A DNA stretch of 64,000 bases from Paracoccaceae bacterium (lineage in GTDB: Bacteria > Pseudomonadota > Alphaproteobacteria > Rhodobacterales > Rhodobacteraceae), in assembly GCA_021648025.1 (NCBI GenBank), contig JAKITO010000005.1, forward strand, positions 62,001 to 126,000. The letters run 5' to 3'. Numbering within the stretch: position 1 is the stretch's first letter; each line of letters begins with the position of its first letter. The translations under genes were made by a program, and so were the position numbers. The notes under the pieces are model-generated. The model searched no databases. It was not told where the DNA came from and saw only the letters and a list, made by a program, of their open reading frames with translations. Positions 1 to 64,000 of the stretch are shown piece after piece.

Positions 1-1058
1 TTGGCCCCAACAGCCGTGATCGGGATGTTGATTTCAGTGTTGCCGTCGCTTTGGTAAGTGACAATCACCCTGCCGATCATGCCGGGCAGAACGCTTGTTC
101 CCTCTGGTATGGTAACGGCGACCCTTGCACGATAGGTTTGTGTGGCGGCATCTGCCTGGGTCGAAAACTCAACCAACTCGGCGGGAAACTCTTTGCCCGG
201 CAAGGCGCTTAACGTCACCACGGTGGTTATGTCTATGTCTTGTACCTCGGAAAAGGAAATAACATCCGGCCCCGGCACATCAAAAACCAACGCTATGGTC
301 GACAGCTTGTGCAGTAAAACGACTTCTTCGCCAGCTTTGATATTGCTGAAATTCTCGATATTTCTTCGCGCAATGGTGCCATCAAAAGGTGCGCGCAAAG
401 TAGTGTCTGCAAGGTTGTCGCGGGCCGTTTGAATTTGCGTTTCAATCCCGCTAATCACCGCTTCCCCGACATCAATATCTTCTTGGCGCGCACCGGATTT
501 TGCCAGCGCAAGCTCTTCACTCTTTGCAAGCAATTCAGCCTCGGCAACCTTCAGAGCGGCCTCATCCTGATCCAGTTTCGCCGCAGCAACCACACCACGC
601 TCGGCAAGTTCGCGTGTGCGAACGGCTTGTTCCGTCGCCTGATCAACATTGGCCTGTATCGCCGCGATGCCCGCCACAAGAGCCGCAACCTCGCCCTCGC
701 GTGCGCCTGCGCGCATGGCCTGCAACTTTGCCACTGCCTGATCCAGTTGGCTCTGCAACTGGGCAATATCTTTCTCAAAATCGCGTGGATCAACACGCGC
801 AATAACGTCGCCTTCCTTGACTTGCACAGCGGCCCGGACCGGCAGCTCTATCACCCGACCAGATACACGAAAAGAAAGTGCTGTTTCTTGTGATGGCCGA
901 ACAATGGCCGGGTATTGCCGCACAAAATTACTATCGGTCGTATGAACAACCCAGACTTTGGCAGGTCTGACGCTGGTATCTTCTTGTTGTGCATATAGTG
1001 GCGCAACGGCCAAAACTGCCACCACGCAACCGAATCCCAAGCGCCTGAAGTTCAGCAT
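1..1058 (-). CDS. RND efflux periplasmic adaptor (HlyD/MFP family), 3' end outside window
   Basis: This is the N-terminal part (about 352 residues) of a membrane-fusion protein that would link an inner-membrane RND pump to an outer-membrane channel. The start is the ATG at 1058, which opens a hydrophobic signal peptide (about residues 1-22, ending in LYAQ). A biotinyl-lipoyl half motif follows (RVIELPVRAAVQVKEGD), then a long Ala/Glu-rich alpha-helical hairpin, the second lipoyl half (LRAPFDGTIARRNIENF) and a beta-barrel domain (LPGMIGRVIVTY). The gene runs off the left edge, so the pump gene that normally follows is not visible. The family assignment is firm but the substrate cannot be told. 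Confidence 0.88.
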   Translation of the reverse strand, partial: MLNFRRLGFGCVVAVLAVAPLYAQQEDTSVRPAKVWVVHTTDSNFVRQYPAIVRPSQETALSFRVSGRVIELPVRAAVQVKEGDVIARVDPRDFEKDIAQLQSQLDQAVAKLQAMRAGAREGEVAALVAGIAAIQANVDQATEQAVRTRELAERGVVAAAKLDQDEAALKVAEAELLAKSEELALAKSGARQEDIDVGEAVISGIETQIQTARDNLADTTLRAPFDGTIARRNIENFSNIKAGEEVVLLHKLSTIALVFDVPGPDVISFSEVQDIDITTVVTLSALPGKEFPAELVEFSTQADAATQTYRARVAVTIPEGTSVLPGMIGRVIVTYQSDGNTEINIPITAVGA

Positions 1059-1136
1059 AATAACAGCCCCAATAACGATTGTTGTGTGGAATTTTTCAAG
1101 GTAAACAATTATAAGCACCCATGCAAGGAGCAACGC

Positions 1137-1568
1137 ATGAGCCTTTTCGGTCAACTCCTTTGGGGGACTGCGGTCTTAAGTATTTGCGCGATTATCCATG
1201 TCAGCATGGTCGCTGGCAGTATTCCAATACTGATAAAGGCAGCGCACACCGCAGATGACCGGTTCCCGAAACTCAAAGTGGCGTTTCTGGTTGGCTTGGC
1301 CTTTGCGATGATTGTGGCAGCGCATACGGTTCAAATCTGGGTTTGGGCAATTTCGTTCGTTGTTATGAGCGCCCTGCCGGATATTGAAACTGCCGTGTAT
1401 TTCTCGCTCGTGACCTATACGACGCTTGGATACGGCGATCTTGTTCTAGGCGAAAACCTGCGTATATTCAGTGCTTTTGCTGCGGTGACAGGCTTGTTGA
1501 CTTTCGGTGTCAGCACAGCGTTCCTAGTAGGGCTGGTCGCACGTGTTCTGCCTAAGTCATTGGATTGA
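1137..1568 (+). CDS. Small two-TM potassium channel-like protein
   Basis: A 143-residue membrane protein with a K+ channel pore signature: the filter TTLGYGD lies at about residues 95-101, after a pore-helix segment (ETAVYFSLVTY) and before a last hydrophobic helix. Two further hydrophobic stretches lie at about residues 8-34 and 48-78. The ATG at 1137 is preferred over an upstream in-frame ATG because AAGGAG sits 6 bases before it. No ligand-binding or RCK domain follows, so it is a minimal ion channel. It is divergent from the efflux adaptor and lies within the presumed integrated region. Selectivity for K+ is inferred from the filter. Confidence 0.75.
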   Translation: MSLFGQLLWGTAVLSICAIIHVSMVAGSIPILIKAAHTADDRFPKLKVAFLVGLAFAMIVAAHTVQIWVWAISFVVMSALPDIETAVYFSLVTYTTLGYGDLVLGENLRIFSAFAAVTGLLTFGVSTAFLVGLVARVLPKSLD

Positions 1569-1827
1569 TGGCCAACAGCATTTTCTCGCAACACACATCC
1601 GAGGTCAGGTTTTCCCGATTAGTTGCCCTTTCCATGATCCAAGTGCTGCGGATTGCATCAATGTCCGCAACCAGAAAACCGCACCGCAGCGACGGAGAGA
1701 GCGTCGAAAGGCGGCAAAGGGCCGCTCCTGATTGTCGCCGACGGATGCATATACAATGTACGCATTTTTGGCGAACCGGTGTTCCGATGCCAACAACAAT
1801 AAATTTACTTGAAAAACCGCAGTCAGT

Positions 1828-1977
1828 TTATGCTGATTTGTTTTGTGATTTCTTACCTGTCTTGGTTGGCCGCTGACCCTGCTGTCCGGCATTGCCGTTA
1901 AGCGCCTGATACCAAGCAGGTTTCTGGACAGGGTTCGCACCTGAGCGTTTTACCTTAGGCTTTTTGGATTTAGGCAT
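1828..1977 (-). CDS. Short basic Lys/Gln/Asn-rich protein, unknown function
   Basis: A 49-codon frame beginning MPKSKKPKVKRSGANP and ending KTGKKSQNKSA. It is very basic, has no hydrophobic segment and looks disordered. The ATG at 1977 is preceded by GGAAAGGAT at good Shine-Dalgarno distance, which supports real translation over the longer in-frame reading upstream. Small basic proteins of this type occur in many Rhodobacterales, but I cannot name a family. Nucleic-acid binding is a guess from charge only. Confidence 0.5.
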   Translation of the reverse strand: MPKSKKPKVKRSGANPVQKPAWYQALNGNAGQQGQRPTKTGKKSQNKSA

Positions 1978-2508
1978 GGAGTATCCTTTCCGGATTTCAG
2001 GCAGACTTAGAAGGTTTGTGGCTGGATTGAAACCGCCCAATTTGAACTTGGCTTTGGTGTTCGGTAGGAGTGAGAGCACAAAAATCCGCACTGCTGTCCA
2101 CAGCGCCCCAGAATTGCTGCGCTACCCAACCGCCCTCACATTGTTGTGCACGCGTCAGGTACTTTTTGGGAAACTGACATCGCTCCGATGGGACATCGTC
2201 GTAATTTAAATCTGTCCGATGGATGAAAATGCCGAATGCCATACGTCAGAAAACGCCCAGAAAACTGCGCTTTGCCAATCAGGTATACCATTGAATAACG
2301 TGAACAAAGACTGAAAATTGTCTGATGGTCATTCGGTCTTGATGGGTTGTGCTATCGGGTGACCTCGGGATCACTCGTTTACTAACTTTTGCAGTGTTCG
2401 ACTGGCGAAGTGAAGTGTCAGAACTGAGCCGGTGAGGATGGGCACCAATACCCCAGCAAATGCGACAGTCAGAAGTTGTATCGTTTCGATTAAAGTGAAA
2501 GAGCCAGA
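1978..2508. other. Intergenic stretch without a recognisable gene
   Basis: About 530 bases between the small basic gene and the recombinase. Open frames on both strands here are short and do not resemble any family I know. One minus-strand frame ending near 2371 has a hydrophobic segment, but it overlaps the recombinase start and has no clear ribosome site. No tRNA, terminator or tandem repeat was seen. The stretch may be decayed mobile-element DNA. Confidence 0.4.
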
Positions 2509-3252
2509 GTGGTCGAAGAACTGGAAATGCAGGCAGCCGACGACATAATAAACGCAAACGGCCACATGGATGGAACGCCGTTGATCCGGGTGAAGCCCTA
2601 TGACAAGTTTGAGCGGATCGCCCAGGACAAACTGCGGGGCAAGCTGAGCCGCGTTGAACGCACGCCAGCAGACAAGGAATGGATCGAGACGTTTTGTAGA
2701 GCTGCTGATCCGTACAATGCGGCGCTTGTGCGTTTCATGTTTGAGACGGCTGCACGGATTGATCAGGCGGTATCGTTGGAACCGGATGACCTTAGGTCAG
2801 GCGAGAACAAAGTGCGGGTGAAAGCTCAGAAAGGCCATCCAGAAAGCTGGATTACTGTTTCGCCTGAGATGATGGATGAGCTAATCGCCTTGCCGTCCAA
2901 GCGCCCCAAAAACCGCAAGACGGGCAGGTTTATGGCCCCGCGTGTCTTTGGCTATGGCAGCTCCACTGGATACAACAACCGCTGGAAGACAATCTGTAAG
3001 CTGGCTGGCATCCAATATCTTTCTGCACACCCTGCAGGACGGCACGGGTTCTTCACTGAGCTGGTCGTGCGGCAAGGCGTTGATCCGGTCACAGCAGCAA
3101 AGGCTGGACGCTGGTCAGACCCCAATTTGCCTATGCGCATTTATGCCCACGCGGAGACGGATGAGGCCGATGTCAGGGCGCGTTTTCGTACAAAACATGT
3201 ACAGGCCGACACTGTACGACCACCTAGAAAATTGAAATCAAAGAAGGAATAA
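2509..3252 (+). CDS. Tyrosine recombinase / phage-type integrase, N-terminus probably shortened
   Basis: A 247-residue site-specific recombinase. The catalytic set of the tyrosine-recombinase family can be placed: Arg83 (TAARIDQAV), a Lys near 105-108, His174 and Arg178 (AHPAGRHGF), Trp202 (AGRW) and the nucleophile Tyr212 (RIYAHAET). The N-terminal arm/core-binding (SAM-like) domain is short or missing: an in-frame TAA lies at 2491, and the only start near the 5' end is a GTG at 2509. The protein is therefore shorter than typical integrases. It ends with a basic tail. The stop codon lies 12 bases before a tRNA-Arg 3' fragment, the usual position of an integrase beside its attachment site. 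Confidence 0.82.
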   Translation: MVEELEMQAADDIINANGHMDGTPLIRVKPYDKFERIAQDKLRGKLSRVERTPADKEWIETFCRAADPYNAALVRFMFETAARIDQAVSLEPDDLRSGENKVRVKAQKGHPESWITVSPEMMDELIALPSKRPKNRKTGRFMAPRVFGYGSSTGYNNRWKTICKLAGIQYLSAHPAGRHGFFTELVVRQGVDPVTAAKAGRWSDPNLPMRIYAHAETDEADVRARFRTKHVQADTVRPPRKLKSKKE

Positions 3253-3263
3253 CACTATGAACG

Positions 3264-3313
3264 GTTCCCTCCTAAGGGGCAGGTTAGTGGTTCGAATCCA
3301 CTCGGGGTCACCA
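3264..3313 (+). tRNA. 3' half of tRNA-Arg(CCT): probable att site of an integrated element
   Basis: The bases fold as the 3' part of a tRNA. There is an anticodon stem-loop (3264-3280) with loop CTCCTAA and anticodon CCT at 3271-3273, a variable loop, and a perfect T arm (AGTGG TTCGAAT CCACT, 3286-3302). An acceptor 3' strand CGGGGTC follows, then discriminator A and CCA (3311-3313). The matching acceptor 5' strand and D arm are absent upstream, where the recombinase gene ends. The 5' anticodon stem pairs partly by G-T wobble, as expected if the left side belongs to the element. Reading this as the attR-side scar of an integration into tRNA-Arg is an inference; the intact tRNA would lie outside the window. 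Confidence 0.75.
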
Positions 3314-3559
3314 AAACCGCCTATAAAATATGGCTGATTTTCAGACTGTGTGCAGAGCCTTGCGGAAACTTACGCGAAGTTGCGGGCCGGCGTCGGCTGA
3401 AATGGTCGAATTCCCGTGCGAAACCTGTACAAAATTCGCGGGGCTTAACCCGTTCTGCGGCTTTCCAATGTGTTGGCGCGCCGCAAACGAGTGCGCCAAA
3501 CGTCGGTTCGAAAGTGCTGCCCGCAAACAGATCATCATGTTCTTGGCCGATAAGGCGAG

Positions 3560-3690
3560 CGACGATGGTTCGTGCTGCCGTGCTTAACGGGTTCACCGCG
3601 CTTGGTATCCCCAAAATCAGCCCCGTTGAATGAGCCCGTCTTGGGGAATGGGGGGCATGCCTTCAGGCCAAGTTGTGCAACAAAGCCGCC
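3560..3690 (+). mobile_element. Tail of an IS5-family-like insertion sequence (remnant)
   Basis: In the frame through 3565-3633 the DNA reads MVRAAVLNGFTALGIPK and stops at TGA 3631-3633. This resembles the C-terminal end of IS5-group transposases (an AVLNG(Y/F)TALGIP type ending). About 40 bases later, TTGTGCAACAAAGCC (3673-3687) resembles the terminal inverted repeat of such elements. The transposase body upstream is not readable in one frame, so only the 3' end remains. No second inverted repeat was found in the window. The assignment rests on remembered family endings and is moderate. Confidence 0.45.
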
Positions 3691-3898
3691 ATCCGCTCAG
3701 AACCCAACCGGAAAGTCCCCAGGAAATTTACGCAGAACTCTACAAACCACCCACCCCCATTGAGCGGTCTTTGGCAGTTGAGAGCCGTATTTCGCCGTAT
3801 CGTGACGCGGTACGAAAAAACCTTCCAGAATGTTAGGGCAATGCTCAAACGCGCCCCAAAAAGGCTAGGGTGCGGGTTTTAGGAGCCCGCGACCTAAT
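3691..3898. other. Non-coding stretch between IS remnant and OmpA gene
   Basis: No convincing gene. A short hairpin with GCGGG/CCCGC arms around 3868-3887 lies just past the stop of the minus-strand OmpA gene and could end its transcript, but the T-rich tract is several bases removed. Nothing else was recognised. Confidence 0.3.
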
Positions 3899-4969
3899 TC
3901 AGTTAAGTACCGAAAACTCAATTCGGCGGTTCTTGGCCTTGTTGGCGCTGGAATCGTTTGGATACAGCGGATTGGCCTCTCCATAGCCGACAATTTGCAT
4001 CCGCCCGCCGGTAATCCCTTTGGCCTGTAGATATTGGCCGACTGAACTGGCGCGCTTTTGGCTAAGGCGTTTGTTGGCTGGGGTGCTGCCGTCCGAATCC
4101 GTGTGCCCGGCAATCTCGATCCTAAGGTCAGGGCAGCGGTTGACGATATCATAAAGGTTGTCCAGCAACGGTTTGCTTTTGTCGGCCAGCCGCGAACTTC
4201 CGGCGGCAAAATAGATGTTGCCGGTGCGCGACAGGATCTCAAACCGGCCAATGCACGCCTCGCGGTCCAGGTTGCCCTTGGTCTCTAATGCGGCAGAACC
4301 GGGGGTGACGGCGTTTGTCACCAGGGCCAGATTGGGCGGTGTTCCGGGGCTGGAGCGGTCAAACACAAAGTCGAAACTGACAATGCCCAGGGGTACGATT
4401 GCAACATTCGCCGCCTCTTGCAGTTTTTCACGTCCCGTTTCCAGATTGAAATCCGTCAACGCCAAGGCGATTGGAGTGGTGGTTGAAACGGTGACCCGGT
4501 CGTTGTTGATCAGGGCAATCGCCACCTCGGCGGTTTTGTTCACCGTCACCCCGTGCAAGGACAGGGTGAAATCCAGATCAATCAGCTTGCGCCGGGTATT
4601 GTGCAGATCCTGCAAGATGCCTGGATCAAGCTGGGCGGTGATGGTCGCCTCGGGGTGCAGGAAGGTTTCAAAGAACAGGAACCGCATCCGCACATTGCGC
4701 AGGTCAATCTTGGTATCAACCGAATCCAGAAGCACCCTGATCTGTGCCTTGCCACTTTCGGTGATCAGCCCGCTAAGGGTGGCAAAGGAATTGGTTTCCG
4801 CCTTGTTGCCTTTCTTTACCGACATATAACGCAGCTTGGAATCATCGGCATTCAGGGTCCAGCCGTTCTCGAACGGATCAGCACTCTGGGCGGTGGCGGT
4901 AAGTGGCAGCAGGGCGGCGAGGGTGAAAAAAGTCAGCGTAATAAACAGGTGTTTGAAAAATGGTTTCAT
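3899..4969 (-). CDS. Secreted YceI-like plus OmpA-like peptidoglycan-binding protein
   Basis: A 356-residue exported protein. The ATG at 4969 (GAGGAT upstream) begins a signal peptide of about 28 residues ending TATAQS. The middle (about 30-215) is a beta-rich region resembling YceI-type lipocalin-like domains (WTLNADDSKLRYMSVKKGN). The C-terminal third (about 240-356) is an OmpA domain, with IYFAAGSSRL, the HTDSDGSTPANKRLSQKRA motif and the ending NRRIEFSVLN, which should bind peptidoglycan. It would sit in the periplasm or outer envelope. It lies next to a caspase-fold protein and the T6SS neighbourhood, but a role in secretion is only suggested by position. Confidence 0.85.
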   Translation of the reverse strand: MKPFFKHLFITLTFFTLAALLPLTATAQSADPFENGWTLNADDSKLRYMSVKKGNKAETNSFATLSGLITESGKAQIRVLLDSVDTKIDLRNVRMRFLFFETFLHPEATITAQLDPGILQDLHNTRRKLIDLDFTLSLHGVTVNKTAEVAIALINNDRVTVSTTTPIALALTDFNLETGREKLQEAANVAIVPLGIVSFDFVFDRSSPGTPPNLALVTNAVTPGSAALETKGNLDREACIGRFEILSRTGNIYFAAGSSRLADKSKPLLDNLYDIVNRCPDLRIEIAGHTDSDGSTPANKRLSQKRASSVGQYLQAKGITGGRMQIVGYGEANPLYPNDSSANKAKNRRIEFSVLN

Positions 4970-5195
4970 GGTATCCTCGTGATAGAGCGGTAGGGTGACA
5001 GGCACAATTCAGGTGTGGCTTTTCACCGACACTAGCAGCAAACTTGCGTTACGGAACGGAAAAAGCGATAGTTTTCAGGATTTTCGCCTTATTCAAGCCA
5101 AACATGTTAGTCATAAGTATATTGTAGTTCATTCGCAGTAATATCTCTGTAATTTGGTGCTTCTCCGGTTCAGGTAACAAACTTAAGGTAAGAAA

Positions 5196-6668
5196 TTGTT
5201 GTTGATTGTCAGAACTTTGATTGTTGCGTTCGCTTTCATGGCCACGGCCCTTCAAGCCGAGGAGCGGGTGGCTTTGGTTATCGGAAATTCGGTGTATGGC
5301 ACGGTTTCCTCGCTGGAAAACCCGGTGCATGATGCCCGACTATTGGGTCGCGCGCTTGAGGAGCAAGGGTTCAAGGTGACTCTTTTAATCGACAGTGATC
5401 AGGTTGCCATGAAACGCGGGATTGCCCAATTTGGTCGCGATCTGCGCGAGGCAGGAAGTACGGCCACAGGGCTTTTCTATTACGCCGGTCACGGGGTGCA
5501 GTCGTATGGCTCCAACTATCTTTTGCCGGTGGATGTGGCGCTTAGCGATGCTGCCGATCTTGGTCTGGTGGCGGTCGAGGCGCAATCGGTGCTGCGCCAG
5601 ATGTTCTCGGCCCGCAACAAGACCAACATCGTTATTCTCGATGCCTGCCGCAATAATCCCTTTACCGATATTCCGGAATTCAACGATTCAGGTCTGGCGG
5701 AAATGCAGGCCCCGACCGGCACATTCCTGGCCTATGCCACAGCGCCCGGCGGTGTGGCGTTGGACGGGCTGGACGGCAACAGCCCCTTTACCCAGGCCGT
5801 TGTGGCCGAGATGAGCAAGCCGGGGTTGCCAATTGAACAGATGTTCAAACAGGTGCGAATTTCAGTTCTGGAAAAGACCAGTGGTCAGCAAACACCTTGG
5901 GATTCGTCCTCGCTGACCGGGGATTTCACCTTTGCCCAGGCCACGGTTCTAAGTGGCGCCGACCTTGAGGCGCAGCAATTGTGGAATTCGGTTCAGGCCT
6001 CGCGCGATCCGGTTCAGATCATGCTGTTTTTGCGCGGTTATCCCGATAGTCCGCTGGTAAAAGAGGCCCGATCGCTTTTGGCCGAAGTGGTGGATCAGGA
6101 ACTGGCCGGGGAAGAACCGGTTCAGCCGGTCGCGGTTCAGGCAGGTCCGTCAAAGACGGAGCAACAGATGTTTGAAGCAACGCAGGTTGACCCGGGCATT
6201 GGCAGCTATCAGGCCTATTTGCAGAGCTTTCCGGATGGTGTGTTTGCTGAATTCGTCACGTCGGAATTGGCCGCATTAGAGAAAAAGACCAATCTTGACC
6301 CGGACGGTGAAGGTGTTCCGCCCAAGGTCGAAACCGCAGAAACACCCGTGACGTCTCAGCCGGTTGAACCTGCCAGTACAGTTAGCTTTACCCAGGCTCT
6401 ATTGTCCGAAGTACCAGAAGTCGCGGGCCGTTCGATTGCCGATCTGATCAATACCTCGCCGATATACCCGCCAATTCAAGGGCTGCCAGAGGCGTATTGG
6501 AAGGACCAGCAGTGCAGTAATTGCCACCAGTGGACGCAAGAAACGATCTGTGCCCAGGCCAACACCTATCTAAGCCTGAATGCAGAACGGTCGCTGAACA
6601 AACAGCACCCGTTTGGCGGCGCACTTAAGCTGAACCTGAAAACCTGGGCTTCTGGTGGTTGCAACTAA
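5196..6668 (+). CDS. Secreted caspase-fold (peptidase C14) protein with C-terminal CxxCH motif
   Basis: A 490-residue protein with a signal peptide (about 1-21) and an N-terminal caspase-like domain. The catalytic His99 lies in YYAGHGVQ and Cys151 in ILDACRNNPF. The middle is a low-complexity, helical linker. The last about 55 residues contain C440-S-N-C443-H444, further cysteines and a Gly-Gly-Cys-Asn end. CxxCH is the classical c-type heme attachment signature, so a heme or metal role is possible but unproven. The start is TTG at 5196, with AAGGT 7-8 bases before it and the signal peptide directly after. It converges with the TonB-like gene. Substrates of such exported caspase homologues are generally unknown. 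Confidence 0.85.
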   Translation: MLLIVRTLIVAFAFMATALQAEERVALVIGNSVYGTVSSLENPVHDARLLGRALEEQGFKVTLLIDSDQVAMKRGIAQFGRDLREAGSTATGLFYYAGHGVQSYGSNYLLPVDVALSDAADLGLVAVEAQSVLRQMFSARNKTNIVILDACRNNPFTDIPEFNDSGLAEMQAPTGTFLAYATAPGGVALDGLDGNSPFTQAVVAEMSKPGLPIEQMFKQVRISVLEKTSGQQTPWDSSSLTGDFTFAQATVLSGADLEAQQLWNSVQASRDPVQIMLFLRGYPDSPLVKEARSLLAEVVDQELAGEEPVQPVAVQAGPSKTEQQMFEATQVDPGIGSYQAYLQSFPDGVFAEFVTSELAALEKKTNLDPDGEGVPPKVETAETPVTSQPVEPASTVSFTQALLSEVPEVAGRSIADLINTSPIYPPIQGLPEAYWKDQQCSNCHQWTQETICAQANTYLSLNAERSLNKQHPFGGALKLNLKTWASGGCN

Positions 6669-6673
6669 GCGCA

Positions 6674-6697
6674 GTCCCGGGGGGGCTGACCCGGGAC
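6674..6697. terminator. GC-rich hairpin between convergent genes
   Basis: A perfect 8-bp stem, GTCCCGGG/CCCGGGAC, with an 8-base loop lies between the stop codons of the convergent caspase-fold and TonB-like genes. No long T tract follows on either strand, so it is only a plausible bidirectional terminator. Confidence 0.45.
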
Positions 6698-6716
6698 CGC
6701 CTTGTGGTTTCTTTAC

Positions 6717-8330
6717 CTAACGCGCTGCTGTTGAGACAAAGAAATAGACCCACTCGCCTTTGAAATCCGCATTCTTTGCCCGGGCTTTCGCGACCTGTTC
6801 CTGCAACCATACCAGATACTCAGCCGCCGGTTCCTGAATAGGGCGCAACCCTTCATAAAGCGGCTCTGACGCGGCGAAAGCCACGGCAATTTCTTGGCCG
6901 TACGGCGGGGCGATGACCAGTTTCAGGCCGATATCCTGCATGGTTTTGGCACCAATTTGCTGTGCCGCCTGCGCGTTGGTCTGCCGCAAGGGTGCATATT
7001 CGTTTGGTTCAAGATGCAGAACCATGCCGTCGGCGTCGAAATAATCAAGATAGATGAACGCGTCATAGTCTGGCGCGGTCATGTCCAGCGACAACAAATC
7101 CCCCTCGGCAAAGTTAAACACCTTGGCGTGGGTATCATTGCCAATCACCAAAGGGTTGGTGATCTGATCGGTGGACTGTGGCAGGCCAACCCCGGCGATG
7201 CCCGAAAGCGCGCCACATTGCGGCCGTGGCAGGATCAGGATGTTATCGGAAACGGTGATATTGGCGCCCATCTGCACCCGTAATGCCGCCAGAACCGGCG
7301 CGCGCAGATCGTCGTCGGGGATATGGCCTTTGACCTGCAAAGTCGCTGTAACAGGGTCGAATGATACCTGCATTCGCGAACAAGGCACTTGCGCCAGAAG
7401 GCCGGCCACCCCATCGCGCAACTGATCGTCCGAGGTGGCGATGTCGCCGGGCTGCATAAAGCTTTGAAAGGCGGCGATGGACACCGGGTCGACGTCACCT
7501 TCGCCGCCTGAAAACGCCAGGGCCGCTTTCAGTTTCTGGGCGTTCGGGGTGGTGGGTTGGAACAGCGGGGCGTCACTTTGCTGGGCCAGAGCGGCGACAA
7601 TATCCGGCACGGCGGGGACGACCGGATCACTTTCGGCGGCGGCCTGGGGGATGGCAACGGGTGCTGGTTGCGCGATGGGGAGGGCTGTAAGGTCCGGCTG
7701 GGTGACAGGTGCGGGACTGGCGGCAGGTGCAATTGTCGGGGCCAAGGCGACATCAGGCAGAGCCGCCAGAACGATAGGCCCTTGAGGCGGCGATATTGGC
7801 ATGACTGCAACGGCTGGTTGGGCGATGGGCAAAACAGATTGGACCCGAACCACCGCCTGGAAGGCCGACACTGTTGGCGCGATGGAGGCTGCAAGGCTGG
7901 CTGGTGTCACTTGGGTTGGTTCAACCAATGGTGTCGGCTGGGATGATGCGCTTAGACGGGCGATTGCAGGGATGATCCGGGCCACCACCTGCACCGGCTT
8001 GGCAACCTCTGGGGCCGCAGGGGCGGGGGGCGCATCAGGGCGCAGCTGTTCGGCTTTTGGCTGTGCTACCCGTGCTTTGGACTTGGGGATCGCGTCGGCA
8101 TCCAGCGTTTGGCCGTCCGGCGTGTTGGCATCGGTCTGTTCGCTTTCGGGTTGTTGTTCCTGCGCCTTGGTGCGGTCCAGCTGATAGGCCAGCACCTCAA
8201 GTTTGCTGGTCGGTAACGGCTGATCCGCGATTGGATCGGGCTGAACCGCGAATATCATCAGCGCCAGCAACCCAACGTGCGCCACGACCGAACCAATCAG
8301 GCCAAAGACCCAGAGGCCGACCCTGTTCAT
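6717..8330 (-). CDS. TonB-like membrane-anchored protein with Pro/Ala-rich linker and DUF4384-like C-terminus
   Basis: A 537-residue protein. The start is ATG 8330, overlapping the ExbD stop (ATGA) and followed by one transmembrane helix (about residues 3-27). A long Pro/Ala/Gln-rich periplasmic stretch (about 35-280) follows, as in TonB or TolA. The C-terminal part has a small alpha/beta repeat region (VPCSRMQVSF ... ATLQVKGHI) and then a beta domain (IYLDYFDADGMVLHLEPNEY ... GQEIAVAFAASEPLYEG) resembling DUF4384. The equivalent part of PpkA at 39.5-41.8 kb has the same layout. The order ExbB-ExbD-ExbD-TonB suggests a proton-motive-force-driven envelope complex. A classical TonB C-terminal domain is not seen. 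Confidence 0.72.
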   Translation of the reverse strand: MNRVGLWVFGLIGSVVAHVGLLALMIFAVQPDPIADQPLPTSKLEVLAYQLDRTKAQEQQPESEQTDANTPDGQTLDADAIPKSKARVAQPKAEQLRPDAPPAPAAPEVAKPVQVVARIIPAIARLSASSQPTPLVEPTQVTPASLAASIAPTVSAFQAVVRVQSVLPIAQPAVAVMPISPPQGPIVLAALPDVALAPTIAPAASPAPVTQPDLTALPIAQPAPVAIPQAAAESDPVVPAVPDIVAALAQQSDAPLFQPTTPNAQKLKAALAFSGGEGDVDPVSIAAFQSFMQPGDIATSDDQLRDGVAGLLAQVPCSRMQVSFDPVTATLQVKGHIPDDDLRAPVLAALRVQMGANITVSDNILILPRPQCGALSGIAGVGLPQSTDQITNPLVIGNDTHAKVFNFAEGDLLSLDMTAPDYDAFIYLDYFDADGMVLHLEPNEYAPLRQTNAQAAQQIGAKTMQDIGLKLVIAPPYGQEIAVAFAASEPLYEGLRPIQEPAAEYLVWLQEQVAKARAKNADFKGEWVYFFVSTAAR

Positions 8331-8734
8331 GGTTCCGGCGTCGGCGTGACAACCAGAACCACGTCCCTGATGCCGATGCCTTCGGCCCAACCGACCAAGG
8401 GCAGAACATGACGTAATTCGGCGTCGCGATGGGCGTTGATCCGCAGCCTCAGAGTTTCATCCTGGCCAAGCATCCCGGTCAGCTTTGCCTCCAGTTCGCT
8501 GCGCGTCATTTCAAATCCGTCCAGCGCCATCGCGCCGGTCCGGGAAATGGCAATTGTTGCCCCTCCGGCGGGCATGTCCTTGCCGCTTTGGGCGACGGGC
8601 GGGTCAACCGAAAAGGGCGCGGTGGCGTCCATTCGTCCGATGATCATGAAAAACACCAACAGGAAAAACACCACGTCGATCAGGGCGATAATGGTTTCCG
8701 AACCCTGCGTGCGATTTGAACGGGTCAGCTTCAT
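8327..8734 (-). CDS. exbD: ExbD/TolR-family protein (second copy)
   Basis: A 135-residue biopolymer-transport protein with one N-terminal transmembrane helix (ALIDVVFFLLVFFMIIG) carrying the conserved membrane Asp expected of ExbD/TolR, and a periplasmic domain (LRINAHRDAELRHVLPLVGW). The start overlaps the stop of the upstream ExbD (ATGA) and its own stop overlaps the TonB-like start, so the genes are translationally coupled. It would form the proton channel with the ExbB-like protein. Confidence 0.9.
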   Translation of the reverse strand: MKLTRSNRTQGSETIIALIDVVFFLLVFFMIIGRMDATAPFSVDPPVAQSGKDMPAGGATIAISRTGAMALDGFEMTRSELEAKLTGMLGQDETLRLRINAHRDAELRHVLPLVGWAEGIGIRDVVLVVTPTPEP

Positions 8735-9168
8735 GGACGTGCCCCGGTTCTGGCCTGCAGACGGATTACGCGCAGCCGCAAGACCCCGGCCCGTGTGGCC
8801 ACGTCCATGACCGATATCAGGCTCTGGGTGGTTGCCGCACCAGAGGGCAGAACCACCACTTGCGTCAGCGGTTCATCCCTAAGCCTTTGTCGCAGCAGTC
8901 TTTCCAGATCACGGTCAGTTATCGCCCGCCCGCGGATAACCGCAGCCCCGTCCGAGCCTAATCGGATCATCAAGGTGCTTGCCGTTTGCCCGTCACTTGC
9001 GGGCGCCTGGGCCTGGTCCTGCTGGCGCACCGCCGGAATCATGTCAAGGTTCAGGTAGGTCGAGGTGACCATGAAAAACACCAACAGGATCAACATCACG
9101 TCGATCATCGGCACCAGCGATATCAGCGCTTTGGGCTTTATTGGTCGTTTCAGGGTCAGGTTGGCCAA
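8731..9168 (-). CDS. exbD: ExbD/TolR-family protein (first copy)
   Basis: A 145-residue ExbD/TolR homologue with a short cytoplasmic N-terminus (about 18 residues), the helix SLVPMIDVMLILLVFFMVTS containing the conserved Asp, and a periplasmic domain with DGAAVIRGRAITDRDLERLL. It lies 19 bases after the ExbB-like gene and overlaps the second ExbD. Two unlike ExbD subunits beside one ExbB is common in TonB/Tol-like systems outside enterobacteria. Confidence 0.9.
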   Translation of the reverse strand: MANLTLKRPIKPKALISLVPMIDVMLILLVFFMVTSTYLNLDMIPAVRQQDQAQAPASDGQTASTLMIRLGSDGAAVIRGRAITDRDLERLLRQRLRDEPLTQVVVLPSGAATTQSLISVMDVATRAGVLRLRVIRLQARTGARP

Positions 9169-9187
9169 GGGCCGCTCCTTTTCGGCT

Positions 9188-9811
9188 CTAAACCGGGGGG
9201 TTTTCGTTGATCAACAGCAATTCACCCACGGCGCTTTCCATCATCTGCGCCGAGCTGTCGATCCGGCCGGCCAAAAGGCTGGCACCAACAGCGGCCGGAA
9301 TCGCCACCACCAAGCCCACGGCTGTGGTCAGCAAGGCCTGCCAGATACCGCCGGCCAGAACCGACGCATTGGCGGCCCCTTCGGCCCCTTCCAGTTGTTG
9401 AAAGGATTCGATCATGCCCAAAACAGTGCCTAACAGACCCAAAAGCGGGGAAATCATCGCAATCAGTTCCAGAATGCGAATCAGATTGTTCATCAGCGCC
9501 AATTCTTCATTGCCACGCCGCGCCAGCTCACCTTCAAGCCGGTCGCCTTTGAACCCTTTTGACAGGGCATTCATCGCGTAAGCAATAATCCGGTCGGCTG
9601 GGGATTTGCCCGCCTCAACTGCTTTGAGGGCTGCGTGTTTGTCGCCCGACTTCCAGGTTTCAAACGCGGCCGACCGCAGATCAACACCTGCACGGCAATG
9701 CCATAGCTGGAGCGACTTGGCGATAATCAGCGCCCAGGATATCAGCGACAAAACCGCCAATATCGCGATGACCGGCCCGCCAGTGCCCAGTTCTTCCCAA
9801 TTGGTTGGCAT
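9188..9811 (-). CDS. exbB: MotA/TolQ/ExbB proton channel family protein
   Basis: A 207-residue inner-membrane protein with three hydrophobic segments: about 10-31 (GGPVIAILAVLSLISWALII), 113-135 (ISPLLGLLGTVLGMIESF) and 155-180 (ALLTTAVGLVVAIPAAVGAS). The second and third are the conserved core of the ExbB/TolQ family. The N-terminal periplasmic part is short. It is the second gene of the minus-strand operon facing away from tssA. Together with the ExbD pair it should convert proton flow into work on the TonB-like partner. Confidence 0.92.
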   Translation of the reverse strand: MPTNWEELGTGGPVIAILAVLSLISWALIIAKSLQLWHCRAGVDLRSAAFETWKSGDKHAALKAVEAGKSPADRIIAYAMNALSKGFKGDRLEGELARRGNEELALMNNLIRILELIAMISPLLGLLGTVLGMIESFQQLEGAEGAANASVLAGGIWQALLTTAVGLVVAIPAAVGASLLAGRIDSSAQMMESAVGELLLINENPPV

Positions 9812-9814
9812 GGC

Positions 9815-10252
9815 CTATTTCACCAATGCTGCGGTGGTTTTGCTGTTCAGATCAAGGATCGGAAAACAATCCATTTCGTCGGCGTTCTGCGGTTGGCATG
9901 AGGTGATTTCATGCAGCAGAATTTCGGATATTCCAGCACAGGTGGTTTCAGGTATTTCGAACAATTTCAGGGTGGTGCGGGCCACGGGCAAAGGGGCTGC
10001 ATCAATCGCCAAAAGGCGGTCAATCACCCCGTTAGTATCCAGTATTGCCAGTGACATCTCAAAACCCGCAAAGCTGTTGTCGGTCTGGTTTCGGAACAGG
10101 AAAAACGCGCGGCACCCGCCGCCTTCAATCTCTTCGAATTTGTTTAGTTCAACCAGTAAGCGGCCAGACCCGGCAGCAACGGGTGGGGCCACAGAAAGGA
10201 CCATGGGCAGGGCAATTGCAGCGCCGGCAATCAGGGATTTCAGTAAGGACAT
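9815..10252 (-). CDS. Periplasmic protein of unknown function, first gene of the ExbB/TonB-like operon
   Basis: A 145-residue protein with a clear signal peptide (about 1-27, cleavage near PVAAG) and no lipobox cysteine. The mature part looks beta-rich (LLVELNKFEEIEGGGCRAFFLFRN... is its opening style, over about residues 30-52) and has four cysteines (GGGC, TTCAG, TSCQP, MDCFP) that could form disulfides. It ends 3 bases before the ExbB-like gene, so the two are probably co-expressed. I do not recognise a named family. As a small exported beta protein beside a T6SS lacking TssJ it could be an envelope subunit, but it is not a lipoprotein and I infer nothing firm. Confidence 0.7.
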   Translation of the reverse strand: MSLLKSLIAGAAIALPMVLSVAPPVAAGSGRLLVELNKFEEIEGGGCRAFFLFRNQTDNSFAGFEMSLAILDTNGVIDRLLAIDAAPLPVARTTLKLFEIPETTCAGISEILLHEITSCQPQNADEMDCFPILDLNSKTTAALVK

Positions 10253-10573
10253 TCACACCTCCGGGTTTTTTGCGGCTTGGGTGCCGCCTGTTGGTATTAG
10301 AAAATTATGGCAGTTTAGGGTATACAAGACAGTGGAGTGAACCTGTTCAAACAGGGCATCCAGGCGTATTGTGGTTGGATTCTGCGTCAGATTAGGCACA
10401 CTTTCCCCCCAAAAGCGTTCGGAAATAATTTGACATTCAGCAAACGATAAGGCTGACTTATGGTCAAGATATTGTTTTGTACTGTTACGCGAGTTGTTGG
10501 ACTGCCCACAGTTTTGAATGCGGGATGTTGGTTCGCACAAATTAGACCAGATAACCCAAATTGGGGGGAATAC
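10253..10573. promoter_or_regulatory. Divergent promoter region between the ExbB/TonB-like operon and the T6SS operon
   Basis: About 320 bases between two genes transcribed away from each other, so both operons should start here. A TTGACA at 10430-10435 is a good -35 candidate for the tssA side, but I see no matching -10 hexamer at the usual spacing. I found no sigma-54 box and no clear operator repeat. The ribosome site GGGGGGA stands just before the tssA ATG. Confidence 0.5.
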
Positions 10574-11602
10574 ATGGATCCGGCTGTCCTATTGCAGTCC
10601 AAAGGGGATGACTTGCCCAGTGGCGAGAACCTTGAGTATGACCCGGCGTTCACTGACATGGAGATTGCCGGTCAGCCGGGGGAAGAATCCCAGATTGGCG
10701 AAGAGATCATACTTGCCGAAGACCCGGATTATCGCGATCTGGCGGAAAAGTCGTTGGTGGTGCTGGAGCAAAGCCATGACATCCGCGCCGCCGTGTTCCT
10801 TGCGGATGCGATAACCCACACCCAGGGTCTAACCGGATTTGCCGATGTGACGACCTATATTCTTGGGTGTCTGACAGAGTATTGGGACACCTGCCATCCA
10901 GAGTTGGATGAAGACGACGACAATGACCCGACCATGCGGATCAACGCGGTTCAGGGTCTGGGTCAGGACAGCACGATTATCCGGTCGCTGCGTCGCACAC
11001 CGCTGACCGACAGCCGCAGTTTTGGCAAAATGTCGATGCGCGAGATTGATGTGGCCGAAGGCAGGATGACCGCACCGTCTGACATGACGGCAGTTCCGGA
11101 TTCGGCGGCTGTATCAGCGGCCTTTCAGGATACAGAAGAAGAGTTTTTGACCGGCTTGCTAACGGCGGCGCAAACCGCCGAGGACAACATTAGGGCGATT
11201 AGTGCAACGTTTGATGAAAATACCCCGGGGCAGGGGCCAGATCTGGATGAATTGATCAAGCTGCTGCGGCTCATCCGCAAGAAGCTGGCAGAAAACTCAT
11301 CCGCCGAGGACGTGGCGGATATTGCTGAGGATGGCGAAGATCAAAGCGACGCAGGCGGGGCCGCACCGGCGGCTTCGGCGGGTGGTGCTATTGGGGGTAT
11401 CAACTCTCCGTCTGATGTATCCAATGCGATTGACCGGATCATTGCCTATTATAGACGGGCAGAGCCCTCTAGCCCGGTGCCAATTGTGCTGGAGCGTGCT
11501 AAAAGACTTGTAGGGGCCGATTTTTTGACCATCATGGCCGACATGGCCCCGCTTGGAATTAACAATGTCCACCTGATTGGTGGTATCGAAGATGATGATT
11601 AA
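10574..11602 (+). CDS. tssA: T6SS assembly cap protein TssA
   Basis: A 342-residue TssA/ImpA-family protein. The N-terminal ImpA region is visible (DPDYRDLAEKSLVVLEQSHD and a TEYWDTCHPELDEDDDNDPT motif, about 60-125), as is the C-terminal part (SPSDVSNAIDRIIAYYRRAE ... APLGI, about 280-330) typical of the family. A charged linker separates them. The ATG at 10574 follows a GGGGGGA ribosome site. TssA primes and coordinates baseplate, tube and sheath polymerisation in the cytoplasm. It is the first gene of the long plus-strand T6SS run. Confidence 0.92.
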   Translation: MDPAVLLQSKGDDLPSGENLEYDPAFTDMEIAGQPGEESQIGEEIILAEDPDYRDLAEKSLVVLEQSHDIRAAVFLADAITHTQGLTGFADVTTYILGCLTEYWDTCHPELDEDDDNDPTMRINAVQGLGQDSTIIRSLRRTPLTDSRSFGKMSMREIDVAEGRMTAPSDMTAVPDSAAVSAAFQDTEEEFLTGLLTAAQTAEDNIRAISATFDENTPGQGPDLDELIKLLRLIRKKLAENSSAEDVADIAEDGEDQSDAGGAAPAASAGGAIGGINSPSDVSNAIDRIIAYYRRAEPSSPVPIVLERAKRLVGADFLTIMADMAPLGINNVHLIGGIEDDD

Positions 11603-11672
11603 GACAACAGGGATCGGGGCCTGCCCCTTTCGCCAATAAAAACATAATTAAGACTACGCAAGGAGCACTAAG

Positions 11673-12179
11673 ATGGCGAGTTCACAGAAATTCATAGCGC
11701 GCAATCGTGCGCCGAGGGTTCAGATCGAATATGATGTTGAACTTTATGGCGCCGAGAAAAAGGTACAATTGCCGTTTGTCATGGGCGTGATGAGCGACCT
11801 TGCCGGCAAATCCGAAGTGGAACAGCCCGGCATTGCCGACCGCAAGTTTCTTGAAATTGATGTCGACAACTTTGATGACCGGATGAAGTCGATGGCGCCG
11901 CGCGCCGCCTTTACCGTGCCCAACACGCTGACCGGCGAGGGCAATATGGCCGTCGATATCACGTTTGAAAGCATGGATGATTTTTCACCTGCCGCCATCG
12001 CTGCCAAGGTTGAACCGCTGAAAGAGTTGCTGGATGCCCGCACTCAGCTAAGCAATCTGATGACGTATATGGATGGTAAATCGGGGGCAGAGGATCTGAT
12101 CGCCAAGATCATCCAGGATCCAAGCCTGCTCAAAACGCTGGCCGCTCAGGCAGCACCTCAAGCTGACAGCGAAGAATAG
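11673..12179 (+). CDS. tssB: T6SS contractile sheath small subunit TssB (VipA)
   Basis: A 168-residue protein matching the family in length and sequence: SSQKFIARNRAPRVQIEYD at the N-terminus, FVMGVMSDLAGKS, the DNFDDRMKSMAPR motif, FESMDDFSPAAIA and a C-terminal LSNLMTYMDGK helix. It forms the sheath with TssC, whose gene begins 9 bases downstream. AAGGAG precedes the ATG by 7 bases. A close relative of this whole domain forms the N-terminus of the fusion at 22160. Confidence 0.97.
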   Translation: MASSQKFIARNRAPRVQIEYDVELYGAEKKVQLPFVMGVMSDLAGKSEVEQPGIADRKFLEIDVDNFDDRMKSMAPRAAFTVPNTLTGEGNMAVDITFESMDDFSPAAIAAKVEPLKELLDARTQLSNLMTYMDGKSGAEDLIAKIIQDPSLLKTLAAQAAPQADSEE

Positions 12180-12188
12180 GAGAGACCA

Positions 12189-13688
12189 ATGGCCGAAGAA
12201 CAAGCCGCAGAAGCACAAGCAGACGGTGGAGCCACAGCCTTTGGGTCGAATGAATTCGCCGATTTGCTGCAAAAGGAATTCCGCCCGAAATCGGATCAGG
12301 CCAAGACGGCCGTCGAATCCGCCGTCAAAACCCTGGCCGAACAGGCATTGGCGAATACCACGCTTATTTCCGACGACGCGCTGCGTTCGATCGAAGGCAT
12401 CGTTGCCGAGATTGACAAAAAGCTGACCGAACAGGTCAACCTGATCCTGCACCACGAAGATTTCCAACAGATGGAAAGCGCCTGGCGGGGGCTGCATTAT
12501 CTGGTCAACAACACCGAGACCGATGAGCAGCTGAAAATCCGGGTGCTGAACATTTCCAAAAAGGAAATGCACAAGACCCTGCGCAAGTTCAAAGGCACCG
12601 CCTGGGACCAGTCGCCGATCTTCAAAAAGCTCTATACCGAGGAATTCAGCCAGTTGGGCGGCGAACCTTACGGATCGCTGGTGGCGGATTATCACTTTGA
12701 CCACACGCCGCAGGATGTTGAATTGCTGGGCGAGATGTCCAAGATTGCCGCCGCGGCCCACGCGCCGTTGATCACCGGTGCCAAGCCCAGCCTGTTCCAG
12801 ATGGACAGCTGGTCGGAACTGTCCAATCCGCGCGACCTGACCAAGATTTTCCAGACGCCGGAATATGCCGCCTGGAAATCCCTGCGCGAAAGTGAAGATT
12901 CCAAATATATCGGTCTGGCAATGCCCCGCTTTCTGGGCCGTCTGCCGTATGGTGCCAAAACTGAACCGGTCGAGGCGTTCGCCTTTGAGGAAGAAACCGA
13001 CGACGCCAATTCCAACAACTATGGCTGGATCAACGCGGCCTACGGAATGGCGATGAATATCACCAGGTCGTTCAAGGAATATGGCTGGTGTTCGCGTATT
13101 CGCGGCGTGGAAAGTGGTGGAACACTGGAAAATCTGCCATCGCATACCTTCCCGACCACCGACGGCGGCGTTGATATGAAATGCCCAACCGAGATTGCCA
13201 TTGATGACCGGCGCGAGGCCGAATTGGCCAAAAACGGCATGATGCCGTTGATCCACCGCAAAAACACCGATAACGCCACCTTTATCGGGGCGCAATCGCT
13301 GCACAAGCCTGCGGAATATGACGATCCGGATGCGACCGCGAACGCCAATCTTGGCGCACGCCTGCCGTATCTGTTTGCCACCTGCCGGTTCGCGCATTTC
13401 CTGAAATGTATGGTCCGCGACAAGGTCGGATCGTTCAAAAGCCGTCAGGACATGGAAGGATGGTTGCAGAACTGGATCAACCAGTATGTTGATTTCAACG
13501 CAGACATCTCATCCGAAAATGAAAAAGCGCGCAAGCCACTTGCCGCTGCCGAAGTTGTGGTCGAGGAGGTTGAAGGCAACCCCGGCTACTATTCTTCGAA
13601 GTTCTTCCTGAGGCCGCACTATCAGCTTGAAGGGCTGTCTGTGTCGCTTCGTCTGGTGTCGAAACTGCCTTCTGAGAAGGGGGGCTAA
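12189..13688 (+). CDS. tssC: T6SS contractile sheath large subunit TssC (VipB)
   Basis: A 499-residue cytoplasmic sheath protein of normal family length. Typical segments are HHEDFQQMESAWRGLHYLV (about 93-111), YHFDHTPQDVELLGEMSKI, PRFLGRLPYGAKTEP and the C-terminal PGYYSSKFFLRPHYQLEG. The C-terminal handshake region is present, unlike in the TssC-like domain of the fusion at 22160. AGGAG lies just before the ATG. Contraction of the TssB/TssC sheath drives the Hcp-VgrG spike outward; ClpV recycles it. Confidence 0.97.
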   Translation: MAEEQAAEAQADGGATAFGSNEFADLLQKEFRPKSDQAKTAVESAVKTLAEQALANTTLISDDALRSIEGIVAEIDKKLTEQVNLILHHEDFQQMESAWRGLHYLVNNTETDEQLKIRVLNISKKEMHKTLRKFKGTAWDQSPIFKKLYTEEFSQLGGEPYGSLVADYHFDHTPQDVELLGEMSKIAAAAHAPLITGAKPSLFQMDSWSELSNPRDLTKIFQTPEYAAWKSLRESEDSKYIGLAMPRFLGRLPYGAKTEPVEAFAFEEETDDANSNNYGWINAAYGMAMNITRSFKEYGWCSRIRGVESGGTLENLPSHTFPTTDGGVDMKCPTEIAIDDRREAELAKNGMMPLIHRKNTDNATFIGAQSLHKPAEYDDPDATANANLGARLPYLFATCRFAHFLKCMVRDKVGSFKSRQDMEGWLQNWINQYVDFNADISSENEKARKPLAAAEVVVEEVEGNPGYYSSKFFLRPHYQLEGLSVSLRLVSKLPSEKGG

Positions 13689-13708
13689 TTACAAAACACC
13701 CGCTTGGG

Positions 13709-13740
13709 AAGACCAAGACCAATTATAAGACCAAGACCAA
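13709..13740 (+). repeat. Two 14-base direct repeats in the hcp leader
   Basis: AAGACCAAGACCAA occurs at 13709-13722 and again at 13727-13740, with 4 bases between, in the 77-base gap between tssC and hcp. The function is unknown. A regulator or small-RNA target, or an mRNA stability element for the highly made Hcp, are possibilities. Confidence 0.55.
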
Positions 13741-13765
13741 ACTTTAAACCTGAAAGGAATACATT

Positions 13766-14269
13766 ATGGCCGCTAACATCTTTATGCTCTTTGACGACAT
13801 CACCGGGGACGCCACCGAATCCAAGCACGAAAAGTGGGTGGTTCTGGAATCCGCAAGCTGGAGCCTTGAACGCGCTGTTGACATGACCGACCTGGGGACA
13901 ACCCAACGGGGTCACGCCAATTCGAACTTCGGCAAGCTTGAGTGTGCCACGCAGGTTGGCATCGCATCAAACGATCTGATGCTGTCGGTTGCAAACGGCA
14001 CCATCCGCCCCGAGATCACCATGCACCTGTGCCGGTCTGGCGACGCTGCTGGTGAGGGTCTGTTGGAGTATAACGTCTGGAAGTTCAAGCATTCGGTCGT
14101 TGACAGCTATAACGTCTCGATGAGCGCTGACGGCGTACCAGAGGCCAACTTTACTCTGGCCTATCTGGCGCTGGAAGTTGAGTACAAGGAAACCGATCAG
14201 AAGACCGGCAAACTGGCCACCAAGAACACCTTTAAGTGGAATGTTCAGACTGGTCTGTCCGAGTACTAA
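13766..14269 (+). CDS. hcp: T6SS inner tube protein Hcp (TssD)
   Basis: A 167-residue Hcp-family protein with the N-terminal MAANIFMLFDDITGDATESK, the SWSLERAV stretch, an internal NVWKFKHSVVDSYNVSMS segment and a C-terminal FTLAYLALEVEYKE. Hcp hexamers stack to form the tube that is fired by sheath contraction and may carry small effectors. GAAAGGAAT precedes the ATG. A strong terminator-like hairpin directly follows the stop, so hcp transcripts probably exceed those of downstream genes. Confidence 0.97.
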   Translation: MAANIFMLFDDITGDATESKHEKWVVLESASWSLERAVDMTDLGTTQRGHANSNFGKLECATQVGIASNDLMLSVANGTIRPEITMHLCRSGDAAGEGLLEYNVWKFKHSVVDSYNVSMSADGVPEANFTLAYLALEVEYKETDQKTGKLATKNTFKWNVQTGLSEY

Positions 14270-14282
14270 GTCAAACCAAATG

Positions 14283-14318
14283 ATCCGGGCGCTCCACTCG
14301 CGCCCGGATTTTCCTTTT
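14283..14318 (+). terminator. Terminator or attenuator after hcp
   Basis: A perfect 10-bp stem, ATCCGGGCGC/GCGCCCGGAT (14283-14292 and 14300-14309), with a 7-base loop is followed by TTCCTTTT. This is a good rho-independent terminator inside the T6SS gene run. Partial read-through would feed tagJ and later genes while keeping Hcp abundant. Confidence 0.8.
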
Positions 14319-14349
14319 AGACTGATCTGACCGGACCAAGGCGAAATTT

Positions 14350-15168
14350 ATGACACCACAGGAACATTTGAAAGCCGGAGACCCCGACCAGGCCCTGAAG
14401 TCGCTTCAGGATCTTGTGCGTGCGGATCCGTCTGACGCCAAACTAAGGATTTTCCTGTTTCAGTTGCTGTGCGTGCTGGGGGACTGGAAACGCGCGATTA
14501 CCCAATTAAAGCTGGCCGCCGAAATGGACGAGGCCGCAACGATGATGGCCAAAACCTACCGCGAGGCAATTATCTGCGAAGTGTTCCGCGAAAAAGTGTT
14601 TGCCGGCGAAAAGGAACCATTGATCTTTGGCGAACCCGATGAATGGCTGGCGCTTTTGATTCAGGCGCAAAAGCTGTTGGCGGATGGTAATCCGGTTGAG
14701 GCCGCCGAGGTCCGCTCCCGCGCCTTTGACGCCGCCCCACCCGTGTCGGGCACGATTGACGGCCAAAAGTTTGACTGGATCGCCGACGCCGACATGCGCA
14801 TGGGTCCGGTGCTTGAGGTGATCATCAACGGGCGTTATTTCTGGCTGCCATTCAGTGCGATTGGCACGCTGACGATGGAGGCCCCGATTGACTTGCGCGA
14901 TGCGGTCTGGACCGCCGCCACCCTGACATTGGTCAACGGCGGCGAGGTTGTGGCGCTGATCCCAACCCGCTACCCCGGGTCCACTTCCGGCGATGATGGT
15001 GCTGCCAAACTGGCCCGAAGCACCACTTGGACGGATGCAGGCGCGGATACATATATCGGCACCGGCCAGCGCCTGTTGACCACAGACCAGGGGGATGTTG
15101 CCCTGTTGGATATCCGCAGCCTGGTAATAGATGCCAGTGACGCCGTTGAGCCGACCAAAGATGGCTGA
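14350..15168 (+). CDS. tagJ: T6SS accessory protein TagJ (ImpE family)
   Basis: A 272-residue TagJ/ImpE homologue. The N-terminal helical repeat region (MTPQEHLKAGDPDQALKSLQ, about 1-90) is tetratricopeptide-like. The C-terminal domain has FDWIADADMRMGPVLEVIIN and YFWLPFSAI, which are typical of ImpE. In other bacteria TagJ binds the TssB sheath subunit and ClpV and modulates sheath disassembly. The gene overlaps tssE. Confidence 0.92.
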   Translation: MTPQEHLKAGDPDQALKSLQDLVRADPSDAKLRIFLFQLLCVLGDWKRAITQLKLAAEMDEAATMMAKTYREAIICEVFREKVFAGEKEPLIFGEPDEWLALLIQAQKLLADGNPVEAAEVRSRAFDAAPPVSGTIDGQKFDWIADADMRMGPVLEVIINGRYFWLPFSAIGTLTMEAPIDLRDAVWTAATLTLVNGGEVVALIPTRYPGSTSGDDGAAKLARSTTWTDAGADTYIGTGQRLLTTDQGDVALLDIRSLVIDASDAVEPTKDG

Positions 15169-15658
15169 CAAGACCCTAGCCGAGCGGCTGCAACCGTCGC
15201 TGTTGGATCGATTGACCGACAATGAGCCGGGCAATGTCAAGGAATCCCGCGAAACCCGGGTGATTGACGTGACCCGCCTGCGCGAAATCATTCAGCGCGA
15301 TCTGTCCTGGCTGCTGAACACCAACAATATCGAAAGCACCTTTGACGTTGAGATCTATCCAAACGTTGCCCGTTCGGTGCTGAACTATGGCCTGCGCGAG
15401 GTATCGGGGTCGTTTTCCACATCCGAGCGCGCCGAACTTATTCGCCGTTCGATCGACCGGGCGATTGCGGCGCATGAACCGCGGATTATCGAAGGCTCGG
15501 TTGATGTAGAGCTGACTTCGCAAGATACCGGCAGCGACATGACCGTTGCCCTGAACATCCGCGCCGACATGTGGGCGCAACCATTGCCGTTAGAGCTTTA
15601 TCTGCGTTCGCAGATGGATGTGACCACCGGCGAAGTCTCAGTGGAAAGGGGCCACTAA
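15161..15658 (+). CDS. tssE: T6SS baseplate wedge protein TssE (gp25-like)
   Basis: A 165-residue protein of the gp25/lysozyme-like wedge family. The N-terminus KTLAERLQPSLLDRLTDNEP and the core SRETRVIDVTRLREIIQRDL followed by LSWLLNTNN are characteristic. The C-terminal part (LNIRADMWAQPLPLELYLRS) completes the domain. The ATG at 15161 overlaps the tagJ end by 8 bases; an upstream ATG at 15131 is in frame but less likely. It works with TssF, TssG and TssK in the baseplate. Confidence 0.94.
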   Translation: MADKTLAERLQPSLLDRLTDNEPGNVKESRETRVIDVTRLREIIQRDLSWLLNTNNIESTFDVEIYPNVARSVLNYGLREVSGSFSTSERAELIRRSIDRAIAAHEPRIIEGSVDVELTSQDTGSDMTVALNIRADMWAQPLPLELYLRSQMDVTTGEVSVERGH

Positions 15659-15659
15659 G

Positions 15660-17537
15660 ATGGATACCCGGCTCATGAAGCATTACGAGGCCGAGCTGAT
15701 GTATCTGCGCGACATGGGGGCCGAGTTTGCCGAGGCTTATCCCAAAATCGCCGCCCGTCTTGGTATGGAAGGGGTCGAGGTTCTTGACCCTTATGTGGAA
15801 CGCCTGCTTGAAGGTGTCGCATTCCTGACTGCCAGGGTTCAGCTTGAGCTTGAGCTGCAATACCCGGCCTTTACCAGTAACCTTCTGGAAATCGTCTATC
15901 CGCATTATCTGGCCCCGACCCCGTCAATGATGATCGCCGCGTTTGAGCCTGATACCGCCAACGCCGCCGTCAAAGACGGCTATGTCATTCCGCGCCACAG
16001 CGTGTTGCGCAGCCGTCTGATGGAGGGCGAACAGACGCCCTGCGAATATCGCACGGCCGCTGACATCACCATGTGGCCGATCGAAATTTCAGAGGCCGAG
16101 TATATTGACGGACGTGGCGAACTGGTGGCCGCCGGGGTGTCCCGCAATATTGACGCCCGTGCCGGGATCCGCCTGCGTCTGCGCCGCACCGACGGAGAGG
16201 CGATCAGCGATTTGGGCATGGACCGGTTGTCGGTGCATCTGAACCGGAGTGTAGGCAATTCCTGGTTGTTGCTTGAACTGTTGTGCACCCAGGTGCGCGG
16301 GATTGCGGGCCGCTCTACCGACCGGCGTGCGGACTGGACCGAACAATTGCCTGATGCCAAAGTGGTCCAACTTGGGTTCGAACAGGATGAGGCGTTGTTG
16401 CCCACACCCCAACGGAGTTTCGATGGGTATCGTTTGTTGCAGGAATATTTCGCCATGCCGGAACGGTTCCTGTTTGTCGAATTGCAGGGTTTGCAACCGG
16501 CTCTGAAACGGGCCAAAGGCCCCGAAGTGGACATTTATATCCTGCTTGGCGAAGGCCGCAAAGAGGTGGCGCCGATGGTCACCCCCGAGGCATTCACCCT
16601 GAACGCCGTGCCTGCCGTGAACCTGTTTCCCAAACGCTGCGACCGGGTGCAGATCACCCAGCGCGATACCGAGCAGCATATCGTTGCCAACCGCACCGCC
16701 GGCCTTGATTTTGAGGTTTATGCCCTGGAGAGCGTGATTGGCATCAGCGGCGAAGGCGCGGATGACGTGGTGTTCCGGCCATTTTATTCCGAGACGGATT
16801 TCACCGCCGCTGGCGAAACCCACCCGGCGTATTACACGATTCGACGCAAAATGCGCCAACGGTCGGAAAAAGAACGGCTAAGGGGGGTGCGAACATCATA
16901 TTTAGGCTCTGAAACCTATGTGACGTTGGTGGATCAGAAACAGGCACCGTTTGCGGTGGGCATGGAGCAACTGGCGGTTAAGGCACTGTGCACCAACCGC
17001 GACCTGCCGTTGCTATTGGCCACTGGCGATGCTGATGTGTTCCAACTGCCCGAAGGCGGCCCGGTTAAATCCGTGCGTCTACCCGTGTCGCCAACCCGGC
17101 CGCATCCGACCCTTGCCCAGGGCGATACCGCCTGGCGGCTGATCAGCCATCTAAGCCTGAATTACCTGTCAATTGCAGGCACAGGCCGCGGCAATTCCGC
17201 CGAAGCTTTGCGCGAATTGATCGGGCTTTATGCGCCGTTGGGTGACCGGGTGACCGAGAAACAGCTGGAGGGCGTGGTATCGGTTTCCAGTCGGCCCATC
17301 GTACGACGGATGAGCGACGAAGTTTTGTCCACCGCCCTGCGCGGATTGGAAATAACCATAGGGTTTGACGAGTCATTTTTTGAAGGCACCAGTGTCTATG
17401 TGCTGGGGGCCGTGCTTGAGAGGTTCCTCAGACGGCACGCGACGATCAACAGCTTTACTGAAACCGTTTTAACAACGCAAAAACGCGGGGAAATTGCCAG
17501 ATGGCGACCGGAAAAGGGCCTCAGCCGGACGATCTGA
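15660..17537 (+). CDS. tssF: T6SS baseplate protein TssF
   Basis: A 625-residue protein of standard TssF length. The N-terminus MDTRLMKHYEAELMYLRDMG and the following FAEAYPKIAARLGM and DPYVERLLEGVAFLTARVQL are family hallmarks, as is YPHYLAPTPSM. It begins one base after the tssE stop and overlaps tssG by 37 bases. With TssG and TssE it forms the wedge that recruits the VgrG hub. Confidence 0.96.
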   Translation: MDTRLMKHYEAELMYLRDMGAEFAEAYPKIAARLGMEGVEVLDPYVERLLEGVAFLTARVQLELELQYPAFTSNLLEIVYPHYLAPTPSMMIAAFEPDTANAAVKDGYVIPRHSVLRSRLMEGEQTPCEYRTAADITMWPIEISEAEYIDGRGELVAAGVSRNIDARAGIRLRLRRTDGEAISDLGMDRLSVHLNRSVGNSWLLLELLCTQVRGIAGRSTDRRADWTEQLPDAKVVQLGFEQDEALLPTPQRSFDGYRLLQEYFAMPERFLFVELQGLQPALKRAKGPEVDIYILLGEGRKEVAPMVTPEAFTLNAVPAVNLFPKRCDRVQITQRDTEQHIVANRTAGLDFEVYALESVIGISGEGADDVVFRPFYSETDFTAAGETHPAYYTIRRKMRQRSEKERLRGVRTSYLGSETYVTLVDQKQAPFAVGMEQLAVKALCTNRDLPLLLATGDADVFQLPEGGPVKSVRLPVSPTRPHPTLAQGDTAWRLISHLSLNYLSIAGTGRGNSAEALRELIGLYAPLGDRVTEKQLEGVVSVSSRPIVRRMSDEVLSTALRGLEITIGFDESFFEGTSVYVLGAVLERFLRRHATINSFTETVLTTQKRGEIARWRPEKGLSRTI

Positions 17538-18532
17538 GCCACTTTGCGCGGCTCGTCAAAAACCCTGAAAAGCATCATGTTTTTCAGGCGCTTCGTATTA
17601 TCGAAGCGCATTATTTTGACGCCCCCCGTCTGGGCGAAAGCCGCCGCCCGCGCGAAGACAAAGTGCGTCTGGGACAAGAGGCCGAACTGGCCTTTCCACC
17701 TTCGTCCATTGCCGATTTTCAACCTGGCAAAGATGGCAAACCCGCCCGTCTGACCAACCGATTCTTTGGTCTGTTCGGTCCGCAGGGTCCGCTGCCTTTG
17801 CATCTGACCGAATACGCCCGCGACCGGCTGCGCAACCACCGCGACCCGACATTTGTGGCCTTTGCCAATATGCTGACCCATCGGATGATGGGGCTGTTGT
17901 ACCGCGCCTGGACGGCTGGCCAGCCGGCCCCAAGCTTTGATCGCAATGACGATCAAATTGCCCATAAAGTGGCGGCTTTGGCGGGCTTTCGTGCAGGTAA
18001 CCTGCAAGACCGTGATGCAATGCCTGACCTGGCCAAGTTACATTTTGTTGGCCACCTGTCGCAGGGTTCCAAACATCCCGAGGGGTTGGTTTCGATCCTG
18101 TCGATGTTCTTTGGTGTCCCGGTAAAACTGCACCAGTTTGTTGGTTCCTGGCTTGAGTTAGAGCCAGATGATTGCTGGCAATTGGGGTCCTCCGCCGGTC
18201 TGGGGCATTCTACCAGCATCGGTCAAAAGGTCTGGAGCCGTGCGGCCAAGTTTCGCCTGCAAGTCGGGCCGCTGTCGCTTGAGGATTACAAAAGGATGTT
18301 GCCGGGGGGCGAATCTCTGGGGCGGTTCACGTCGATTGTGCGAAATTATATTGGCGATACACTGGATTGGGACATCAACCTGATCCTTGCGGGCGACCAG
18401 GTGCCCCGCGCAAGCCTTGGCGGAACGACCAAGCTGGGGCACACTAGCTGGATAGGAACGCGAAAAGATATGGACGATGTGCGCGCGGATGCAGCGGATT
18501 TGTATCTCTATCCGGGCGCGGCAACAGAATAA
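17501..18532 (+). CDS. tssG: T6SS baseplate protein TssG
   Basis: A 343-residue TssG-family protein. It has the N-terminal HVFQALRIIEAHYFDAPRLG segment, RFFGLFGPQGPLPLHLTEYA (the conserved GPxGPLP motif), and a C-terminal region with YLGDTLDWDINLILA-like sequence ending near LGHTSWIG. It overlaps the end of tssF. TssG pairs with TssF in the baseplate wedge. Confidence 0.95.
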   Translation: MATGKGPQPDDLSHFARLVKNPEKHHVFQALRIIEAHYFDAPRLGESRRPREDKVRLGQEAELAFPPSSIADFQPGKDGKPARLTNRFFGLFGPQGPLPLHLTEYARDRLRNHRDPTFVAFANMLTHRMMGLLYRAWTAGQPAPSFDRNDDQIAHKVAALAGFRAGNLQDRDAMPDLAKLHFVGHLSQGSKHPEGLVSILSMFFGVPVKLHQFVGSWLELEPDDCWQLGSSAGLGHSTSIGQKVWSRAAKFRLQVGPLSLEDYKRMLPGGESLGRFTSIVRNYIGDTLDWDINLILAGDQVPRASLGGTTKLGHTSWIGTRKDMDDVRADAADLYLYPGAATE

Positions 18533-18589
18533 GAACAGAATAAACGCCGCAAAAGCGGCTGAATTTGGATGATAGAGAAGGAATTTGCG

Positions 18590-21304
18590 ATGAGCGAGAT
18601 CAGTCGGGTAGCATTGTTCGGAAAGCTGAACAAACTGGGATATCAGGCCGTCGAAAGCGCGACGGTGTTTTGCAAGATGCGGGGCAATCCGTATGTCGAA
18701 GTGGTTCATTGGATGCACCAGATCCTGAACGGGCAAGACAGCGACCTGCACCGGATCGTCCAGCACTATGATCTTGACCCGGGCAAAATCGCCAGCGAAA
18801 TGACCCGCGCGTTGGATATGCTGCCGCGCGGAGCCAGCACCATTTCCGATCTTTCCGATCATCTGATGGACGGGATGGAACGCGGTTGGGTCTGGGGTTC
18901 GCTTTTGTATTCCTCCAATCAGGTGCGCACCGGGCATTTGCTTTTGGGCATGTTGAAAACCCCGGCCTTGCGCAACATTCTCAAGGGCATATCGCCGGAA
19001 CTGGCCAGTATTGGTCCCGATGATCTGGCAGATAATTTTGCCGCCGCCACCGATGGCTCGCCCGAAGAACGTCTGGCGCCGCAGGATGGCACCAGCACCG
19101 GGGCCGCCCCGGGTGAGGCTTCGGATGCAATTGCCCCGGCCCAGATGGGCAAAGAAGAGGCGTTGGAGCAGTTCTGCACCGACATGACCGAACAGGCGCG
19201 CAACGGCGAAATAGACCCTATTGTTGGGCGGGACGAAGAAATTCGCCAGATTGTCGATGTGCTGATGCGGCGACGTCAGAACAATCCGATCCTGACCGGT
19301 GAGGCGGGCGTTGGTAAAACCGCAGTGGTCGAAGGCTTTGCTTTGCGGATTGCCCGCGGCGATGTGCCTCCCGCGCTTCAGGATGTGCGGCTGTTGATGT
19401 TGGACATCGGGCTGTTGCAGGCCGGGGCCTCGATGAAGGGCGAATTTGAAAACCGTCTGCGGATGGTGATTGACGAGGTTCAGGCCAGCCCGACGCCGAT
19501 TGTGTTGTTCATCGATGAAACCCATTCGCTTATCGGAGCGGGAGGAGCCGCCGGAACTGGCGATGCCGCCAATTTGCTGAAACCCGCCTTGGCACGCGGA
19601 ACATTGCGAACAGTGGGCGCGACGACCTTTGCCGAATACAAGAAATACATCGAAAAAGACCCGGCTTTGGCGCGGCGTTTTCAGGTGGTTCAGGTGGACG
19701 AACCCAGCATTCCCAAGGCGATCCTGATGATGCGGGGCATTGCCTCGATGTTGGAAAGCCACCACCAGGTGCAGGTTCTGGACGAAGGGATTGAGGCCGC
19801 CGTCAGCCTGTCGGCGCGCTATATCCCGGCGCGGCAATTGCCGGACAAATCGGTCAGCTTGCTGGATACGGCTTGCGCCCGGGTCGCGGTTTCGCAACAC
19901 GCGGTCCCGGCGCAGGTGGATGACAGCCAGCGCCGGATTGAGGCGCTGACGACCGAATTAGAGATCATCGGGCGTGACGAAACCGCAGGCTATGATGTGG
20001 GCGAACGTCGCATAGATGTTGAGGCTGACAAAGCCGAGGAAGAAACCCGGCTGGCAGAGCTGACAACCCGCTGGGACGCCGAAAAAGCCGTCGTCGAGGG
20101 GATTCTGGAGCTGCGCGCCAAGCTGCGCGAAGGTGGCGCACCAGTTGAAGGCGAAGAGGCGGCCAGTGACGAGGCCGCAGAAGCCAGCCCTCTGACCGCC
20201 GATGAGCGGGCGGCGTTGATCGAAGAGCTGAAGGCCAGGAATGCTGAACTTGTCGAGGTTCAGGGCGAAAGCCCGCTGATCCTGCCAATTGTTGACCATC
20301 AGGCAATTGCCTCGGTAGTGGGTGACTGGACCGGCATCCCCGTGGGCCGCATGGTCAAGGACGAGATCGAGGTGATCCTGAAACTTGAGGAACATCTGGC
20401 CAAACGGGTGATCGGCCAGGATCACGCGATGAAGATGATCGCCAAGCGTATCCAGACATCCCGTGCCGGGCTGGACAACCCATCCAAGCCGATTGGCGTA
20501 TTCCTGCTGGCGGGGACCAGCGGTGTGGGCAAGACCGAGACCGCGCTGGCGCTGGCCGAAGTTTTGTACGGCGGCGAACAAAACGTCATAACCATCAATA
20601 TGAGCGAGTACCAAGAGGCACATACCGTGAGCAGCCTGAAAGGCGCGCCTCCCGGCTATGTCGGTTACGGCGAGGGTGGTGTGTTGACCGAGGCGGTCAG
20701 GCGCAAGCCATATTCGGTGGTTCTTTTGGACGAGGTGGAAAAGGCCCACCCGGATGTGCACGAGATTTTCTTTCAGGTGTTCGACAAAGGCGTGATGGAA
20801 GACGGCGAAGGGCGCACGATTGATTTCAAGAACACGCTGATCCTGCTGACCTCGAATGCCGGGTCGGAAATGATCATGGATATGTGTTCTGATCCCGAAT
20901 TGCTGCCCGACCCCGAAGGGCTGGCCAAGGCGCTGCGTGACCCGCTGTTGAAAATATTCCCGCCTGCGTTGCTGGGGCGGTTGGTGACGATCCCCTATTA
21001 TCCGCTTAGCCCGGATATGATTGGCAAGATCACTGTGTTGCAACTGAACCGGATCAAGAAAAGGGTCGAGGAATCGCACGGTGTGCCGTTTGAGTATACC
21101 GATGCCGTAGTTGATAAGATTGTCGAGCGTTGTCAGGAACTTGAAAGTGGCGGGCGGATGATTGACGCGATTGTCACCAACACCATGTTGCCCGACATTT
21201 CGGCGGAATTCCTGAAACGGATGATGGAAGGCAAAGAAATTCACCGCGTGGCCATCGACGTGAAAGACGACGATTTTGCCTATTCCTTTGACGCGAGCAA
21301 GTGA
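18590..21304 (+). CDS. clpV: T6SS sheath-recycling AAA+ ATPase ClpV (TssH)
   Basis: A 904-residue double-AAA+ ATPase. After a Clp N-domain (about 1-150) come the first Walker [10 protein letters not shown] (about 240) with Walker [11 protein letters not shown], a coiled middle region, and the second Walker [11 protein letters not shown] (about 644) with [10 protein letters not shown]. The ATG at 18590 is chosen because AAGGAA lies 6 bases upstream and the product starts [14 protein letters not shown]. The first Walker B motif reads DETH, a minor variation of DEAH. ClpV extracts TssC from contracted sheaths. The next gene, a sodium channel, starts 10 bases after the stop. Confidence 0.97.
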
Positions 21305-21314
21305 GGGCAGGACA

Positions 21315-22163
21315 GTGACAACTGAAAACGCAACTCTGTCATTTCGGGACAAGGCCCGTATATTTGTTGAACGCAAAGCGGTGACAAACACCATCCTGGG
21401 GGTGATCATTTTCAACGCGATCACTCTTGGAATGACGACGTCGCCGACGATCATGGCCGAAATGGGCGGGTTCCTGAACACCGTCGATAAGGTGGTTCTG
21501 ACGATCTTTGTGGCCGAGTTGTTGTTGAAGTTTTATGCCTACGGCTGGGCATTCTTTAAAAACGCCTGGAATATCTTTGACCTTCTGGTGGTCAGCATCG
21601 GCCTTTTGCCGGACAAGGGCGGCCTATCAGCGCTGCGGGGTTTGCGGGTTATTCGCGCCTTGCGTCTTTTGTCGGTGGTGCCACAGATGCGCACCGTGGT
21701 TCAGGCATTGCTGGACGCGCTGCCCGGCATGGGTGCGGTGATCATCATGTTGTCGATCGTCTATTACGTGTTTGCGGTGATGGCGACGCTGATGTATGGG
21801 CCGCTGTTTGACGAATGGTTCGGTACCTTGGGCCGGTCAATGTATTCGCTGTTCCAGATCATGACACTGGAAAGCTGGTCAATGGGCATCGTGCGCCCGG
21901 TGATGGTCGAATTTCCCAAGGCCTGGGTGTTCTTTGTGCCGTTCATCATCATCACTGCGTTTTCGGTACTCAACCTGTTCATCGGCCTGCTGGTCAACAC
22001 CATGCAATCGGCGGTTGAGGACGAATCCGAAGCCGAGTTCGAAAAGCTGCGCGATCTGGTGCGATCCGAGAACGAAGAGGTCGGTGGGTTGGTGCGTGAA
22101 ATGCACAGCGAGATCAAATCGCTTCGGGCCGAGATCGCAGAAATCAAGGGTAAAACTGGATGA
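21315..22163 (+). CDS. Bacterial voltage-gated sodium channel (NaChBac/NavAb type) inside the T6SS operon
   Basis: A 282-residue six-helix channel subunit. S4 carries four regularly spaced arginines, R108, R111, R114 and R117 (LRGLRVIRALRLLSVVPQMR). The pore filter is TLESWSM (184-190), the same as in characterised NavAb-type sodium channels. S6 (about 203-230) is followed by a charged C-terminal coiled coil (about 235-280) typical of BacNav channels. The start is GTG 21315 with a GGCAGGA-like site, because the ClpV frame ends at 21304. The stop overlaps the ATG of the sheath fusion (ATGA), so the genes are translationally coupled. It would be a homotetramer in the inner membrane. No T6SS role for such a channel is known to me. 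Confidence 0.93.
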   Translation: MTTENATLSFRDKARIFVERKAVTNTILGVIIFNAITLGMTTSPTIMAEMGGFLNTVDKVVLTIFVAELLLKFYAYGWAFFKNAWNIFDLLVVSIGLLPDKGGLSALRGLRVIRALRLLSVVPQMRTVVQALLDALPGMGAVIIMLSIVYYVFAVMATLMYGPLFDEWFGTLGRSMYSLFQIMTLESWSMGIVRPVMVEFPKAWVFFVPFIIITAFSVLNLFIGLLVNTMQSAVEDESEAEFEKLRDLVRSENEEVGGLVREMHSEIKSLRAEIAEIKGKTG

Positions 22164-25100
22164 GCAGTTCGCAGAAATTCATTGCCCGAAACCGCGCCCC
22201 AAGGGTTCAGATCGAGTATGATGTTGAGCTTTATGGCTCTGAGAAGAAGGTGCAATTGCCGTTTGTCATGGGTGTGATGTCGGACCTTTCGGGCAAGTCG
22301 AACGTGGCGCAGCCATCCATCGCTGACCGTAGCTTTCTGGAAATTGACGTCGACAATTTTGATGACCGGATGCGGGCCATGGCCCCGCGCGCGGCGTTCA
22401 GCGTGCCCAATACCCTGACCGGCGAAGGCAATATCGCCGTTGATCTGACATTCGAGAAGATGGACGATTTTTCGCCTGCCGCAATTGCCTCCAAGGTTGA
22501 TAGCCTGCGCCCCTTGCTTGAGGCGCGCACGCAACTGTCCAATCTGATGGCCTATATGGACGGCAAGGCCGGGGCCGAGACATTGATCGAGAAAATCCTG
22601 GGCGATCCGGCGTTGTTGTCGGCGGTTTCGTCGGCCTCTGATGCGTCGGCGGATCAAAGCGCGGCCCTGGAGAGCCTGCGGGCACTGACCCCAGAGGATA
22701 TTGATGAATCGGACAAAACCGAGGGTGTTTTGTCTGATCTCAAATCCAATGCCCCGGAGGAAGTGCAACAAGGTGATGTAACGGGTGATGTCTTGTCGGA
22801 CTTGTCTGCGCAAACCGTGGCTGACCAGCCCGAAGATGACAACAGCGCCGCAACTCTGGACGGTTTGCGAAACGTCGAACTGCCAGAGGCCGCGCCGGAC
22901 ACCTCGACCACCGAAACACTTGCAGAATTGTCGGCCACCAGCCCTAAAGCAGTCGAAGCCGTTGATACAACAGCAGACACGCTCAACAGCCTTGCCGAAG
23001 CTGATGTTCCGCAAGAAGTTGAGGACACCACCGACGATCTGTTGGCTGACCTCGCGGCCATTGCCCCTGAGGATGGCGAGGTCGTCGACACAACCACCGA
23101 TGCCCTGGACAGTCTGGGTGAAATTGAGGTGCCTGAGGCGGTTGAGGACACCACCGACGATCTGTTGGCTGACCTCGCTACCAGTGTTCCGGTCTCAGAA
23201 TTTGATACTGACGATACGGCCGATGTACTAAGCGGGCTGGCAGATTTGGAGGTGCCGGAAGCCGCAGACGACTCTCCTGATGCTCTTCTTGCTGAGTTGG
23301 GTGGCGAAGATTCTTCGTTGGCTGATGTGGTGACAGGCGATGACGCAGACCTTGATGATCTGTTGGGCGATCTGGGTGGCGGCGATGACGCGGCTTTGGA
23401 TGACTTGCTGGGCGATACTGAAAAAGATGACGACAGCACCAGCAGTGATCTTGACGATCTGTTGGGCGATCTGGCTGGCGACGACGACGATCTTGACGAT
23501 TTGTTGGCAGACACCGGGGCGGATGACTCTGACGATCTTGACGATTTGCTGGGGGATCTGGCTGGCGGCGATGATACCGATCTGGATGATCTGCTGGATG
23601 GCTTGGATGAGGGTGATGCCACCATTCCGCCCGATAAGGGGGCCACAATGTCTGACGAACCTGAGTTTGCCTTTGGTCAGTTGAGTGCCGAACGCCCCGA
23701 CTCTTTGAGGCTGAACCGTAAAAGGTTCCGCATGGCGATCATCGGTGATTTCACCGGACGTGCGGCGCGTGGGGTGTTGGAAACAGGCGAGGCTTTGGCC
23801 AATCGCAAACCCATTCTGCTGGACCCGGATACCGCCGAAGAAGTGATCGAAAGTTTTGCCACCGATCTGGTTTTGCCAATTGGCAAGGACGCGGCCGGGG
23901 TTGCGGTCAAACTGGGGGGATTGGATGATCTGCACCCGGATGAACTCTATGAAAATGTTGCGCTGTTTGGCGAGTTGAATAGCCTGCGTGGCCAGCTTTC
24001 CAGTGGCGCGACGGCTGAAAATGCAGCGAAGCAGCTAAGGGCCTGGGGTGAGAAGCACGGGCAACCCGTGGTGCCGACCAATTCAAAATCGTCGGGCAAC
24101 GCGGTTCCCGCCGATATCAAGCTTAGCGATTTTCAAAAGCTGATTGGCGATACCGAGGCCAAATTGACCCAGCCTTCGCCGATTGACGAACTGATGGCGC
24201 GGATTGTCGGCCCGCATATTCGGGCGATCCCGGACGCCGATGCCACGGCAATGAAGGGCGCGGTGGACGAGGCGCTGTCGTCGGCCATGCGCCTTGTGTT
24301 GCACCACCCGGAATTCCAGTCAATCGAGGCGCAGTGGCGGTCGATCGACCTGATTGCCCGCTCGGTCGAAACCGACGATACGCTGGATGTGATCCTGTAT
24401 GATGTGTCGGCAGAGGAAATTGCCGCCGATCTGGCCTCGGCCGATGATCTGGCGACAAGCGGTTTTGCCCGACTTCTGACCGAAGAGCCATTGGACGAGG
24501 AATTTGGCCGTGGCGGGTATTCTGCCCTGATCGGGCTTTATACCTTTGAAGAAACCCCGCCGCATGCCGAACTTCTGGGCCGTATCGCCCGGGTGGCCGC
24601 GCATGTGGACGCCCCGTTCATCGCCGCAATTACGCCGACGTTTCTGGATACCGCCAAAGAAGATCGCCACAAACTGGTGGCCGAGGCGTGGGATACGTTA
24701 CGCTCTATGCCTGAGGCCGGGCATCTGGGGCTGGTGTCGCCGCGGTTCATGCTGCGTCGGCCTTACGGCGCCAAATCCGAACCTATTTATGAGTTTGAGT
24801 TCGAAGAATTCACCATGGCTGTGGGTCTGAAAGGCATGCTTTGGGCCAACCCTGCGGTTCTGGTGGCGATTCTTCTGGCCAAGTCGTTCAAGGAAAATGG
24901 CGCGTCGATGGAGCTTGGCAAGATCATGGCCTTGGGCGAAATTCCGTTCCACTTTGTCAATGATCAATACGGTGATCAGGTGGCGTTGCCTTGCACCGAA
25001 CGCAACATCACGCTGGACAAGATCGAAATTGCCGTGACCCGGGGCATCATGTCGGTGGCCGGAATCAAGGGCCGTGATGAAATTCGGCTGACCTCGTTTG

Positions 25101-25339
25101 GGTCCCTTGCCGGGGGTGAAATTCTGGGGCCGTGGACTGGCGCGCCTCCGCCGAAACCATCCCCGCCCAAGCCGGAACCTGTAGCAAAATCAACACAAGT
25201 GGTGGACTCTGAAGACGAAACAAGCGACGATATAGATCTGGACGACCTTCTGGCAGGTTTTTCGGACGATACGGATGATGACGGTGGCGACATTGACGAC
25301 ACCGACGCCGAATTGGCCGCTTTGCTGGGCGATCTCTAG
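22160..25339 (+). CDS. Giant T6SS sheath-type fusion: TssB domain, acidic repeat linker, TssB-like plus TssC-like domain
   Basis: A 1059-residue protein. Residues 1-157 are a full TssB domain closely similar to the separate TssB (SSQKFIARNRAPRVQIEYD, MDDFSPAAIA, LSNLMAYMDGK). Residues about 158-496 are an acidic repeat linker with units like VEDTTDDLLADLA and LDDLLGDL. Residues 497-1059 start MSDEPEF and hold a TssB-like segment (RMAIIGDFTGR), then a TssC-like region (HHPEFQSIEAQWRSIDLIAR, PRFMLRRPYGAKSEP, about 700-980). This lacks the last about 120 residues of normal TssC and ends in a Pro-rich stretch and another acidic LDDLL tail. An in-frame ATG at 23648 preceded by AAGGGGG could produce the second half alone. 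The role is unknown: an alternative sheath, baseplate or regulatory component is possible. Confidence 0.9.
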   Translation: MSSSQKFIARNRAPRVQIEYDVELYGSEKKVQLPFVMGVMSDLSGKSNVAQPSIADRSFLEIDVDNFDDRMRAMAPRAAFSVPNTLTGEGNIAVDLTFEKMDDFSPAAIASKVDSLRPLLEARTQLSNLMAYMDGKAGAETLIEKILGDPALLSAVSSASDASADQSAALESLRALTPEDIDESDKTEGVLSDLKSNAPEEVQQGDVTGDVLSDLSAQTVADQPEDDNSAATLDGLRNVELPEAAPDTSTTETLAELSATSPKAVEAVDTTADTLNSLAEADVPQEVEDTTDDLLADLAAIAPEDGEVVDTTTDALDSLGEIEVPEAVEDTTDDLLADLATSVPVSEFDTDDTADVLSGLADLEVPEAADDSPDALLAELGGEDSSLADVVTGDDADLDDLLGDLGGGDDAALDDLLGDTEKDDDSTSSDLDDLLGDLAGDDDDLDDLLADTGADDSDDLDDLLGDLAGGDDTDLDDLLDGLDEGDATIPPDKGATMSDEPEFAFGQLSAERPDSLRLNRKRFRMAIIGDFTGRAARGVLETGEALANRKPILLDPDTAEEVIESFATDLVLPIGKDAAGVAVKLGGLDDLHPDELYENVALFGELNSLRGQLSSGATAENAAKQLRAWGEKHGQPVVPTNSKSSGNAVPADIKLSDFQKLIGDTEAKLTQPSPIDELMARIVGPHIRAIPDADATAMKGAVDEALSSAMRLVLHHPEFQSIEAQWRSIDLIARSVETDDTLDVILYDVSAEEIAADLASADDLATSGFARLLTEEPLDEEFGRGGYSALIGLYTFEETPPHAELLGRIARVAAHVDAPFIAAITPTFLDTAKEDRHKLVAEAWDTLRSMPEAGHLGLVSPRFMLRRPYGAKSEPIYEFEFEEFTMAVGLKGMLWANPAVLVAILLAKSFKENGASMELGKIMALGEIPFHFVNDQYGDQVALPCTERNITLDKIEIAVTRGIMSVAGIKGRDEIRLTSFGSLAGGEILGPWTGAPPPKPSPPKPEPVAKSTQVVDSEDETSDDIDLDDLLAGFSDDTDDDGGDIDDTDAELAALLGDL
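23018..23178 (+). repeat. Exact 38-base repeat within the fusion linker
   Basis: The same 38 bases (opening GTTGAGGACACCACCGACGA) occur at 23018-23055 and 23141-23178, encoding VEDTTDDLLADLA. Flanking units are diverged copies. The near-identity of DNA suggests recent unit duplication and a linker that can change length by recombination. Confidence 0.85.
23340..23630 (+). repeat. Degenerate acidic tandem repeats coding for LDDLLGDL motifs
   Basis: Repeated GATCTTGACGATCTGTTGGG-type units encode Asp/Leu motifs (DLDDLLGDL, ALDDLLGD, DLDDLLADT, DLDDLLDGL) about every 15-25 residues. They are part of the coding sequence and not a separate element. Confidence 0.85.
23636..23650 (+). promoter_or_regulatory. 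Possible internal ribosome site and start within the sheath fusion
   Basis: AAGGGGG ends 5 bases before an in-frame ATG (23648-23650). The protein read from here begins MSDEPEFAFGQLSAERPDSL, which looks like a natural N-terminus. A separate 563-residue product could be made, or this may mark the junction of two formerly separate genes. Confidence 0.55.
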
Positions 25340-25408
25340 GGATGATTAAATTTGAGACTAAAGACTATTTTTCAAGGCTGACGCGATTTTACGCGAAAGG
25401 ACACAAAC

Positions 25409-27571
25409 ATGGCCGAAAGTAAGCCACATGCAGATTCACTCGTCTGGATGTCTGGCAGTTATACAGCCAAGGACATTCTTCTGAAACGGGCTATCGTACG
25501 CGAAGGCCTTAGCAAACTGACCGAAACGACGATCGAATTCCAGTCAAAGAACAAGGCTGTCAAGCTAGAGGATATCGTCGGGCGCACCATGACAGTGCAT
25601 CTCAAGACGATGGACAACAAAGAGCGGATTTTCACCGGGACTGTTATATCGGTGGAAAATCAGGGTTTCTTTGATGGTTACGGTCAATACGTGGCCGAAG
25701 TACGGCCGTGGTTCTGGCTTTTGACAAGGACACAGAATTGCCGGATTTTCCAGGAAAAGACGGTTATAGATATTATTGACGATGTGCTTTCAGAGCACGG
25801 ATTTTCGGACGTTAAAAAGCGGCAAAGCGGCACGTATAAAACCCGCAGCTATTGCGTGCAATATCGCGAGACGGATTATGATTTCCTTTGCCGTTTGATG
25901 GAGGAAGAGGGGCTGTATTTCTATTTCGACAACGAAATGAAGTCGAACAGCATCGAAAACCTGGTCATTGCGGATGGGGTTGGTGGCCACTCACCGGTTC
26001 CGATCAATGGCACGATTGAATTCATCGCCCGCGATGATTCCGGCAAGATCCGTGAAGACCATATCGCCGAATGGGCCAAGGAAGAAAGCCTGACACGCGG
26101 AATGGTGACACTTGAGGATTACAACTTCGAGACGCCGACATCCGAACTTAAGGTCAGCAACAAGATCGAAAAGGGCAGCCACAGCCACAAAAAGTTTGAG
26201 ATTTATGATTACCCTGGCCACTACCGGGATACCGGGCTGGGTGATGACCGCGCAAAGATGCGGATGCAGGCCGAAGCGATCAAACACAAGCTCTGGCGCG
26301 GGGCATCGTCTGTGCGGACGTTGGGAACGGGTTATACTTTCAAGCTAAAGGAGCATCCTGAGAAGGCGGCAAATGGCGAGTATCTGGTGACGGATGCAAC
26401 CCATTACCTTCAGGTTAACACGGATTACAAAGATCAGGATTTACGCCATGATCTTAAGCCGCTGCGCGCCGATTTCCCGGAAGAAATGAAGGCTGATGCC
26501 TATGCCTGCATCTTTGGGGCGATCCCCAAGGCGGACCAATACCGCGCGCCATTGGTGACCAAATGGCCGACGATTGCCGGTCTGCATACGGCGACGGTTG
26601 TTGGTAAGGACGGAGAAGAGATCTGGACCGACAAATACGGGCGGATCAAGGTTCAGTTCCATTGGGACCGTGTGGCCAAAGAGGGCAAATTGAAAGAAAA
26701 GTCGTCCTGTTGGGTCAGGGTGGTAACGCCATGGTCGGGCAAAAGCTGGGGCTTTGTGGCGGTGCCGCGCATGGGACAAGAGGTGGTCATTCAGTTCGAA
26801 GAGGGCGACCCGGACCGGCCAATCTGTACCGGCATGCTTTATCACAAAGAGACGATGCCGCCTTATCAACTCCCGGAGAATCAGACTCAGGTGGGTATTC
26901 GTACGGATTCGTCAAAAGATGTCAAAGACGCCGAGGCCTATAACGAACTGATGTTCGACGATCTGGGCGACAAGGAAATGATGCGCGTTCAGGCGCAAAA
27001 AGATCATCAGATGTTGGTTAAGAACAAATCGGTTGTGACGATTGGTCTGGATGCCATTGATGCGGGTGCCCATGATGATGAGGGCAGTTTAAGTCAGGTG
27101 GTCAGGAACCATGTGACCGAGACGATCCTGGAAGGCGATCATTACGAAACGATCGAAACGGGCAAACAGGAGATAAAGATCGACAAGGGCGATCAGTCTT
27201 TGACCATTGCCAAGGGCGACCAAACCATCAAGATCGAGACCGGCAGCAAGGTGCTTGAGATCAAGACTGACAAGACCCAGAAGATCGAGGGTAAGCACAC
27301 CAAGACAATCACTGGTGACGATACCACCACGGTGAAAACCGGCAACATGAAGATTGATGTCAAAGCCGGCAAGGTTTCCATCAAGGCGGCGATGGAGATC
27401 AAGCTGGAAGTGGGTGGATCGTCGATCAAGATTGATAATTCAGGAGTGACGATAAAAGGGCCAATCATCAAAATTGCGGCTGATGGTATGGCAGAAATGA
27501 AAAGTCCGATGACCACGGTGAAAGGCGACGGCATGCTAACCCTTAAGGGCGGCATGACGTTGATCAACTAG
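25409..27571 (+). CDS. vgrG: T6SS spike protein VgrG (TssI)
   Basis: A 720-residue VgrG. It contains the gp27-like part (about 1-380, with YCVQYRETDYDFLCRLMEEE and GLYFYF), the gp5 OB-fold (about 385-480, with GEEIWTDKYGRIKVQFHWDR and SSCWVRVVTPWSGKSWGFV) and a C-terminal Lys/Thr-rich beta-prism (about 580-720, IKIDKGDQSLTIAKGDQTIK). No catalytic extension follows the prism, so it is a structural spike and not an evolved VgrG. The ATG at 25409 follows GAAAGGA. A small unknown gene and a PAAR gene lie directly downstream, the usual place for adaptors and effectors. Confidence 0.96.
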   Translation: MAESKPHADSLVWMSGSYTAKDILLKRAIVREGLSKLTETTIEFQSKNKAVKLEDIVGRTMTVHLKTMDNKERIFTGTVISVENQGFFDGYGQYVAEVRPWFWLLTRTQNCRIFQEKTVIDIIDDVLSEHGFSDVKKRQSGTYKTRSYCVQYRETDYDFLCRLMEEEGLYFYFDNEMKSNSIENLVIADGVGGHSPVPINGTIEFIARDDSGKIREDHIAEWAKEESLTRGMVTLEDYNFETPTSELKVSNKIEKGSHSHKKFEIYDYPGHYRDTGLGDDRAKMRMQAEAIKHKLWRGASSVRTLGTGYTFKLKEHPEKAANGEYLVTDATHYLQVNTDYKDQDLRHDLKPLRADFPEEMKADAYACIFGAIPKADQYRAPLVTKWPTIAGLHTATVVGKDGEEIWTDKYGRIKVQFHWDRVAKEGKLKEKSSCWVRVVTPWSGKSWGFVAVPRMGQEVVIQFEEGDPDRPICTGMLYHKETMPPYQLPENQTQVGIRTDSSKDVKDAEAYNELMFDDLGDKEMMRVQAQKDHQMLVKNKSVVTIGLDAIDAGAHDDEGSLSQVVRNHVTETILEGDHYETIETGKQEIKIDKGDQSLTIAKGDQTIKIETGSKVLEIKTDKTQKIEGKHTKTITGDDTTTVKTGNMKIDVKAGKVSIKAAMEIKLEVGGSSIKIDNSGVTIKGPIIKIAADGMAEMKSPMTTVKGDGMLTLKGGMTLIN

Positions 27572-27582
27572 GTGGCATGGAT

Positions 27583-28176
27583 ATGAAAGAGAAGTTCAAG
27601 GATCTCGAAAAGTTCTCCACCGACCCGGTGGCCAAACTTTTGTCGCGTGCCAATGTCATCCTCAAGACACCATTGAAAGCGCCGCCAACCGCCCCGGCGG
27701 CAGTAGTGCTGGAAGAGCTGGAGGAAAAGGGCGCGTTGATAGATCTGCTGCGTCTGCTGGCCATCCTGTTGCCCCCGCGCGAACGGGTTTGGTGGGCCTG
27801 CATGGCGGCGCGCGATTATGTTGGGCCACGTTCTGACGATGATCCACCGTCGCTGGTCGCGTCCGAGACATGGGTGTTCAACCCGTCGGATGAAAACCGC
27901 GATGCGGCCCGCAATTCGATGGACCACGCTTATGTTGATGATGATACGGTGAATTGTGCCTTGGCAGTTCTTTATGCTGACGGGACGCTTGGCCCGGGCG
28001 ATCTGGCGCAATACCCGGCACCGGCGGGTGCGTCGGAAACAGCGGCCTTTGCGATGAATATGGTAGCGTTGGGGGAACTTTCTGATAAGTTTGAGGAACA
28101 TGGCCAATTGTTGATTGACCGCGCCCTGAATATCGGGCGGGGTGGCAATGGCAAGGTCACACTGGACGAAGCCTGA
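27583..28176 (+). CDS. T6SS-associated protein of unknown function (between vgrG and PAAR)
   Basis: A protein of about 197 residues if started at the second ATG (27583, MKEKFKDLEKFSTDPV); the ATG at 27577 is 6 bases upstream and also possible. It is helical, with a hydrophobic-acidic middle (LLRLLAILLPPRERVWWACM) and a conserved-looking ETWVFNPSDENRDAARNSM. No signal peptide or transmembrane helix is seen. It resembles uncharacterised alphaproteobacterial proteins (possibly the DUF6931 group, from memory) found near T6SS spike genes. The position suggests an adaptor that loads PAAR or an effector onto VgrG. Effector activity is not evident: I see no toxin motif. Confidence 0.75.
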   Translation: MKEKFKDLEKFSTDPVAKLLSRANVILKTPLKAPPTAPAAVVLEELEEKGALIDLLRLLAILLPPRERVWWACMAARDYVGPRSDDDPPSLVASETWVFNPSDENRDAARNSMDHAYVDDDTVNCALAVLYADGTLGPGDLAQYPAPAGASETAAFAMNMVALGELSDKFEEHGQLLIDRALNIGRGGNGKVTLDEA

Positions 28177-28192
28177 ATAGGGAGGACATGAC

Positions 28193-28492
28193 ATGGGAAT
28201 GCCACAAGCCAGACTGAGCGATTTGCACCTGTGCAATATGCCGGTTCCCCCTCCGGCCCCGCCTGTGCCGGCCCCGATGCCGATCATGCCACCGTGCTGT
28301 CCAACAGTGTTGGTCGGAAAATTGCCGGCCGCACGTATGTTGGATATGCACGCCTCGGCCCCACCACATCCGATTGTTAAAGGGTCGGCGACCGTGTTTA
28401 TCGGCAAGATGCCGGCCGCACGGATTGGTGATCTTGGGGCTTGCGGTGGGGCGATCCTGAAAGGTGAATTCACGGTTCTGGTTGGCGGCTGA
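28193..28492 (+). CDS. PAAR-domain spike tip protein
   Basis: A 99-residue protein of almost pure PAAR type, with MPQARLSDLH at the start, KLPAARMLDMH in the middle and KMPAARIGDLGACGG at the end. A Pro-rich insert (VPPPAPPVPAPMPIMPPC) follows the first strand. PAAR proteins cap the VgrG trimer and sharpen the spike, often holding a metal through Cys/His. There is no C-terminal toxin domain. It lies 16 bases downstream of the unknown gene. Confidence 0.92.
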   Translation: MGMPQARLSDLHLCNMPVPPPAPPVPAPMPIMPPCCPTVLVGKLPAARMLDMHASAPPHPIVKGSATVFIGKMPAARIGDLGACGGAILKGEFTVLVGG

Positions 28493-28500
28493 CGAAAGAT

Positions 28501-30030
28501 ATGACGGTTACGCTCAAATTCCAGTCCTCGGGCACCATTCCCGGTGATGCCGGACCGATGCAGATGCAGGGCGGCAGCATGACCCTTGGGCGTGGCCCGG
28601 CCAATGATATCGTGCTGCCTGATCCTGACCGGATGCTGTCCAAGAACCACTGTGTGGTTGAGGATCATAATGGCAATGTCCTGGTGGTTGATCTGTCAAC
28701 CAACGGCACGTTTCTGAATTACTCCAAAATCCCCCTGGGCAAGACACCGACGCCATTGAACAACGGCGATGTTCTGTGCATTGGCACCTATGAACTGGTG
28801 GTCGAAATCAGCAGTGATCTGGCCGATATCGGCGACATGATTGCCGCCCCTGCTGCTGCCGCCCAAATTTCACCCGGTGTGGCGGGCAATGCACCTGATC
28901 CGATGGCGTTGCTGGACGATGCCGGACCGGGTGGGGATTTCCTTGATGATCTGCTGGGGGCCGAAGGCGGCCCGACCGGCCCGTCGCAATTGAACCCGGT
29001 TGACCCGATTGACGATCTTCTGCCGCCCATGGGTGAAGACGAAGACCCGTTTTTCCAAAAACCCATCGACGGGCGCGAAGGCACGGGCGCCAGCCTGCCC
29101 ATGCACAACCCATCGGCCAGCGACGCCTTTTCCGCGCCCTCTGTCCCACCCCCCGGGGCCAACCAGATACCGGACGATTGGGATGATTTGCTGGGCGGTG
29201 GCCCGGTGGAATCGCCGCAAGCGCCAGCGCCAATTCCACCGCCTGCGCCGCCCCTTCCTGCCGAGGCACAACATCCCCCGATACCACCGGATGGGACCAA
29301 GTCGAAAAGGCCGCCGGTCCTGCCGCGTGATGATAGCCCGGAAGAACCGGAAGCTGTGCCATCACCGGCAACGCACACACCTGCCGCCGCTCTGGCAGAG
29401 GTGGCCGATTCTGGTTCCAACGATTCTAGTCCCAACGATTCTGGCCCAAGCGACGCCGCCCGGGCGTTTCTCAAGGCGCTGGGCACCGAAAACACCGGGA
29501 TAGAAGATAAGGACCTGGGCAAGACCATGGCCCGTATGGGTCGCGTCATGCGCACCTTGATCACAGGCTTGCGCGAGATCCTGATGACGCGCACCTCGAT
29601 CAAGTCCGAGTTTCGCATTGAACAGACAATGATTTCCGCCGGCGGCAACAACCCTCTGAAATTTTCGATCAGCGCCGATCAGGCGATTGAGGCAATGGTG
29701 CGCCCGGCCACCAAAGGCTATCTTAGCCCCGAAACCGCCGCTGAACAGGCGCTTGATGATATCAAGGCACATGAGATTGCGATGATTACCGGCATGGAGG
29801 CCGCCTTGAAGGGCGTGCTGGCCAAGCTGGACCCGGCGATTCTGGCCGGGAAAATCGAAACCAGCAATGCGTTTGGTAGTTTGTTCAAGGGCAAAAAGGC
29901 GCGGTACTGGGAGGTTTACGAGAAAATATATGCCGAGATTTCTGATCAGGCCGAGAATGATTTTCATGAACTTTTCAGTCGCGAATTTGCCCGCGCCTAC
30001 AAGGGTCAGCTTGAAAAGCTGAAAGAATAA
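28501..30030 (+). CDS. tagH: T6SS FHA-domain protein (TagH/Fha)
   Basis: A 509-residue cytoplasmic protein. The N-terminal FHA domain (about 15-100) has MTLGRGPANDIVLPDPD, SKNHC and STNGTFLN, which bind phosphothreonine. A long Pro/acidic linker (about 110-320) contains FLDDLLGAEG, IDDLLPPMG and DWDDLLGGG, echoing the DDLL units of the fusion at 22160. The C-terminal domain (about 325-509, ARAFLKALGTEN ... NDFHELFSREFARAY) is the T6SS-FHA-associated domain. It should be a target of PpkA and PppA and promote assembly. Confidence 0.93.
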   Translation: MTVTLKFQSSGTIPGDAGPMQMQGGSMTLGRGPANDIVLPDPDRMLSKNHCVVEDHNGNVLVVDLSTNGTFLNYSKIPLGKTPTPLNNGDVLCIGTYELVVEISSDLADIGDMIAAPAAAAQISPGVAGNAPDPMALLDDAGPGGDFLDDLLGAEGGPTGPSQLNPVDPIDDLLPPMGEDEDPFFQKPIDGREGTGASLPMHNPSASDAFSAPSVPPPGANQIPDDWDDLLGGGPVESPQAPAPIPPPAPPLPAEAQHPPIPPDGTKSKRPPVLPRDDSPEEPEAVPSPATHTPAAALAEVADSGSNDSSPNDSGPSDAARAFLKALGTENTGIEDKDLGKTMARMGRVMRTLITGLREILMTRTSIKSEFRIEQTMISAGGNNPLKFSISADQAIEAMVRPATKGYLSPETAAEQALDDIKAHEIAMITGMEAALKGVLAKLDPAILAGKIETSNAFGSLFKGKKARYWEVYEKIYAEISDQAENDFHELFSREFARAYKGQLEKLKE

Positions 30031-30059
30031 CGCCCCAAAACGGGGGATAAACAAGGGAG

Positions 30060-31406
30060 ATGCCTGTGTCCTGGGACAGCAAGGTGCTTTGGACCGAAGG
30101 GTTGTTTCTGCAACCCCACCACTTTCAACAGGCCGACCGGTATACCGAGGCGCTGATCACCGGGCTTGCGGCCCGGTTGCGCCCCTATGCCTGGGGCGTC
30201 AGCGCGCTTGAGATTGACCACGAGGCGCTGAAGGTCGGGCAGTTTGCCCTCAAAGGCTGTGCCGGGCTTACCCAGGATGGGACCGTGTTTCGGGTGCCCA
30301 TGGCGGATGATCATCCGCCGGCTTTGGAGGTGCCCGGAACCATCAAGGATTGCGTGGTTTACCTGACCGTCCCTCAGCGCCGCCAGGGTGCTGTCGAGGT
30401 GGACATGTCGGGGGCGGAAATGTCGGCCAGCCGATTGCGCCCCGCCGAACAGGAAGTCACCGATGTCGCGGGAACCGAGAAAAAGCCGGTGGTGCTGGGC
30501 GTTGGCAAGATGCGGCTTCAGTTTGCTCTTGAAGTGGATGACCTGGCGGACCGGTTGGCGATTCCGGTGGCGCGCATCATCGAAGTGCGCCCGGACAAGG
30601 AAATCATCCTGGATTCCGGTTTCATATCCTCGTGTCTGGATATCCGCGCGGCCGCGCCTTTAGAGGCGTTTGTGCGTGAATTGGAAGGGTTGTTGTCACA
30701 CCGGATGCTGGCGCTTGCCGGGCGGATGTCCGAAGGCAGCGCTTCGCGCGGTGCTGCGGACATCTCTGATTTCATGCTGCTGGCGGTGGTCAACCGGACG
30801 GTTCCGGTTATCCGGCATATGGTCACTATTGAAAACCTGCACCCCGAAGATGTGTACCGTACCTGCGCCGCTTTGGCCGGAGAGCTTTCGGTGTTCATGA
30901 CACCGGACAAACAACCGCCGAAATTCCCAGCCTATAACCACAATGACCTGACGGCCAGTTTCACGCCGGTAATCCGGGTGCTGCGGCAGTACCTTAGTTC
31001 GGTGCTTGAGCAGACGGCGATTTCGATTGCCCTGGAAGAACGCAAATACGGCATCAGCGTTGGCGTCATTGCCGACCGCAAATTGCTGGGCAATTCCGGG
31101 TTTGTGCTGGCGGTGGACGCAGATATCCCGGCCGAAGATGTGCGGCGTCACTTTGCCGGGCAGGCCAAGATCGGCCCGGTCGAGGAAATCCGGCAATTGG
31201 TCAATTCCGCCTTGCCGGGAATTACCCTGCGGCCCCTGCCGGTGGCCCCACGGCAAATCCCCTATCACGCCGGGGTGGTGTATTTCGAAATGGACCCCGA
31301 AAGCCCGTATTGGGCCAAGATGACCACCTCGGGCGGCATCGCGGTGCATGTTTCGGGCCAGTATCCGGGCCTCAAGATGGAGCTGTGGGCGATCCGCAAC
31401 AGTTAA
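30060..31406 (+). CDS. tssK: T6SS baseplate-membrane connector TssK
   Basis: A 448-residue TssK of usual length. The N-terminus SWDSKVLWTEGLFLQPHHFQ is the family hallmark. Further on are EQTAISIALEERKYGISVGV and the C-terminal VYFEMDPESPYWAKM with a final GLKMELWAIR. TssK trimers join the TssEFG wedge to the TssL/TssM membrane complex. It is 29 bases after tagH and 30 before tssL. Confidence 0.97.
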   Translation: MPVSWDSKVLWTEGLFLQPHHFQQADRYTEALITGLAARLRPYAWGVSALEIDHEALKVGQFALKGCAGLTQDGTVFRVPMADDHPPALEVPGTIKDCVVYLTVPQRRQGAVEVDMSGAEMSASRLRPAEQEVTDVAGTEKKPVVLGVGKMRLQFALEVDDLADRLAIPVARIIEVRPDKEIILDSGFISSCLDIRAAAPLEAFVRELEGLLSHRMLALAGRMSEGSASRGAADISDFMLLAVVNRTVPVIRHMVTIENLHPEDVYRTCAALAGELSVFMTPDKQPPKFPAYNHNDLTASFTPVIRVLRQYLSSVLEQTAISIALEERKYGISVGVIADRKLLGNSGFVLAVDADIPAEDVRRHFAGQAKIGPVEEIRQLVNSALPGITLRPLPVAPRQIPYHAGVVYFEMDPESPYWAKMTTSGGIAVHVSGQYPGLKMELWAIRNS

Positions 31407-31436
31407 CGGCGCGATTTCGCGTGATATTTGGGAAAG

Positions 31437-32864
31437 ATGATGTCTCAACAAGACGACCCGTTTGCAGAAGACAATGACACCGACAAAACGGTGATCCGTC
31501 CCAATCCGGGCGGACGGCGCACGGCAACGCCAGCCCCTGTTGCGCCTGCGGCGCCAGAGTCGTCGGGTTTCCCGGCGGCCGAGCCTGCGGGTGCGGTGGA
31601 TTCCTTTGGCGTCCCGCAAGCAGCAGCGCCCAGATTAGAGCCTAAGCCGCGCGGCGCCAGCACCAAGGTTTCGATGACCGGGATGAACCAACTGGCCGCT
31701 TGTGCCAGTACGTTGTTTTCGCTGATCAGCCGCATTCGCAACCGGGCGCAACATATGGACCCGGACAAGCTGCGTCAAAGTGTGGTCGCCGAGGTGCGCG
31801 GGTTTGAAAACCGCGCGCTTCAGGCCGGGATTGTGGCGCAGACCGTAAAGGTGGCGCGATATGCCTTGTGTGCGACGCTGGATGATGTGGTGTTGAACAC
31901 GCCGTGGGGCGGGCAATCGAACTGGGGATTGCAAAGCATGGTTGGCACGTTTCACCGCGAAACAGTGGGCGGCGACCGGTTTTACGATCTGCTGGCGCGA
32001 CTGGAAAAAGAACCGGGCGGCAATATCGACATGCTTGAGTTTCTATATATGTGCATGTCCCTGGGCTTTGAAGGGCGGCTGCGGATTGAACAGGGCGGGT
32101 CTGAAAAGCACCTGCAAATACGCGCGGCTTTGGCGCGGATCATCCGCAACCAGCGCGGGCCGCTGGAATGGGATCTGTCGCCGCATTGGCCGGGTGTGAA
32201 AAAGCCGTTCAAACCATTGTCGGCCTGGAAACTGGTGTGGATCGCCGTGGCGATCACTGCCTTCATACTGGTTTTACAGTTTACCGGCCTGTCTTATGTC
32301 CTGTCGGGCAAGACCGAGCGGGTGATCGGGCAATTGTCGATCATCGATACAGGGACGATCGCCGAATTGCAGCGGCGCGCGCCACCACCACCACCACCAC
32401 CGCCTGCGCCAACGACAGAAGAAAAACTGGCCAAGGTCGAAGGCTTTTTGCTGGACGAGATTGAAAATGGCACGATTGAGGTTTTCCAGAAGGGCAATAC
32501 CCTGGCCATCAGGATCAAGGGGACGGGCCTGTTCGGATCCGGCTCGGACAGTTTGCAAAGTGATTTTGTCGACACCATCAACCGGGTGGCGAAGGCGTTG
32601 AACGACGAAACCGGCCCGGTGATTGTGGTTGGCCATTCCGACAATGTGCCAATCCGGTCGTCTCGGTTCCCATCCAACATGCACCTTTCGCTGGCCCGCG
32701 CCAAATCGGTAATGGCTGGCATGGCCAGGGAAATGGACGATCCATCCCGTCTGACGGCCGAAGGGCGTGCCGACAAAGAACCGCTTGGCGATAACGCCAC
32801 CAGGGAAGGTCGCGCCAAAAACCGGCGGATCGAAGTGTTGTTGGTGCAGGAGAGCGATCAATGA
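31437..32864 (+). CDS. tssL: T6SS membrane protein TssL with C-terminal OmpA domain
   Basis: A protein of about 475 residues. A disordered Pro/Ala N-terminus (1-70) leads into the DotU-like cytoplasmic domain (about 80-260: CASTLFSLISRIRN, DDVVLNTPWGGQSNWG). One transmembrane helix follows (about 265-287), then a Pro tract and an OmpA-like peptidoglycan-binding domain (about 350-475, VVGHSDNVPIRSSRFPSNMH and NRRIEVLL). The fused OmpA domain anchors the complex in the cell wall, which matters because no TssJ was found. Two ATGs (31437 and 31440) follow GGGA, and either could be the start. It overlaps tssM (ATGA). Confidence 0.95.
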   Translation: MMSQQDDPFAEDNDTDKTVIRPNPGGRRTATPAPVAPAAPESSGFPAAEPAGAVDSFGVPQAAAPRLEPKPRGASTKVSMTGMNQLAACASTLFSLISRIRNRAQHMDPDKLRQSVVAEVRGFENRALQAGIVAQTVKVARYALCATLDDVVLNTPWGGQSNWGLQSMVGTFHRETVGGDRFYDLLARLEKEPGGNIDMLEFLYMCMSLGFEGRLRIEQGGSEKHLQIRAALARIIRNQRGPLEWDLSPHWPGVKKPFKPLSAWKLVWIAVAITAFILVLQFTGLSYVLSGKTERVIGQLSIIDTGTIAELQRRAPPPPPPPPAPTTEEKLAKVEGFLLDEIENGTIEVFQKGNTLAIRIKGTGLFGSGSDSLQSDFVDTINRVAKALNDETGPVIVVGHSDNVPIRSSRFPSNMHLSLARAKSVMAGMAREMDDPSRLTAEGRADKEPLGDNATREGRAKNRRIEVLLVQESDQ

Positions 32865-35800
32865 TCCGCCGTTATATATTCCCGCTGTTCAAGTCGATTT
32901 ATTTCATCCTGATTCTTGTGGCGTCCATCCTGTCGGCCTGTACCTGGTATTTCGCACCTCTAATCGGCAGCGAGACATGGCGCCCGTTTGACAGCGTGTC
33001 CAGCCGGGTCATCACCATTTCGGTGATCTGGACGTTCTTCATATTGCTGATGATTTTCATCTTCTGGCGACGACGTCGTCGTGACAAGGCAATGACCGAT
33101 GATATCGCAGAATCGGTGGATACCTCAGAAGACGACGTATTTGCCGAAGAACTGGGTGAGTTGCGCGGTAAATTCAAGACCGCCATGGCCGAGTTGAAGA
33201 AATCCAAGAACGGGCGCAGGCATCTAAGTGAACTGCCGTGGTACGTGATGATCGGCCCGCCGGGTGCCGGAAAAACCACCGCTATCGTCAATTCCGGCCT
33301 GCAATTTCCCTTGGCGGATAAGCTGGGCAAGGCGGCGATTGGCGGCGTCGGTGGCACACGCAACTGTGATTGGTGGTTTACCAATAACGCGGTGCTGATT
33401 GATACGGCAGGGCGGTACACGACGCAGGAAAGTGACGCCGAGGGCGATAACTCGGCCTGGCTTGGGTTTCTTGGCCTGCTCAAGAAATATCGCAAACGTC
33501 AGCCGATCAATGGCGCAATGGTGGCCATCAGCCTGTCTGATCTGCTGCTACAGGACGAACTGACCCAGAAAAACCATGCACAAGCCATCAGGCGGCGGTT
33601 GAACGAATTGCGTGAAAAACTGGGGGTGCGGTTCCCGGTTTATGTGCTGTTTACCAAGGCCGATCTGATTGCCGGATTCTCTGAATTCTATGACAACCTT
33701 GGCAAAGAGGACCGTGAACAGGTTTGGGGCTTTACCCTGCCACTGGACAAGAAAAAGGGCGAACTGTCGTCTGTCGCCGCCTTTGATCAGGAATTTGCGC
33801 TGTTGCTGGGGCAGTTGAATGCGCAATTGCTGGAACGGATGCAAAGCGAGACCGATCATCAGCGCCGTGCGTTGGTGGCCGGATTCCCGGCCCAGGTGGC
33901 CGCGATGCGCAGCGTGGCCAAAGAGTTCCTGAACGAAGTATTTCAGGACAACAAGTTCGAAAAGCGCCATATGCTGCGGGGGATCTATTTTACCTCGGGC
34001 ACCCAGGAAGGCACGCCGATTGACCGGCTGATGCTGGGCATGGCCCAGACCTTTGGCATTGGTCGCCAGGCGATTGGCACCGGGCAGGGTACGGGGCGGT
34101 CTTTCTTTCTGACGCGCCTTTTTGAATCGGTGATTTTCCCTGAGGCGGGGCTGGTTTCCTCCGATGACAAGGTTGAACGCCGTTATCGCTGGACCCGGCG
34201 GTTGGCAATTGCGGCGACGGTTCTGGTTGCCTTTATTACCGGAACGCTCTGGACCATCAGCTTTCTGGAAAATTCCGACCTTATCGAACAGGCCCAAGAA
34301 CAGGTTGAAGAGTATCAAGAGGCCGCCGTTACGTTGCCGCCCAGCCCGGTTGGGGATACCGACCTGCCACCGGTCATTGCCGCGTTGAACAAATTGCGGG
34401 ACCTGCCGGGAAACCCGGTTCTGAATGATCCCGCGCCCGCGCGCGGGATGACCTATGGCCTTTACCAGGGCGAGGTGATTGGCACACAGGTCGCCCAGAC
34501 CTACCGTGCCGCGTTGAACCAAAGGTTCCTGCCACGTCTGTTGCTGCGGCTGGAAGAACAGATAAGCAGCAATATCAACAATCCGGATATGCTGTATGAG
34601 ACGCTCAAGATATATCTGATGCTGGGCCTTCAGGGGCCGATGAACGCCGATCTGGTCAAGGAATGGATGCTGGTCGACTGGTCGTTGGCCTATGCTGGCC
34701 TAACCAGGAGCGAACTGAGGGATGATTTGGATGATCATCTTAACGCCCTTTTGTCGCAACCAATGCAAGAGATTTCGCTGAACGGTCCGATGGTGGAACG
34801 CGTTCAGGATATTCTGTCGGAATTGCCGTTGGCACAGCGGGTGTATACCGGCATTATCAACAGTACAGCCGCCACATCCCTGCCAAAATGGCGCATTTCG
34901 ACTGCGGCCGGCCCGGCGGTGAAACGGGTCATGGTGCGATCATCCGGCAAGCAGCTGAACGATGGTGTCGAAGGCATTTACACCTACGCCGGGTTCAACG
35001 ATGTGTTCCTGCTTGAAGCGGTAAGCGTCGCCGAACGGGTGCAGAACGAAAGTTGGGTTCTGGGGCCGCGTGGCGAAGCCGAACAGACCGATGCCGCCCT
35101 TTTGGCGCTAAGCCGCGATGTTCTTGACCTGTATTATACCGACTTTATTTCGCGATATGACACCGTATTGGGGGATGTGGATATCAAACCGATGGAATCC
35201 GTGTCCCATGCGGTTGAGGTGACCAATGTACTGTCTGGGCCGACCTCTCCTATCGTCAATCTGCTGACCGAGATTGCCAGGGAAACCAAACTGACCGAGG
35301 ACCGTTCAGCGGTCGATTCCGAAGCTCTCCAGGGTGGTGCATCACAATTGGCAAGGCTTGAGGCGCGTTCAACACTAAGCCTTCAGGGGCAAATTCTGCT
35401 GGATGCTCTGGCCGGAACCGCGCTTGGCAGTTCGGGCGAGGTGCAAAAGGCGCCGGGCGCGTTTGTCGAGGAACGGTTTCAATGGCTGCACGAATTGGTG
35501 GATCGCCCGGAAGGCCAGCCTTCACAGCTTGATGGGCTGATAGGGATACTGAATGAGGTATACCGAGAGCTGAGCAACTTGGCGTTCAGTGGTGTCAGTT
35601 CCGGAGGCGAAGAGGGGTTGGCGTTGGCGCAACTCAACCAGTTGGCCGGCCGCATGGACGGACCGGTACAGCGCTGGGTCTCGCAGATTACTACGGGTTC
35701 GTCGGATATACAGGCCACGGGCACCCGCGCTTCGATAAATTCACGCTGGCAGTCCACGGTTTTACCAGTTTGCGAACAGGCGCTGACAAACAGGTATCCA

Positions 35801-36430
35801 TTTGATCGCCGTTCGCAGTCGGACGTTGGTTTGCAGGATTTTACCACGCTGTTTGCCCCCGGCGGGCTGATTGATGTGTTCTTTAACGAAAACCTGCAAA
35901 AACACGTTGATAAACGTACCCGCCCCTGGACGTTCAAACGGGTGAACAACGTTGATCTCGGTATCTCGGCGGCGGTGCTGCAACAGATGCAATACGCCGA
36001 CGAAATCCGCGCGGCGTTTTTTGCCAATGGCCCCAACCCGGCGGTGCAATTTCAGATCACCCCCGAGGCGCTGGACCCCAAGGCCAAGTCCGTCCTGCTT
36101 GAAATTGACGGCCAGCAGGTTGAATATTCGCACCGTTCGGGCGCGCCGACGCCGTCGGCTGTAACCTGGCCCGGGTCGATTGGGCTGGCCCGGGTGACCC
36201 TGTTGAAGAAAAAGAAAGGGCTTGAGAATGTCATGTCCCGCGATGGGTCATGGGGATGGTTCCGGCTGTTGGATGCGGCACAGGTGCGCCGGACCAATAC
36301 GTCAGATCGCAAGCGGGTGATCTTTAACATCGGCGGGCGGGTGGCGATTTTCCAACTGTTGTCCAAGTCGTCGGTCAACGCATTTGCCCTGCCTGCCCTG
36401 GACAAATTCAGATGTCCAAAGGCGATGTAA
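32861..36430 (+). CDS. tssM: T6SS membrane core protein TssM (IcmF)
   Basis: A 1189-residue TssM. Two N-terminal helices (about 10-35 and 48-67) precede a cytoplasmic domain with Walker A GPPGAGKTT (about 131-139) and the DTAGRY Walker B-like motif. A third helix (about 447-468) leads into the large periplasmic part, which ends in the conserved C-terminal domain (WPGSIGLARVTLL, WGWFRLLDAAQVRR). With TssL it spans the envelope. The Walker motif is intact, so ATP binding is likely. Length and domains are standard. Its stop overlaps the tagF start (TAATG). Confidence 0.97.
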   Translation: MIRRYIFPLFKSIYFILILVASILSACTWYFAPLIGSETWRPFDSVSSRVITISVIWTFFILLMIFIFWRRRRRDKAMTDDIAESVDTSEDDVFAEELGELRGKFKTAMAELKKSKNGRRHLSELPWYVMIGPPGAGKTTAIVNSGLQFPLADKLGKAAIGGVGGTRNCDWWFTNNAVLIDTAGRYTTQESDAEGDNSAWLGFLGLLKKYRKRQPINGAMVAISLSDLLLQDELTQKNHAQAIRRRLNELREKLGVRFPVYVLFTKADLIAGFSEFYDNLGKEDREQVWGFTLPLDKKKGELSSVAAFDQEFALLLGQLNAQLLERMQSETDHQRRALVAGFPAQVAAMRSVAKEFLNEVFQDNKFEKRHMLRGIYFTSGTQEGTPIDRLMLGMAQTFGIGRQAIGTGQGTGRSFFLTRLFESVIFPEAGLVSSDDKVERRYRWTRRLAIAATVLVAFITGTLWTISFLENSDLIEQAQEQVEEYQEAAVTLPPSPVGDTDLPPVIAALNKLRDLPGNPVLNDPAPARGMTYGLYQGEVIGTQVAQTYRAALNQRFLPRLLLRLEEQISSNINNPDMLYETLKIYLMLGLQGPMNADLVKEWMLVDWSLAYAGLTRSELRDDLDDHLNALLSQPMQEISLNGPMVERVQDILSELPLAQRVYTGIINSTAATSLPKWRISTAAGPAVKRVMVRSSGKQLNDGVEGIYTYAGFNDVFLLEAVSVAERVQNESWVLGPRGEAEQTDAALLALSRDVLDLYYTDFISRYDTVLGDVDIKPMESVSHAVEVTNVLSGPTSPIVNLLTEIARETKLTEDRSAVDSEALQGGASQLARLEARSTLSLQGQILLDALAGTALGSSGEVQKAPGAFVEERFQWLHELVDRPEGQPSQLDGLIGILNEVYRELSNLAFSGVSSGGEEGLALAQLNQLAGRMDGPVQRWVSQITTGSSDIQATGTRASINSRWQSTVLPVCEQALTNRYPFDRRSQSDVGLQDFTTLFAPGGLIDVFFNENLQKHVDKRTRPWTFKRVNNVDLGISAAVLQQMQYADEIRAAFFANGPNPAVQFQITPEALDPKAKSVLLEIDGQQVEYSHRSGAPTPSAVTWPGSIGLARVTLLKKKKGLENVMSRDGSWGWFRLLDAAQVRRTNTSDRKRVIFNIGGRVAIFQLLSKSSVNAFALPALDKFRCPKAM

Positions 36431-37110
36431 TGACACAGGGGTTTGGCGCATTCGGCAAAATGCCATCGGTCGGAGATTTCTTTCGGATCAATGTGCCTGC
36501 GGGGTTTGTCGCCGCCTGGGACGCTTGGATTCAAAACGGAATGCTGGCGGCGCAAGGCGCGCTTGGCGGTGACTGGGACGCACACTATATGTCCGCGCCA
36601 ATCTGGCGGTTTTGCCTGTCTCCGGGGCTGGCCGGGCCGCAAAAGGTGATGGGTGTCCTGATGCCATCGGTGGACCGGGTTGGGCGTCGGTTTCCGTTGA
36701 CCCTGATGGCACCGTTGCAGACACCGGGGCCTGCGCAACTCGACCATTTCAGCGAAGAGGCGCTGTTCATGCGGCTGGAAGACCTGGCGCTGGATGCCTT
36801 GGATGACACGATGACCAGGGAAGGGTTTGAGGCCGGGCTGGCCAGGATTCCCGCCCCTGATATGCGTCCGAACACCCCGTTGCGCGGCGCCGGGAGGAGC
36901 CTTGTTCTGACGCCGGCGGTCAAGGATGGCCTGCTGCCCGATCTTGCGGCCGGACTGTTGGCCGGGCGGTTTGAAAACCCGTCACTGTGGAGTGCTGTGG
37001 TCAATGAAATTCCAAGGCTGATCGTATGCGAGGGCCTGCCGCAAGGGCCCGATATGCTGGGCCTGTTCAATCTGAGCGCACCCATCTGGAGCGAGGCGCA
37101 ACCGCTGTGA
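36430..37110 (+). CDS. tagF: T6SS post-translational regulator TagF (ImpM family)
   Basis: A 226-residue TagF. The N-terminus MTQGFGAFGKMPSVGDFFRI is the family signature. Later come WRFCLSPGLAGPQKVMGVLM with SVDRVGRRFPLTL. The start at 36430 is chosen because it overlaps the tssM stop and gives the canonical N-terminus; an in-frame ATG 18 bases earlier is less likely. In Pseudomonas and Agrobacterium TagF represses T6SS firing at the post-translational level. The next gene is the phosphatase. Confidence 0.94.
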   Translation: MTQGFGAFGKMPSVGDFFRINVPAGFVAAWDAWIQNGMLAAQGALGGDWDAHYMSAPIWRFCLSPGLAGPQKVMGVLMPSVDRVGRRFPLTLMAPLQTPGPAQLDHFSEEALFMRLEDLALDALDDTMTREGFEAGLARIPAPDMRPNTPLRGAGRSLVLTPAVKDGLLPDLAAGLLAGRFENPSLWSAVVNEIPRLIVCEGLPQGPDMLGLFNLSAPIWSEAQPL

Positions 37111-37120
37111 GTATTTTGTT

Positions 37121-37843
37121 ATGAACACCTGGACACCCTATCGTTACAACGCCAAAACCCACGTTGGCCATAAACGCAAAATCAACGAGGATGCGATCCT
37201 TGCGCTGCCGGAACAGGATATATGGGTGGTTTCGGACGGCATGGGTGGCCATGAGGCCGGTGATTATGCCAGCCGCCTGATCACAGATTCGATTGCCACA
37301 ATCCCCCTTGGCCTTGATCCCAACGCACGGATGCACGCGCTGCGCGACGCGGTTCAGGTGGCGCACCAGGTGATCGTGCAAGAGGCCGAAGCAAGGGGCC
37401 GCGGGGTGATTGGGGCCACTGTGGTGGCACTGATGTTGGCAAACGGGCACTTTGTGACGATCTGGGCCGGAGACAGCCGGGTTTACCGTCTGCGCAACGG
37501 GGTGATCGAGATGATCACAACCGACCATTCAGCGGTGGCCGAATTTGTATTGTCCGGCAAGATGTCCTGGGACGAGGCCGAGCAGCACCCGCAATCCAAC
37601 GCGATCACCCGCGCGGTCGGAGTCGGGGATGAGCTTGAACTGGACAAGGTCAGCGGAGAGGCCCTGTCGGGGGACCGGTTTTTGGTCTGCTCGGACGGGA
37701 TTACCAAATACGCGACATTTGCGATATTGCAGGATACGTTGGTAAATTATCCGATTGAAACGGTGTCAGACCGCCTGATCCAGATCGCTCTGGCTGGCGG
37801 CGGGGCAGACAATATTTCGGTGATCGTAGTGGATGTTATGTAG
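37121..37843 (+). CDS. pppA: T6SS PP2C-type protein phosphatase PppA
   Basis: A 240-residue PPM/PP2C Ser/Thr phosphatase. The metal-binding motifs are intact: RKINEDAIL (about 23-31), SDGMGGHEAGDYAS, WAGDSRVYRLRNG, VCSDGIT and GGGADNISVIVV. It should remove phosphates put on by PpkA, for example on the FHA protein, and so turn firing down. It is 10 bases after tagF and last in the main plus-strand run. Confidence 0.95.
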   Translation: MNTWTPYRYNAKTHVGHKRKINEDAILALPEQDIWVVSDGMGGHEAGDYASRLITDSIATIPLGLDPNARMHALRDAVQVAHQVIVQEAEARGRGVIGATVVALMLANGHFVTIWAGDSRVYRLRNGVIEMITTDHSAVAEFVLSGKMSWDEAEQHPQSNAITRAVGVGDELELDKVSGEALSGDRFLVCSDGITKYATFAILQDTLVNYPIETVSDRLIQIALAGGGADNISVIVVDVM

Positions 37844-37878
37844 GGCGCGTTTTTCCTACCCTTGTCGGTGTTGTCGCG

Positions 37879-38724
37879 TTACAGCCGACCTTCGGCCAAC
37901 CATGTATCCAGCTTCTTGCGGCTGACTTCGAAATGCATGCTGTCTTCGCGGCTGAACCCGGCCCCCCAGACCCAGCCTTCTTCACGAAAGAAATCGGCCA
38001 GGATAATCAGGCCCAGTTGGGTTTTCCCATCGGTGAAATTATCCAGAACCCCGTCGATGTTCAGATCCACCGCCATGCCGAAACTATGGGTTGAAATCCG
38101 GTTGTTCGATCCTCTGATCTGACGGACGCATAGTGACCCTGAGGTGTTTATCCGGTCATAAAGATCCGGGTCGGCACGCTTTACGCTGTCAAACACCCGC
38201 GCCAGAGATTCAGCGGCCGGCGCCAGCATGTTCACGCGAATCGGCCCGACATCCTGCAAAACCAGTTTGGCAGCCAAAGATTCATTGGTCATCCCCTGGC
38301 AATCATCCGAAAGGGTTTCACGCGGGCGCCCAAGTTTCTGTTCCATGTATTTCGGCGACGAAACCACCAGCCCCTGGTTCACATTTCTCCGGCCTGCGAT
38401 TAACGTCACCTGCGCGTAGGCATCAATGATATTGTTTGGACCGGTGCCGCGAAGAATGGCGTCTTCGGCATCAAGGTCCGACACCGGTGCCGACCCCGCC
38501 CCCGCCCCACCAACCGGCAGGCCAGCAACCTCGTTTTGCAACGCACCCAGGCGAATTTGCAGGTCCTCGACCTGCTGACGCAGAATCTCGATCTCGATGC
38601 GCGCGCCGGAATCGATGCCAGAGCCCTGAAATTCATCATCCAGTATGAAATACCGAATGCTGAACCAGAGGACCGGGGCCAGAACCACGGCCACGGCGAT
38701 GATGATTGCCGGTAAGAATCGCAT
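37879..38724 (-). CDS. Membrane-anchored M15-type (VanY-like) peptidoglycan peptidase, TagX-like
   Basis: A 281-residue protein. An N-terminal helix (about 5-27) anchors it, a short coiled coil (about 42-68) follows, and the catalytic domain covers about 140-275. Zinc ligands of the M15/VanY family are visible: H213 and D220 in STHSFGMAVDLN, and H264 in DSMHFEV. It should cut peptide bonds in peptidoglycan from the periplasmic side. The T6SS-linked Acinetobacter peptidoglycan hydrolase TagX is a precedent, which suggests this one opens the wall for the secretion channel. It is convergent with pppA and divergent from the OmpA gene. Confidence 0.82.
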   Translation of the reverse strand: MRFLPAIIIAVAVVLAPVLWFSIRYFILDDEFQGSGIDSGARIEIEILRQQVEDLQIRLGALQNEVAGLPVGGAGAGSAPVSDLDAEDAILRGTGPNNIIDAYAQVTLIAGRRNVNQGLVVSSPKYMEQKLGRPRETLSDDCQGMTNESLAAKLVLQDVGPIRVNMLAPAAESLARVFDSVKRADPDLYDRINTSGSLCVRQIRGSNNRISTHSFGMAVDLNIDGVLDNFTDGKTQLGLIILADFFREEGWVWGAGFSREDSMHFEVSRKKLDTWLAEGRL

Positions 38725-38911
38725 AAATTATCCCAGTTTGATCAAACAACAGCCTGCTTGCCGATTGTTAGTAACCACTTTTTGATCCCAAGTCTTATGG
38801 TTTATTGAAGTTTCAGTGTCTAAATTCCGGCGCAAATACGTTGTAGGGAAAGCCGTCGTGGTGTAGGGTTCGCCTGCGACTTCATTTAAACATTAGAGGG
38901 AAGGTGCCACC

Positions 38912-39502
38912 ATGGTACGTCTCAATTTTTTTATATCTACTTTGATCATTGCCGGGTTCGCCCTGGCGTCACCTGCTGTGGTTTCGGCCCAATCGACAAC
39001 CGATATGACGGCAGAAGACATTACCAACGCCTTCAAAAAGCAAAAGACCCGTGGATTGGTGATCGTTCCATCCAATCAGCCCGCCACTGCCACCACCACA
39101 GCCGCGGCCGAGCCATCGGAAGAAAGCCCGACAACGGCCGTGACCACCTATGCTGCCGTCGAAAGGGCCGATCAGGTCAATATCCAGATTTCGTTCGATT
39201 TTGATTCGGCGGCTCTGCGTGAGGACCAAAAACCCAAGCTGGCGTCACTGTGCCAGGCGATGAAATCGGTTGACGTCGCGGTGTTTCAGATCATCGGTCA
39301 CACCGACAGTTCCGGCAAAGCGTCTTATAATGAACGCCTTTCCCTGCTGCGCGCACAAGAGGTCAAGCATCATCTGGTATCGTCCTGCGGTATCGAAGGT
39401 ACGCGGCTTCAGGCGGTTGGTATGGGCGAAAGCGCCCCGTTCGACACTTCTGATCCTCGCGGCGACGTCAATCGCAGGGTTGAATTTCAGGCGCTGGGCT
39501 AG
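38912..39502 (+). CDS. Exported OmpA-family protein linked to PpkA
   Basis: A 196-residue exported protein. A signal peptide (about 1-26, ending VVSAQS) is followed by a Thr/Ala/Pro-rich spacer and a C-terminal OmpA domain (about 88-196) with ISFDFDSAALREDQKPKLA, IGHTDSSGKASYNERLSLLR and VNRRVEFQALG. It starts at ATG 38912 after GGGAAGG. The gene stands 46 bases before ppkA and probably shares its transcript. A role as the wall-bound sensor or scaffold of the kinase is an inference. Confidence 0.9.
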   Translation: MVRLNFFISTLIIAGFALASPAVVSAQSTTDMTAEDITNAFKKQKTRGLVIVPSNQPATATTTAAAEPSEESPTTAVTTYAAVERADQVNIQISFDFDSAALREDQKPKLASLCQAMKSVDVAVFQIIGHTDSSGKASYNERLSLLRAQEVKHHLVSSCGIEGTRLQAVGMGESAPFDTSDPRGDVNRRVEFQALG

Positions 39503-39548
39503 GGCCTGAACGCGGTCCAGAAAACAGCCGGAAATTTGAAAGATCGCC

Positions 39549-41786
39549 ATGCTTGAATCCCGCCCCAGTGACGCGTTTCAACCTGGCGATCTGTTAAACA
39601 ATACCTACCGCATCGAAGGTTTGCTGGGGCGCGGTGGCACGTCTGATGTCTATAAGGCACGCAGCGATATTTCTGGTCGTCTGGCCGCCCTGAAGGTTTT
39701 GAAGGCCGAATTTTCCGGCAACGAAGACTTTCTTGTTCTGCTGACCCGCGAAGAAGAAATGCGCGAGATCCGGCATGACGCCGTGGTTCGGTATTCCGAG
39801 AACCACCGCTCGCCGGACGGGCATGTCTATCTGGTGATGGACTATATCGAGGGTCCCGGCCTTGATAAGAAACTGAAACAAGGGCCGATGTCGGTCGACG
39901 ATCTTTTGATTGTTGCCCGTCGCGTCACCGAAGGGTTGCAGGCGGCACATGCCCGCAACATCGTGCATCGTGATCTTTCGCCGGACAATATCATCCTAGA
40001 GAACGGGGACCCGGCCAAGGCGGTAATTATTGATTTCGGCATCGCCAAAGATACCAACCCGGGTGCGCAGACCATTGTCGGCAATGAATTTGCCGGCAAA
40101 TACGCCTATGCCGCACCCGAACAGCTTAGCGGCCAGACCGATAAACGCTCGGACATCTATTCCCTTGGGGCGCTGCTTTTGGCCAATTTTCGGGGTGCGG
40201 CACCCAAGGCCGGCAATAACCCGATGGAGGTGGTCGAGAACAAGGGCAAGCCGCTGGATACAGTGGGTGTTCCTGAGCCTCTCAAATCACTGATTGATCG
40301 GATGTCCGCCCCGGTTCCGGATGCGCGACTGCAAAGCGCCGAAGCAGTTCTGGCATTTCTCAAGGCACCGGAAATTGGACCGGGAAAGCCAACCAGCGAC
40401 ACCCTGGATCAGGGCATTGACCCTGATGCCACGGTGATTGTCCCGGTAAGAAAACCACCTTTGTCCAAACCTAAGCCGACGCCCAAACCCGTGCCCAAAC
40501 CCGTGCCCAAACCCAAACCCGCACCCAAACCCGCACCCAAACCCAAACCTGCGCCCACGCCTGAACCGAAAAAGTCCAAAGGCGGATTAATCGCCGTTAT
40601 GTTGGTCCTTGTTTTGGGGGCCGGGGGGGCGGCTGGGTATTTTACCGGGGCGTTCCATAGTCTTCTGGGCCCGCAATACCCTGCCGCCGATCCCTATACT
40701 CTTATTGTCAGCGATTCTGCCGATGGCCCGCCTCAGGCGACTGGCTATGTCCCGTCTGAACAAATCTTGGGTGGCCTAGTTGGGTTGATTGAACAACGCG
40801 GCGGCGTTGCAGAGTTGACCCTTGCATCAGGTGACATTGCAGAAAGTTGGGGCACTGATGTGCTGGCAACTCTGGCGCCCTTGGAGGCATTGGATGAATG
40901 GCGGCTGATCATCAAGGGCAATGATGCACAGCTGACCGGCTCAACCACCAAAAAGGTGGTTCAATCCCAGGTGATGGCGGCCTTCCCCAATGGGCTTCCT
41001 GGTGGCCTTAAGGGCAATGCCCAGATCACCTTGCGCGATGTATTCCTGGCCTCGAACAAACTGACCCCGATTGTCGAATCCTTCGCCGATTGTGGCGTGT
41101 TGCAATTGCCCGGTGCCTCGGCGGTTGGCTATGGGCCGGAAACGCCGGTGTTTGTGAAAGGGCGTGTGGCGAAAACCTCAACCCGGGTCGGATTGTTTGA
41201 TGCCCTGCGCAAAGTGGTCGGCGAACGGCGGGTCGTTCTGGATTTGGAGGTTTTGAATCCTTACCTCTGTCTGATCGAAAGCCATCTGCCAAAGGCTCCG
41301 CTTGGCGGGGTCAAGGTGGTTTACCGCGACGGAGATATGGATGAACTGAACCCGTCCGGGCGATTTTTTGTTGGCGAAAACCCTGTGGTCGACCTGATTT
41401 TGCCTACGGAAATGACCGGCGGCTATCTGACCGTTTCGATTTTGGACGTTTCGGGCAAAGTTTATCACCTGCTGCCTAACATCAACCGACAGGGCAACGA
41501 CATTGCAACCTTGCGCAATGGCCAAACCGGGCCGGTGAAAGTCCGTGTGACAGATAGCCAATTCAAACCGCAACAAAACGGAGCGTTGGTGTTCCGGGTT
41601 GATGAAAGCACTTTGGGTAAGAGTAAGATAGTTGTTGTCCACTCCTCCAAGCCTTTGTTCGGCGGGCTGCGCCCCAGAGAGGAATCAGCCGAGGGTTATG
41701 CCCGCGCCTTGCAGGAAAATGCCGAGTCCGATACCGGCAGCATTCAGTCACTGGATAGTCGGATACTGATCACAACCAACCGCTAG
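39549..41786 (+). CDS. ppkA: T6SS Ser/Thr protein kinase PpkA with DUF4384-like periplasmic part
   Basis: A 745-residue transmembrane kinase. The kinase domain (about 15-275) has the Gly loop GRGGTSDVYKA, the catalytic Lys in AALKVLK, HRDLSPDNIIL, IDFGIAKD and AAPEQL. A Pro/Lys-rich linker (about 305-342) precedes a single helix (about 344-366). The periplasmic part has small alpha/beta repeats and a DUF4384-like domain (about 590-710, PVVDLILPTEMTGGYLTVSI) similar in layout to the TonB-like protein at 6.7-8.3 kb. It should phosphorylate the FHA protein in response to an envelope cue and be opposed by PppA. Confidence 0.93.
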   Translation: MLESRPSDAFQPGDLLNNTYRIEGLLGRGGTSDVYKARSDISGRLAALKVLKAEFSGNEDFLVLLTREEEMREIRHDAVVRYSENHRSPDGHVYLVMDYIEGPGLDKKLKQGPMSVDDLLIVARRVTEGLQAAHARNIVHRDLSPDNIILENGDPAKAVIIDFGIAKDTNPGAQTIVGNEFAGKYAYAAPEQLSGQTDKRSDIYSLGALLLANFRGAAPKAGNNPMEVVENKGKPLDTVGVPEPLKSLIDRMSAPVPDARLQSAEAVLAFLKAPEIGPGKPTSDTLDQGIDPDATVIVPVRKPPLSKPKPTPKPVPKPVPKPKPAPKPAPKPKPAPTPEPKKSKGGLIAVMLVLVLGAGGAAGYFTGAFHSLLGPQYPAADPYTLIVSDSADGPPQATGYVPSEQILGGLVGLIEQRGGVAELTLASGDIAESWGTDVLATLAPLEALDEWRLIIKGNDAQLTGSTTKKVVQSQVMAAFPNGLPGGLKGNAQITLRDVFLASNKLTPIVESFADCGVLQLPGASAVGYGPETPVFVKGRVAKTSTRVGLFDALRKVVGERRVVLDLEVLNPYLCLIESHLPKAPLGGVKVVYRDGDMDELNPSGRFFVGENPVVDLILPTEMTGGYLTVSILDVSGKVYHLLPNINRQGNDIATLRNGQTGPVKVRVTDSQFKPQQNGALVFRVDESTLGKSKIVVVHSSKPLFGGLRPREESAEGYARALQENAESDTGSIQSLDSRILITTNR
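40465..40575 (+). repeat. Short tandem Pro-Lys coding repeat in ppkA
   Basis: Iterated CCCAAACCCGTG and CCCAAACCCGCA units code for (KPxP)n between the kinase domain and the membrane helix. The array is prone to slippage, so its length may vary between strains. Confidence 0.8.
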
Positions 41787-41847
41787 CACCTGTCTGACAC
41801 ATGCGCTAACCCCTGCGTAATCCACTACAGCCGAAAAGCTTGCCTCA

Positions 41848-42327
41848 ATGTCACACATCAGCCAAATCAAAATCGACGACAGTAACCTGGCGCCACCAAC
41901 GCCTGAGATCGAACAGGAACGCAAGGTTGCCATGTTCGACCTGCTGGAGCAAAACAGCTTCTCTCTGCCCATCCGCGATGGGCGGACTGCTTTGAATGGC
42001 CCCTATCACCTGAACCTTTCGATCCGCGACAAGCGGCTGGTGTTCGATATTGCCACCGAAGACAGCGCCAAAGCGGCCGAGTTTCATTTATCGCTGGGTC
42101 CGTTCCGGCAAGTGGTCAAGGATTACTTTCAAATCTGCGCCAGCTATTTCGACGCGGTCAAGAACATGCCGCCCAGCCAGATTGAAACTATCGACATGGC
42201 ACGCCGGGGCATTCACGACGAAGGCAGCCGTGTGCTTCGGGAAAGGCTGAACGGGAAGGCCGACGTTGACAAGGACACCGCGCGCCGACTGTTCACCCTG
42301 ATCTGCGTTCTGCATTTCGGAGGTTGA
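41848..42327 (+). CDS. UPF0262 family protein
   Basis: A 159-residue protein of the alphaproteobacterial UPF0262 family, with the segments QERKVAMFDLLEQNSF, GPYHLNLSIRDKRLVFDI and a C-terminal RRLFTLICVLHFGG. No membrane segment is seen and the function is unknown. In related genomes, from memory, it sits between hisD and a low-molecular-weight phosphatase gene. Here the phosphatase follows at 3 bases, but the upstream neighbour is the T6SS kinase. Confidence 0.88.
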   Translation: MSHISQIKIDDSNLAPPTPEIEQERKVAMFDLLEQNSFSLPIRDGRTALNGPYHLNLSIRDKRLVFDIATEDSAKAAEFHLSLGPFRQVVKDYFQICASYFDAVKNMPPSQIETIDMARRGIHDEGSRVLRERLNGKADVDKDTARRLFTLICVLHFGG

Positions 42328-42330
42328 ACG

Positions 42331-42813
42331 GTGAGTGATCTGCCAAACACTTTGCCTGCGGCCCGGCCACAGTCGATCCTGTTTTGTTGCGACCACAATG
42401 CCGTTCGCTCTCCCATGGCCGAGGGTATTATGAAAAAGCTGTATGGCACCGGCACCTATGTGCAGTCGGTCGGGGTGCGCAACGATCTGGAAATTGACGG
42501 GTTTTCCATTGCCGTGTGCAAGGAAATAGGCGTTGAACTGGCCCGCCACCGTTCGCGCTCGTTCGATGAGATGGAGCAATGGGGCGATGATCTAAGCTCT
42601 TTTGATCTGGTGATTTCGCTTTCACCCGCCAGCCAGCGTCGTGCCCTGGAATTAACGCGGTTTTTCCACCTTGATGTAGAATACTGGCCAATCCTGGACC
42701 CCACAGGCCTTGGCGAAACGCGTGAGGACAAGCTGGCAAGTTACCGTCAGGCCCGCGATCAGATTGTCACCCGCTTGACCAATCGGTGGGGTGGCGCGCC
42801 CGAACTTTCTTAG
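42331..42813 (+). CDS. Low-molecular-weight protein tyrosine phosphatase family protein
   Basis: A 160-residue protein with the phosphatase P-loop CDHNAVRS (Cx5R) near residues 15-22, preceded by a hydrophobic strand (SILFCC). The general-acid region IXDPTGLGE is recognisable as ILDPTGLGE (about 114-122). It is also similar to arsenate-reductase-type members of the fold. The start is GTG 42331, 3 bases after the UPF0262 stop. Protein substrates are unknown. In relatives I would expect infA next, but none follows. Confidence 0.87.
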   Translation: MSDLPNTLPAARPQSILFCCDHNAVRSPMAEGIMKKLYGTGTYVQSVGVRNDLEIDGFSIAVCKEIGVELARHRSRSFDEMEQWGDDLSSFDLVISLSPASQRRALELTRFFHLDVEYWPILDPTGLGETREDKLASYRQARDQIVTRLTNRWGGAPELS

Positions 42814-42932
42814 TTCGGACAGTGCAAATCCCGCCAGTTCCGAACACGCAATGTTTGACCCGGAAAACCAGAATTGTTTTGGATTCTGGTCAGAGGCTTC
42901 CCGCATTCCCTCGCCTAAAAACCCTTACCGGA

Positions 42933-44435
42933 TCACTCTTCAATCCCAAATGCCGCGCGGATGCTGCGTTTGGTGCCGGGACCAAAATCGCCGTCGATCC
43001 TGCCGGTGTAAAAGTTGTATTTCTTCAGCTCTTGCTGCAATGCCCGCCGGGTTTGGTTGGTGAACATGGTCGGCCGTTCGGTCAACAGGTTCAGAACATC
43101 CGGGCTTCCTGATCTAAGGGCGGCATAAAGGTAATGCGCGGCATCGGCCGGCCCACGCGATTCGATAAGCCCATCGTCGATCAGGGCGGCAAAGTTGAAT
43201 TGCGCCTGCGGATGGCGCAAATCGGCGGCGCGCTCAAAGAACTTGAGCGCCTTTTGCGGGTTCGGTGGCAGGCCCAATCCGCCTTGATAATGCAAAAATC
43301 CCAGATCATTGATCGCATCGGCAAATCCCTGATCCGCCGCCGTCTGATAAAGAATTAACGAACGATCTTCGTCCACCTCAACCCCGGTGCCACGTTCAAA
43401 CAGTTTGGCCAGTTCATACTGCGCCTCGGGCGAACCAGAGGCCGCCGCGCGTTCAAAAAAATCTACCGCTGCTCCGGGATCAAACCGGCCTTCGTTTGGG
43501 TTCAGCCGGATATAGGCCAGACCCAGCATCGAGCGGGTATCGCCCTGATTTGCCAGCGCCAAAAGCTGTTCTTCCTGATCCGGGCGCAGCGATGCCCAGG
43601 CATCAAGCGCCGTAACCCCGGCCAGCCCTTGTTGCCCTTCGGCAGCCCCGGCAAGGTAGAATGGTATGCCCGTCAACGAGCCATAGGTATGCGGCTCTTG
43701 GAAATTGGCGGTATCTTTCAGAACCCGGTCACGCACCTGCCGAAACATCAGGCTGATCTCCAGTCCCGGGATTACCATTTTTTCCATCAGCGCCTGAGCA
43801 TAGGGGCTGTTGTCGCCCGTACCGTCCAGTGCAACCTGTCCGTCTTTGGCTGCAAATGCCACCAGCGTACCGCGGTCAGGGTTTGCAGCCGCCAACCCAC
43901 CTCCGCCACGGGTTGATAATTCAGTGTTCGTACCATCCGCCTGGTTTGTTACAGAAGTGTCAATCAAATCCCCCAAGGGATTGTCGCGGCAGGAGTCCAG
44001 TATCACGATCCTCATCTTGCGGGCGCGCTCAACCGTTGTCAGCAACTGGCTGAGGGATATGGACTGGCGCTGCACATCCAGATTCGACTGGATGTCGGCA
44101 TCCACCGGAATCATATAGTTTTCGCCCTGCACTTCCACTCCGTGACCGGCGTAGTAGATCAGCGCCAGTTCGGCGGTTTCGGAACGGAACGAGAAATCGG
44201 CAAGCAGTTGGCGCAGTTCCTCGCCGGTGGAATTCAGCCCAAGGGTGACGTTAAACCCTATGCCTTCAAGCGTTTCCGCCATATCGCGGGCATCATTGAT
44301 GGTGTTATCCAATGTGGGGATTGTTTCATATTCACCAAGCCCCAGCACCAGAGCCACGCGATCGGTGGAGGCAAAAGTTGCGGAGGCCACCAAAGAAATG
44401 GCGACAATGACGATGGACTGCAAAATCTTGTGCAT
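42933..44435 (-). CDS. Secreted caspase-fold protein with Sel1 repeats and peptidoglycan-binding-like end
   Basis: A 500-residue exported protein. A signal peptide (about 1-23) precedes the caspase-like domain, with His98 in YYAGHGVE and Cys149 in VILDSCRDNPL. Sel1-type repeats follow (about 300-430, with SPEAQYELAKLFERGTGVEV and FADAINDLGFLHYQGGLGLP). The C-terminus (about 445-500, RRALQQELKKYNFYTGRIDG then DFGPGTKRSIRAAF) resembles a PG_binding_1 domain. It is a second secreted caspase homologue in this neighbourhood, on the other side of the T6SS. Its job is unknown; wall attachment is inferred from the last domain. Confidence 0.87.
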   Translation of the reverse strand: MHKILQSIVIVAISLVASATFASTDRVALVLGLGEYETIPTLDNTINDARDMAETLEGIGFNVTLGLNSTGEELRQLLADFSFRSETAELALIYYAGHGVEVQGENYMIPVDADIQSNLDVQRQSISLSQLLTTVERARKMRIVILDSCRDNPLGDLIDTSVTNQADGTNTELSTRGGGGLAAANPDRGTLVAFAAKDGQVALDGTGDNSPYAQALMEKMVIPGLEISLMFRQVRDRVLKDTANFQEPHTYGSLTGIPFYLAGAAEGQQGLAGVTALDAWASLRPDQEEQLLALANQGDTRSMLGLAYIRLNPNEGRFDPGAAVDFFERAAASGSPEAQYELAKLFERGTGVEVDEDRSLILYQTAADQGFADAINDLGFLHYQGGLGLPPNPQKALKFFERAADLRHPQAQFNFAALIDDGLIESRGPADAAHYLYAALRSGSPDVLNLLTERPTMFTNQTRRALQQELKKYNFYTGRIDGDFGPGTKRSIRAAFGIEE

Positions 44436-44702
44436 TTTTGTCCCTGACTACCTGAGATTATTACCAGTCGAACTGACTACCTGTGTATTCTATCGCAGTT
44501 CCTGCGAAACAAAAGGCAGGAATACCGGTAGTTTGCCAAACAATTGGTAACCTCTCTGTGAGCCAAACGCCCAAATATGGTGTTTCCAGCCGGGTGAAGC
44601 ACCATTTGACGTAAACCAAAACAGGCTTGTTGCCCCGGCCGGGGCGCGGTGCTATCTGCCCTGCGAACACAAGACTTAACGAATATGCAAGGATTCAAAG
44701 AC

Positions 44703-46097
44703 ATGGCCAACGACTTTATCGTCAAGGATATCAACCTGGCTGAATTTGGCCGTAAAGAGCTGGATATCGCCGAAACCGAAATGCCGGGCCTGATGTCCCT
44801 GCGCCAGGAATATGGCGAGTCTCAGCCGCTGAAAGGCGCGCGGATTGCCGGGTCTTTGCACATGACCATTCAAACCGCCTGTCTGATCGAAACGCTGGTG
44901 GTGCTGGGTGCGGAAGTGCGCTGGGCCTCTTGCAACATCTTTTCCACCCAGGACCACGCGGCGGCGGTGATCGCGGCGGCGGATATCCCGGTGTTTGCCA
45001 TCAAGGGTCAGTCATTGGTGGAACATTGGGATTATCAGGACCGGATATTCCTGTTCGACGAAGGCACCTGCAATCTGATCCTGGACGATGGCGGCGATGC
45101 GACATTGTACATCCTGCTGGGTGCCCGCGCCGAAGCCGGGGAAACGGATTTGTTGGAAGTGCCGACATCCGAAGAGGAAGAGGCGATTTTTGCCCAGATC
45201 AAAAAGCGCATGGCCTCAAGCCCCGGATGGTTCACCAAACAGCGTGACGCCATCAAAGGTGTGTCGGAAGAGACGACAACCGGCGTTCATCGTCTGTACG
45301 AATTGATGAACAAGGGGCAACTGCCCTTCCCGGCGATCAATGTGAACGATAGCGTCACCAAGTCAAAGTTCGACAATAAATACGGCTGTAAGGAATCGCT
45401 GGTCGACGGTATCCGCCGCGCCACCGACACCATGATGGCCGGTAAAACGGCGGTTGTTTGTGGTTACGGCGACGTTGGCAAAGGTTCGGCTGCGTCTCTT
45501 AGTGGGGCAGGCGCGCGGGTGAAAGTCACTGAAATAGACCCGATTTGCGCGCTTCAGGCGGCGATGGACGGCTATGAGGTGACAACGCTTGAGGATACCC
45601 TGACCACAGCCGACATCTTTATCACCACCACCGGTAACAAGGACGTGATCCGCATCGAACATATGCGCGAGATGAAGGATATGGCGATTGTCGGCAATAT
45701 CGGCCATTTCGACAATGAAATTCAGGTGGCGGCGCTGAAGAACCACAAATGGACCAACATCAAGGAACAGGTGGATATGATCGAGATGCCTTCGGGCAAC
45801 CGGATCATCCTGTTGTCCGAGGGTCGGTTGCTGAACCTTGGTAACGCCACCGGACACCCCAGTTTCGTGATGTCGGCCAGTTTCACCAATCAGGTTCTGG
45901 CGCAGATCGAACTGTGGACCAAAGGTGATGAATACAAGAACGAGGTTTATATCCTGCCCAAACATCTGGACGAAAAGGTCGCGCGCCTGCATCTGGACCG
46001 GATTGGCGTGAAGCTCAGCAAGCTGAGCAATGAGCAGGCGTCGTATCTCGGCATTTCTGCTGATGGGCCGTATAAGCCAGAGCATTACCGCTATTAG
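44703..46097 (+). CDS. ahcY: S-adenosylhomocysteine hydrolase
   Basis: A 464-residue SAHase that splits S-adenosylhomocysteine into adenosine and homocysteine in the methyl cycle. The N-terminus [20 protein letters not shown] is typical. The substrate region [20 protein letters not shown], the NAD-binding [10 protein letters not shown] and the C-terminal [12 protein letters not shown] and PYKPEHYRY are all intact. The ATG at 44703 is preceded by AAGGA. I saw no clear SAH or SAM riboswitch in the 267-base region upstream. A GC hairpin stands after the stop. Confidence 0.97.
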
Positions 46098-46107
46098 ATC
46101 GAAAACA

Positions 46108-46139
46108 ACCGCGCCGCTGAAGATATTTGGCGGCGCGGT
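46108..46139 (+). terminator. GC-rich hairpin after ahcY
   Basis: A perfect 10-bp stem, ACCGCGCCGC/GCGGCGCGGT (46108-46117 and 46130-46139), with a 12-base loop. No T tract follows on the plus strand; the minus-strand exit is TTGTTTTC. It may act as a terminator or an mRNA end stabiliser. Confidence 0.5.
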
Positions 46140-46298
46140 CACCAACAAGCGAAACATTTCGACACGCATTGTTGAAGGCCCGCCTCTTTTGGCGTGATCC
46201 CGCAACATCTATGTATCCTCGATATTCAAGTGGGCTTTTGCCAGGCGGCTCTTTCACAAGTCGCTGCATTGCCGACCAGATATAACCGAGGAGCAACT

Positions 46299-46796
46299 AT
46301 GAACTTACCATTGAACCGCCGTCTTTTTATGGTCGGTGCCGCGGCTATAGCTGTGTCCGGCCCTGCCTTTGCCAACACGACACATATCGTGGAAATGCTG
46401 AACAGGCATCCGGACAACAAAAAGCTGCGCAATGTGTTTTCACCCAGCGTCCTAAAGGTACAGCCCGGTGATACGATCACGTTCATGCCGACGGACAAAG
46501 GCCACAACAGCGTTTCAATCGACGGGATGATGCCTAAAGGCGCATCCGGCTGGAAAGGCAAGAACAGCAAGGAAGTGTCGGTGACTTTGGACCTGCCGGG
46601 TATATATGGGTACAAATGCCAGCCGCATTATGGCTTGGGCATGGTCGGTGTGATCATTGTCGAAGGCGAAGGCATGGGCGGCAATCTTGACGCCGCCAAA
46701 GACGTCAAACAGCGCGGCAAGGCCAAGGCGGCTTTTGTCGATCATTGGGATCAGATCAAGGCGCAGGGTTTGCTTACACCGCCTGCTGAACAATAG
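46299..46796 (+). CDS. Pseudoazurin, periplasmic blue copper electron carrier
   Basis: A 165-residue cupredoxin. A twin-arginine-like signal peptide (NRRLFMVGAAAIAVSG, about 5-26) precedes the mature domain. Copper ligands fit the family: His in DKGHNSVS, then Cys and His in GYKCQPHYG and Met in GLGM. Pseudoazurins donate electrons to nitrite or nitrous oxide reductases, but no denitrification genes are in view. The ATG at 46299 follows GAGGAG at good spacing. It is followed by a decayed gene on the opposite strand. Confidence 0.93.
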   Translation: MNLPLNRRLFMVGAAAIAVSGPAFANTTHIVEMLNRHPDNKKLRNVFSPSVLKVQPGDTITFMPTDKGHNSVSIDGMMPKGASGWKGKNSKEVSVTLDLPGIYGYKCQPHYGLGMVGVIIVEGEGMGGNLDAAKDVKQRGKAKAAFVDHWDQIKAQGLLTPPAEQ

Positions 46797-46814
46797 CGGT
46801 CTATGTTCCCTTAA

Positions 46815-47103
46815 GGGCTTGGATACCAATCCATGCCCGGCGGGTGTCAGATCAAACATGTTCCAAGGCGGCCAGAGTTGGTCAAGGTGACGGGGGTGGC
46901 CGTCGATATCGGCATGAAAGTTGTTGCCTGAACTGACAAGAACCTCAGATTGTCCCACCCCCGGTCTTTCGCCAATGCCGCCAACTGCGCAGGCGTTGGC
47001 GCAGCAACCACTGCAAAATCCAGGCCTTGACCAAAATGCACCAACTGGCCATTCAGCCCATCCAACAATGAAACACACATCGGGCAGGTTCCGGCGCAAA
47101 CGT
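46815..47103 (-). pseudogene. Remnant of a DUF899 (thioredoxin-like) gene
   Basis: In one minus frame (about 47103-46940) the DNA encodes CAGTCPMCVSLLDGLNGQLV and FAVVAAPTPAQLAALAKDRG, followed by WDNLRFL. This matches the DUF899 family, including its CxxC-like active site. After a frameshift near 46940 the other frame continues NNFHADIDGHPRHLDQLWPP then WNMFDLTPAGHG, the family C-terminus. The segment normally between these is missing, and the N-terminal half is also absent. It is therefore a truncated, frameshifted pseudogene. Confidence 0.75.
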
Positions 47104-47260
47104 TAAATCGGATCGGTTCTATCCTGATATATCAGTTTTCAAACCTGCAAGAGTTCGCCGTTTCACCTTCAAAATTAATTCCCCTTTGTTTTGGCCGATT
47201 TGGACGTTAATAATCTGCTTAAGGTCACTGAGGCCTGTGCAATCAATTTGGGAGATTAAT

Positions 47261-47602
47261 ATGGGAAAACGTGACGATTTAATCGCACAATATGCGGATG
47301 ATCTTAAAAACAAATGCAAGATGACGCCAGACATGGACCTTTTGACCAAGGTGACAATTGGCTGTGGCCCGGCGATTTACAACGCCGACGCCTCTACCGT
47401 GGCAGGCAGCCAGCAAAGTGAGCTTGAGACGGTAAAGGACAACTTTCTGATCAAGAAACTGGGTCTGGCGGATGGTCCAAAGCTGATGGAGGGCATCAAT
47501 TCCGTCATCGAGATCTATGGCAAATCCGAGCGTAACAAATACCGCGCGGTGGTCTATTACATGCTGACCAAGCATTTCGGCAAAGAGTCTGTTTACGGCT
47601 AA
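47261..47602 (+). CDS. DUF2853 family protein
   Basis: A 113-residue soluble protein beginning MGKRDDLIAQYADDLKNKCK, with NADASTVAGSQQSELETVKD and ending YYMLTKHFGKESVYG, as in the DUF2853 family. It is helical and acidic-basic mixed, without a signal peptide. The function is unknown. The ATG at 47261 follows GGGAG; an upstream in-frame start is less likely. A strong terminator follows. Confidence 0.88.
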   Translation: MGKRDDLIAQYADDLKNKCKMTPDMDLLTKVTIGCGPAIYNADASTVAGSQQSELETVKDNFLIKKLGLADGPKLMEGINSVIEIYGKSERNKYRAVVYYMLTKHFGKESVYG

Positions 47603-47624
47603 GCAGAACCCAACCAGAAACACC

Positions 47625-47660
47625 AAAACGCCCGCCATCCGCCGCGGGCGTTTTGCATTT
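47625..47660 (+). terminator. Rho-independent terminator after the DUF2853 gene
   Basis: A perfect 11-bp stem, AAAACGCCCGC/GCGGGCGTTTT (47625-47635 and 47644-47654), with an 8-base loop and a T-rich exit (TTTTGCATTTT). A clear terminator that also works in the opposite direction because the stem begins with AAAA. Confidence 0.88.
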
Positions 47661-47841
47661 TAGTCTAATCCAACGGGCTTACTGTTTGCTCTGAGCCAGA
47701 TAATCGCGTTAGAACTAACCTACGACCAGGACGGTCGGGACCTTAAGTTTTCAGAACACGTGTGGTGAGTAGGTAGCACGTGGGGTGAAGGGAAGGTCCT
47801 GGCTTGTGTTCCGGGGCCTTCCCGATTTCTTGTCCGAAATC

Positions 47842-48264
47842 TCAGTCGGACTTTGTTTGCCCCATGTCGCAGACCACGCCCCATTCCGCGCCGCTGACCG
47901 GTTGCACCGACAGGCGCGAATTTTTGACCAGTACCATATCACTCAGCCGGTCGTCGGCTTTGATCTGTCCCAACGTCACCGGAGCCTCAAAGCTACGCAC
48001 CGCCCTGATATCCACGCATTCCCAGCGTTCGTCGTCGGTGGTGCTGTCGGGATGGGCCATGGTGCAGACCTCAACAATCCCGACAACCGCCTTTTCCCTT
48101 TGCGAATGGTAAAAAAATCCGCGATCACCAACCTGCATGGCGCGCATGAAATTGCGCGCCTGATAGTTGCGCACACCGTCCCATTCTTCGCCCGCATCCC
48201 CTTTGGCCAATTGATCGTCCCAGCCCCAGGTCGACGGCTCAGATTTGAACAGCCAGTATGCCAT
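47842..48264 (-). CDS. EVE domain protein
   Basis: A 140-residue EVE-domain protein (PUA-like fold). It has MAYWLFKSEPSTWGWDDQLA at the start, DGVRNYQARNFMRAMQVGDR and GFFYHSQRE in the middle, and LVKNSRLSVQPVS near the end. EVE proteins bind modified bases in DNA or RNA, but no native substrate is known for this one. The start at 48264 overlaps the YciI stop by one base (TGATG), so they are coupled. Confidence 0.93.
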   Translation of the reverse strand: MAYWLFKSEPSTWGWDDQLAKGDAGEEWDGVRNYQARNFMRAMQVGDRGFFYHSQREKAVVGIVEVCTMAHPDSTTDDERWECVDIRAVRSFEAPVTLGQIKADDRLSDMVLVKNSRLSVQPVSGAEWGVVCDMGQTKSD

Positions 48265-48536
48265 CAGCCAATCACCTTTTTCCATTCGATCAGGTCCACC
48301 CGGTCAAACAACCCGGCCTTGGCATAAGGGTCATTGTCGGCCCACACCCGTGCCGCCGCCATATCTGCCAGGTTCAGAATAACCAGTGAACCGGCCATAC
48401 CGCCAGTATCATCCAGAAGCGGCCCAGCCATGGACACAACGCCGGTAGACTCGATATAGGACAGATGATCGGCGCGGTTATCCTTGCGGATCTCAAGTGC
48501 GCCGGGTTTGTCGTGGGCCATCAGGGCAAACAGCAT
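48264..48536 (-). CDS. YciI family protein
   Basis: A 90-residue YciI-like protein of the ferredoxin-like dimeric alpha/beta-barrel type: MLFALMAHDKPGALEIRKDN, MAGPLLDDTGGMAGSLVIL, and DPYAKAGLFDRVDLIEWKK. The His-Asp pair of the family (AHDKPG) is present. The biochemical role is unsettled. It lies between gpsA and the EVE gene. Confidence 0.9.
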   Translation of the reverse strand: MLFALMAHDKPGALEIRKDNRADHLSYIESTGVVSMAGPLLDDTGGMAGSLVILNLADMAAARVWADNDPYAKAGLFDRVDLIEWKKVIG

Positions 48537-48537
48537 A

Positions 48538-49500
48538 TCATTCTTCCTTCAAGGGGCGTGCCAGCAATTCAGCCATTGCGCCGGTTATAGTCAAACTCTG
48601 GTCGATCAGCCCAACAACACATCGGGTAATCGGCATCTCAATCCCATGCATTTTCGCCAGCCCCATCACCGCCCGTGCCGTGGCGGCACCTTCGACCGTG
48701 ATGGTTGCATCAAAGACATTTTGCTGGCCAATTGACAGGCCCAACTGATAATTCCGCGACTGTTCCGAGGTGCAGGTCAGTGCCAGGTCACCAAACCCGG
48801 ACAGCCCGGCCATGGTTTCCGCCTGCGCGCCCAGGGTGATGGCCATACGCAACATTTCGGCATAGCCCCGCGTCATCAAAGCGGCGCGGGCGCTGACCCC
48901 CAGACCGGCACCCATGACGGCACCACAAGCGATGGCCATGACATTTTTCAACGCGCCGCCCAGTTCGGCACCGATGGTGTCAGTTGTACGGTAAAGGCGC
49001 AGATTGGCCCTGCTTAGGCCCTGTTGCAAGGCCTGCCCAAGGGCCTCATCCTTGCAGGCAAGGGTCAGGGCGGTTGGCAGCCCATGGGCGATATCAGCGG
49101 CAAACCCGGGACCAGTCAAAAGTGCGGAACGCGCACCCGGTAACACCTTGGATATGACTGCCAACGGTCCTAACCCGGTATCCAGTTCGATCCCCTTGCA
49201 ACATGCGACAAGGGTGGCCTGTGACAAATGCCTGGCGTGGGTTGTCAGAACCCCGCGCAATTGCTGCATGGGCACGGCCAAAAGAAGTGTGGAATAATTC
49301 AAAAATGAGTCTAATTCGCACGAAATGCCAATATTTTCGGGCAAAGTGATCCCCGGCAAACGCGCAGCATTCTGTTTTTCGGCCCGCATAAGTGCTGCAT
49401 GATCCGCCGACCGGGACCAAAGCCGTACCGGCCCGTTTCCGGCCAGTGAAATCGCCAAAGCCGTGCCAAATGCCCCTGCTCCAATGACTGCGATACTCAT
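48538..49500 (-). CDS. gpsA: NAD(P)H-dependent glycerol-3-phosphate dehydrogenase
   Basis: A 320-residue enzyme that makes sn-glycerol 3-phosphate from dihydroxyacetone phosphate for phospholipids. The N-terminal nucleotide fold [10 protein letters not shown] (about 6-15), the middle [20 protein letters not shown] and the catalytic Lys in [15 protein letters not shown] are present, as is the [20 protein letters not shown] motif. The start overlaps the tsaD stop (ATGA). Confidence 0.96.
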
Positions 49501-50594
49501 GCCTTGGCCCCCTTCTTGCCGCTTCCAAGTATTGCGGGGCTGGTTTTATCCAACGGCCACCTTGGGCGGGCCATCAGGTCCAGACCATCCCGGTGACCAG
49601 CTTTGAACAGCTCCAGTCCTGCATAAGCGATCATCGCGCCATTATCGGTACAAAGTGCCAGAGGTGGGGCGTGGAACGCGACACCGTTTTCTGCACAAAC
49701 AGTCTCTAAGCCGCGCCGAATAGCGGTATTTGCCGCAACACCACCAGCGACCGCAAAGCTGGGAACGGCGGGATTGTCCCGAAGATAAATCCGAATGCCC
49801 CGTTGGGTTTTCTTGGACAGAACATCGACGACTGCCTGTTGGAAACCGGCACAGATATCGGCGCGATCTTTCTGGGTCAGCCCGCCTTTGACGGCAATGA
49901 TCTGATCACGCTGACGCAGCAACGCGGTTTTCAAGCCCGAGAAGGACAGATTGCAATCGTCCCGGTCCAGCAAGGGCCGGGGAAAGCGGAATCTTTTGGG
50001 ATCGCCTTGCCTTGCCTCATTCTCAATTGCTGGGCCGCCGGGTTGGGTCAGACCCAGCAGGCGTGCAGATTTGTCGAACGCTTCGCCCGGGGCATCGTCG
50101 ATGGTGCCACCCAGCCGGGTAAACGCATCGGGGCCGTTTACTTGCAAAAACTGACAATGCCCGCCGGACACCAGCAGCATCAGATAGGGATAGGCAATTG
50201 CATCCGTCAAACGCGGCGTCAGGGCATGACCGGCCAGGTGGTTCACACCGATCAATGGCAACCCGGTCGCCGCACTTATCCCTTTGGCGCACATCACCCC
50301 TGACAAAACTCCGCCAATCAGCCCAGGCCCTGCCGTCACGGCAATTGCGTCGATATCACCCAGTGTCAGAGCCGCATCGCGCAAAGCCTCAACCACACAC
50401 AGGTCAAGTTTTTCGGCATGTGCCCGGGCCGCGATTTCGGGTACAATACCGCCATATGCGCTGTGCAATTCCGCCTGCCCATAGACCACCGAGGCCAGGA
50501 TCTCAGGCAGTTCACCCCCGGTTTGGCGCACCACGCCAACGGCCGTATCATCACAACTGCTTTCCAGTCCCAGAATGGTCAGTGTTTGCGTCAT
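49497..50594 (-). CDS. tsaD: tRNA N6-threonylcarbamoyladenosine transferase TsaD
   Basis: A 365-residue TsaD/Gcp of the ASKHA fold, which forms t6A at position 37 of ANN-decoding tRNAs. It contains [16 protein letters not shown], the metal-binding [17 protein letters not shown] and the C-terminal [12 protein letters not shown]. The ATG at 50594 is chosen so that the protein begins [13 protein letters not shown]. It heads a minus-strand operon with gpsA, the YciI gene and the EVE gene, and is divergent from hemD. Confidence 0.97.
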
Positions 50595-50691
50595 TATCCC
50601 CAAACCGTTGCATCATCTTGCGTCGGGGGGTAACACTCTAACCCTTGGCAAACAATGCAAACAACACAGACAAACAAAACTGAGGCCACGG

Positions 50692-51420
50692 ATGCTGACC
50701 TTGTTGATGACCCGCCCGTTAGAGTCTGCAAAGCAATTTGTGGCCCAATTACCGGCTGAGACGCGGGGTTTGGTCACGCCGATATATTCGCCATTGATTG
50801 ACATTGTGCCCAGTGTCACTGCGTTGGACTTTGGCAATGCGCGCGGATTGGTATTCACCTCGGCCAATGGCGTCAGGATCGCCGCCGGGCTGAATGATCA
50901 GCGCCATATCCCTTGTTACTGCGTCGGCAAGGCGACAACCCAAACCGCCCGTCAGGCCGGATGGCAGGCAGAGTATATGGGTGAAAATTCTGACGCGCTG
51001 ATCCGCACGTTGCACCAAAACCGCCCCTCAGCCCCGTTGTTGCATATCCGCGGAGCCCACGCGCGCGGTGCTGTGGCGGCGCGATTGACGGCCCTTGGCT
51101 GTGCCACCGTCGATCAGGTGATCTATGATCAACCGCTTCTTGCGTTCAACAACAAGGCCCGTCAGGCGTTGGCCGGCGCTGCGCCGATTCTTGCCCCATT
51201 GTTCTCACCCCGAACGGCGCGACATTTTGCCGATATTGTCTCCTCCAAGGCCCCATTGCTGTTGGTGGGGCTAAGCAAAGCAGTTACAGATCCTGTTAAG
51301 GCATTGAAATACAACAAGCTATGCGTGGCTGAGCAACCCAATACCAAGGCGATGATTCGCTGTATCGTTGCCTTGATCAATGATGCTAAGCGGGTTGAGG
51401 GTGCGGGGCCTGCGCAGTAG
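50692..51420 (+). CDS. hemD: Uroporphyrinogen-III synthase
   Basis: A 242-residue HemD. The protein is poorly conserved but shows MLTLLMTRPLESAKQFVAQL, the FTSANGVRIAAG motif, CVGKATTQTARQAGW and a C-terminal ILAPLFSPRTARHFADIV. The ATG at 50692 follows a short divergent leader. HemD closes hydroxymethylbilane into uroporphyrinogen III. It lies upstream of the Mic60-like and HemY genes, a common order in alphaproteobacteria. Confidence 0.88.
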   Translation: MLTLLMTRPLESAKQFVAQLPAETRGLVTPIYSPLIDIVPSVTALDFGNARGLVFTSANGVRIAAGLNDQRHIPCYCVGKATTQTARQAGWQAEYMGENSDALIRTLHQNRPSAPLLHIRGAHARGAVAARLTALGCATVDQVIYDQPLLAFNNKARQALAGAAPILAPLFSPRTARHFADIVSSKAPLLLVGLSKAVTDPVKALKYNKLCVAEQPNTKAMIRCIVALINDAKRVEGAGPAQ

Positions 51421-51483
51421 AGTTTCCGCAGTAGAGTTTCCAAGGCGCGGGCAGGTTGATTTAAGATTCGAAGGGTTCTCAAA

Positions 51484-52707
51484 GTGGCAAAAACCAGCAA
51501 ACCAGTGCGTAAGATCACAAAGCCCGAATCGGACAAGCCCCCTAAACCACGGGCCGAACCAAGCAGTGCTTCGTCGGCGCAAAAACCGGCACAACCAAGC
51601 GCGCCGCCAAACCCAAGTACGACTGCCGACAGACCGGCCGCAAACCCCGGCAAGACACCCCCAGCGACACCCAAAGCCACCCCTAGACGCAGTTCACTGG
51701 TCCCGGCCCTGATCGGCGGTTTTCTGGCGGCTTGCCTCGGGTTCCTGGCAGCTCGTTCAGACATTCTTGATCCGATCCTGCCCGCCGCGCTGAAAGGCCC
51801 GGATTTTGCGGTCATCTCGGCCGAATTGCGGCAGTCGGACAGGCAACAGGCCAGCAATCTGGCGGCGTTAAAGGCTGAACTTGCCGCGATTGAGCCTGCG
51901 GACCTGGCGCCGATAACGGCGCAGATCACGGCCCTTACGGCGGAAAACACGGCGTTAAAGGCTGAATTGACAGCACGCGAGGCGCATCTGCGCGATCTAG
52001 AAGCGCGCCTGAACCCGTTAGATATAAGGTTAAGCGAGCTTGAAAAGCGTCCCATGACCGATGGCGCATCCGAAGCCGCGATTGCCGCTTACGATCGTGA
52101 ATTGGCGGCCCTGAGTGCTGCCATTGCTGCCCAGCGCGCGGATGTGGAAAACCTGATTTCCGAGGCCCGCGCAACCGAGGCCGAGGCCCGCGCCTCAGAG
52201 GAAAATGCCATCATTGTCGCGCGCCGCGCAGATATTCAGGCGGCAATGACCCGCTTGAAAACGGCGCTGGAGAACGGCGCGCCTTACCAACAGGCTCTGG
52301 ATGAAATGGCCAGCGCGGGCATCAACATTCCGGACGTTTTGAAAAAATTGGCGGGCGAAGGTGTCGCCTCACTTGGGGCGTTGGGCGCGGATTTCCCCAA
52401 GGCGGCGCGCGCGGCTTTATCGGCTACTCGGGCCGGGGCGGGCGACAGTGGCGGCATCGCCGGGTTTTTTCAGCGCCAGTTAGGGGCAAGATCGGTTCAA
52501 CCGCGTGAAGGTGACGACCCGGATGCCATCCTGTCGCGTGCCGAAGCAGCGTTGAACGATGGTCAGCTGGATCAGGCACTAAAGGAACTGTCCGGTTTGC
52601 CCGAAGTTGCCCGCGACCAGATGCAAGAGTGGGTCGATCACGCTGCAACCCGACAAACCGCATTGCAGGCGGCGAATGAATTGGCCCAAAGCCTGAACAG
52701 TAATTAA
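51484..52707 (+). CDS. Mic60/mitofilin-like inner-membrane protein (COG4223 type)
   Basis: A 407-residue protein. A disordered Lys/Pro/Ala N-terminus (1-70), one transmembrane helix (about 73-95, LVPALIGGFLAACLGFLAAR), a long coiled coil (about 110-265) and a C-terminal helical domain (about 270-400, APYQQALDEMASAGINIPDV and LKELSGLPEVA) match the alphaproteobacterial relatives of mitochondrial Mic60. Such proteins tubulate intracytoplasmic membranes in some relatives. The start GTG 51484 follows a weak AAGG-like site. The hemD - Mic60 - hemY order supports the call. Confidence 0.88.
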   Translation: MAKTSKPVRKITKPESDKPPKPRAEPSSASSAQKPAQPSAPPNPSTTADRPAANPGKTPPATPKATPRRSSLVPALIGGFLAACLGFLAARSDILDPILPAALKGPDFAVISAELRQSDRQQASNLAALKAELAAIEPADLAPITAQITALTAENTALKAELTAREAHLRDLEARLNPLDIRLSELEKRPMTDGASEAAIAAYDRELAALSAAIAAQRADVENLISEARATEAEARASEENAIIVARRADIQAAMTRLKTALENGAPYQQALDEMASAGINIPDVLKKLAGEGVASLGALGADFPKAARAALSATRAGAGDSGGIAGFFQRQLGARSVQPREGDDPDAILSRAEAALNDGQLDQALKELSGLPEVARDQMQEWVDHAATRQTALQAANELAQSLNSN

Positions 52708-52717
52708 AGGACTTGCC

Positions 52718-54205
52718 ATGTTGTGGTCATTGATCAAAATCCTTGCTTTTGTCGCCCTCATCGCGGTGTTGGCCGAAGGTGCCGGGCATCTGATGGAATC
52801 CAGCGGCGGTATTCAGATCACCGTGGCGGGCACTGAATACACGCTGGCACCGCTGCAATCGGTGATTGCCGGGTTGGCTCTGCTGGTTGTTGTTTGGGTG
52901 ATACTGAAACTGTTGTCCCTGTTGGTGGCCACGCTCAGGTTCCTGAATGGCGACGAAACAGCGATTTCGCGGTATTTCGACAAGAACCGCGAGCGGCGCG
53001 GCTATCAGGCATTGGCCGATGGGTTGATGGCGCTGGCCTCGGGCGAAGGCAGGTTGGCGATGTCCAAGGCGGCCAAGGCCGAGAAATACCTGGGCAAACC
53101 GGAATTGACCAACCTGCTGACGGCGCAGGCGGCGGAACTGGCGGGCGATACCCAAAAGGCGACCGAGGCTTACAGGATGCTGATCGCAACAAACGCAACC
53201 CGATTTGTCGGCGTGCGCGGGATCATGAAACAGAAACTGGCAGCCGGCGAAAGTGATACCGCCCGCAAGCTGGCCGAAAAGGCCCATGCGATGAAACCCA
53301 AGCACCCCGAGATTCAGGATGTGCTGTTGCGGCTTCAGGCACAGGCGCAGGATTGGGCCGGGGCACGCAATACTCTAAGTGCCAAACTCAAATCCGGCAG
53401 CCTGCCGCGCGATGTTTACCGGCGGCGTGATGCGGTTCTGGCCTTGTCCGAAGCCCGCGATATTGTCGATGAAGGTAAAAGCGTTGAAAGCCGCGAAAAG
53501 GCGATCGAGGCAAATCGTCAGTCCCCCGATCTGGTGCCTGCTGCGGCCCTTGCGGCGCGTGGTTATATTGATGCGGGCAAACCCCGGCTTGCCACGCGGG
53601 TATTGAAAAAGGCATGGGAGGCCCAGCCGCATCCCGATCTTGCCGCGGCTTTTGCGGCCATTGTGCCCGATGAAACACCGGAACAGCGTGTGAAGCGGTT
53701 TGAGGTTTTGACCCGCATTCATCCTGAACATGTTGAAACCCGTCTGGTACAGGCCGAGTTGCTGATCGTCGCCGCCGATTTCCCCGAAGCCCGGCGCGTT
53801 CTTGGTGGTTTGACCGACAAAGGTGATGCGCGGGCCTTTACCCTGATGGCAGCGGTTGAGCGGGGCGAAGGCGGGTCTGATGCGGTGGTTCAGGGCTGGC
53901 TGGCCAAGGCGCTGGGCGCAGCCCGCGGGCCGCAATGGGTGTGTGACAATTGCCAGTCGATCCACCGTGAATGGGTGCCGGTCTGTACCCGCTGCGATAG
54001 TTTTGACACCCTAAGTTGGAAAACACCTGAAACGGCTGAAATTGCCAGTGCCACCGGCGTGTCCATGTTGCCGTTGATTGTCGGGCCGGTTGCCAAAGAT
54101 GCCAAAAGTGACGATATACCCGAGGTGGAATTGATCGTTTCCGATGATCAAGAGGCCAAGACCACGGTTATGAACAGTGACAAGCCTGGAACAGACCCTA
54201 AATAG
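52718..54205 (+). CDS. hemY: HemY-domain TPR membrane protein
   Basis: A 495-residue protein. Two N-terminal hydrophobic segments (about 3-22 and 43-68) and a HemY_N domain with a basic stretch (YFDKNRERRGYQALADGLMA) precede tetratricopeptide-like repeats (about 130-390). Near the C-terminus there are CxxC pairs in WVCDNCQSIHREWVPVCTRC (about 407-426), suggesting a zinc ribbon. It is named HemY from family and position; the enzymatic part of the pathway is not implied. It starts 10 bases after the Mic60-like gene. Confidence 0.9.
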   Translation: MLWSLIKILAFVALIAVLAEGAGHLMESSGGIQITVAGTEYTLAPLQSVIAGLALLVVVWVILKLLSLLVATLRFLNGDETAISRYFDKNRERRGYQALADGLMALASGEGRLAMSKAAKAEKYLGKPELTNLLTAQAAELAGDTQKATEAYRMLIATNATRFVGVRGIMKQKLAAGESDTARKLAEKAHAMKPKHPEIQDVLLRLQAQAQDWAGARNTLSAKLKSGSLPRDVYRRRDAVLALSEARDIVDEGKSVESREKAIEANRQSPDLVPAAALAARGYIDAGKPRLATRVLKKAWEAQPHPDLAAAFAAIVPDETPEQRVKRFEVLTRIHPEHVETRLVQAELLIVAADFPEARRVLGGLTDKGDARAFTLMAAVERGEGGSDAVVQGWLAKALGAARGPQWVCDNCQSIHREWVPVCTRCDSFDTLSWKTPETAEIASATGVSMLPLIVGPVAKDAKSDDIPEVELIVSDDQEAKTTVMNSDKPGTDPK

Positions 54206-54335
54206 GGGCACCTAAACACCCTTCGTCGGTGGCCATCTCAAACGGCAGTTTCATTGATACCGTAAGGTCATTGCGCTTCTTGCCAGTGGCGTGGCCCTTC
54301 CAGTTAAACCGTACTTCAGCGCGGCCCGGGGCCAT
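54198..54335 (-). CDS. Possible 45-residue protein downstream of the cyclase gene
   Basis: A short frame starting MAPGRAEVRFNWKGHATGKK and ending EGCLGAPI. It begins 22 bases after the stop of the cyclase-family gene, on the same strand, and ends inside the last codons of hemY on the other strand. A GGGTGAT stretch lies about 10 bases before the ATG. It may be a real small protein or a decayed C-terminus. No family was recognised. Confidence 0.3.
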   Translation of the reverse strand: MAPGRAEVRFNWKGHATGKKRNDLTVSMKLPFEMATDEGCLGAPI

Positions 54336-54357
54336 GAATTATCACCCATGATGCCCT

Positions 54358-55134
54358 TTATTCGTTGAAAATCGCAACCGCACGGGTGAACCCGGCAGAG
54401 GCATCTTTGATCTTGTAGGGAAAGCACGAAATTTCAAAGCCATAGGGCGGCAACGTCTCAAGATTGGTCAGCTTCTCCATATGGCAATAACCGATCTCCA
54501 TACTGGCGCGGTGCCCTTCCCAGATCATTGCCGGATCGGGTTTTTTGGCAAACGCCTGCGCCGTCAGGGGAAACGGTGCATCCCAGCTCCAGGCATCGGT
54601 GCCAGTGACACGCACCCCTTGCCGGGTCAGAAATAATGTTGCCTCACGCCCCATGCCGCAGCCTTTGATCAGGTAATCAGGCTCGCCGTACCGATCCCCG
54701 GCAGAGGTATTGACCACAACAATATCCAGCGGCTGAATTTCATGACCAATCCGTTCCAATTCATTTTTAACGTCATTGGCGGTAACGATATAACCATCAT
54801 CAAAATGCCGAAAATCCAGTTTCACGCCCGGATTAAGACACCATTCCAGCGGCACCTCGTCGATGGTCAGGGCGCGTTCTCCGTTGTTCATGGTCGAATG
54901 GTGGTGATACGGCGCATCCAGATGCGTGCCGTTGTGGGTGGCAATCTGCATCATCTCGATGGCCCAGCCTTCGCCACCGGGCAGGTCATCCTCTTTCAAC
55001 CCCGGAAAGAATGAACAAATCTGCCCGGCGGTGTCTTTATGCGCCATATAGGTGATTTGCGGCAACATGATATCGGGGTCGGAAACGATGCCGGTTTCAA
55101 GTGGTACGGATAGATCAACATAACGACGGGCCAT
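54358..55134 (-). CDS. Cyclase family protein (kynurenine-formamidase-like metal hydrolase)
   Basis: A 258-residue member of the cyclase/KynB-like family. The metal-binding signature HNGTHLDAPYHH (about 67-78) is intact, as are VDLSVPLETG at the start and the VVVNTSAGDRYG region. Family members hydrolyse amides or cyclic compounds with Zn or Mn. The substrate is not clear. It lies 24 bases downstream of a TRAP transporter operon on the same strand, which suggests the transported acid or amide is its substrate. Confidence 0.88.
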   Translation of the reverse strand: MARRYVDLSVPLETGIVSDPDIMLPQITYMAHKDTAGQICSFFPGLKEDDLPGGEGWAIEMMQIATHNGTHLDAPYHHHSTMNNGERALTIDEVPLEWCLNPGVKLDFRHFDDGYIVTANDVKNELERIGHEIQPLDIVVVNTSAGDRYGEPDYLIKGCGMGREATLFLTRQGVRVTGTDAWSWDAPFPLTAQAFAKKPDPAMIWEGHRASMEIGYCHMEKLTNLETLPPYGFEISCFPYKIKDASAGFTRAVAIFNE

Positions 55135-55158
55135 AACGGCCTCCTTTTTATATCAAAT

Positions 55159-56469
55159 TTATATCAAAGCGGTTGCGAGGGCGGGAAAGAACAGGACAAG
55201 GCCAAGAACGACCAACATCATCACCGCAAAGGGGGCCGCACCGATAAAAATATCACCAAGGGTAATCGACGGATCATCCAGCGCCGATTTGATGACAAAG
55301 ACCGAGATACCAAAAGGCGGCGTCAGCAGGCCGATTTCAACGGCGATGATGGTGACAATGCCAAACCAGATCAAATCAACCTGAAGCGTGGCCAACACCG
55401 GCAACATAAGCGGCACAAGAATCAGCATGATTGACGAGCTGTCCAAAACTGTGCCCATGACGATCACCAATGCCACATAGGCCAGGATCACCCCCCAATA
55501 GCCAATATCAGCAGTGGCGACAAAATTACCGAACTCGGTCGGAACCCCCGAAAGCGCCAGCATCCGCGAATACATCTGTGCGGCGATGATCAGAAAGCAG
55601 ATCGAGGCGGTGACCAATCCGGTATCGTTCAGCACCTGCCAAAAGTCCCTCAGGCCCAGGGTGCGCCGCGCCAGCCCGATGATGATTGCTCCGGCACATC
55701 CAACGGCCCCGGCCTCGATCGGGGTGAAGAACCCGTTGTAAATACCCCCCAGAACCAGACCAATCAGCAGGGCGATGGGCAGGCCTTTGGAAACAAGTTC
55801 CTGGGGTGTCAGGGCGGGGGTGGCATCAAGGTCCGCAATATTTTCGCCCAGCATCCGGGGGCGCAGGACGGCCATCAGATAGATGCCGATCCCAAATATC
55901 AGCGCCAGCAACAGGCCCGGAAGGACACCGGCAATGAACAGATCACCCACCGATTGCTCAGTCAAAAGGCCATAAAGGATCAACAACAGGCTGGGTGGGA
56001 TCAACATGCCCAGCACCGATGACCCGGCGACCACCCCAACCGAAAATCGCGCGGAATAACCGTGCCGAACCATCTCGGGTACGGCAATTTTGGTGAAAAC
56101 TGCTGCCGAGGCGATGGAAATCCCGGTGATTGCCGCAAAAATGGCGTTGGCACCGACCGTGCCAATGCCCAATCCGCCACGGATACGGCGGAACATATGG
56201 TTGGCCACGTCAAACGCATCCCGCCCCATGCCAGTGACCGAAACCAGATACCCCATCAGCACAAACAACGGCACTACACCAAAGAAGTAACTGGATATGG
56301 TATTGCTTGCGGCCAAAGCCAGCAATTTCCCGGCCAGGACCGGTGAACCTTTGATCATCCAGACGCCGACAAACGACGACAACATCAAGGCAAACGGCAC
56401 CCAGAAACCCAGGTAAACCAACGCCACCATCGCCCCGAAGGAACTCAAACCAATTTCAAAAGGAGTCAT
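55159..56469 (-). CDS. dctM: TRAP transporter large permease (DctM family)
   Basis: A 436-residue membrane protein with about 12 hydrophobic segments. MTPFEIGLSSFGAMVALVYL at the start, the FFGVVPLFVLMGYLVSVTGM region, and SSVLGMLIPPSLLLILYG, typical of DctM, support the call, with the C-terminal LLTPPFGISVFVIKSALDD. The ATG at 56469 overlaps the stop of the small permease (ATGA). An upstream ATG would read into that gene and is unlikely. Confidence 0.95.
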   Translation of the reverse strand: MTPFEIGLSSFGAMVALVYLGFWVPFALMLSSFVGVWMIKGSPVLAGKLLALAASNTISSYFFGVVPLFVLMGYLVSVTGMGRDAFDVANHMFRRIRGGLGIGTVGANAIFAAITGISIASAAVFTKIAVPEMVRHGYSARFSVGVVAGSSVLGMLIPPSLLLILYGLLTEQSVGDLFIAGVLPGLLLALIFGIGIYLMAVLRPRMLGENIADLDATPALTPQELVSKGLPIALLIGLVLGGIYNGFFTPIEAGAVGCAGAIIIGLARRTLGLRDFWQVLNDTGLVTASICFLIIAAQMYSRMLALSGVPTEFGNFVATADIGYWGVILAYVALVIVMGTVLDSSSIMLILVPLMLPVLATLQVDLIWFGIVTIIAVEIGLLTPPFGISVFVIKSALDDPSITLGDIFIGAAPFAVMMLVVLGLVLFFPALATALI

Positions 56470-57017
56470 GCTGGGGCCTTTGACGTCAAACGCAGCAGGG
56501 CGGCAACCCCGAACAAAACCAATTGCACCAAAAGGGCGGTGCAACCAATCAGGATGATCAGTTTCACTGGCCAGACAGGTGCGGTGAAATCACCGATAGT
56601 GCCTTCATAAGTGCCGCGCACCCAAGCTTTGACAAACAACGGCGTGCTGGCTGACAAAACCTGCCAGATCAACAGGATGGCCGCGATTGAGAACACCAGG
56701 TCAAAGGCGTGGCGCGCCCGCGGACTGTATTTGGCGACAAACCCCAAAATGGCTTCACTTCGGGTCAGACGGCCCCGGCGAAAGGTTTGGGCGACCTGCA
56801 AGAACACGATTGCGACAATTGACATCGATACCATTTCGGGCACGCCCGACACCGGATTGTTGAACAATCCCCGGCCCACCACATCCATGTTGACCAGCAC
56901 CATAAGCGCCAGAATCAACACTGTGCCCAGCACGTTCAACCCGGCCGTCAGCGCATCCACCACCCGGCGGATGCGCCTGAACCAATCCGGCAATCCATCA
57001 GAGTCCGGCGCTTGCAC
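56466..57017 (-). CDS. dctQ: TRAP transporter small permease (DctQ family)
   Basis: A membrane protein of about 183 residues with four helices: about 24-48 (LNVLGTVLILALMVLVNMDV), then VPEMVSMSIVAIVFLQVAQT, AFDLVFSIAAILLIWQVLSA and KLIILIGCTALLVQLVLFGV. The start is set at GTG 57017, because a longer frame would run far into the dctP gene. This start is uncertain, without a strong ribosome site. It joins DctM and the binding protein in a three-part importer driven by a sodium or proton gradient. Confidence 0.88.
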   Translation of the reverse strand: MQAPDSDGLPDWFRRIRRVVDALTAGLNVLGTVLILALMVLVNMDVVGRGLFNNPVSGVPEMVSMSIVAIVFLQVAQTFRRGRLTRSEAILGFVAKYSPRARHAFDLVFSIAAILLIWQVLSASTPLFVKAWVRGTYEGTIGDFTAPVWPVKLIILIGCTALLVQLVLFGVAALLRLTSKAPA

Positions 57018-57033
57018 CGCCAGATCTGCCCAC

Positions 57034-58107
57034 CTATTCCTTATCCCAATTGCGCACCGGTGTGGCACCGGCGGCGCGCATGGTGTCCATATAAGATTGC
57101 AAAACGGCCGTCCCGGCCTTGCCTTCGCCATCTAACCGCTTGGCCCAAAGCTGTGCGACATTGTCCATACCTGCGGCCCATTCTTCGCGAAACGCCTGAT
57201 CAACCTCGGTAATGGTCGCACCTTGCGACTGCATGATGTCCAGAAACTTGGCCACGGAGGCATCCAGATCCTTGTGATATGCCACCCGGTCCGCCGTTGC
57301 CGCATCGCGCAATGCCTGCTGAACCTTTGGCGACAACCCGTCGAACCAATCCTTGTTGGCCGCTAACCCGCCGGCATATTGCGCGCCAAACCCGACCTTG
57401 GTGATATAGGGCGCCACCTCGTGCAGCTTGCCCGGCAACGCGGCCGAGGCGAACACGATCACCCCGTCATAAACCCCGGTTTTGATCTCGTTGTAATAGG
57501 TGGTCAGGTTGCCGGACACGCCCACCGCCCCGGTGCCTTTCAGCCAGTTCACCGCCGGACCCGGCGCGCCAATCTTCTTGCCGTCCAGATCGGCCAGAGA
57601 ATTGATCGGAAACTTGGTCATCAGCAAATAGTCGTCAATGCCGATACCACCCCCCAGATACTCCAGCCCGTTCTCGGTCCAGGCCGCCTTCATATCCGGG
57701 TTCGAAAATTGCAGCTTGTCCATCCATTCGCCCACAGCGGTCGAATCACTTGATACAAACGGGGTGAAATAGGTCACGTTCTGCACCGCCAGCTTGGCCG
57801 GATCAAACAGGCTGGTAACGACGCCGATCTCGGCCAGACCTTCCTCGACCGCCTCTAATTCATTCCCGACCTTGGCCAAAGCGCCGCCATATTGCTCGGA
57901 CCAGATGATGGTTGTACCGCTGCCTTCCAATGCCGCGTTCACAGCCGGAATAAAGGTTTGGCTGGCGTGTTTGACCCAACGAAACACCGGCGGATGGCCC
58001 GCAACGATGGTGACGTTGATGTCCTCGGCAATGGCGACAGGCGCGTTCAACATGCCCCCCACACTCAGGACTGCCGCCAAAGCACTGGATTTGATGTATT
58101 TGTTCAT
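57034..58107 (-). CDS. dctP: TRAP transporter substrate-binding protein (DctP family)
   Basis: A 357-residue periplasmic binding protein. A signal peptide (about 1-28, ending PVAIAED) precedes VTIVAGHPPVFRWVKHASQT, TIIWSEQYGGALAKVGNELE and the GKKIGAPGPAVNWLKGTGAV region, with the conserved LPGKLHEVAPY of the family. The ATG at 58107 follows GGGAGGG. It is first of the dctP-dctQ-dctM-cyclase operon. The ligand cannot be told, but an acidic or carboxylate compound is usual. Confidence 0.94.
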   Translation of the reverse strand: MNKYIKSSALAAVLSVGGMLNAPVAIAEDINVTIVAGHPPVFRWVKHASQTFIPAVNAALEGSGTTIIWSEQYGGALAKVGNELEAVEEGLAEIGVVTSLFDPAKLAVQNVTYFTPFVSSDSTAVGEWMDKLQFSNPDMKAAWTENGLEYLGGGIGIDDYLLMTKFPINSLADLDGKKIGAPGPAVNWLKGTGAVGVSGNLTTYYNEIKTGVYDGVIVFASAALPGKLHEVAPYITKVGFGAQYAGGLAANKDWFDGLSPKVQQALRDAATADRVAYHKDLDASVAKFLDIMQSQGATITEVDQAFREEWAAGMDNVAQLWAKRLDGEGKAGTAVLQSYMDTMRAAGATPVRNWDKE

Positions 58108-58264
58108 TGTACCCTCCCGTTCAATGTCAGATCGCAGTCTTTTCCGTTCAATCGGAAATGCAACACGAAACTGTTGAGGGTGATTGAAGCGCAACTTGAT
58201 TGTGAAGTACAGTTCTTCAGAAAGATAATTTTTCAACCCACCCAGACCAGAAGAAGAATGGCCA

Positions 58265-59041
58265 ATGGCAACCCATCTCAAAGCGCCGGTTTTTTACCGG
58301 GCCGCCCTTGTCACCGGCGGTGCGCGCCGGTTGGGTCGGGCGATGGCATTGGGTCTGGCCAGGCGCGGGGTTGATATCGCTTTGCACTACAACAGCAACG
58401 CGACCGAGGCCGAAGCAACCGCCAAAGAAATCCGTGCGTTTGGGGTCAAGGCGGTGACCTTGCAGGCCAACCTTTTGGACATGGATCAGACCAATAACCT
58501 GATTGAACGCGCGCGCGATGGGTTGGGCCAACGCCTTGACGTGCTGATCAACTCTGCATCAATTTTCAACTATGACACCCTAAAAAGCGCGACACCGGAA
58601 AGTTGGGATATGAATATCTCATCCAACCTGCGCGCGCCATTTACCCTGACGCAAAAGTTTGCCGATCAGGCCCCCAAGGCCGTGCAGCAGGACAATGGCG
58701 AGATGTTGGCCCAGGCAACAATCGTCAACATGATCGACCAAAGGGTCAGGAAGCTGACCAAACATTACATGACCTATACCTTGGCCAAAACCGGCCTGTG
58801 GACTTTAACCCAAACCAGTGCGCGGGCGTTGGGGCCTCATATTCGGGTCAACGGCATCGGCCCGGGGTCGACCATGCAAGGTGCTGATCAGTCGGACGAA
58901 CAGTTTCAGGAGCATCGGTTGGGGTCGGTTCTGCAACGTGGCGCCAACCCCGAGGACATCGTCGCGGCAATGAATTTCCTGCTGGACGCGCCGGCCTTCA
59001 CGGGTCAGCTTTTGTGCATCGATGGGGGGCAACACCTTTGA
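58265..59041 (+). CDS. SDR-family reductase, pteridine-reductase/FolM-like
   Basis: A 258-residue short-chain dehydrogenase. The cofactor motif is TGGARRLG (about 17-24), the TGxxxRxG form used by pteridine reductases in place of the usual TGxxxGxG, and it favours NADPH. The catalytic YTLAK lies about 174-178, and the C-terminus FTGQLLCIDGGQHL is typical of the family. Dihydrobiopterin or dihydrofolate reduction is likely but unproven. It is divergent from dctP. Confidence 0.85.
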   Translation: MATHLKAPVFYRAALVTGGARRLGRAMALGLARRGVDIALHYNSNATEAEATAKEIRAFGVKAVTLQANLLDMDQTNNLIERARDGLGQRLDVLINSASIFNYDTLKSATPESWDMNISSNLRAPFTLTQKFADQAPKAVQQDNGEMLAQATIVNMIDQRVRKLTKHYMTYTLAKTGLWTLTQTSARALGPHIRVNGIGPGSTMQGADQSDEQFQEHRLGSVLQRGANPEDIVAAMNFLLDAPAFTGQLLCIDGGQHL

Positions 59042-59273
59042 AAGGTTAACCAGCCATTGGCGGGAGCGGGAAAGTTGGCGGGTTTCAATTTAGTACAAAA
59101 CGGTCTCAGGCCCATAGAGAGAAAGTACAAAACACCCAAAGGTTTTAGGGTGTTCTGCCGAACGGTTTTTTGGAACTCTGCAATTTCATCTATACGACGG
59201 GTGTTTTCCTTGGCCTCAGCGCAATTGAATGGGCGCAGGACCAAGTGAATGAAATCAGTGTCAGCCGGGTAAT

Positions 59274-60377
59274 TTACTGGACGATGAATTCGGCATGCAA
59301 CGCCCCGGCGGCTTTCAGGCTTTTCAGGATGTCGATCATGTCGTGCGGTGACACGCCCAGGGCGTTCAGCCCGGCAACCACTTCGGACAGGGACGCGCCC
59401 TCGGGAACTTCGGCAAGCGCCACACCTTCGTCGTCTTCGATTGCGGCGGTGGTTCGGGGTACAACCACGGTTTGCCCTTCGGCAAACGGGTTTGGTTGCA
59501 CCACAATCGGTTCTTCCTGAATACGAAGCGTCAGCCCGCCTTGTGACACCGCAACCCGGCTTAGACGCACATCGTCGCCCATGACAATTGTCCCGGATCG
59601 CTGATCGACCACCACACGCGCCTTGCGCTCAGGCTCTACCAAAATGTTTTCGATCCGCCCAAGCGCGTGCGCGGTCGAGGCCGCCCGGGTGGCCCTGATA
59701 TCCAGTTCAACCGTCCCGGAATCCCGCATGACCGATACAGCACGACCGAATTCCCGGTTGATCGCCGTTTCAATCCGCCCGGCAGTGGTGAAATCCGGGT
59801 CACGCAGCGCCAATCGGACCACCGCCAGTGAGGACAGTTCAAACTCAATCTCACGTTCAACCCGGGCCCCGGATGGGATCACCCCAGAGGTAGGCACGCC
59901 GCGTGTGACCGAGGCACCTTGCCCTTCGGCAACTGCTCCGCCAGCCAGAATGGTGCCTTGTGCCACGGCAAAAATCTGCCCGTCAGCGGCGTTCAAAGGT
60001 GTCATGATCAGGGTGCCCCCCATCAGGCTTTTGGAATCGCCGATGGCCGAAACAGTAACGTCGATCTTGCTGCCAACCCGGGAAAAAGCCGGCAGGTTTG
60101 CCGTCACCAGTACCGCCGCCACGTTTTTTGGTCTGAATTGTTCGCCCGATACGTTAACGCCCAGACGCTCAAGAATGTTCGACATGATTTCTTCGGTAAA
60201 GGGTGCGTTTCGCAGCCCGTCTCCGGTGCCGTTCAGGCCGACAACCAACCCGTATCCGACAAGGTCATTGCTGCGAACCCCGCCAAATTCTACCAAGTCT
60301 TTAAGCCGGATTGCCCCGGCTTGAAGCGTTGTCGGGAGAAACAGACAAAACAGGATAAAGCGCAGTAATTTCATCAT
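59274..60377 (-). CDS. flgI: Flagellar P-ring protein FlgI
   Basis: A 367-residue protein with a signal peptide (about 1-20). IRLKDLVEFGGVRSNDLVGY and GLVVGLNGTGDGLRNAPFTE are the family signature; VTANLPAFSRVGSKIDVTVS and the C-terminal AGLNALGVSPHDMIDILKSL complete it. FlgI forms the periplasmic P ring around the rod. The start overlaps the flgL stop (ATGA). It is the last flagellar gene here. Confidence 0.97.
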   Translation of the reverse strand: MMKLLRFILFCLFLPTTLQAGAIRLKDLVEFGGVRSNDLVGYGLVVGLNGTGDGLRNAPFTEEIMSNILERLGVNVSGEQFRPKNVAAVLVTANLPAFSRVGSKIDVTVSAIGDSKSLMGGTLIMTPLNAADGQIFAVAQGTILAGGAVAEGQGASVTRGVPTSGVIPSGARVEREIEFELSSLAVVRLALRDPDFTTAGRIETAINREFGRAVSVMRDSGTVELDIRATRAASTAHALGRIENILVEPERKARVVVDQRSGTIVMGDDVRLSRVAVSQGGLTLRIQEEPIVVQPNPFAEGQTVVVPRTTAAIEDDEGVALAEVPEGASLSEVVAGLNALGVSPHDMIDILKSLKAAGALHAEFIVQ

Positions 60378-61378
60378 AAGAAACTCAACAGGCTAAGGCG
60401 CGATGCGCGCACAGTGACGGCATAAAGGCTTTCTAACTGGAACTGCACCTCTTCCAGGCGACTGGCGGTTTCGAACGGGTCCGCCTCTAGCAATTCGTTG
60501 CGGGCATAACTCAGGCTGGTGCGGGCAGCACCGTTGCGGGCGCTTGCCTCTTCGATGCGCTGTTCGGCATAGCCAAGGTCGGCGCGCAGGCCGGTCAATG
60601 CGTGATTATTGTTCAACATGCCAACACCTGCCTCGCGCAGCAGGATGTTCTGGGTGCCAGGATCCAGAGCCAGCCCAGAATCTGTGGCCAGAATGGCAAC
60701 CACCGTGTTGCGCATTGCGTTGCGGAAATTGGCATCGTCTGCGCGTAAAGAAAGGGAAACCTGTTCATTCGCGCCAACCTGTATCGGCGAAAGAGGGTCA
60801 TCCGATCCGGTGTACATCGTCGCCTTGAACCCGGCGGGGTCGGCAAACCAATCGTCGATGGCCGTCAGGATATCGCTGACCACCGTCATACCGGCCACTT
60901 CGACCTGAAGCGCCGCGATCATGGTATCGGCCGAGGCCATCGGGTTGGTATCCGTGGCGGTTCCGGCAAAAAGGCTGCGCCCGCCAACCGAGCCGTTCAG
61001 GGCGGACAGGATGGTATCCAGACCAAGGCGCGCTTCGTTGCTGGCTTGCAACCTTGCGACCTCAAGCGAGGCTGAGTTGATCGTCAGCAGGTCCTCGCTA
61101 ACTGTCGAAATAACCCCTTGTATGCGTTCCAGGCTTTGCTGCGAGGCGGATGAAAACAACCCCGCCTCGGTTGCCGAAATCGCATATCCGTCCAGCCGGG
61201 CCAGATTTTGATCAATATCCGTCAGATAGGAATAGTCACTGGCCAGTCGGCCCCTGATATCAGAGGTTTGGCCCGTTGTCAGTTCCTGGGTCAGGGTGAT
61301 CATCGAAGATTTCAACGCGGCACTGCGGGTTTGCTGCATCAGGCTGAAAGACATATCGCCAATATTGGTCAAACTCAT
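60374..61378 (-). CDS. flgL: Flagellar hook-associated protein FlgL (flagellin-like)
   Basis: A 334-residue protein between flgK and flgI. The N-terminal helix (MSLTNIGDMSFSLMQQTRSA and LKSSMITLTQELTTGQTSDI) and C-terminal helix (EASARNGAARTSLSYARNEL and FETASRLEEVQFQLESLYAV) are of the flagellin/FlgL type. The gene order and length fit FlgL. It caps the hook-filament junction. It is 2 bases after flgK. Confidence 0.9.
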   Translation of the reverse strand: MSLTNIGDMSFSLMQQTRSAALKSSMITLTQELTTGQTSDIRGRLASDYSYLTDIDQNLARLDGYAISATEAGLFSSASQQSLERIQGVISTVSEDLLTINSASLEVARLQASNEARLGLDTILSALNGSVGGRSLFAGTATDTNPMASADTMIAALQVEVAGMTVVSDILTAIDDWFADPAGFKATMYTGSDDPLSPIQVGANEQVSLSLRADDANFRNAMRNTVVAILATDSGLALDPGTQNILLREAGVGMLNNNHALTGLRADLGYAEQRIEEASARNGAARTSLSYARNELLEADPFETASRLEEVQFQLESLYAVTVRASRLSLLSFL

Positions 61379-61380
61379 AT

Positions 61381-62829
61381 TCAGATCCTCAGGATGGCTT
61401 GCATCATTTCATCGGCTACTTCGATCATCCTTGCATTGGCCGCATAGGCCTGCTCGATAACCAGAAGCGCCTGCAATTCGGCATCGATATCGACGCCGAG
61501 GTCCAGTTCAATTCGGTTCAGTTCGGTCAGGCTGGCGGCGGCAAAGCTAAGCCTTTGTTCGGCTTGCCCCGACTGCTGTGATACCCGTGACAGCAGGGCC
61601 GAGCCAAGTCCGGCCATAGTTAGATCACCGGTGCCAAAGACGGTCGATCCCGGCGTTCGCCGTTCGGTCAGGATATTCGTAAAGGCCTGAAGCTGGCTGG
61701 CGTCGCCCGGCAGGCCAGGAACGCCGGCACCCAGACCGTCGCGCAAACGCCAGCTTTCTCCGCCTTGGCTGGAATCAACCAGCGCATTCACTGTGATCCG
61801 CCCGGCAAGGCCAAGTTCATCAGCAGCACTAAACGCTATGCCGTCGTCAGTGAAAAGCCCGGGATCGCCAGGGGCGACAGTTGCGTCCAATCCGGGCGTT
61901 TCAAACCGTTCGATCAGATCGCGGGCCACTGCGTCAAGGTCCGACTGGGCGGATACCGCCAGTTCATCACGTATTTCAAACTGGGCCGACAAGGTTCCAC
62001 CGCGCATGGCGCCATTGGTACTGCCGGTTCTCACCGGAACACCGTTGATTTCCAGACCAGACAGCAGGCCGTTGGCCAGGGTCATACCCGGAACCGTATC
62101 GCGCGCCGGAGTAAAGCCGACTGTCGCAGCAGGCCCGTCCAGCAGGATCGCACCACCATCAGTATATAGGGCGATCATCCCACGATCACGCGCCACAACG
62201 TTAACCGGAACAATCTTGTTAATCTCATCAACCAGCTTTTGGCGTTGGTCCAGCAGACCCGCATGTTGACTGGCACCCGAACTAACTGATGATAACCGCG
62301 AGTTGATTGCCTGAACGTCCTGCAACGCCTGATTAAGCCGGTTTACCTGAACGTCAATTGCTGTGTCAGCGCGCGTGCGCAATGAGCGCACACCTTCGGC
62401 GGCCTGGGCAATCTTTTGCGCCAGGCCGCTGGCCTCTGCTACGGCGGCATCAAGGCGCTGCGGTGATTCCGGGCGGCTTGATGCCTGGATCAGGCTGGAT
62501 TCAAAATTGACAATCCTCTGGCTGATGGACCCGGGATCAGTCACCGTTCCGATCAGAGATTCGAGCTGTGAATGAAAGCTTGATCGCGCATTTGCGGCCC
62601 CGAATATAGAATCTGACTGACGCCGGTTGGCGGTAATTCCGGGGTCGGCATGCCGGGTGATGCCGTTGATATGAACGCCCCCAGTAATACTGTTCGACGT
62701 AAGGCTTAGCGAACGACGTGCATACCCGGGCGTCTGGGCGTTAGCGATATTTTCGGACACCAGTTCGGCAGCGCGACGTGCGGCGTTCAGGCCGCTGATC
62801 GCGCTGTTCAAGGTTGATGAAAAGCTCAT
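61381..62829 (-). CDS. flgK: Flagellar hook-associated protein FlgK
   Basis: A 482-residue FlgK. The N-terminal rod/hook motif SAISGLNAARRAAELVSENI then ANAQTPGYARRSLSL is diagnostic, as is a C-terminal LQALLVIEQAYAANARMIEV. The middle is variable. FlgK joins hook and filament. It lies between flgE and flgL on the minus strand. Confidence 0.96.
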   Translation of the reverse strand: MSFSSTLNSAISGLNAARRAAELVSENIANAQTPGYARRSLSLTSNSITGGVHINGITRHADPGITANRRQSDSIFGAANARSSFHSQLESLIGTVTDPGSISQRIVNFESSLIQASSRPESPQRLDAAVAEASGLAQKIAQAAEGVRSLRTRADTAIDVQVNRLNQALQDVQAINSRLSSVSSGASQHAGLLDQRQKLVDEINKIVPVNVVARDRGMIALYTDGGAILLDGPAATVGFTPARDTVPGMTLANGLLSGLEINGVPVRTGSTNGAMRGGTLSAQFEIRDELAVSAQSDLDAVARDLIERFETPGLDATVAPGDPGLFTDDGIAFSAADELGLAGRITVNALVDSSQGGESWRLRDGLGAGVPGLPGDASQLQAFTNILTERRTPGSTVFGTGDLTMAGLGSALLSRVSQQSGQAEQRLSFAAASLTELNRIELDLGVDIDAELQALLVIEQAYAANARMIEVADEMMQAILRI

Positions 62830-62896
62830 GAATGGGTCTCCTGTTATCAGGCCGGTTTCAGGGCCCGGTTACCCGGGCCCTAATCAATCTGCGTAA

Positions 62897-64000
62897 TCAG
62901 CGTTTGATGTTCGTGGTTTCCTGCAACATCTCATCAACTGTCTGGATCACCTTGGCGTTGGACGAATAGGCCCGTTGCGTCTGAATCATCGCGGTCAATT
63001 CGCCGGCAACGTCCGTGGCAGATTCCTCTCGTGCAAAGGACACGATGTCACCGGTTGGGCCATCGCCCGCATCCCAAAGGAAGTATGATCCACTTTCCGG
63101 CGAAGGTTTATAGGTTTGCTGATCCAGTGAAACCATGCCATTGGGATTGGGCAGATCAACCAGTGGTACCTGATAAATAGTCCGGGTTATTCCGGTATCA
63201 AAAAATGCCCGGACAATACCATTTGCGTCAACTTCCACGCTTGTCATATTACCGACCGGAATGCCGTCTTTGGAAATGGATACCGGGGCAAAGCGATCAG
63301 ACAACTGGGTAAGACCGTTATTTTCGCCAATCATGCCGATATCAATTTCCATCGGGCCGCTGCCCACGTTCACAATGATCGTTCCGGTCGCAGGGTCATA
63401 GGCGCCGCCAGTTGTATCGGTCACCGTTGCCAGGGTGCCACCGGCCGTCCGGCTGTCGGTAAATGTCATGGTATATTCGCCAACAATGGCATTACCCGAC
63501 CCGCTATCACGCAATATCATTGTCCATTCGTTGGACGAACCGGTAGCCGGAATGGTGGGAACGAACTCAACACTGACGTTCGCGGATTTTCCCAGGTTGT
63601 CATAATATTCAACAGACAATTCCTGGCTGTCACCATCGGAGTCAAAACTGGTTTCGGTCGCAGGAAGGTTGACGCCCAAACTCATCTTTGTGGTTGGTTC
63701 GCCGGAAACCTGATTGACGTTGATCTGAACCGGCTCCAACCCGTCAGCGGTATCGCGAGGGAAGTTCGGGATCGTGCCGTCGGCCAAAGCGGGCCAGCCC
63801 ATCAGGACCAGGCCGGATTCGGTGGTCAGATACCCCTGAGCATCGGTGCGAAACGATCCGGTTGTGGTCAGAAGCATCTCGGGCGAGCCACTGCCAGCCG
63901 CAATCTCGGCGGCTGAGGCGACGGGCAAAAGACCACGCCCGCGCACCGCCAGATCGGTTGGATTTGAAGTGGAAATCAGCGGGCCGCGTTCATCGATCAG
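62897..64000 (-). CDS. flgE: Flagellar hook protein FlgE, N-terminus outside window
   Basis: The C-terminal 367 residues of a hook protein. The frame is open to the right edge (STSNPTDLAVRGRGLLPV). Family features are FRTDAQGYLTTESGLVLMGW (flagellar basal-body/hook core), LSVEYYDNLGKSANVSVEFV of the FlgE D2 domain, and the C-terminal TAMIQTQRAYSSNAKVIQTV. It lies upstream of flgK in the same operon. The start is not in view. Confidence 0.93.
   Translation of the reverse strand: MIDERGPLISTSNPTDLAVRGRGLLPVASAAEIAAGSGSPEMLLTTTGSFRTDAQGYLTTESGLVLMGWPALADGTIPNFPRDTADGLEPVQINVNQVSGEPTTKMSLGVNLPATETSFDSDGDSQELSVEYYDNLGKSANVSVEFVPTIPATGSSNEWTMILRDSGSGNAIVGEYTMTFTDSRTAGGTLATVTDTTGGAYDPATGTIIVNVGSGPMEIDIGMIGENNGLTQLSDRFAPVSISKDGIPVGNMTSVEVDANGIVRAFFDTGITRTIYQVPLVDLPNPNGMVSLDQQTYKPSPESGSYFLWDAGDGPTGDIVSFAREESATDVAGELTAMIQTQRAYSSNAKVIQTVDEMLQETTNIKR

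Follow-up and report, generated by a model that had tools for sequence, protein, structure and literature searches.

A TssCL-type fusion of TssB, an acidic repeat linker and a TssB/TssC-like module, linked to a channel gene in Rhodobacteraceae

What is the role of a protein that begins as a complete TssB, continues as a long acidic repeat and ends in a second sheath-like module, in a type VI secretion system (T6SS) cluster that has kept its separate tssB and tssC? Such a protein is encoded in a stretch of 64,000 nucleotides from a Paracoccaceae bacterium (GCA_021648025.1, contig JAKITO010000005.1, positions 62,001 to 126,000 of the forward strand), referred to here as the window. An earlier note, made from the letters alone, had described a full TssB domain nearly the same as the stand-alone TssB, about 340 residues of acidic LDDLL-type repeats, and a second module with TssB-like and TssC-like parts but without the TssC C-terminal region, with canonical tssB and tssC also present; the results below bear this description out. 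The open reading frame (ORF), its parts and the neighbouring genes are as follows.

11673..12179, + strand: canonical tssB (Pfam)
12189..13688, + strand: canonical tssC, with VipB and VipB_2 and with EFADLL near the N-terminus (Pfam, sequence)
14350..15168, + strand: tagJ/impE (Pfam ImpE)
18569..21304, + strand: clpV/tssH (named from its translation and a syntenic record, not from the family library)
21276..22163, + strand: voltage-gated sodium-channel-type gene (Pfam Ion_trans, E 4.7e-40)
22160-25339, + strand: TssCL-type fusion ORF, ATG at 22160, stop ending at 25339, 1059 aa
22160..22633, + strand: TssB arm, residues 1-158, a complete TssB domain (Pfam PF05591, TIGR03358)
22634..23647, + strand: acidic repeat linker, residues 159-496, 338 aa (composition, predicted helices)
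23648..25129, + strand: C-module, residues 497-990, predicted one-chain TssB core plus TssC N-terminal half (model, Foldseek, profile)
23708..24007, + strand: TssB-like part of the C-module, its residues 21-120 (hhalign to TssB 29-129)
24101..25111, + strand: TssC-like part of the C-module, its residues 152-488 (hhalign to TssC 15-372)
25130..25336, + strand: acidic C-terminal tail, residues 991-1059, with DLDDLLAG and a terminal ELAALLGDL (sequence)
25409..27571, + strand: vgrG/tssI, directly 3' of the fusion (Pfam)

Kinase, phosphatase, TagF and FHA genes also lie within the window.

The fusion ORF is not an assembly error, since the same single-ORF fusion recurs in many genera and on a complete plasmid. 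Of the 80 named loci, 23 carry TssB, linker and C-module in a single ORF; the remainder comprise nine tail-bearing copies cut by a contig end, 13 stand-alone C-modules with the tail and 35 without it (L122, whose arm is cut by a contig end, is counted as fused, and L182, which starts at a contig end, as stand-alone and tail-less). Within the family, the C-module query matched 44 of 198 genomes, 18 of them, the window's included, with long matches (E ≤1.0e-149), and the regions fetched from the other 17 hold a fused ORF in 11 cases, a stand-alone C-module in four and a copy cut by a contig end in two. The closest named relative, L122 (97%), comes from a Paracoccaceae metagenome bin. Leisingera methylohalidivorans has the fusion on a complete plasmid, with 1654 aa of uninterrupted frame counted from the TssB start; the plasmid's annotation, in which the gene starts about 850 bases further on, removes the TssB domain. 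Annotation thus conceals the fusion: public records call the protein “large sheath subunit”, and the gene start given in at least one record of a complete plasmid lies after the TssB domain. GC content is even over the parts of the fusion (0.563, 0.573 and 0.579; 0.564 for the window), and the TssC C-terminal domain has one match in the window's genome (67 contigs). The erroneous joining of two genes, a concern of the earlier note, is not the source of this architecture.

The earlier note also called the architecture unlike the sheath proteins familiar to its author, a view that the literature has overtaken: it was published in 2022 for Leisingera and other roseobacters under the name “TssCL” (PMC9515649). 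TssCL carries two VipA domains and one VipB, with the first VipA 86.2% identical to TssB in ANG-M7; separate tssB and tssC are kept in TssCL clusters, and TssCL is proposed to be a fusion of sheath genes and assigned to a group-three (H1-like) T6SS (PMC9515649). The window's fusion is a TssCL protein, because it has two VipA matches and one VipB, an arm close to TssB, and a cluster that keeps canonical tssB and tssC. Pfam places T6SS_VipA (PF05591) on two stretches (best residues 9-158, protein E 7.6e-62; the second match in the whole fusion, at 25.3 bits, is above the cut-off of 24) and VipB (PF05943) on residues 701-982 (E 8.3e-42). VipB_2 (PF18945), the C-terminal domain of TssC, was absent from the fusion in the Pfam scan and present in the window's own TssC, and the fusion scores 137.3 bits on TIGR03355 against a cut-off of 271.5. 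As to the group of its T6SS, the window's cluster contains TagJ, and the EFADLL of its TssC resembles the EFASLL of HsiC1. In its accessible text, the TssCL paper says nothing of acidic repeats, of the lack of VipB_2, of a motif in the tail or of an adjoining channel, nor does it report TssCL outside Alphaproteobacteria (PMC9515649). Within the open-licence literature, the name TssCL was found in this paper only, and an earlier report elsewhere is possible; no further report of sheath-protein fusions or hybrids under other names was recognised there. What was already known is the fusion as a protein of certain roseobacters; what is new here is an apparently old and scattered family of handshake-less protomers, the amplification of a helix motif and a linked channel.

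The TssB arm (residues 1-158) is 80% identical to the stand-alone TssB and scores 196.4 bits on TIGR03358 (cut-off 97.25). Of its 158 columns, 98 are conserved (>85%) with an identical residue across 35 arms and 19 TssBs, and a single column is type-specific, the difference being conservative (I to L). In the 12 genomes with both, mean identity is 77.3% among arms, 88.3% among TssBs and 79.4% between an arm and its own TssB. The arm thus evolves faster than TssB yet keeps the TssB pattern, and because it keeps this pattern of conservation, it likely pairs with TssC and enters the sheath. A tree of arms and TssBs was poorly resolved and neither supports nor excludes a single origin of the arm (it omitted the TssB row L191, which has two N bases and is not TssB-like beyond them, a row kept in the hhalign TssB alignment, and the Planctomycetaceae TssB of L154 entered it twice). 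The faster divergence of the arm, and its absence from some lineages, would fit a decaying duplicate without function. That the ORF is such a relic, or an assembly error, is nevertheless scarcely credible, as the same open frame is present in many genomes and on a complete plasmid, which had already refuted an error, the arm columns are conserved, and the terminal motif is present in 44 of 45 tails.

The second half of the protein is a sheath-type module in its own right. With a C-module profile of 64 sequences (the window plus 63 of the 80 named loci), hhalign aligned C-module residues 21-120 with TssB 29-129 (probability 99.1) and residues 152-488 with TssC 15-372 (probability 100), and aligned no counterparts of TssB 1-28, TssB after 129 or TssC 373-499 in the C-module. 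Pfam VipA on the C-module alone scores 23.0 bits, slightly below the cut-off of 24. A PDB sequence search with the profile returned TssC-type chains, over their first ~375 residues, and TssB-type chains, over residues of about 25-147. The AlphaFold2 model of the C-module (pLDDT 89.5, pTM 0.91) matched nine PDB chains in Foldseek at E ≤0.001, all of them T6SS sheath chains (TM about 0.4-0.58), with TssC the best. The profile searches proposed in the earlier note thus identify the arm as TssB and match the C-module to both TssB and TssC, and the worry that the second half might belong to an unrelated family is dispelled by Foldseek, hhalign and the PDB profile alike, which place it in the sheath superfamily. 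It differs from canonical TssC (VipB/HsiC) in that it aligns to 15-372 but lacks the VipB_2/handshake domain, and from canonical TssB (VipA/HsiB) in that it opens with the TssB core only, whereas the arm is a full TssB.

In the sheath of P. aeruginosa, the middle layer is built from TssB strands 2-3 and TssC strands 1-4 and 8, and the inner-layer handshake joins TssC strands 11-12 to the TssC C-terminal and TssB N-terminal strands of neighbours, drawing in all on TssB strand 1 and TssC strands 11-13 (PMC5807055). Judged by residue range, the C-module retains the elements of the middle layer within a single chain and has none of those of the handshake; because it has no handshake arms, it is predicted, by analogy with the solved sheaths, to be unable to join the sheath lattice and to polymerise in the usual way. 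The suggestion that the protein builds a special sheath segment therefore divides: it is disfavoured for the C-module, which has neither the TssB N-terminal nor the TssC C-terminal strands, and stays plausible as regards entry of the arm. The full-length model (pTM 0.54) gives no confident packing of the arm against the C-module and models the arm poorly.

Two other identities of the C-module were considered. Agrobacterium has a second TssC homologue in its cluster, TssC40/ImpD, which is essential and not redundant (PMC3702570). An identity of the C-module with ImpD was rejected, as the ImpD-like protein L085 has VipB_2 and no TssB part, the reverse of the C-module; seven class loci with a gene between tssC and tagJ were taken as ImpD-like by position, and the ends of these seven proteins look alike, L085 being the one scanned with Pfam. 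A phage origin was rejected as well: no record of the phage collection covers 80% of the query, five weak matches cover at most 51%, and Foldseek against viral models gave one match at E <0.001, a tail sheath protein with TM ≤0.26.

The C-module is a family of its own, rare and free-standing in T6SS-bearing bacteria of several phyla. Stand-alone copies carry the labels Acidobacteriota, Thermodesulfobacteriota, Planctomycetota, Gemmatimonadota, Myxococcota, Rokuibacteriota and several Pseudomonadota, most of these loci being metagenome bins, in which individual phylum labels may be wrong. Near-full-length C-modules were found in at least two of 385 class genomes and at least three of 398 phylum genomes, the window's genome being counted in each, and these are lower bounds from at most four (class) and at most three (phylum) candidates scored per genome. 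Nine stand-alone relatives (L082, a trimmed L051 and seven more) carry VipA and VipB by Pfam, with the VipA of L161 slightly below cut-off, and VipB_2 was absent from all nine. All 18 family genomes with a C-module fall within the 44 of 198 that have canonical TssC, which would have a chance probability of 6.7e-14 if genomes were independent, and the family's genomes are not fully so. Among genomes with a stand-alone copy, surveyed for 44 of 48 such named loci and for genome G345, canonical TssC is likewise present in 43 of 45, those of L166 and L194 being the two without it.

On a tree of C-modules, built by a quick method with SH-aLRT support only, the 31 tail-less copies form one side of a fully supported branch, and the fused copies sit among the tail-bearing ones, in and around Rhodobacteraceae. 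This suggests that the C-module is older and more widespread than the fusion. Two copies without the arm, L144 and L045, are nested in the mainly fused part of the tree, for which loss of the arm would be the simplest reading. The TssB arm and the repeats thus appear to have been added in or near Rhodobacteraceae and later lost in places; the fused state needs eight changes on this tree, with rows cut by contig ends treated as a separate group, and the numbers of gains and losses are unsettled. Around L173 and some other copies, no T6SS gene was recognised in the 10 kb fetched to each side; MnmG, ParA and ParB genes (assigned by Pfam in L173) lie downstream of L173, a set common to it and its relatives. 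A conserved partner gene beside the stand-alone C-modules was also sought, and none was recognised beyond T6SS genes. That the C-module occurs alone in T6SS bacteria of several phyla suggests an overlooked and old accessory component.

Could this component end or begin the sheath? An arm-less protomer at the distal or baseplate end, tethered to the last ring via the TssB arm, might stop growth, as a TssB core with a TssC N-terminal half and no arms could dock without offering the next site, and in the family regions the C-module gene is flanked by clpV (or the channel) on one side and by vgrG on the other. Such a terminator or starter is unlikely, however, given that 26 of the 44 family genomes with TssC have no C-module, that a cap would not need many repeats, and that the missing arms also take away contacts that a cap would use.

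In the window, the 338 residues of the linker contain 108 D/E against 7 K/R, with 23 LxxL and 6 L[DE]xLL, and the linker's DNA has a tandem repeat at 23447-23597 with a period of 45. The linkers of the 23 named fused loci are 439-1191 aa long, with motif spacings most commonly of 21, 4, 20 and 19 residues. These 23 linkers contain LDDLL 69 times against 1.5 after shuffling, LxxL 856 times against 272, and [DE][FLIM]xxLL 177 times against 14, in shuffling controls that ignore the repetitive nature of the linker; in 45 tails, [DE][FLIM]xxLL occurs 98 times against 3, at least once in each tail. A strict form, L[DE]xLLxx[LFIM], occurs in 320 copies in 61 C-module proteins, 60 of which have at least one, and twice (one VgrG, one TssA) in 574 other scanned T6SS proteins; it was missing from every one of the 23 canonical TssCs in the scan. 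The scan was limited to ORFs with at least 38% identity to one of the window's proteins, and some loci of the family set and of the named set may come from one species. The full-length model places 16 separate short helices in residues 166-465, mostly at ~20-residue spacing, and two in the tail, at low confidence (mean pLDDT of 36-57 per linker block). The end of the tail, LxALLxx[LF], is kept in 44 of 45 tail-bearing loci, and the 45th, of Singulisphaera (L197), has eight DPELAAL copies inside the tail, so that the number of motifs appears to have increased there too. The linker repeats would thus multiply a short acidic amphipathic-helix motif that is also retained at the C-terminus. The helix motif is not tied to the arm, because L048, which has no arm, carries three such motifs ahead of its C-module and the Pseudovibrio copy L153 carries one at its N-terminus.

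Acidic amphipathic helices of the LDxLL or EIDALL kind are found in paxillin-type LD motifs and in the CheY-binding peptide of FliM. The linker motif would be the same kind of helix, a lead to the type of partner rather than a claim of homology, and likeness in sequence this rich in D and L is weak evidence for a common partner. A different use of the linker was considered, in which the kinase of the cluster would phosphorylate its repeated Thr sites and the FHA protein TagH would bind them. The early repeats do carry D-T-T-x-D, and the window has kinase, phosphatase, TagF and FHA genes; TxxD is barely enriched in the linkers, however (213 against 176 +/- 12 shuffled), and Thr in such repeats also suits a helix cap, which together make a phosphorylated scaffold very improbable.

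The preferred reading, to which we give a probability of about 40%, is that TssCL is a minority sheath subunit with cargo: the arm resides in the sheath, and on its outside the tether and hybrid protomer present a multivalent docking site that may serve the recycling machinery. The TssB arm would pair with canonical TssC, such that some sheath subunits carry the fusion; of all steps, this entry via the arm is the best founded, as inferred from the conservation of the arm. The linker would then run on from the C-terminus of TssB, at the sheath's outer rim, and string short acidic amphipathic helices like beads. In the solved sheath, the untraced residues at the outer extremity and the termini include 136-172 of TssB1 (PMC5807055), and TssB-mCherry, taken from its name to be a C-terminal fusion, is a published sheath reporter (PMC4594159). 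The C-module would be a self-contained TssB-TssC protomer, kept out of the lattice for want of handshake arms, and the helix motifs and hybrid protomer may jointly dock a helix-binding partner outside the sheath. The favoured, speculative partner would be the disassembly machinery, ClpV, possibly via TagJ, because canonical TssC of this class has a loosely similar [DE]-hydrophobic-x-x-LL near its N-terminus; as an outcome, sheath recycling might be concentrated, delayed or limited.

In the TssC of this class, EFADLL-like stretches are the counterpart of the HsiC1 EFASLL motif. The equivalent helix of V. cholerae, LLDEIM, binds ClpV; for the H1 class of P. aeruginosa, the N domain of ClpV reportedly does not suffice for binding, and the N-terminal helix of TssC is reportedly dispensable for it (PMC4239648). 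As far as the accessible part of that paper goes, the H1-class result would by analogy count against ClpV as the partner of the motif, and so would the fact that only the looser pattern appears to join TssC to the linker motif, the strict form being missing from TssC. EFxxLL in TssC was also tried as a marker of systems with a C-module and was rejected, as it occurs in family T6SSs in which no C-module was found. The stand-alone C-modules and the arm-less L144 and L045 further indicate that the TssB arm may not always be needed.

The same parts could also act away from the sheath, with cytoplasmic TssCL titrating TssC through the arm, or ClpV through the motifs, and so setting a threshold for assembly or recycling. 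The arm appears TssB-like enough to bind TssC, the number of repeats varies with linkers of 439-1191 aa in the 23 named loci, as might be expected of a tunable sink, and around some copies, L173 among them, the fetched 10 kb holds no T6SS gene. The arm nevertheless keeps the handshake-strand part, which a pure decoy would not need, and a soluble regulator is accordingly held to be doubtful. The protein bears on questions still open for contractile injection machines, namely sheath polymerisation, length and recycling: a natural tethered TssB fusion, and a protomer without lattice arms, are tools to ask which contacts matter and what sheaths recruit.

Upstream of the fusion, the stop codon of the channel gene overlaps the fusion's start codon (ATGA), and the channel ORF ends at most 16 bases from the arm in 22 of the 22 named fused loci with upstream DNA (23 fused in total). 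An orthologue group of this channel (58-75% identity, E <1e-98, the query apart) is present in 15 of the 18 family genomes with a C-module, and about 113 more family genomes have only more distant channel paralogues. The channel is not found beside the fused gene of L047 (genome G175), nor beside the stand-alone copies of genomes G077 and G188, and in genome G162 it lies directly before vgrG with no C-module between. An obligate pair is thus ruled out, by a channel alone in G162 and by C-modules with no adjoining channel in G077, G188 and G175; the link between channel and fusion is strong and not strict. In the open-licence literature, no paper linking a sodium channel with a type VI secretion operon was among those listed. 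The most far-reaching conjecture, and a very unlikely one, is that the T6SSs of several phyla share a third, hitherto overlooked component of sheath type, a TssB/TssC hybrid with no handshake that controls the sheath from outside; in Rhodobacteraceae it would have been attached to the sheath by a spare TssB and coupled to a voltage-gated channel gene of the sodium type dedicated to the T6SS, such that envelope depolarisation or ion entry would alter the acidic tether and, through it, the assembly or recycling of the sheath. By sequence, the best PDB match of the channel gene is 5hvx (E 2.3e-77), followed by relatives of 5hvx and then by NavAb-named entries, matches which we take to be the channels known as NavMs and BacNav.

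The fusion gene of the window (TssCL) directly follows a gene of the voltage-gated sodium-channel type that lies within the T6SS operon, and the two overlap by 4 bases. The orthologue group of this channel goes with the T6SS clusters that contain a C-module, and is distinct from more distant paralogues in the bacterial family. Further downstream, a gene for a DUF6931 protein stands behind vgrG, as it does in the majority of tail-bearing clusters.

Window 21276-22163, voltage-gated sodium-channel-type gene
Window 27577-28176, DUF6931 protein gene, after vgrG

In three other loci, unrelated-looking open reading frames separate clpV from the gene that follows it in the cluster, be it the channel or the fusion. 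The window has no gap at this point, which is possibly a variable cargo site.

L144 8674-9918, open reading frame(s) in the interval
L047 9467-10387, the same
L213 (Leisingera methylohalidivorans plasmid) 3648-4895, the same

A cluster from another alphaproteobacterial family (L083) has TssC and ClpV that are 75% and 69% identical to those of the window, and a search of its genome (G550) found no full-length C-module.

In L. methylohalidivorans, the annotated fusion protein is missing its TssB domain because the start was placed at 6664, rather than at 5812, from where the frame is open. Of 17 plasmid records from Leisingera, 13 list no feature at the position of the best match to the TssB arm, according to a gene table that is incomplete.

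L213 5812-10776, open frame of METH_RS25310, annotated start 6664

The C-module of Singulisphaera ends in a very acidic tail with eight DPELAAL repeats, apparently an independent multiplication of the terminal motif.

L197 9851-12262, Singulisphaera C-module

Five loci hold orphan C-modules, and the canonical TssC of each genome is located beyond the fetched locus.

L173, L184, L186, L188 and L195, around 10001-11500, orphan C-modules

Upstream neighbours include MnmE (L184) and a PilZ-domain gene (L186). A common gene set is seen downstream in all five, comprising MnmG, ParA and ParB in L173 (Pfam).
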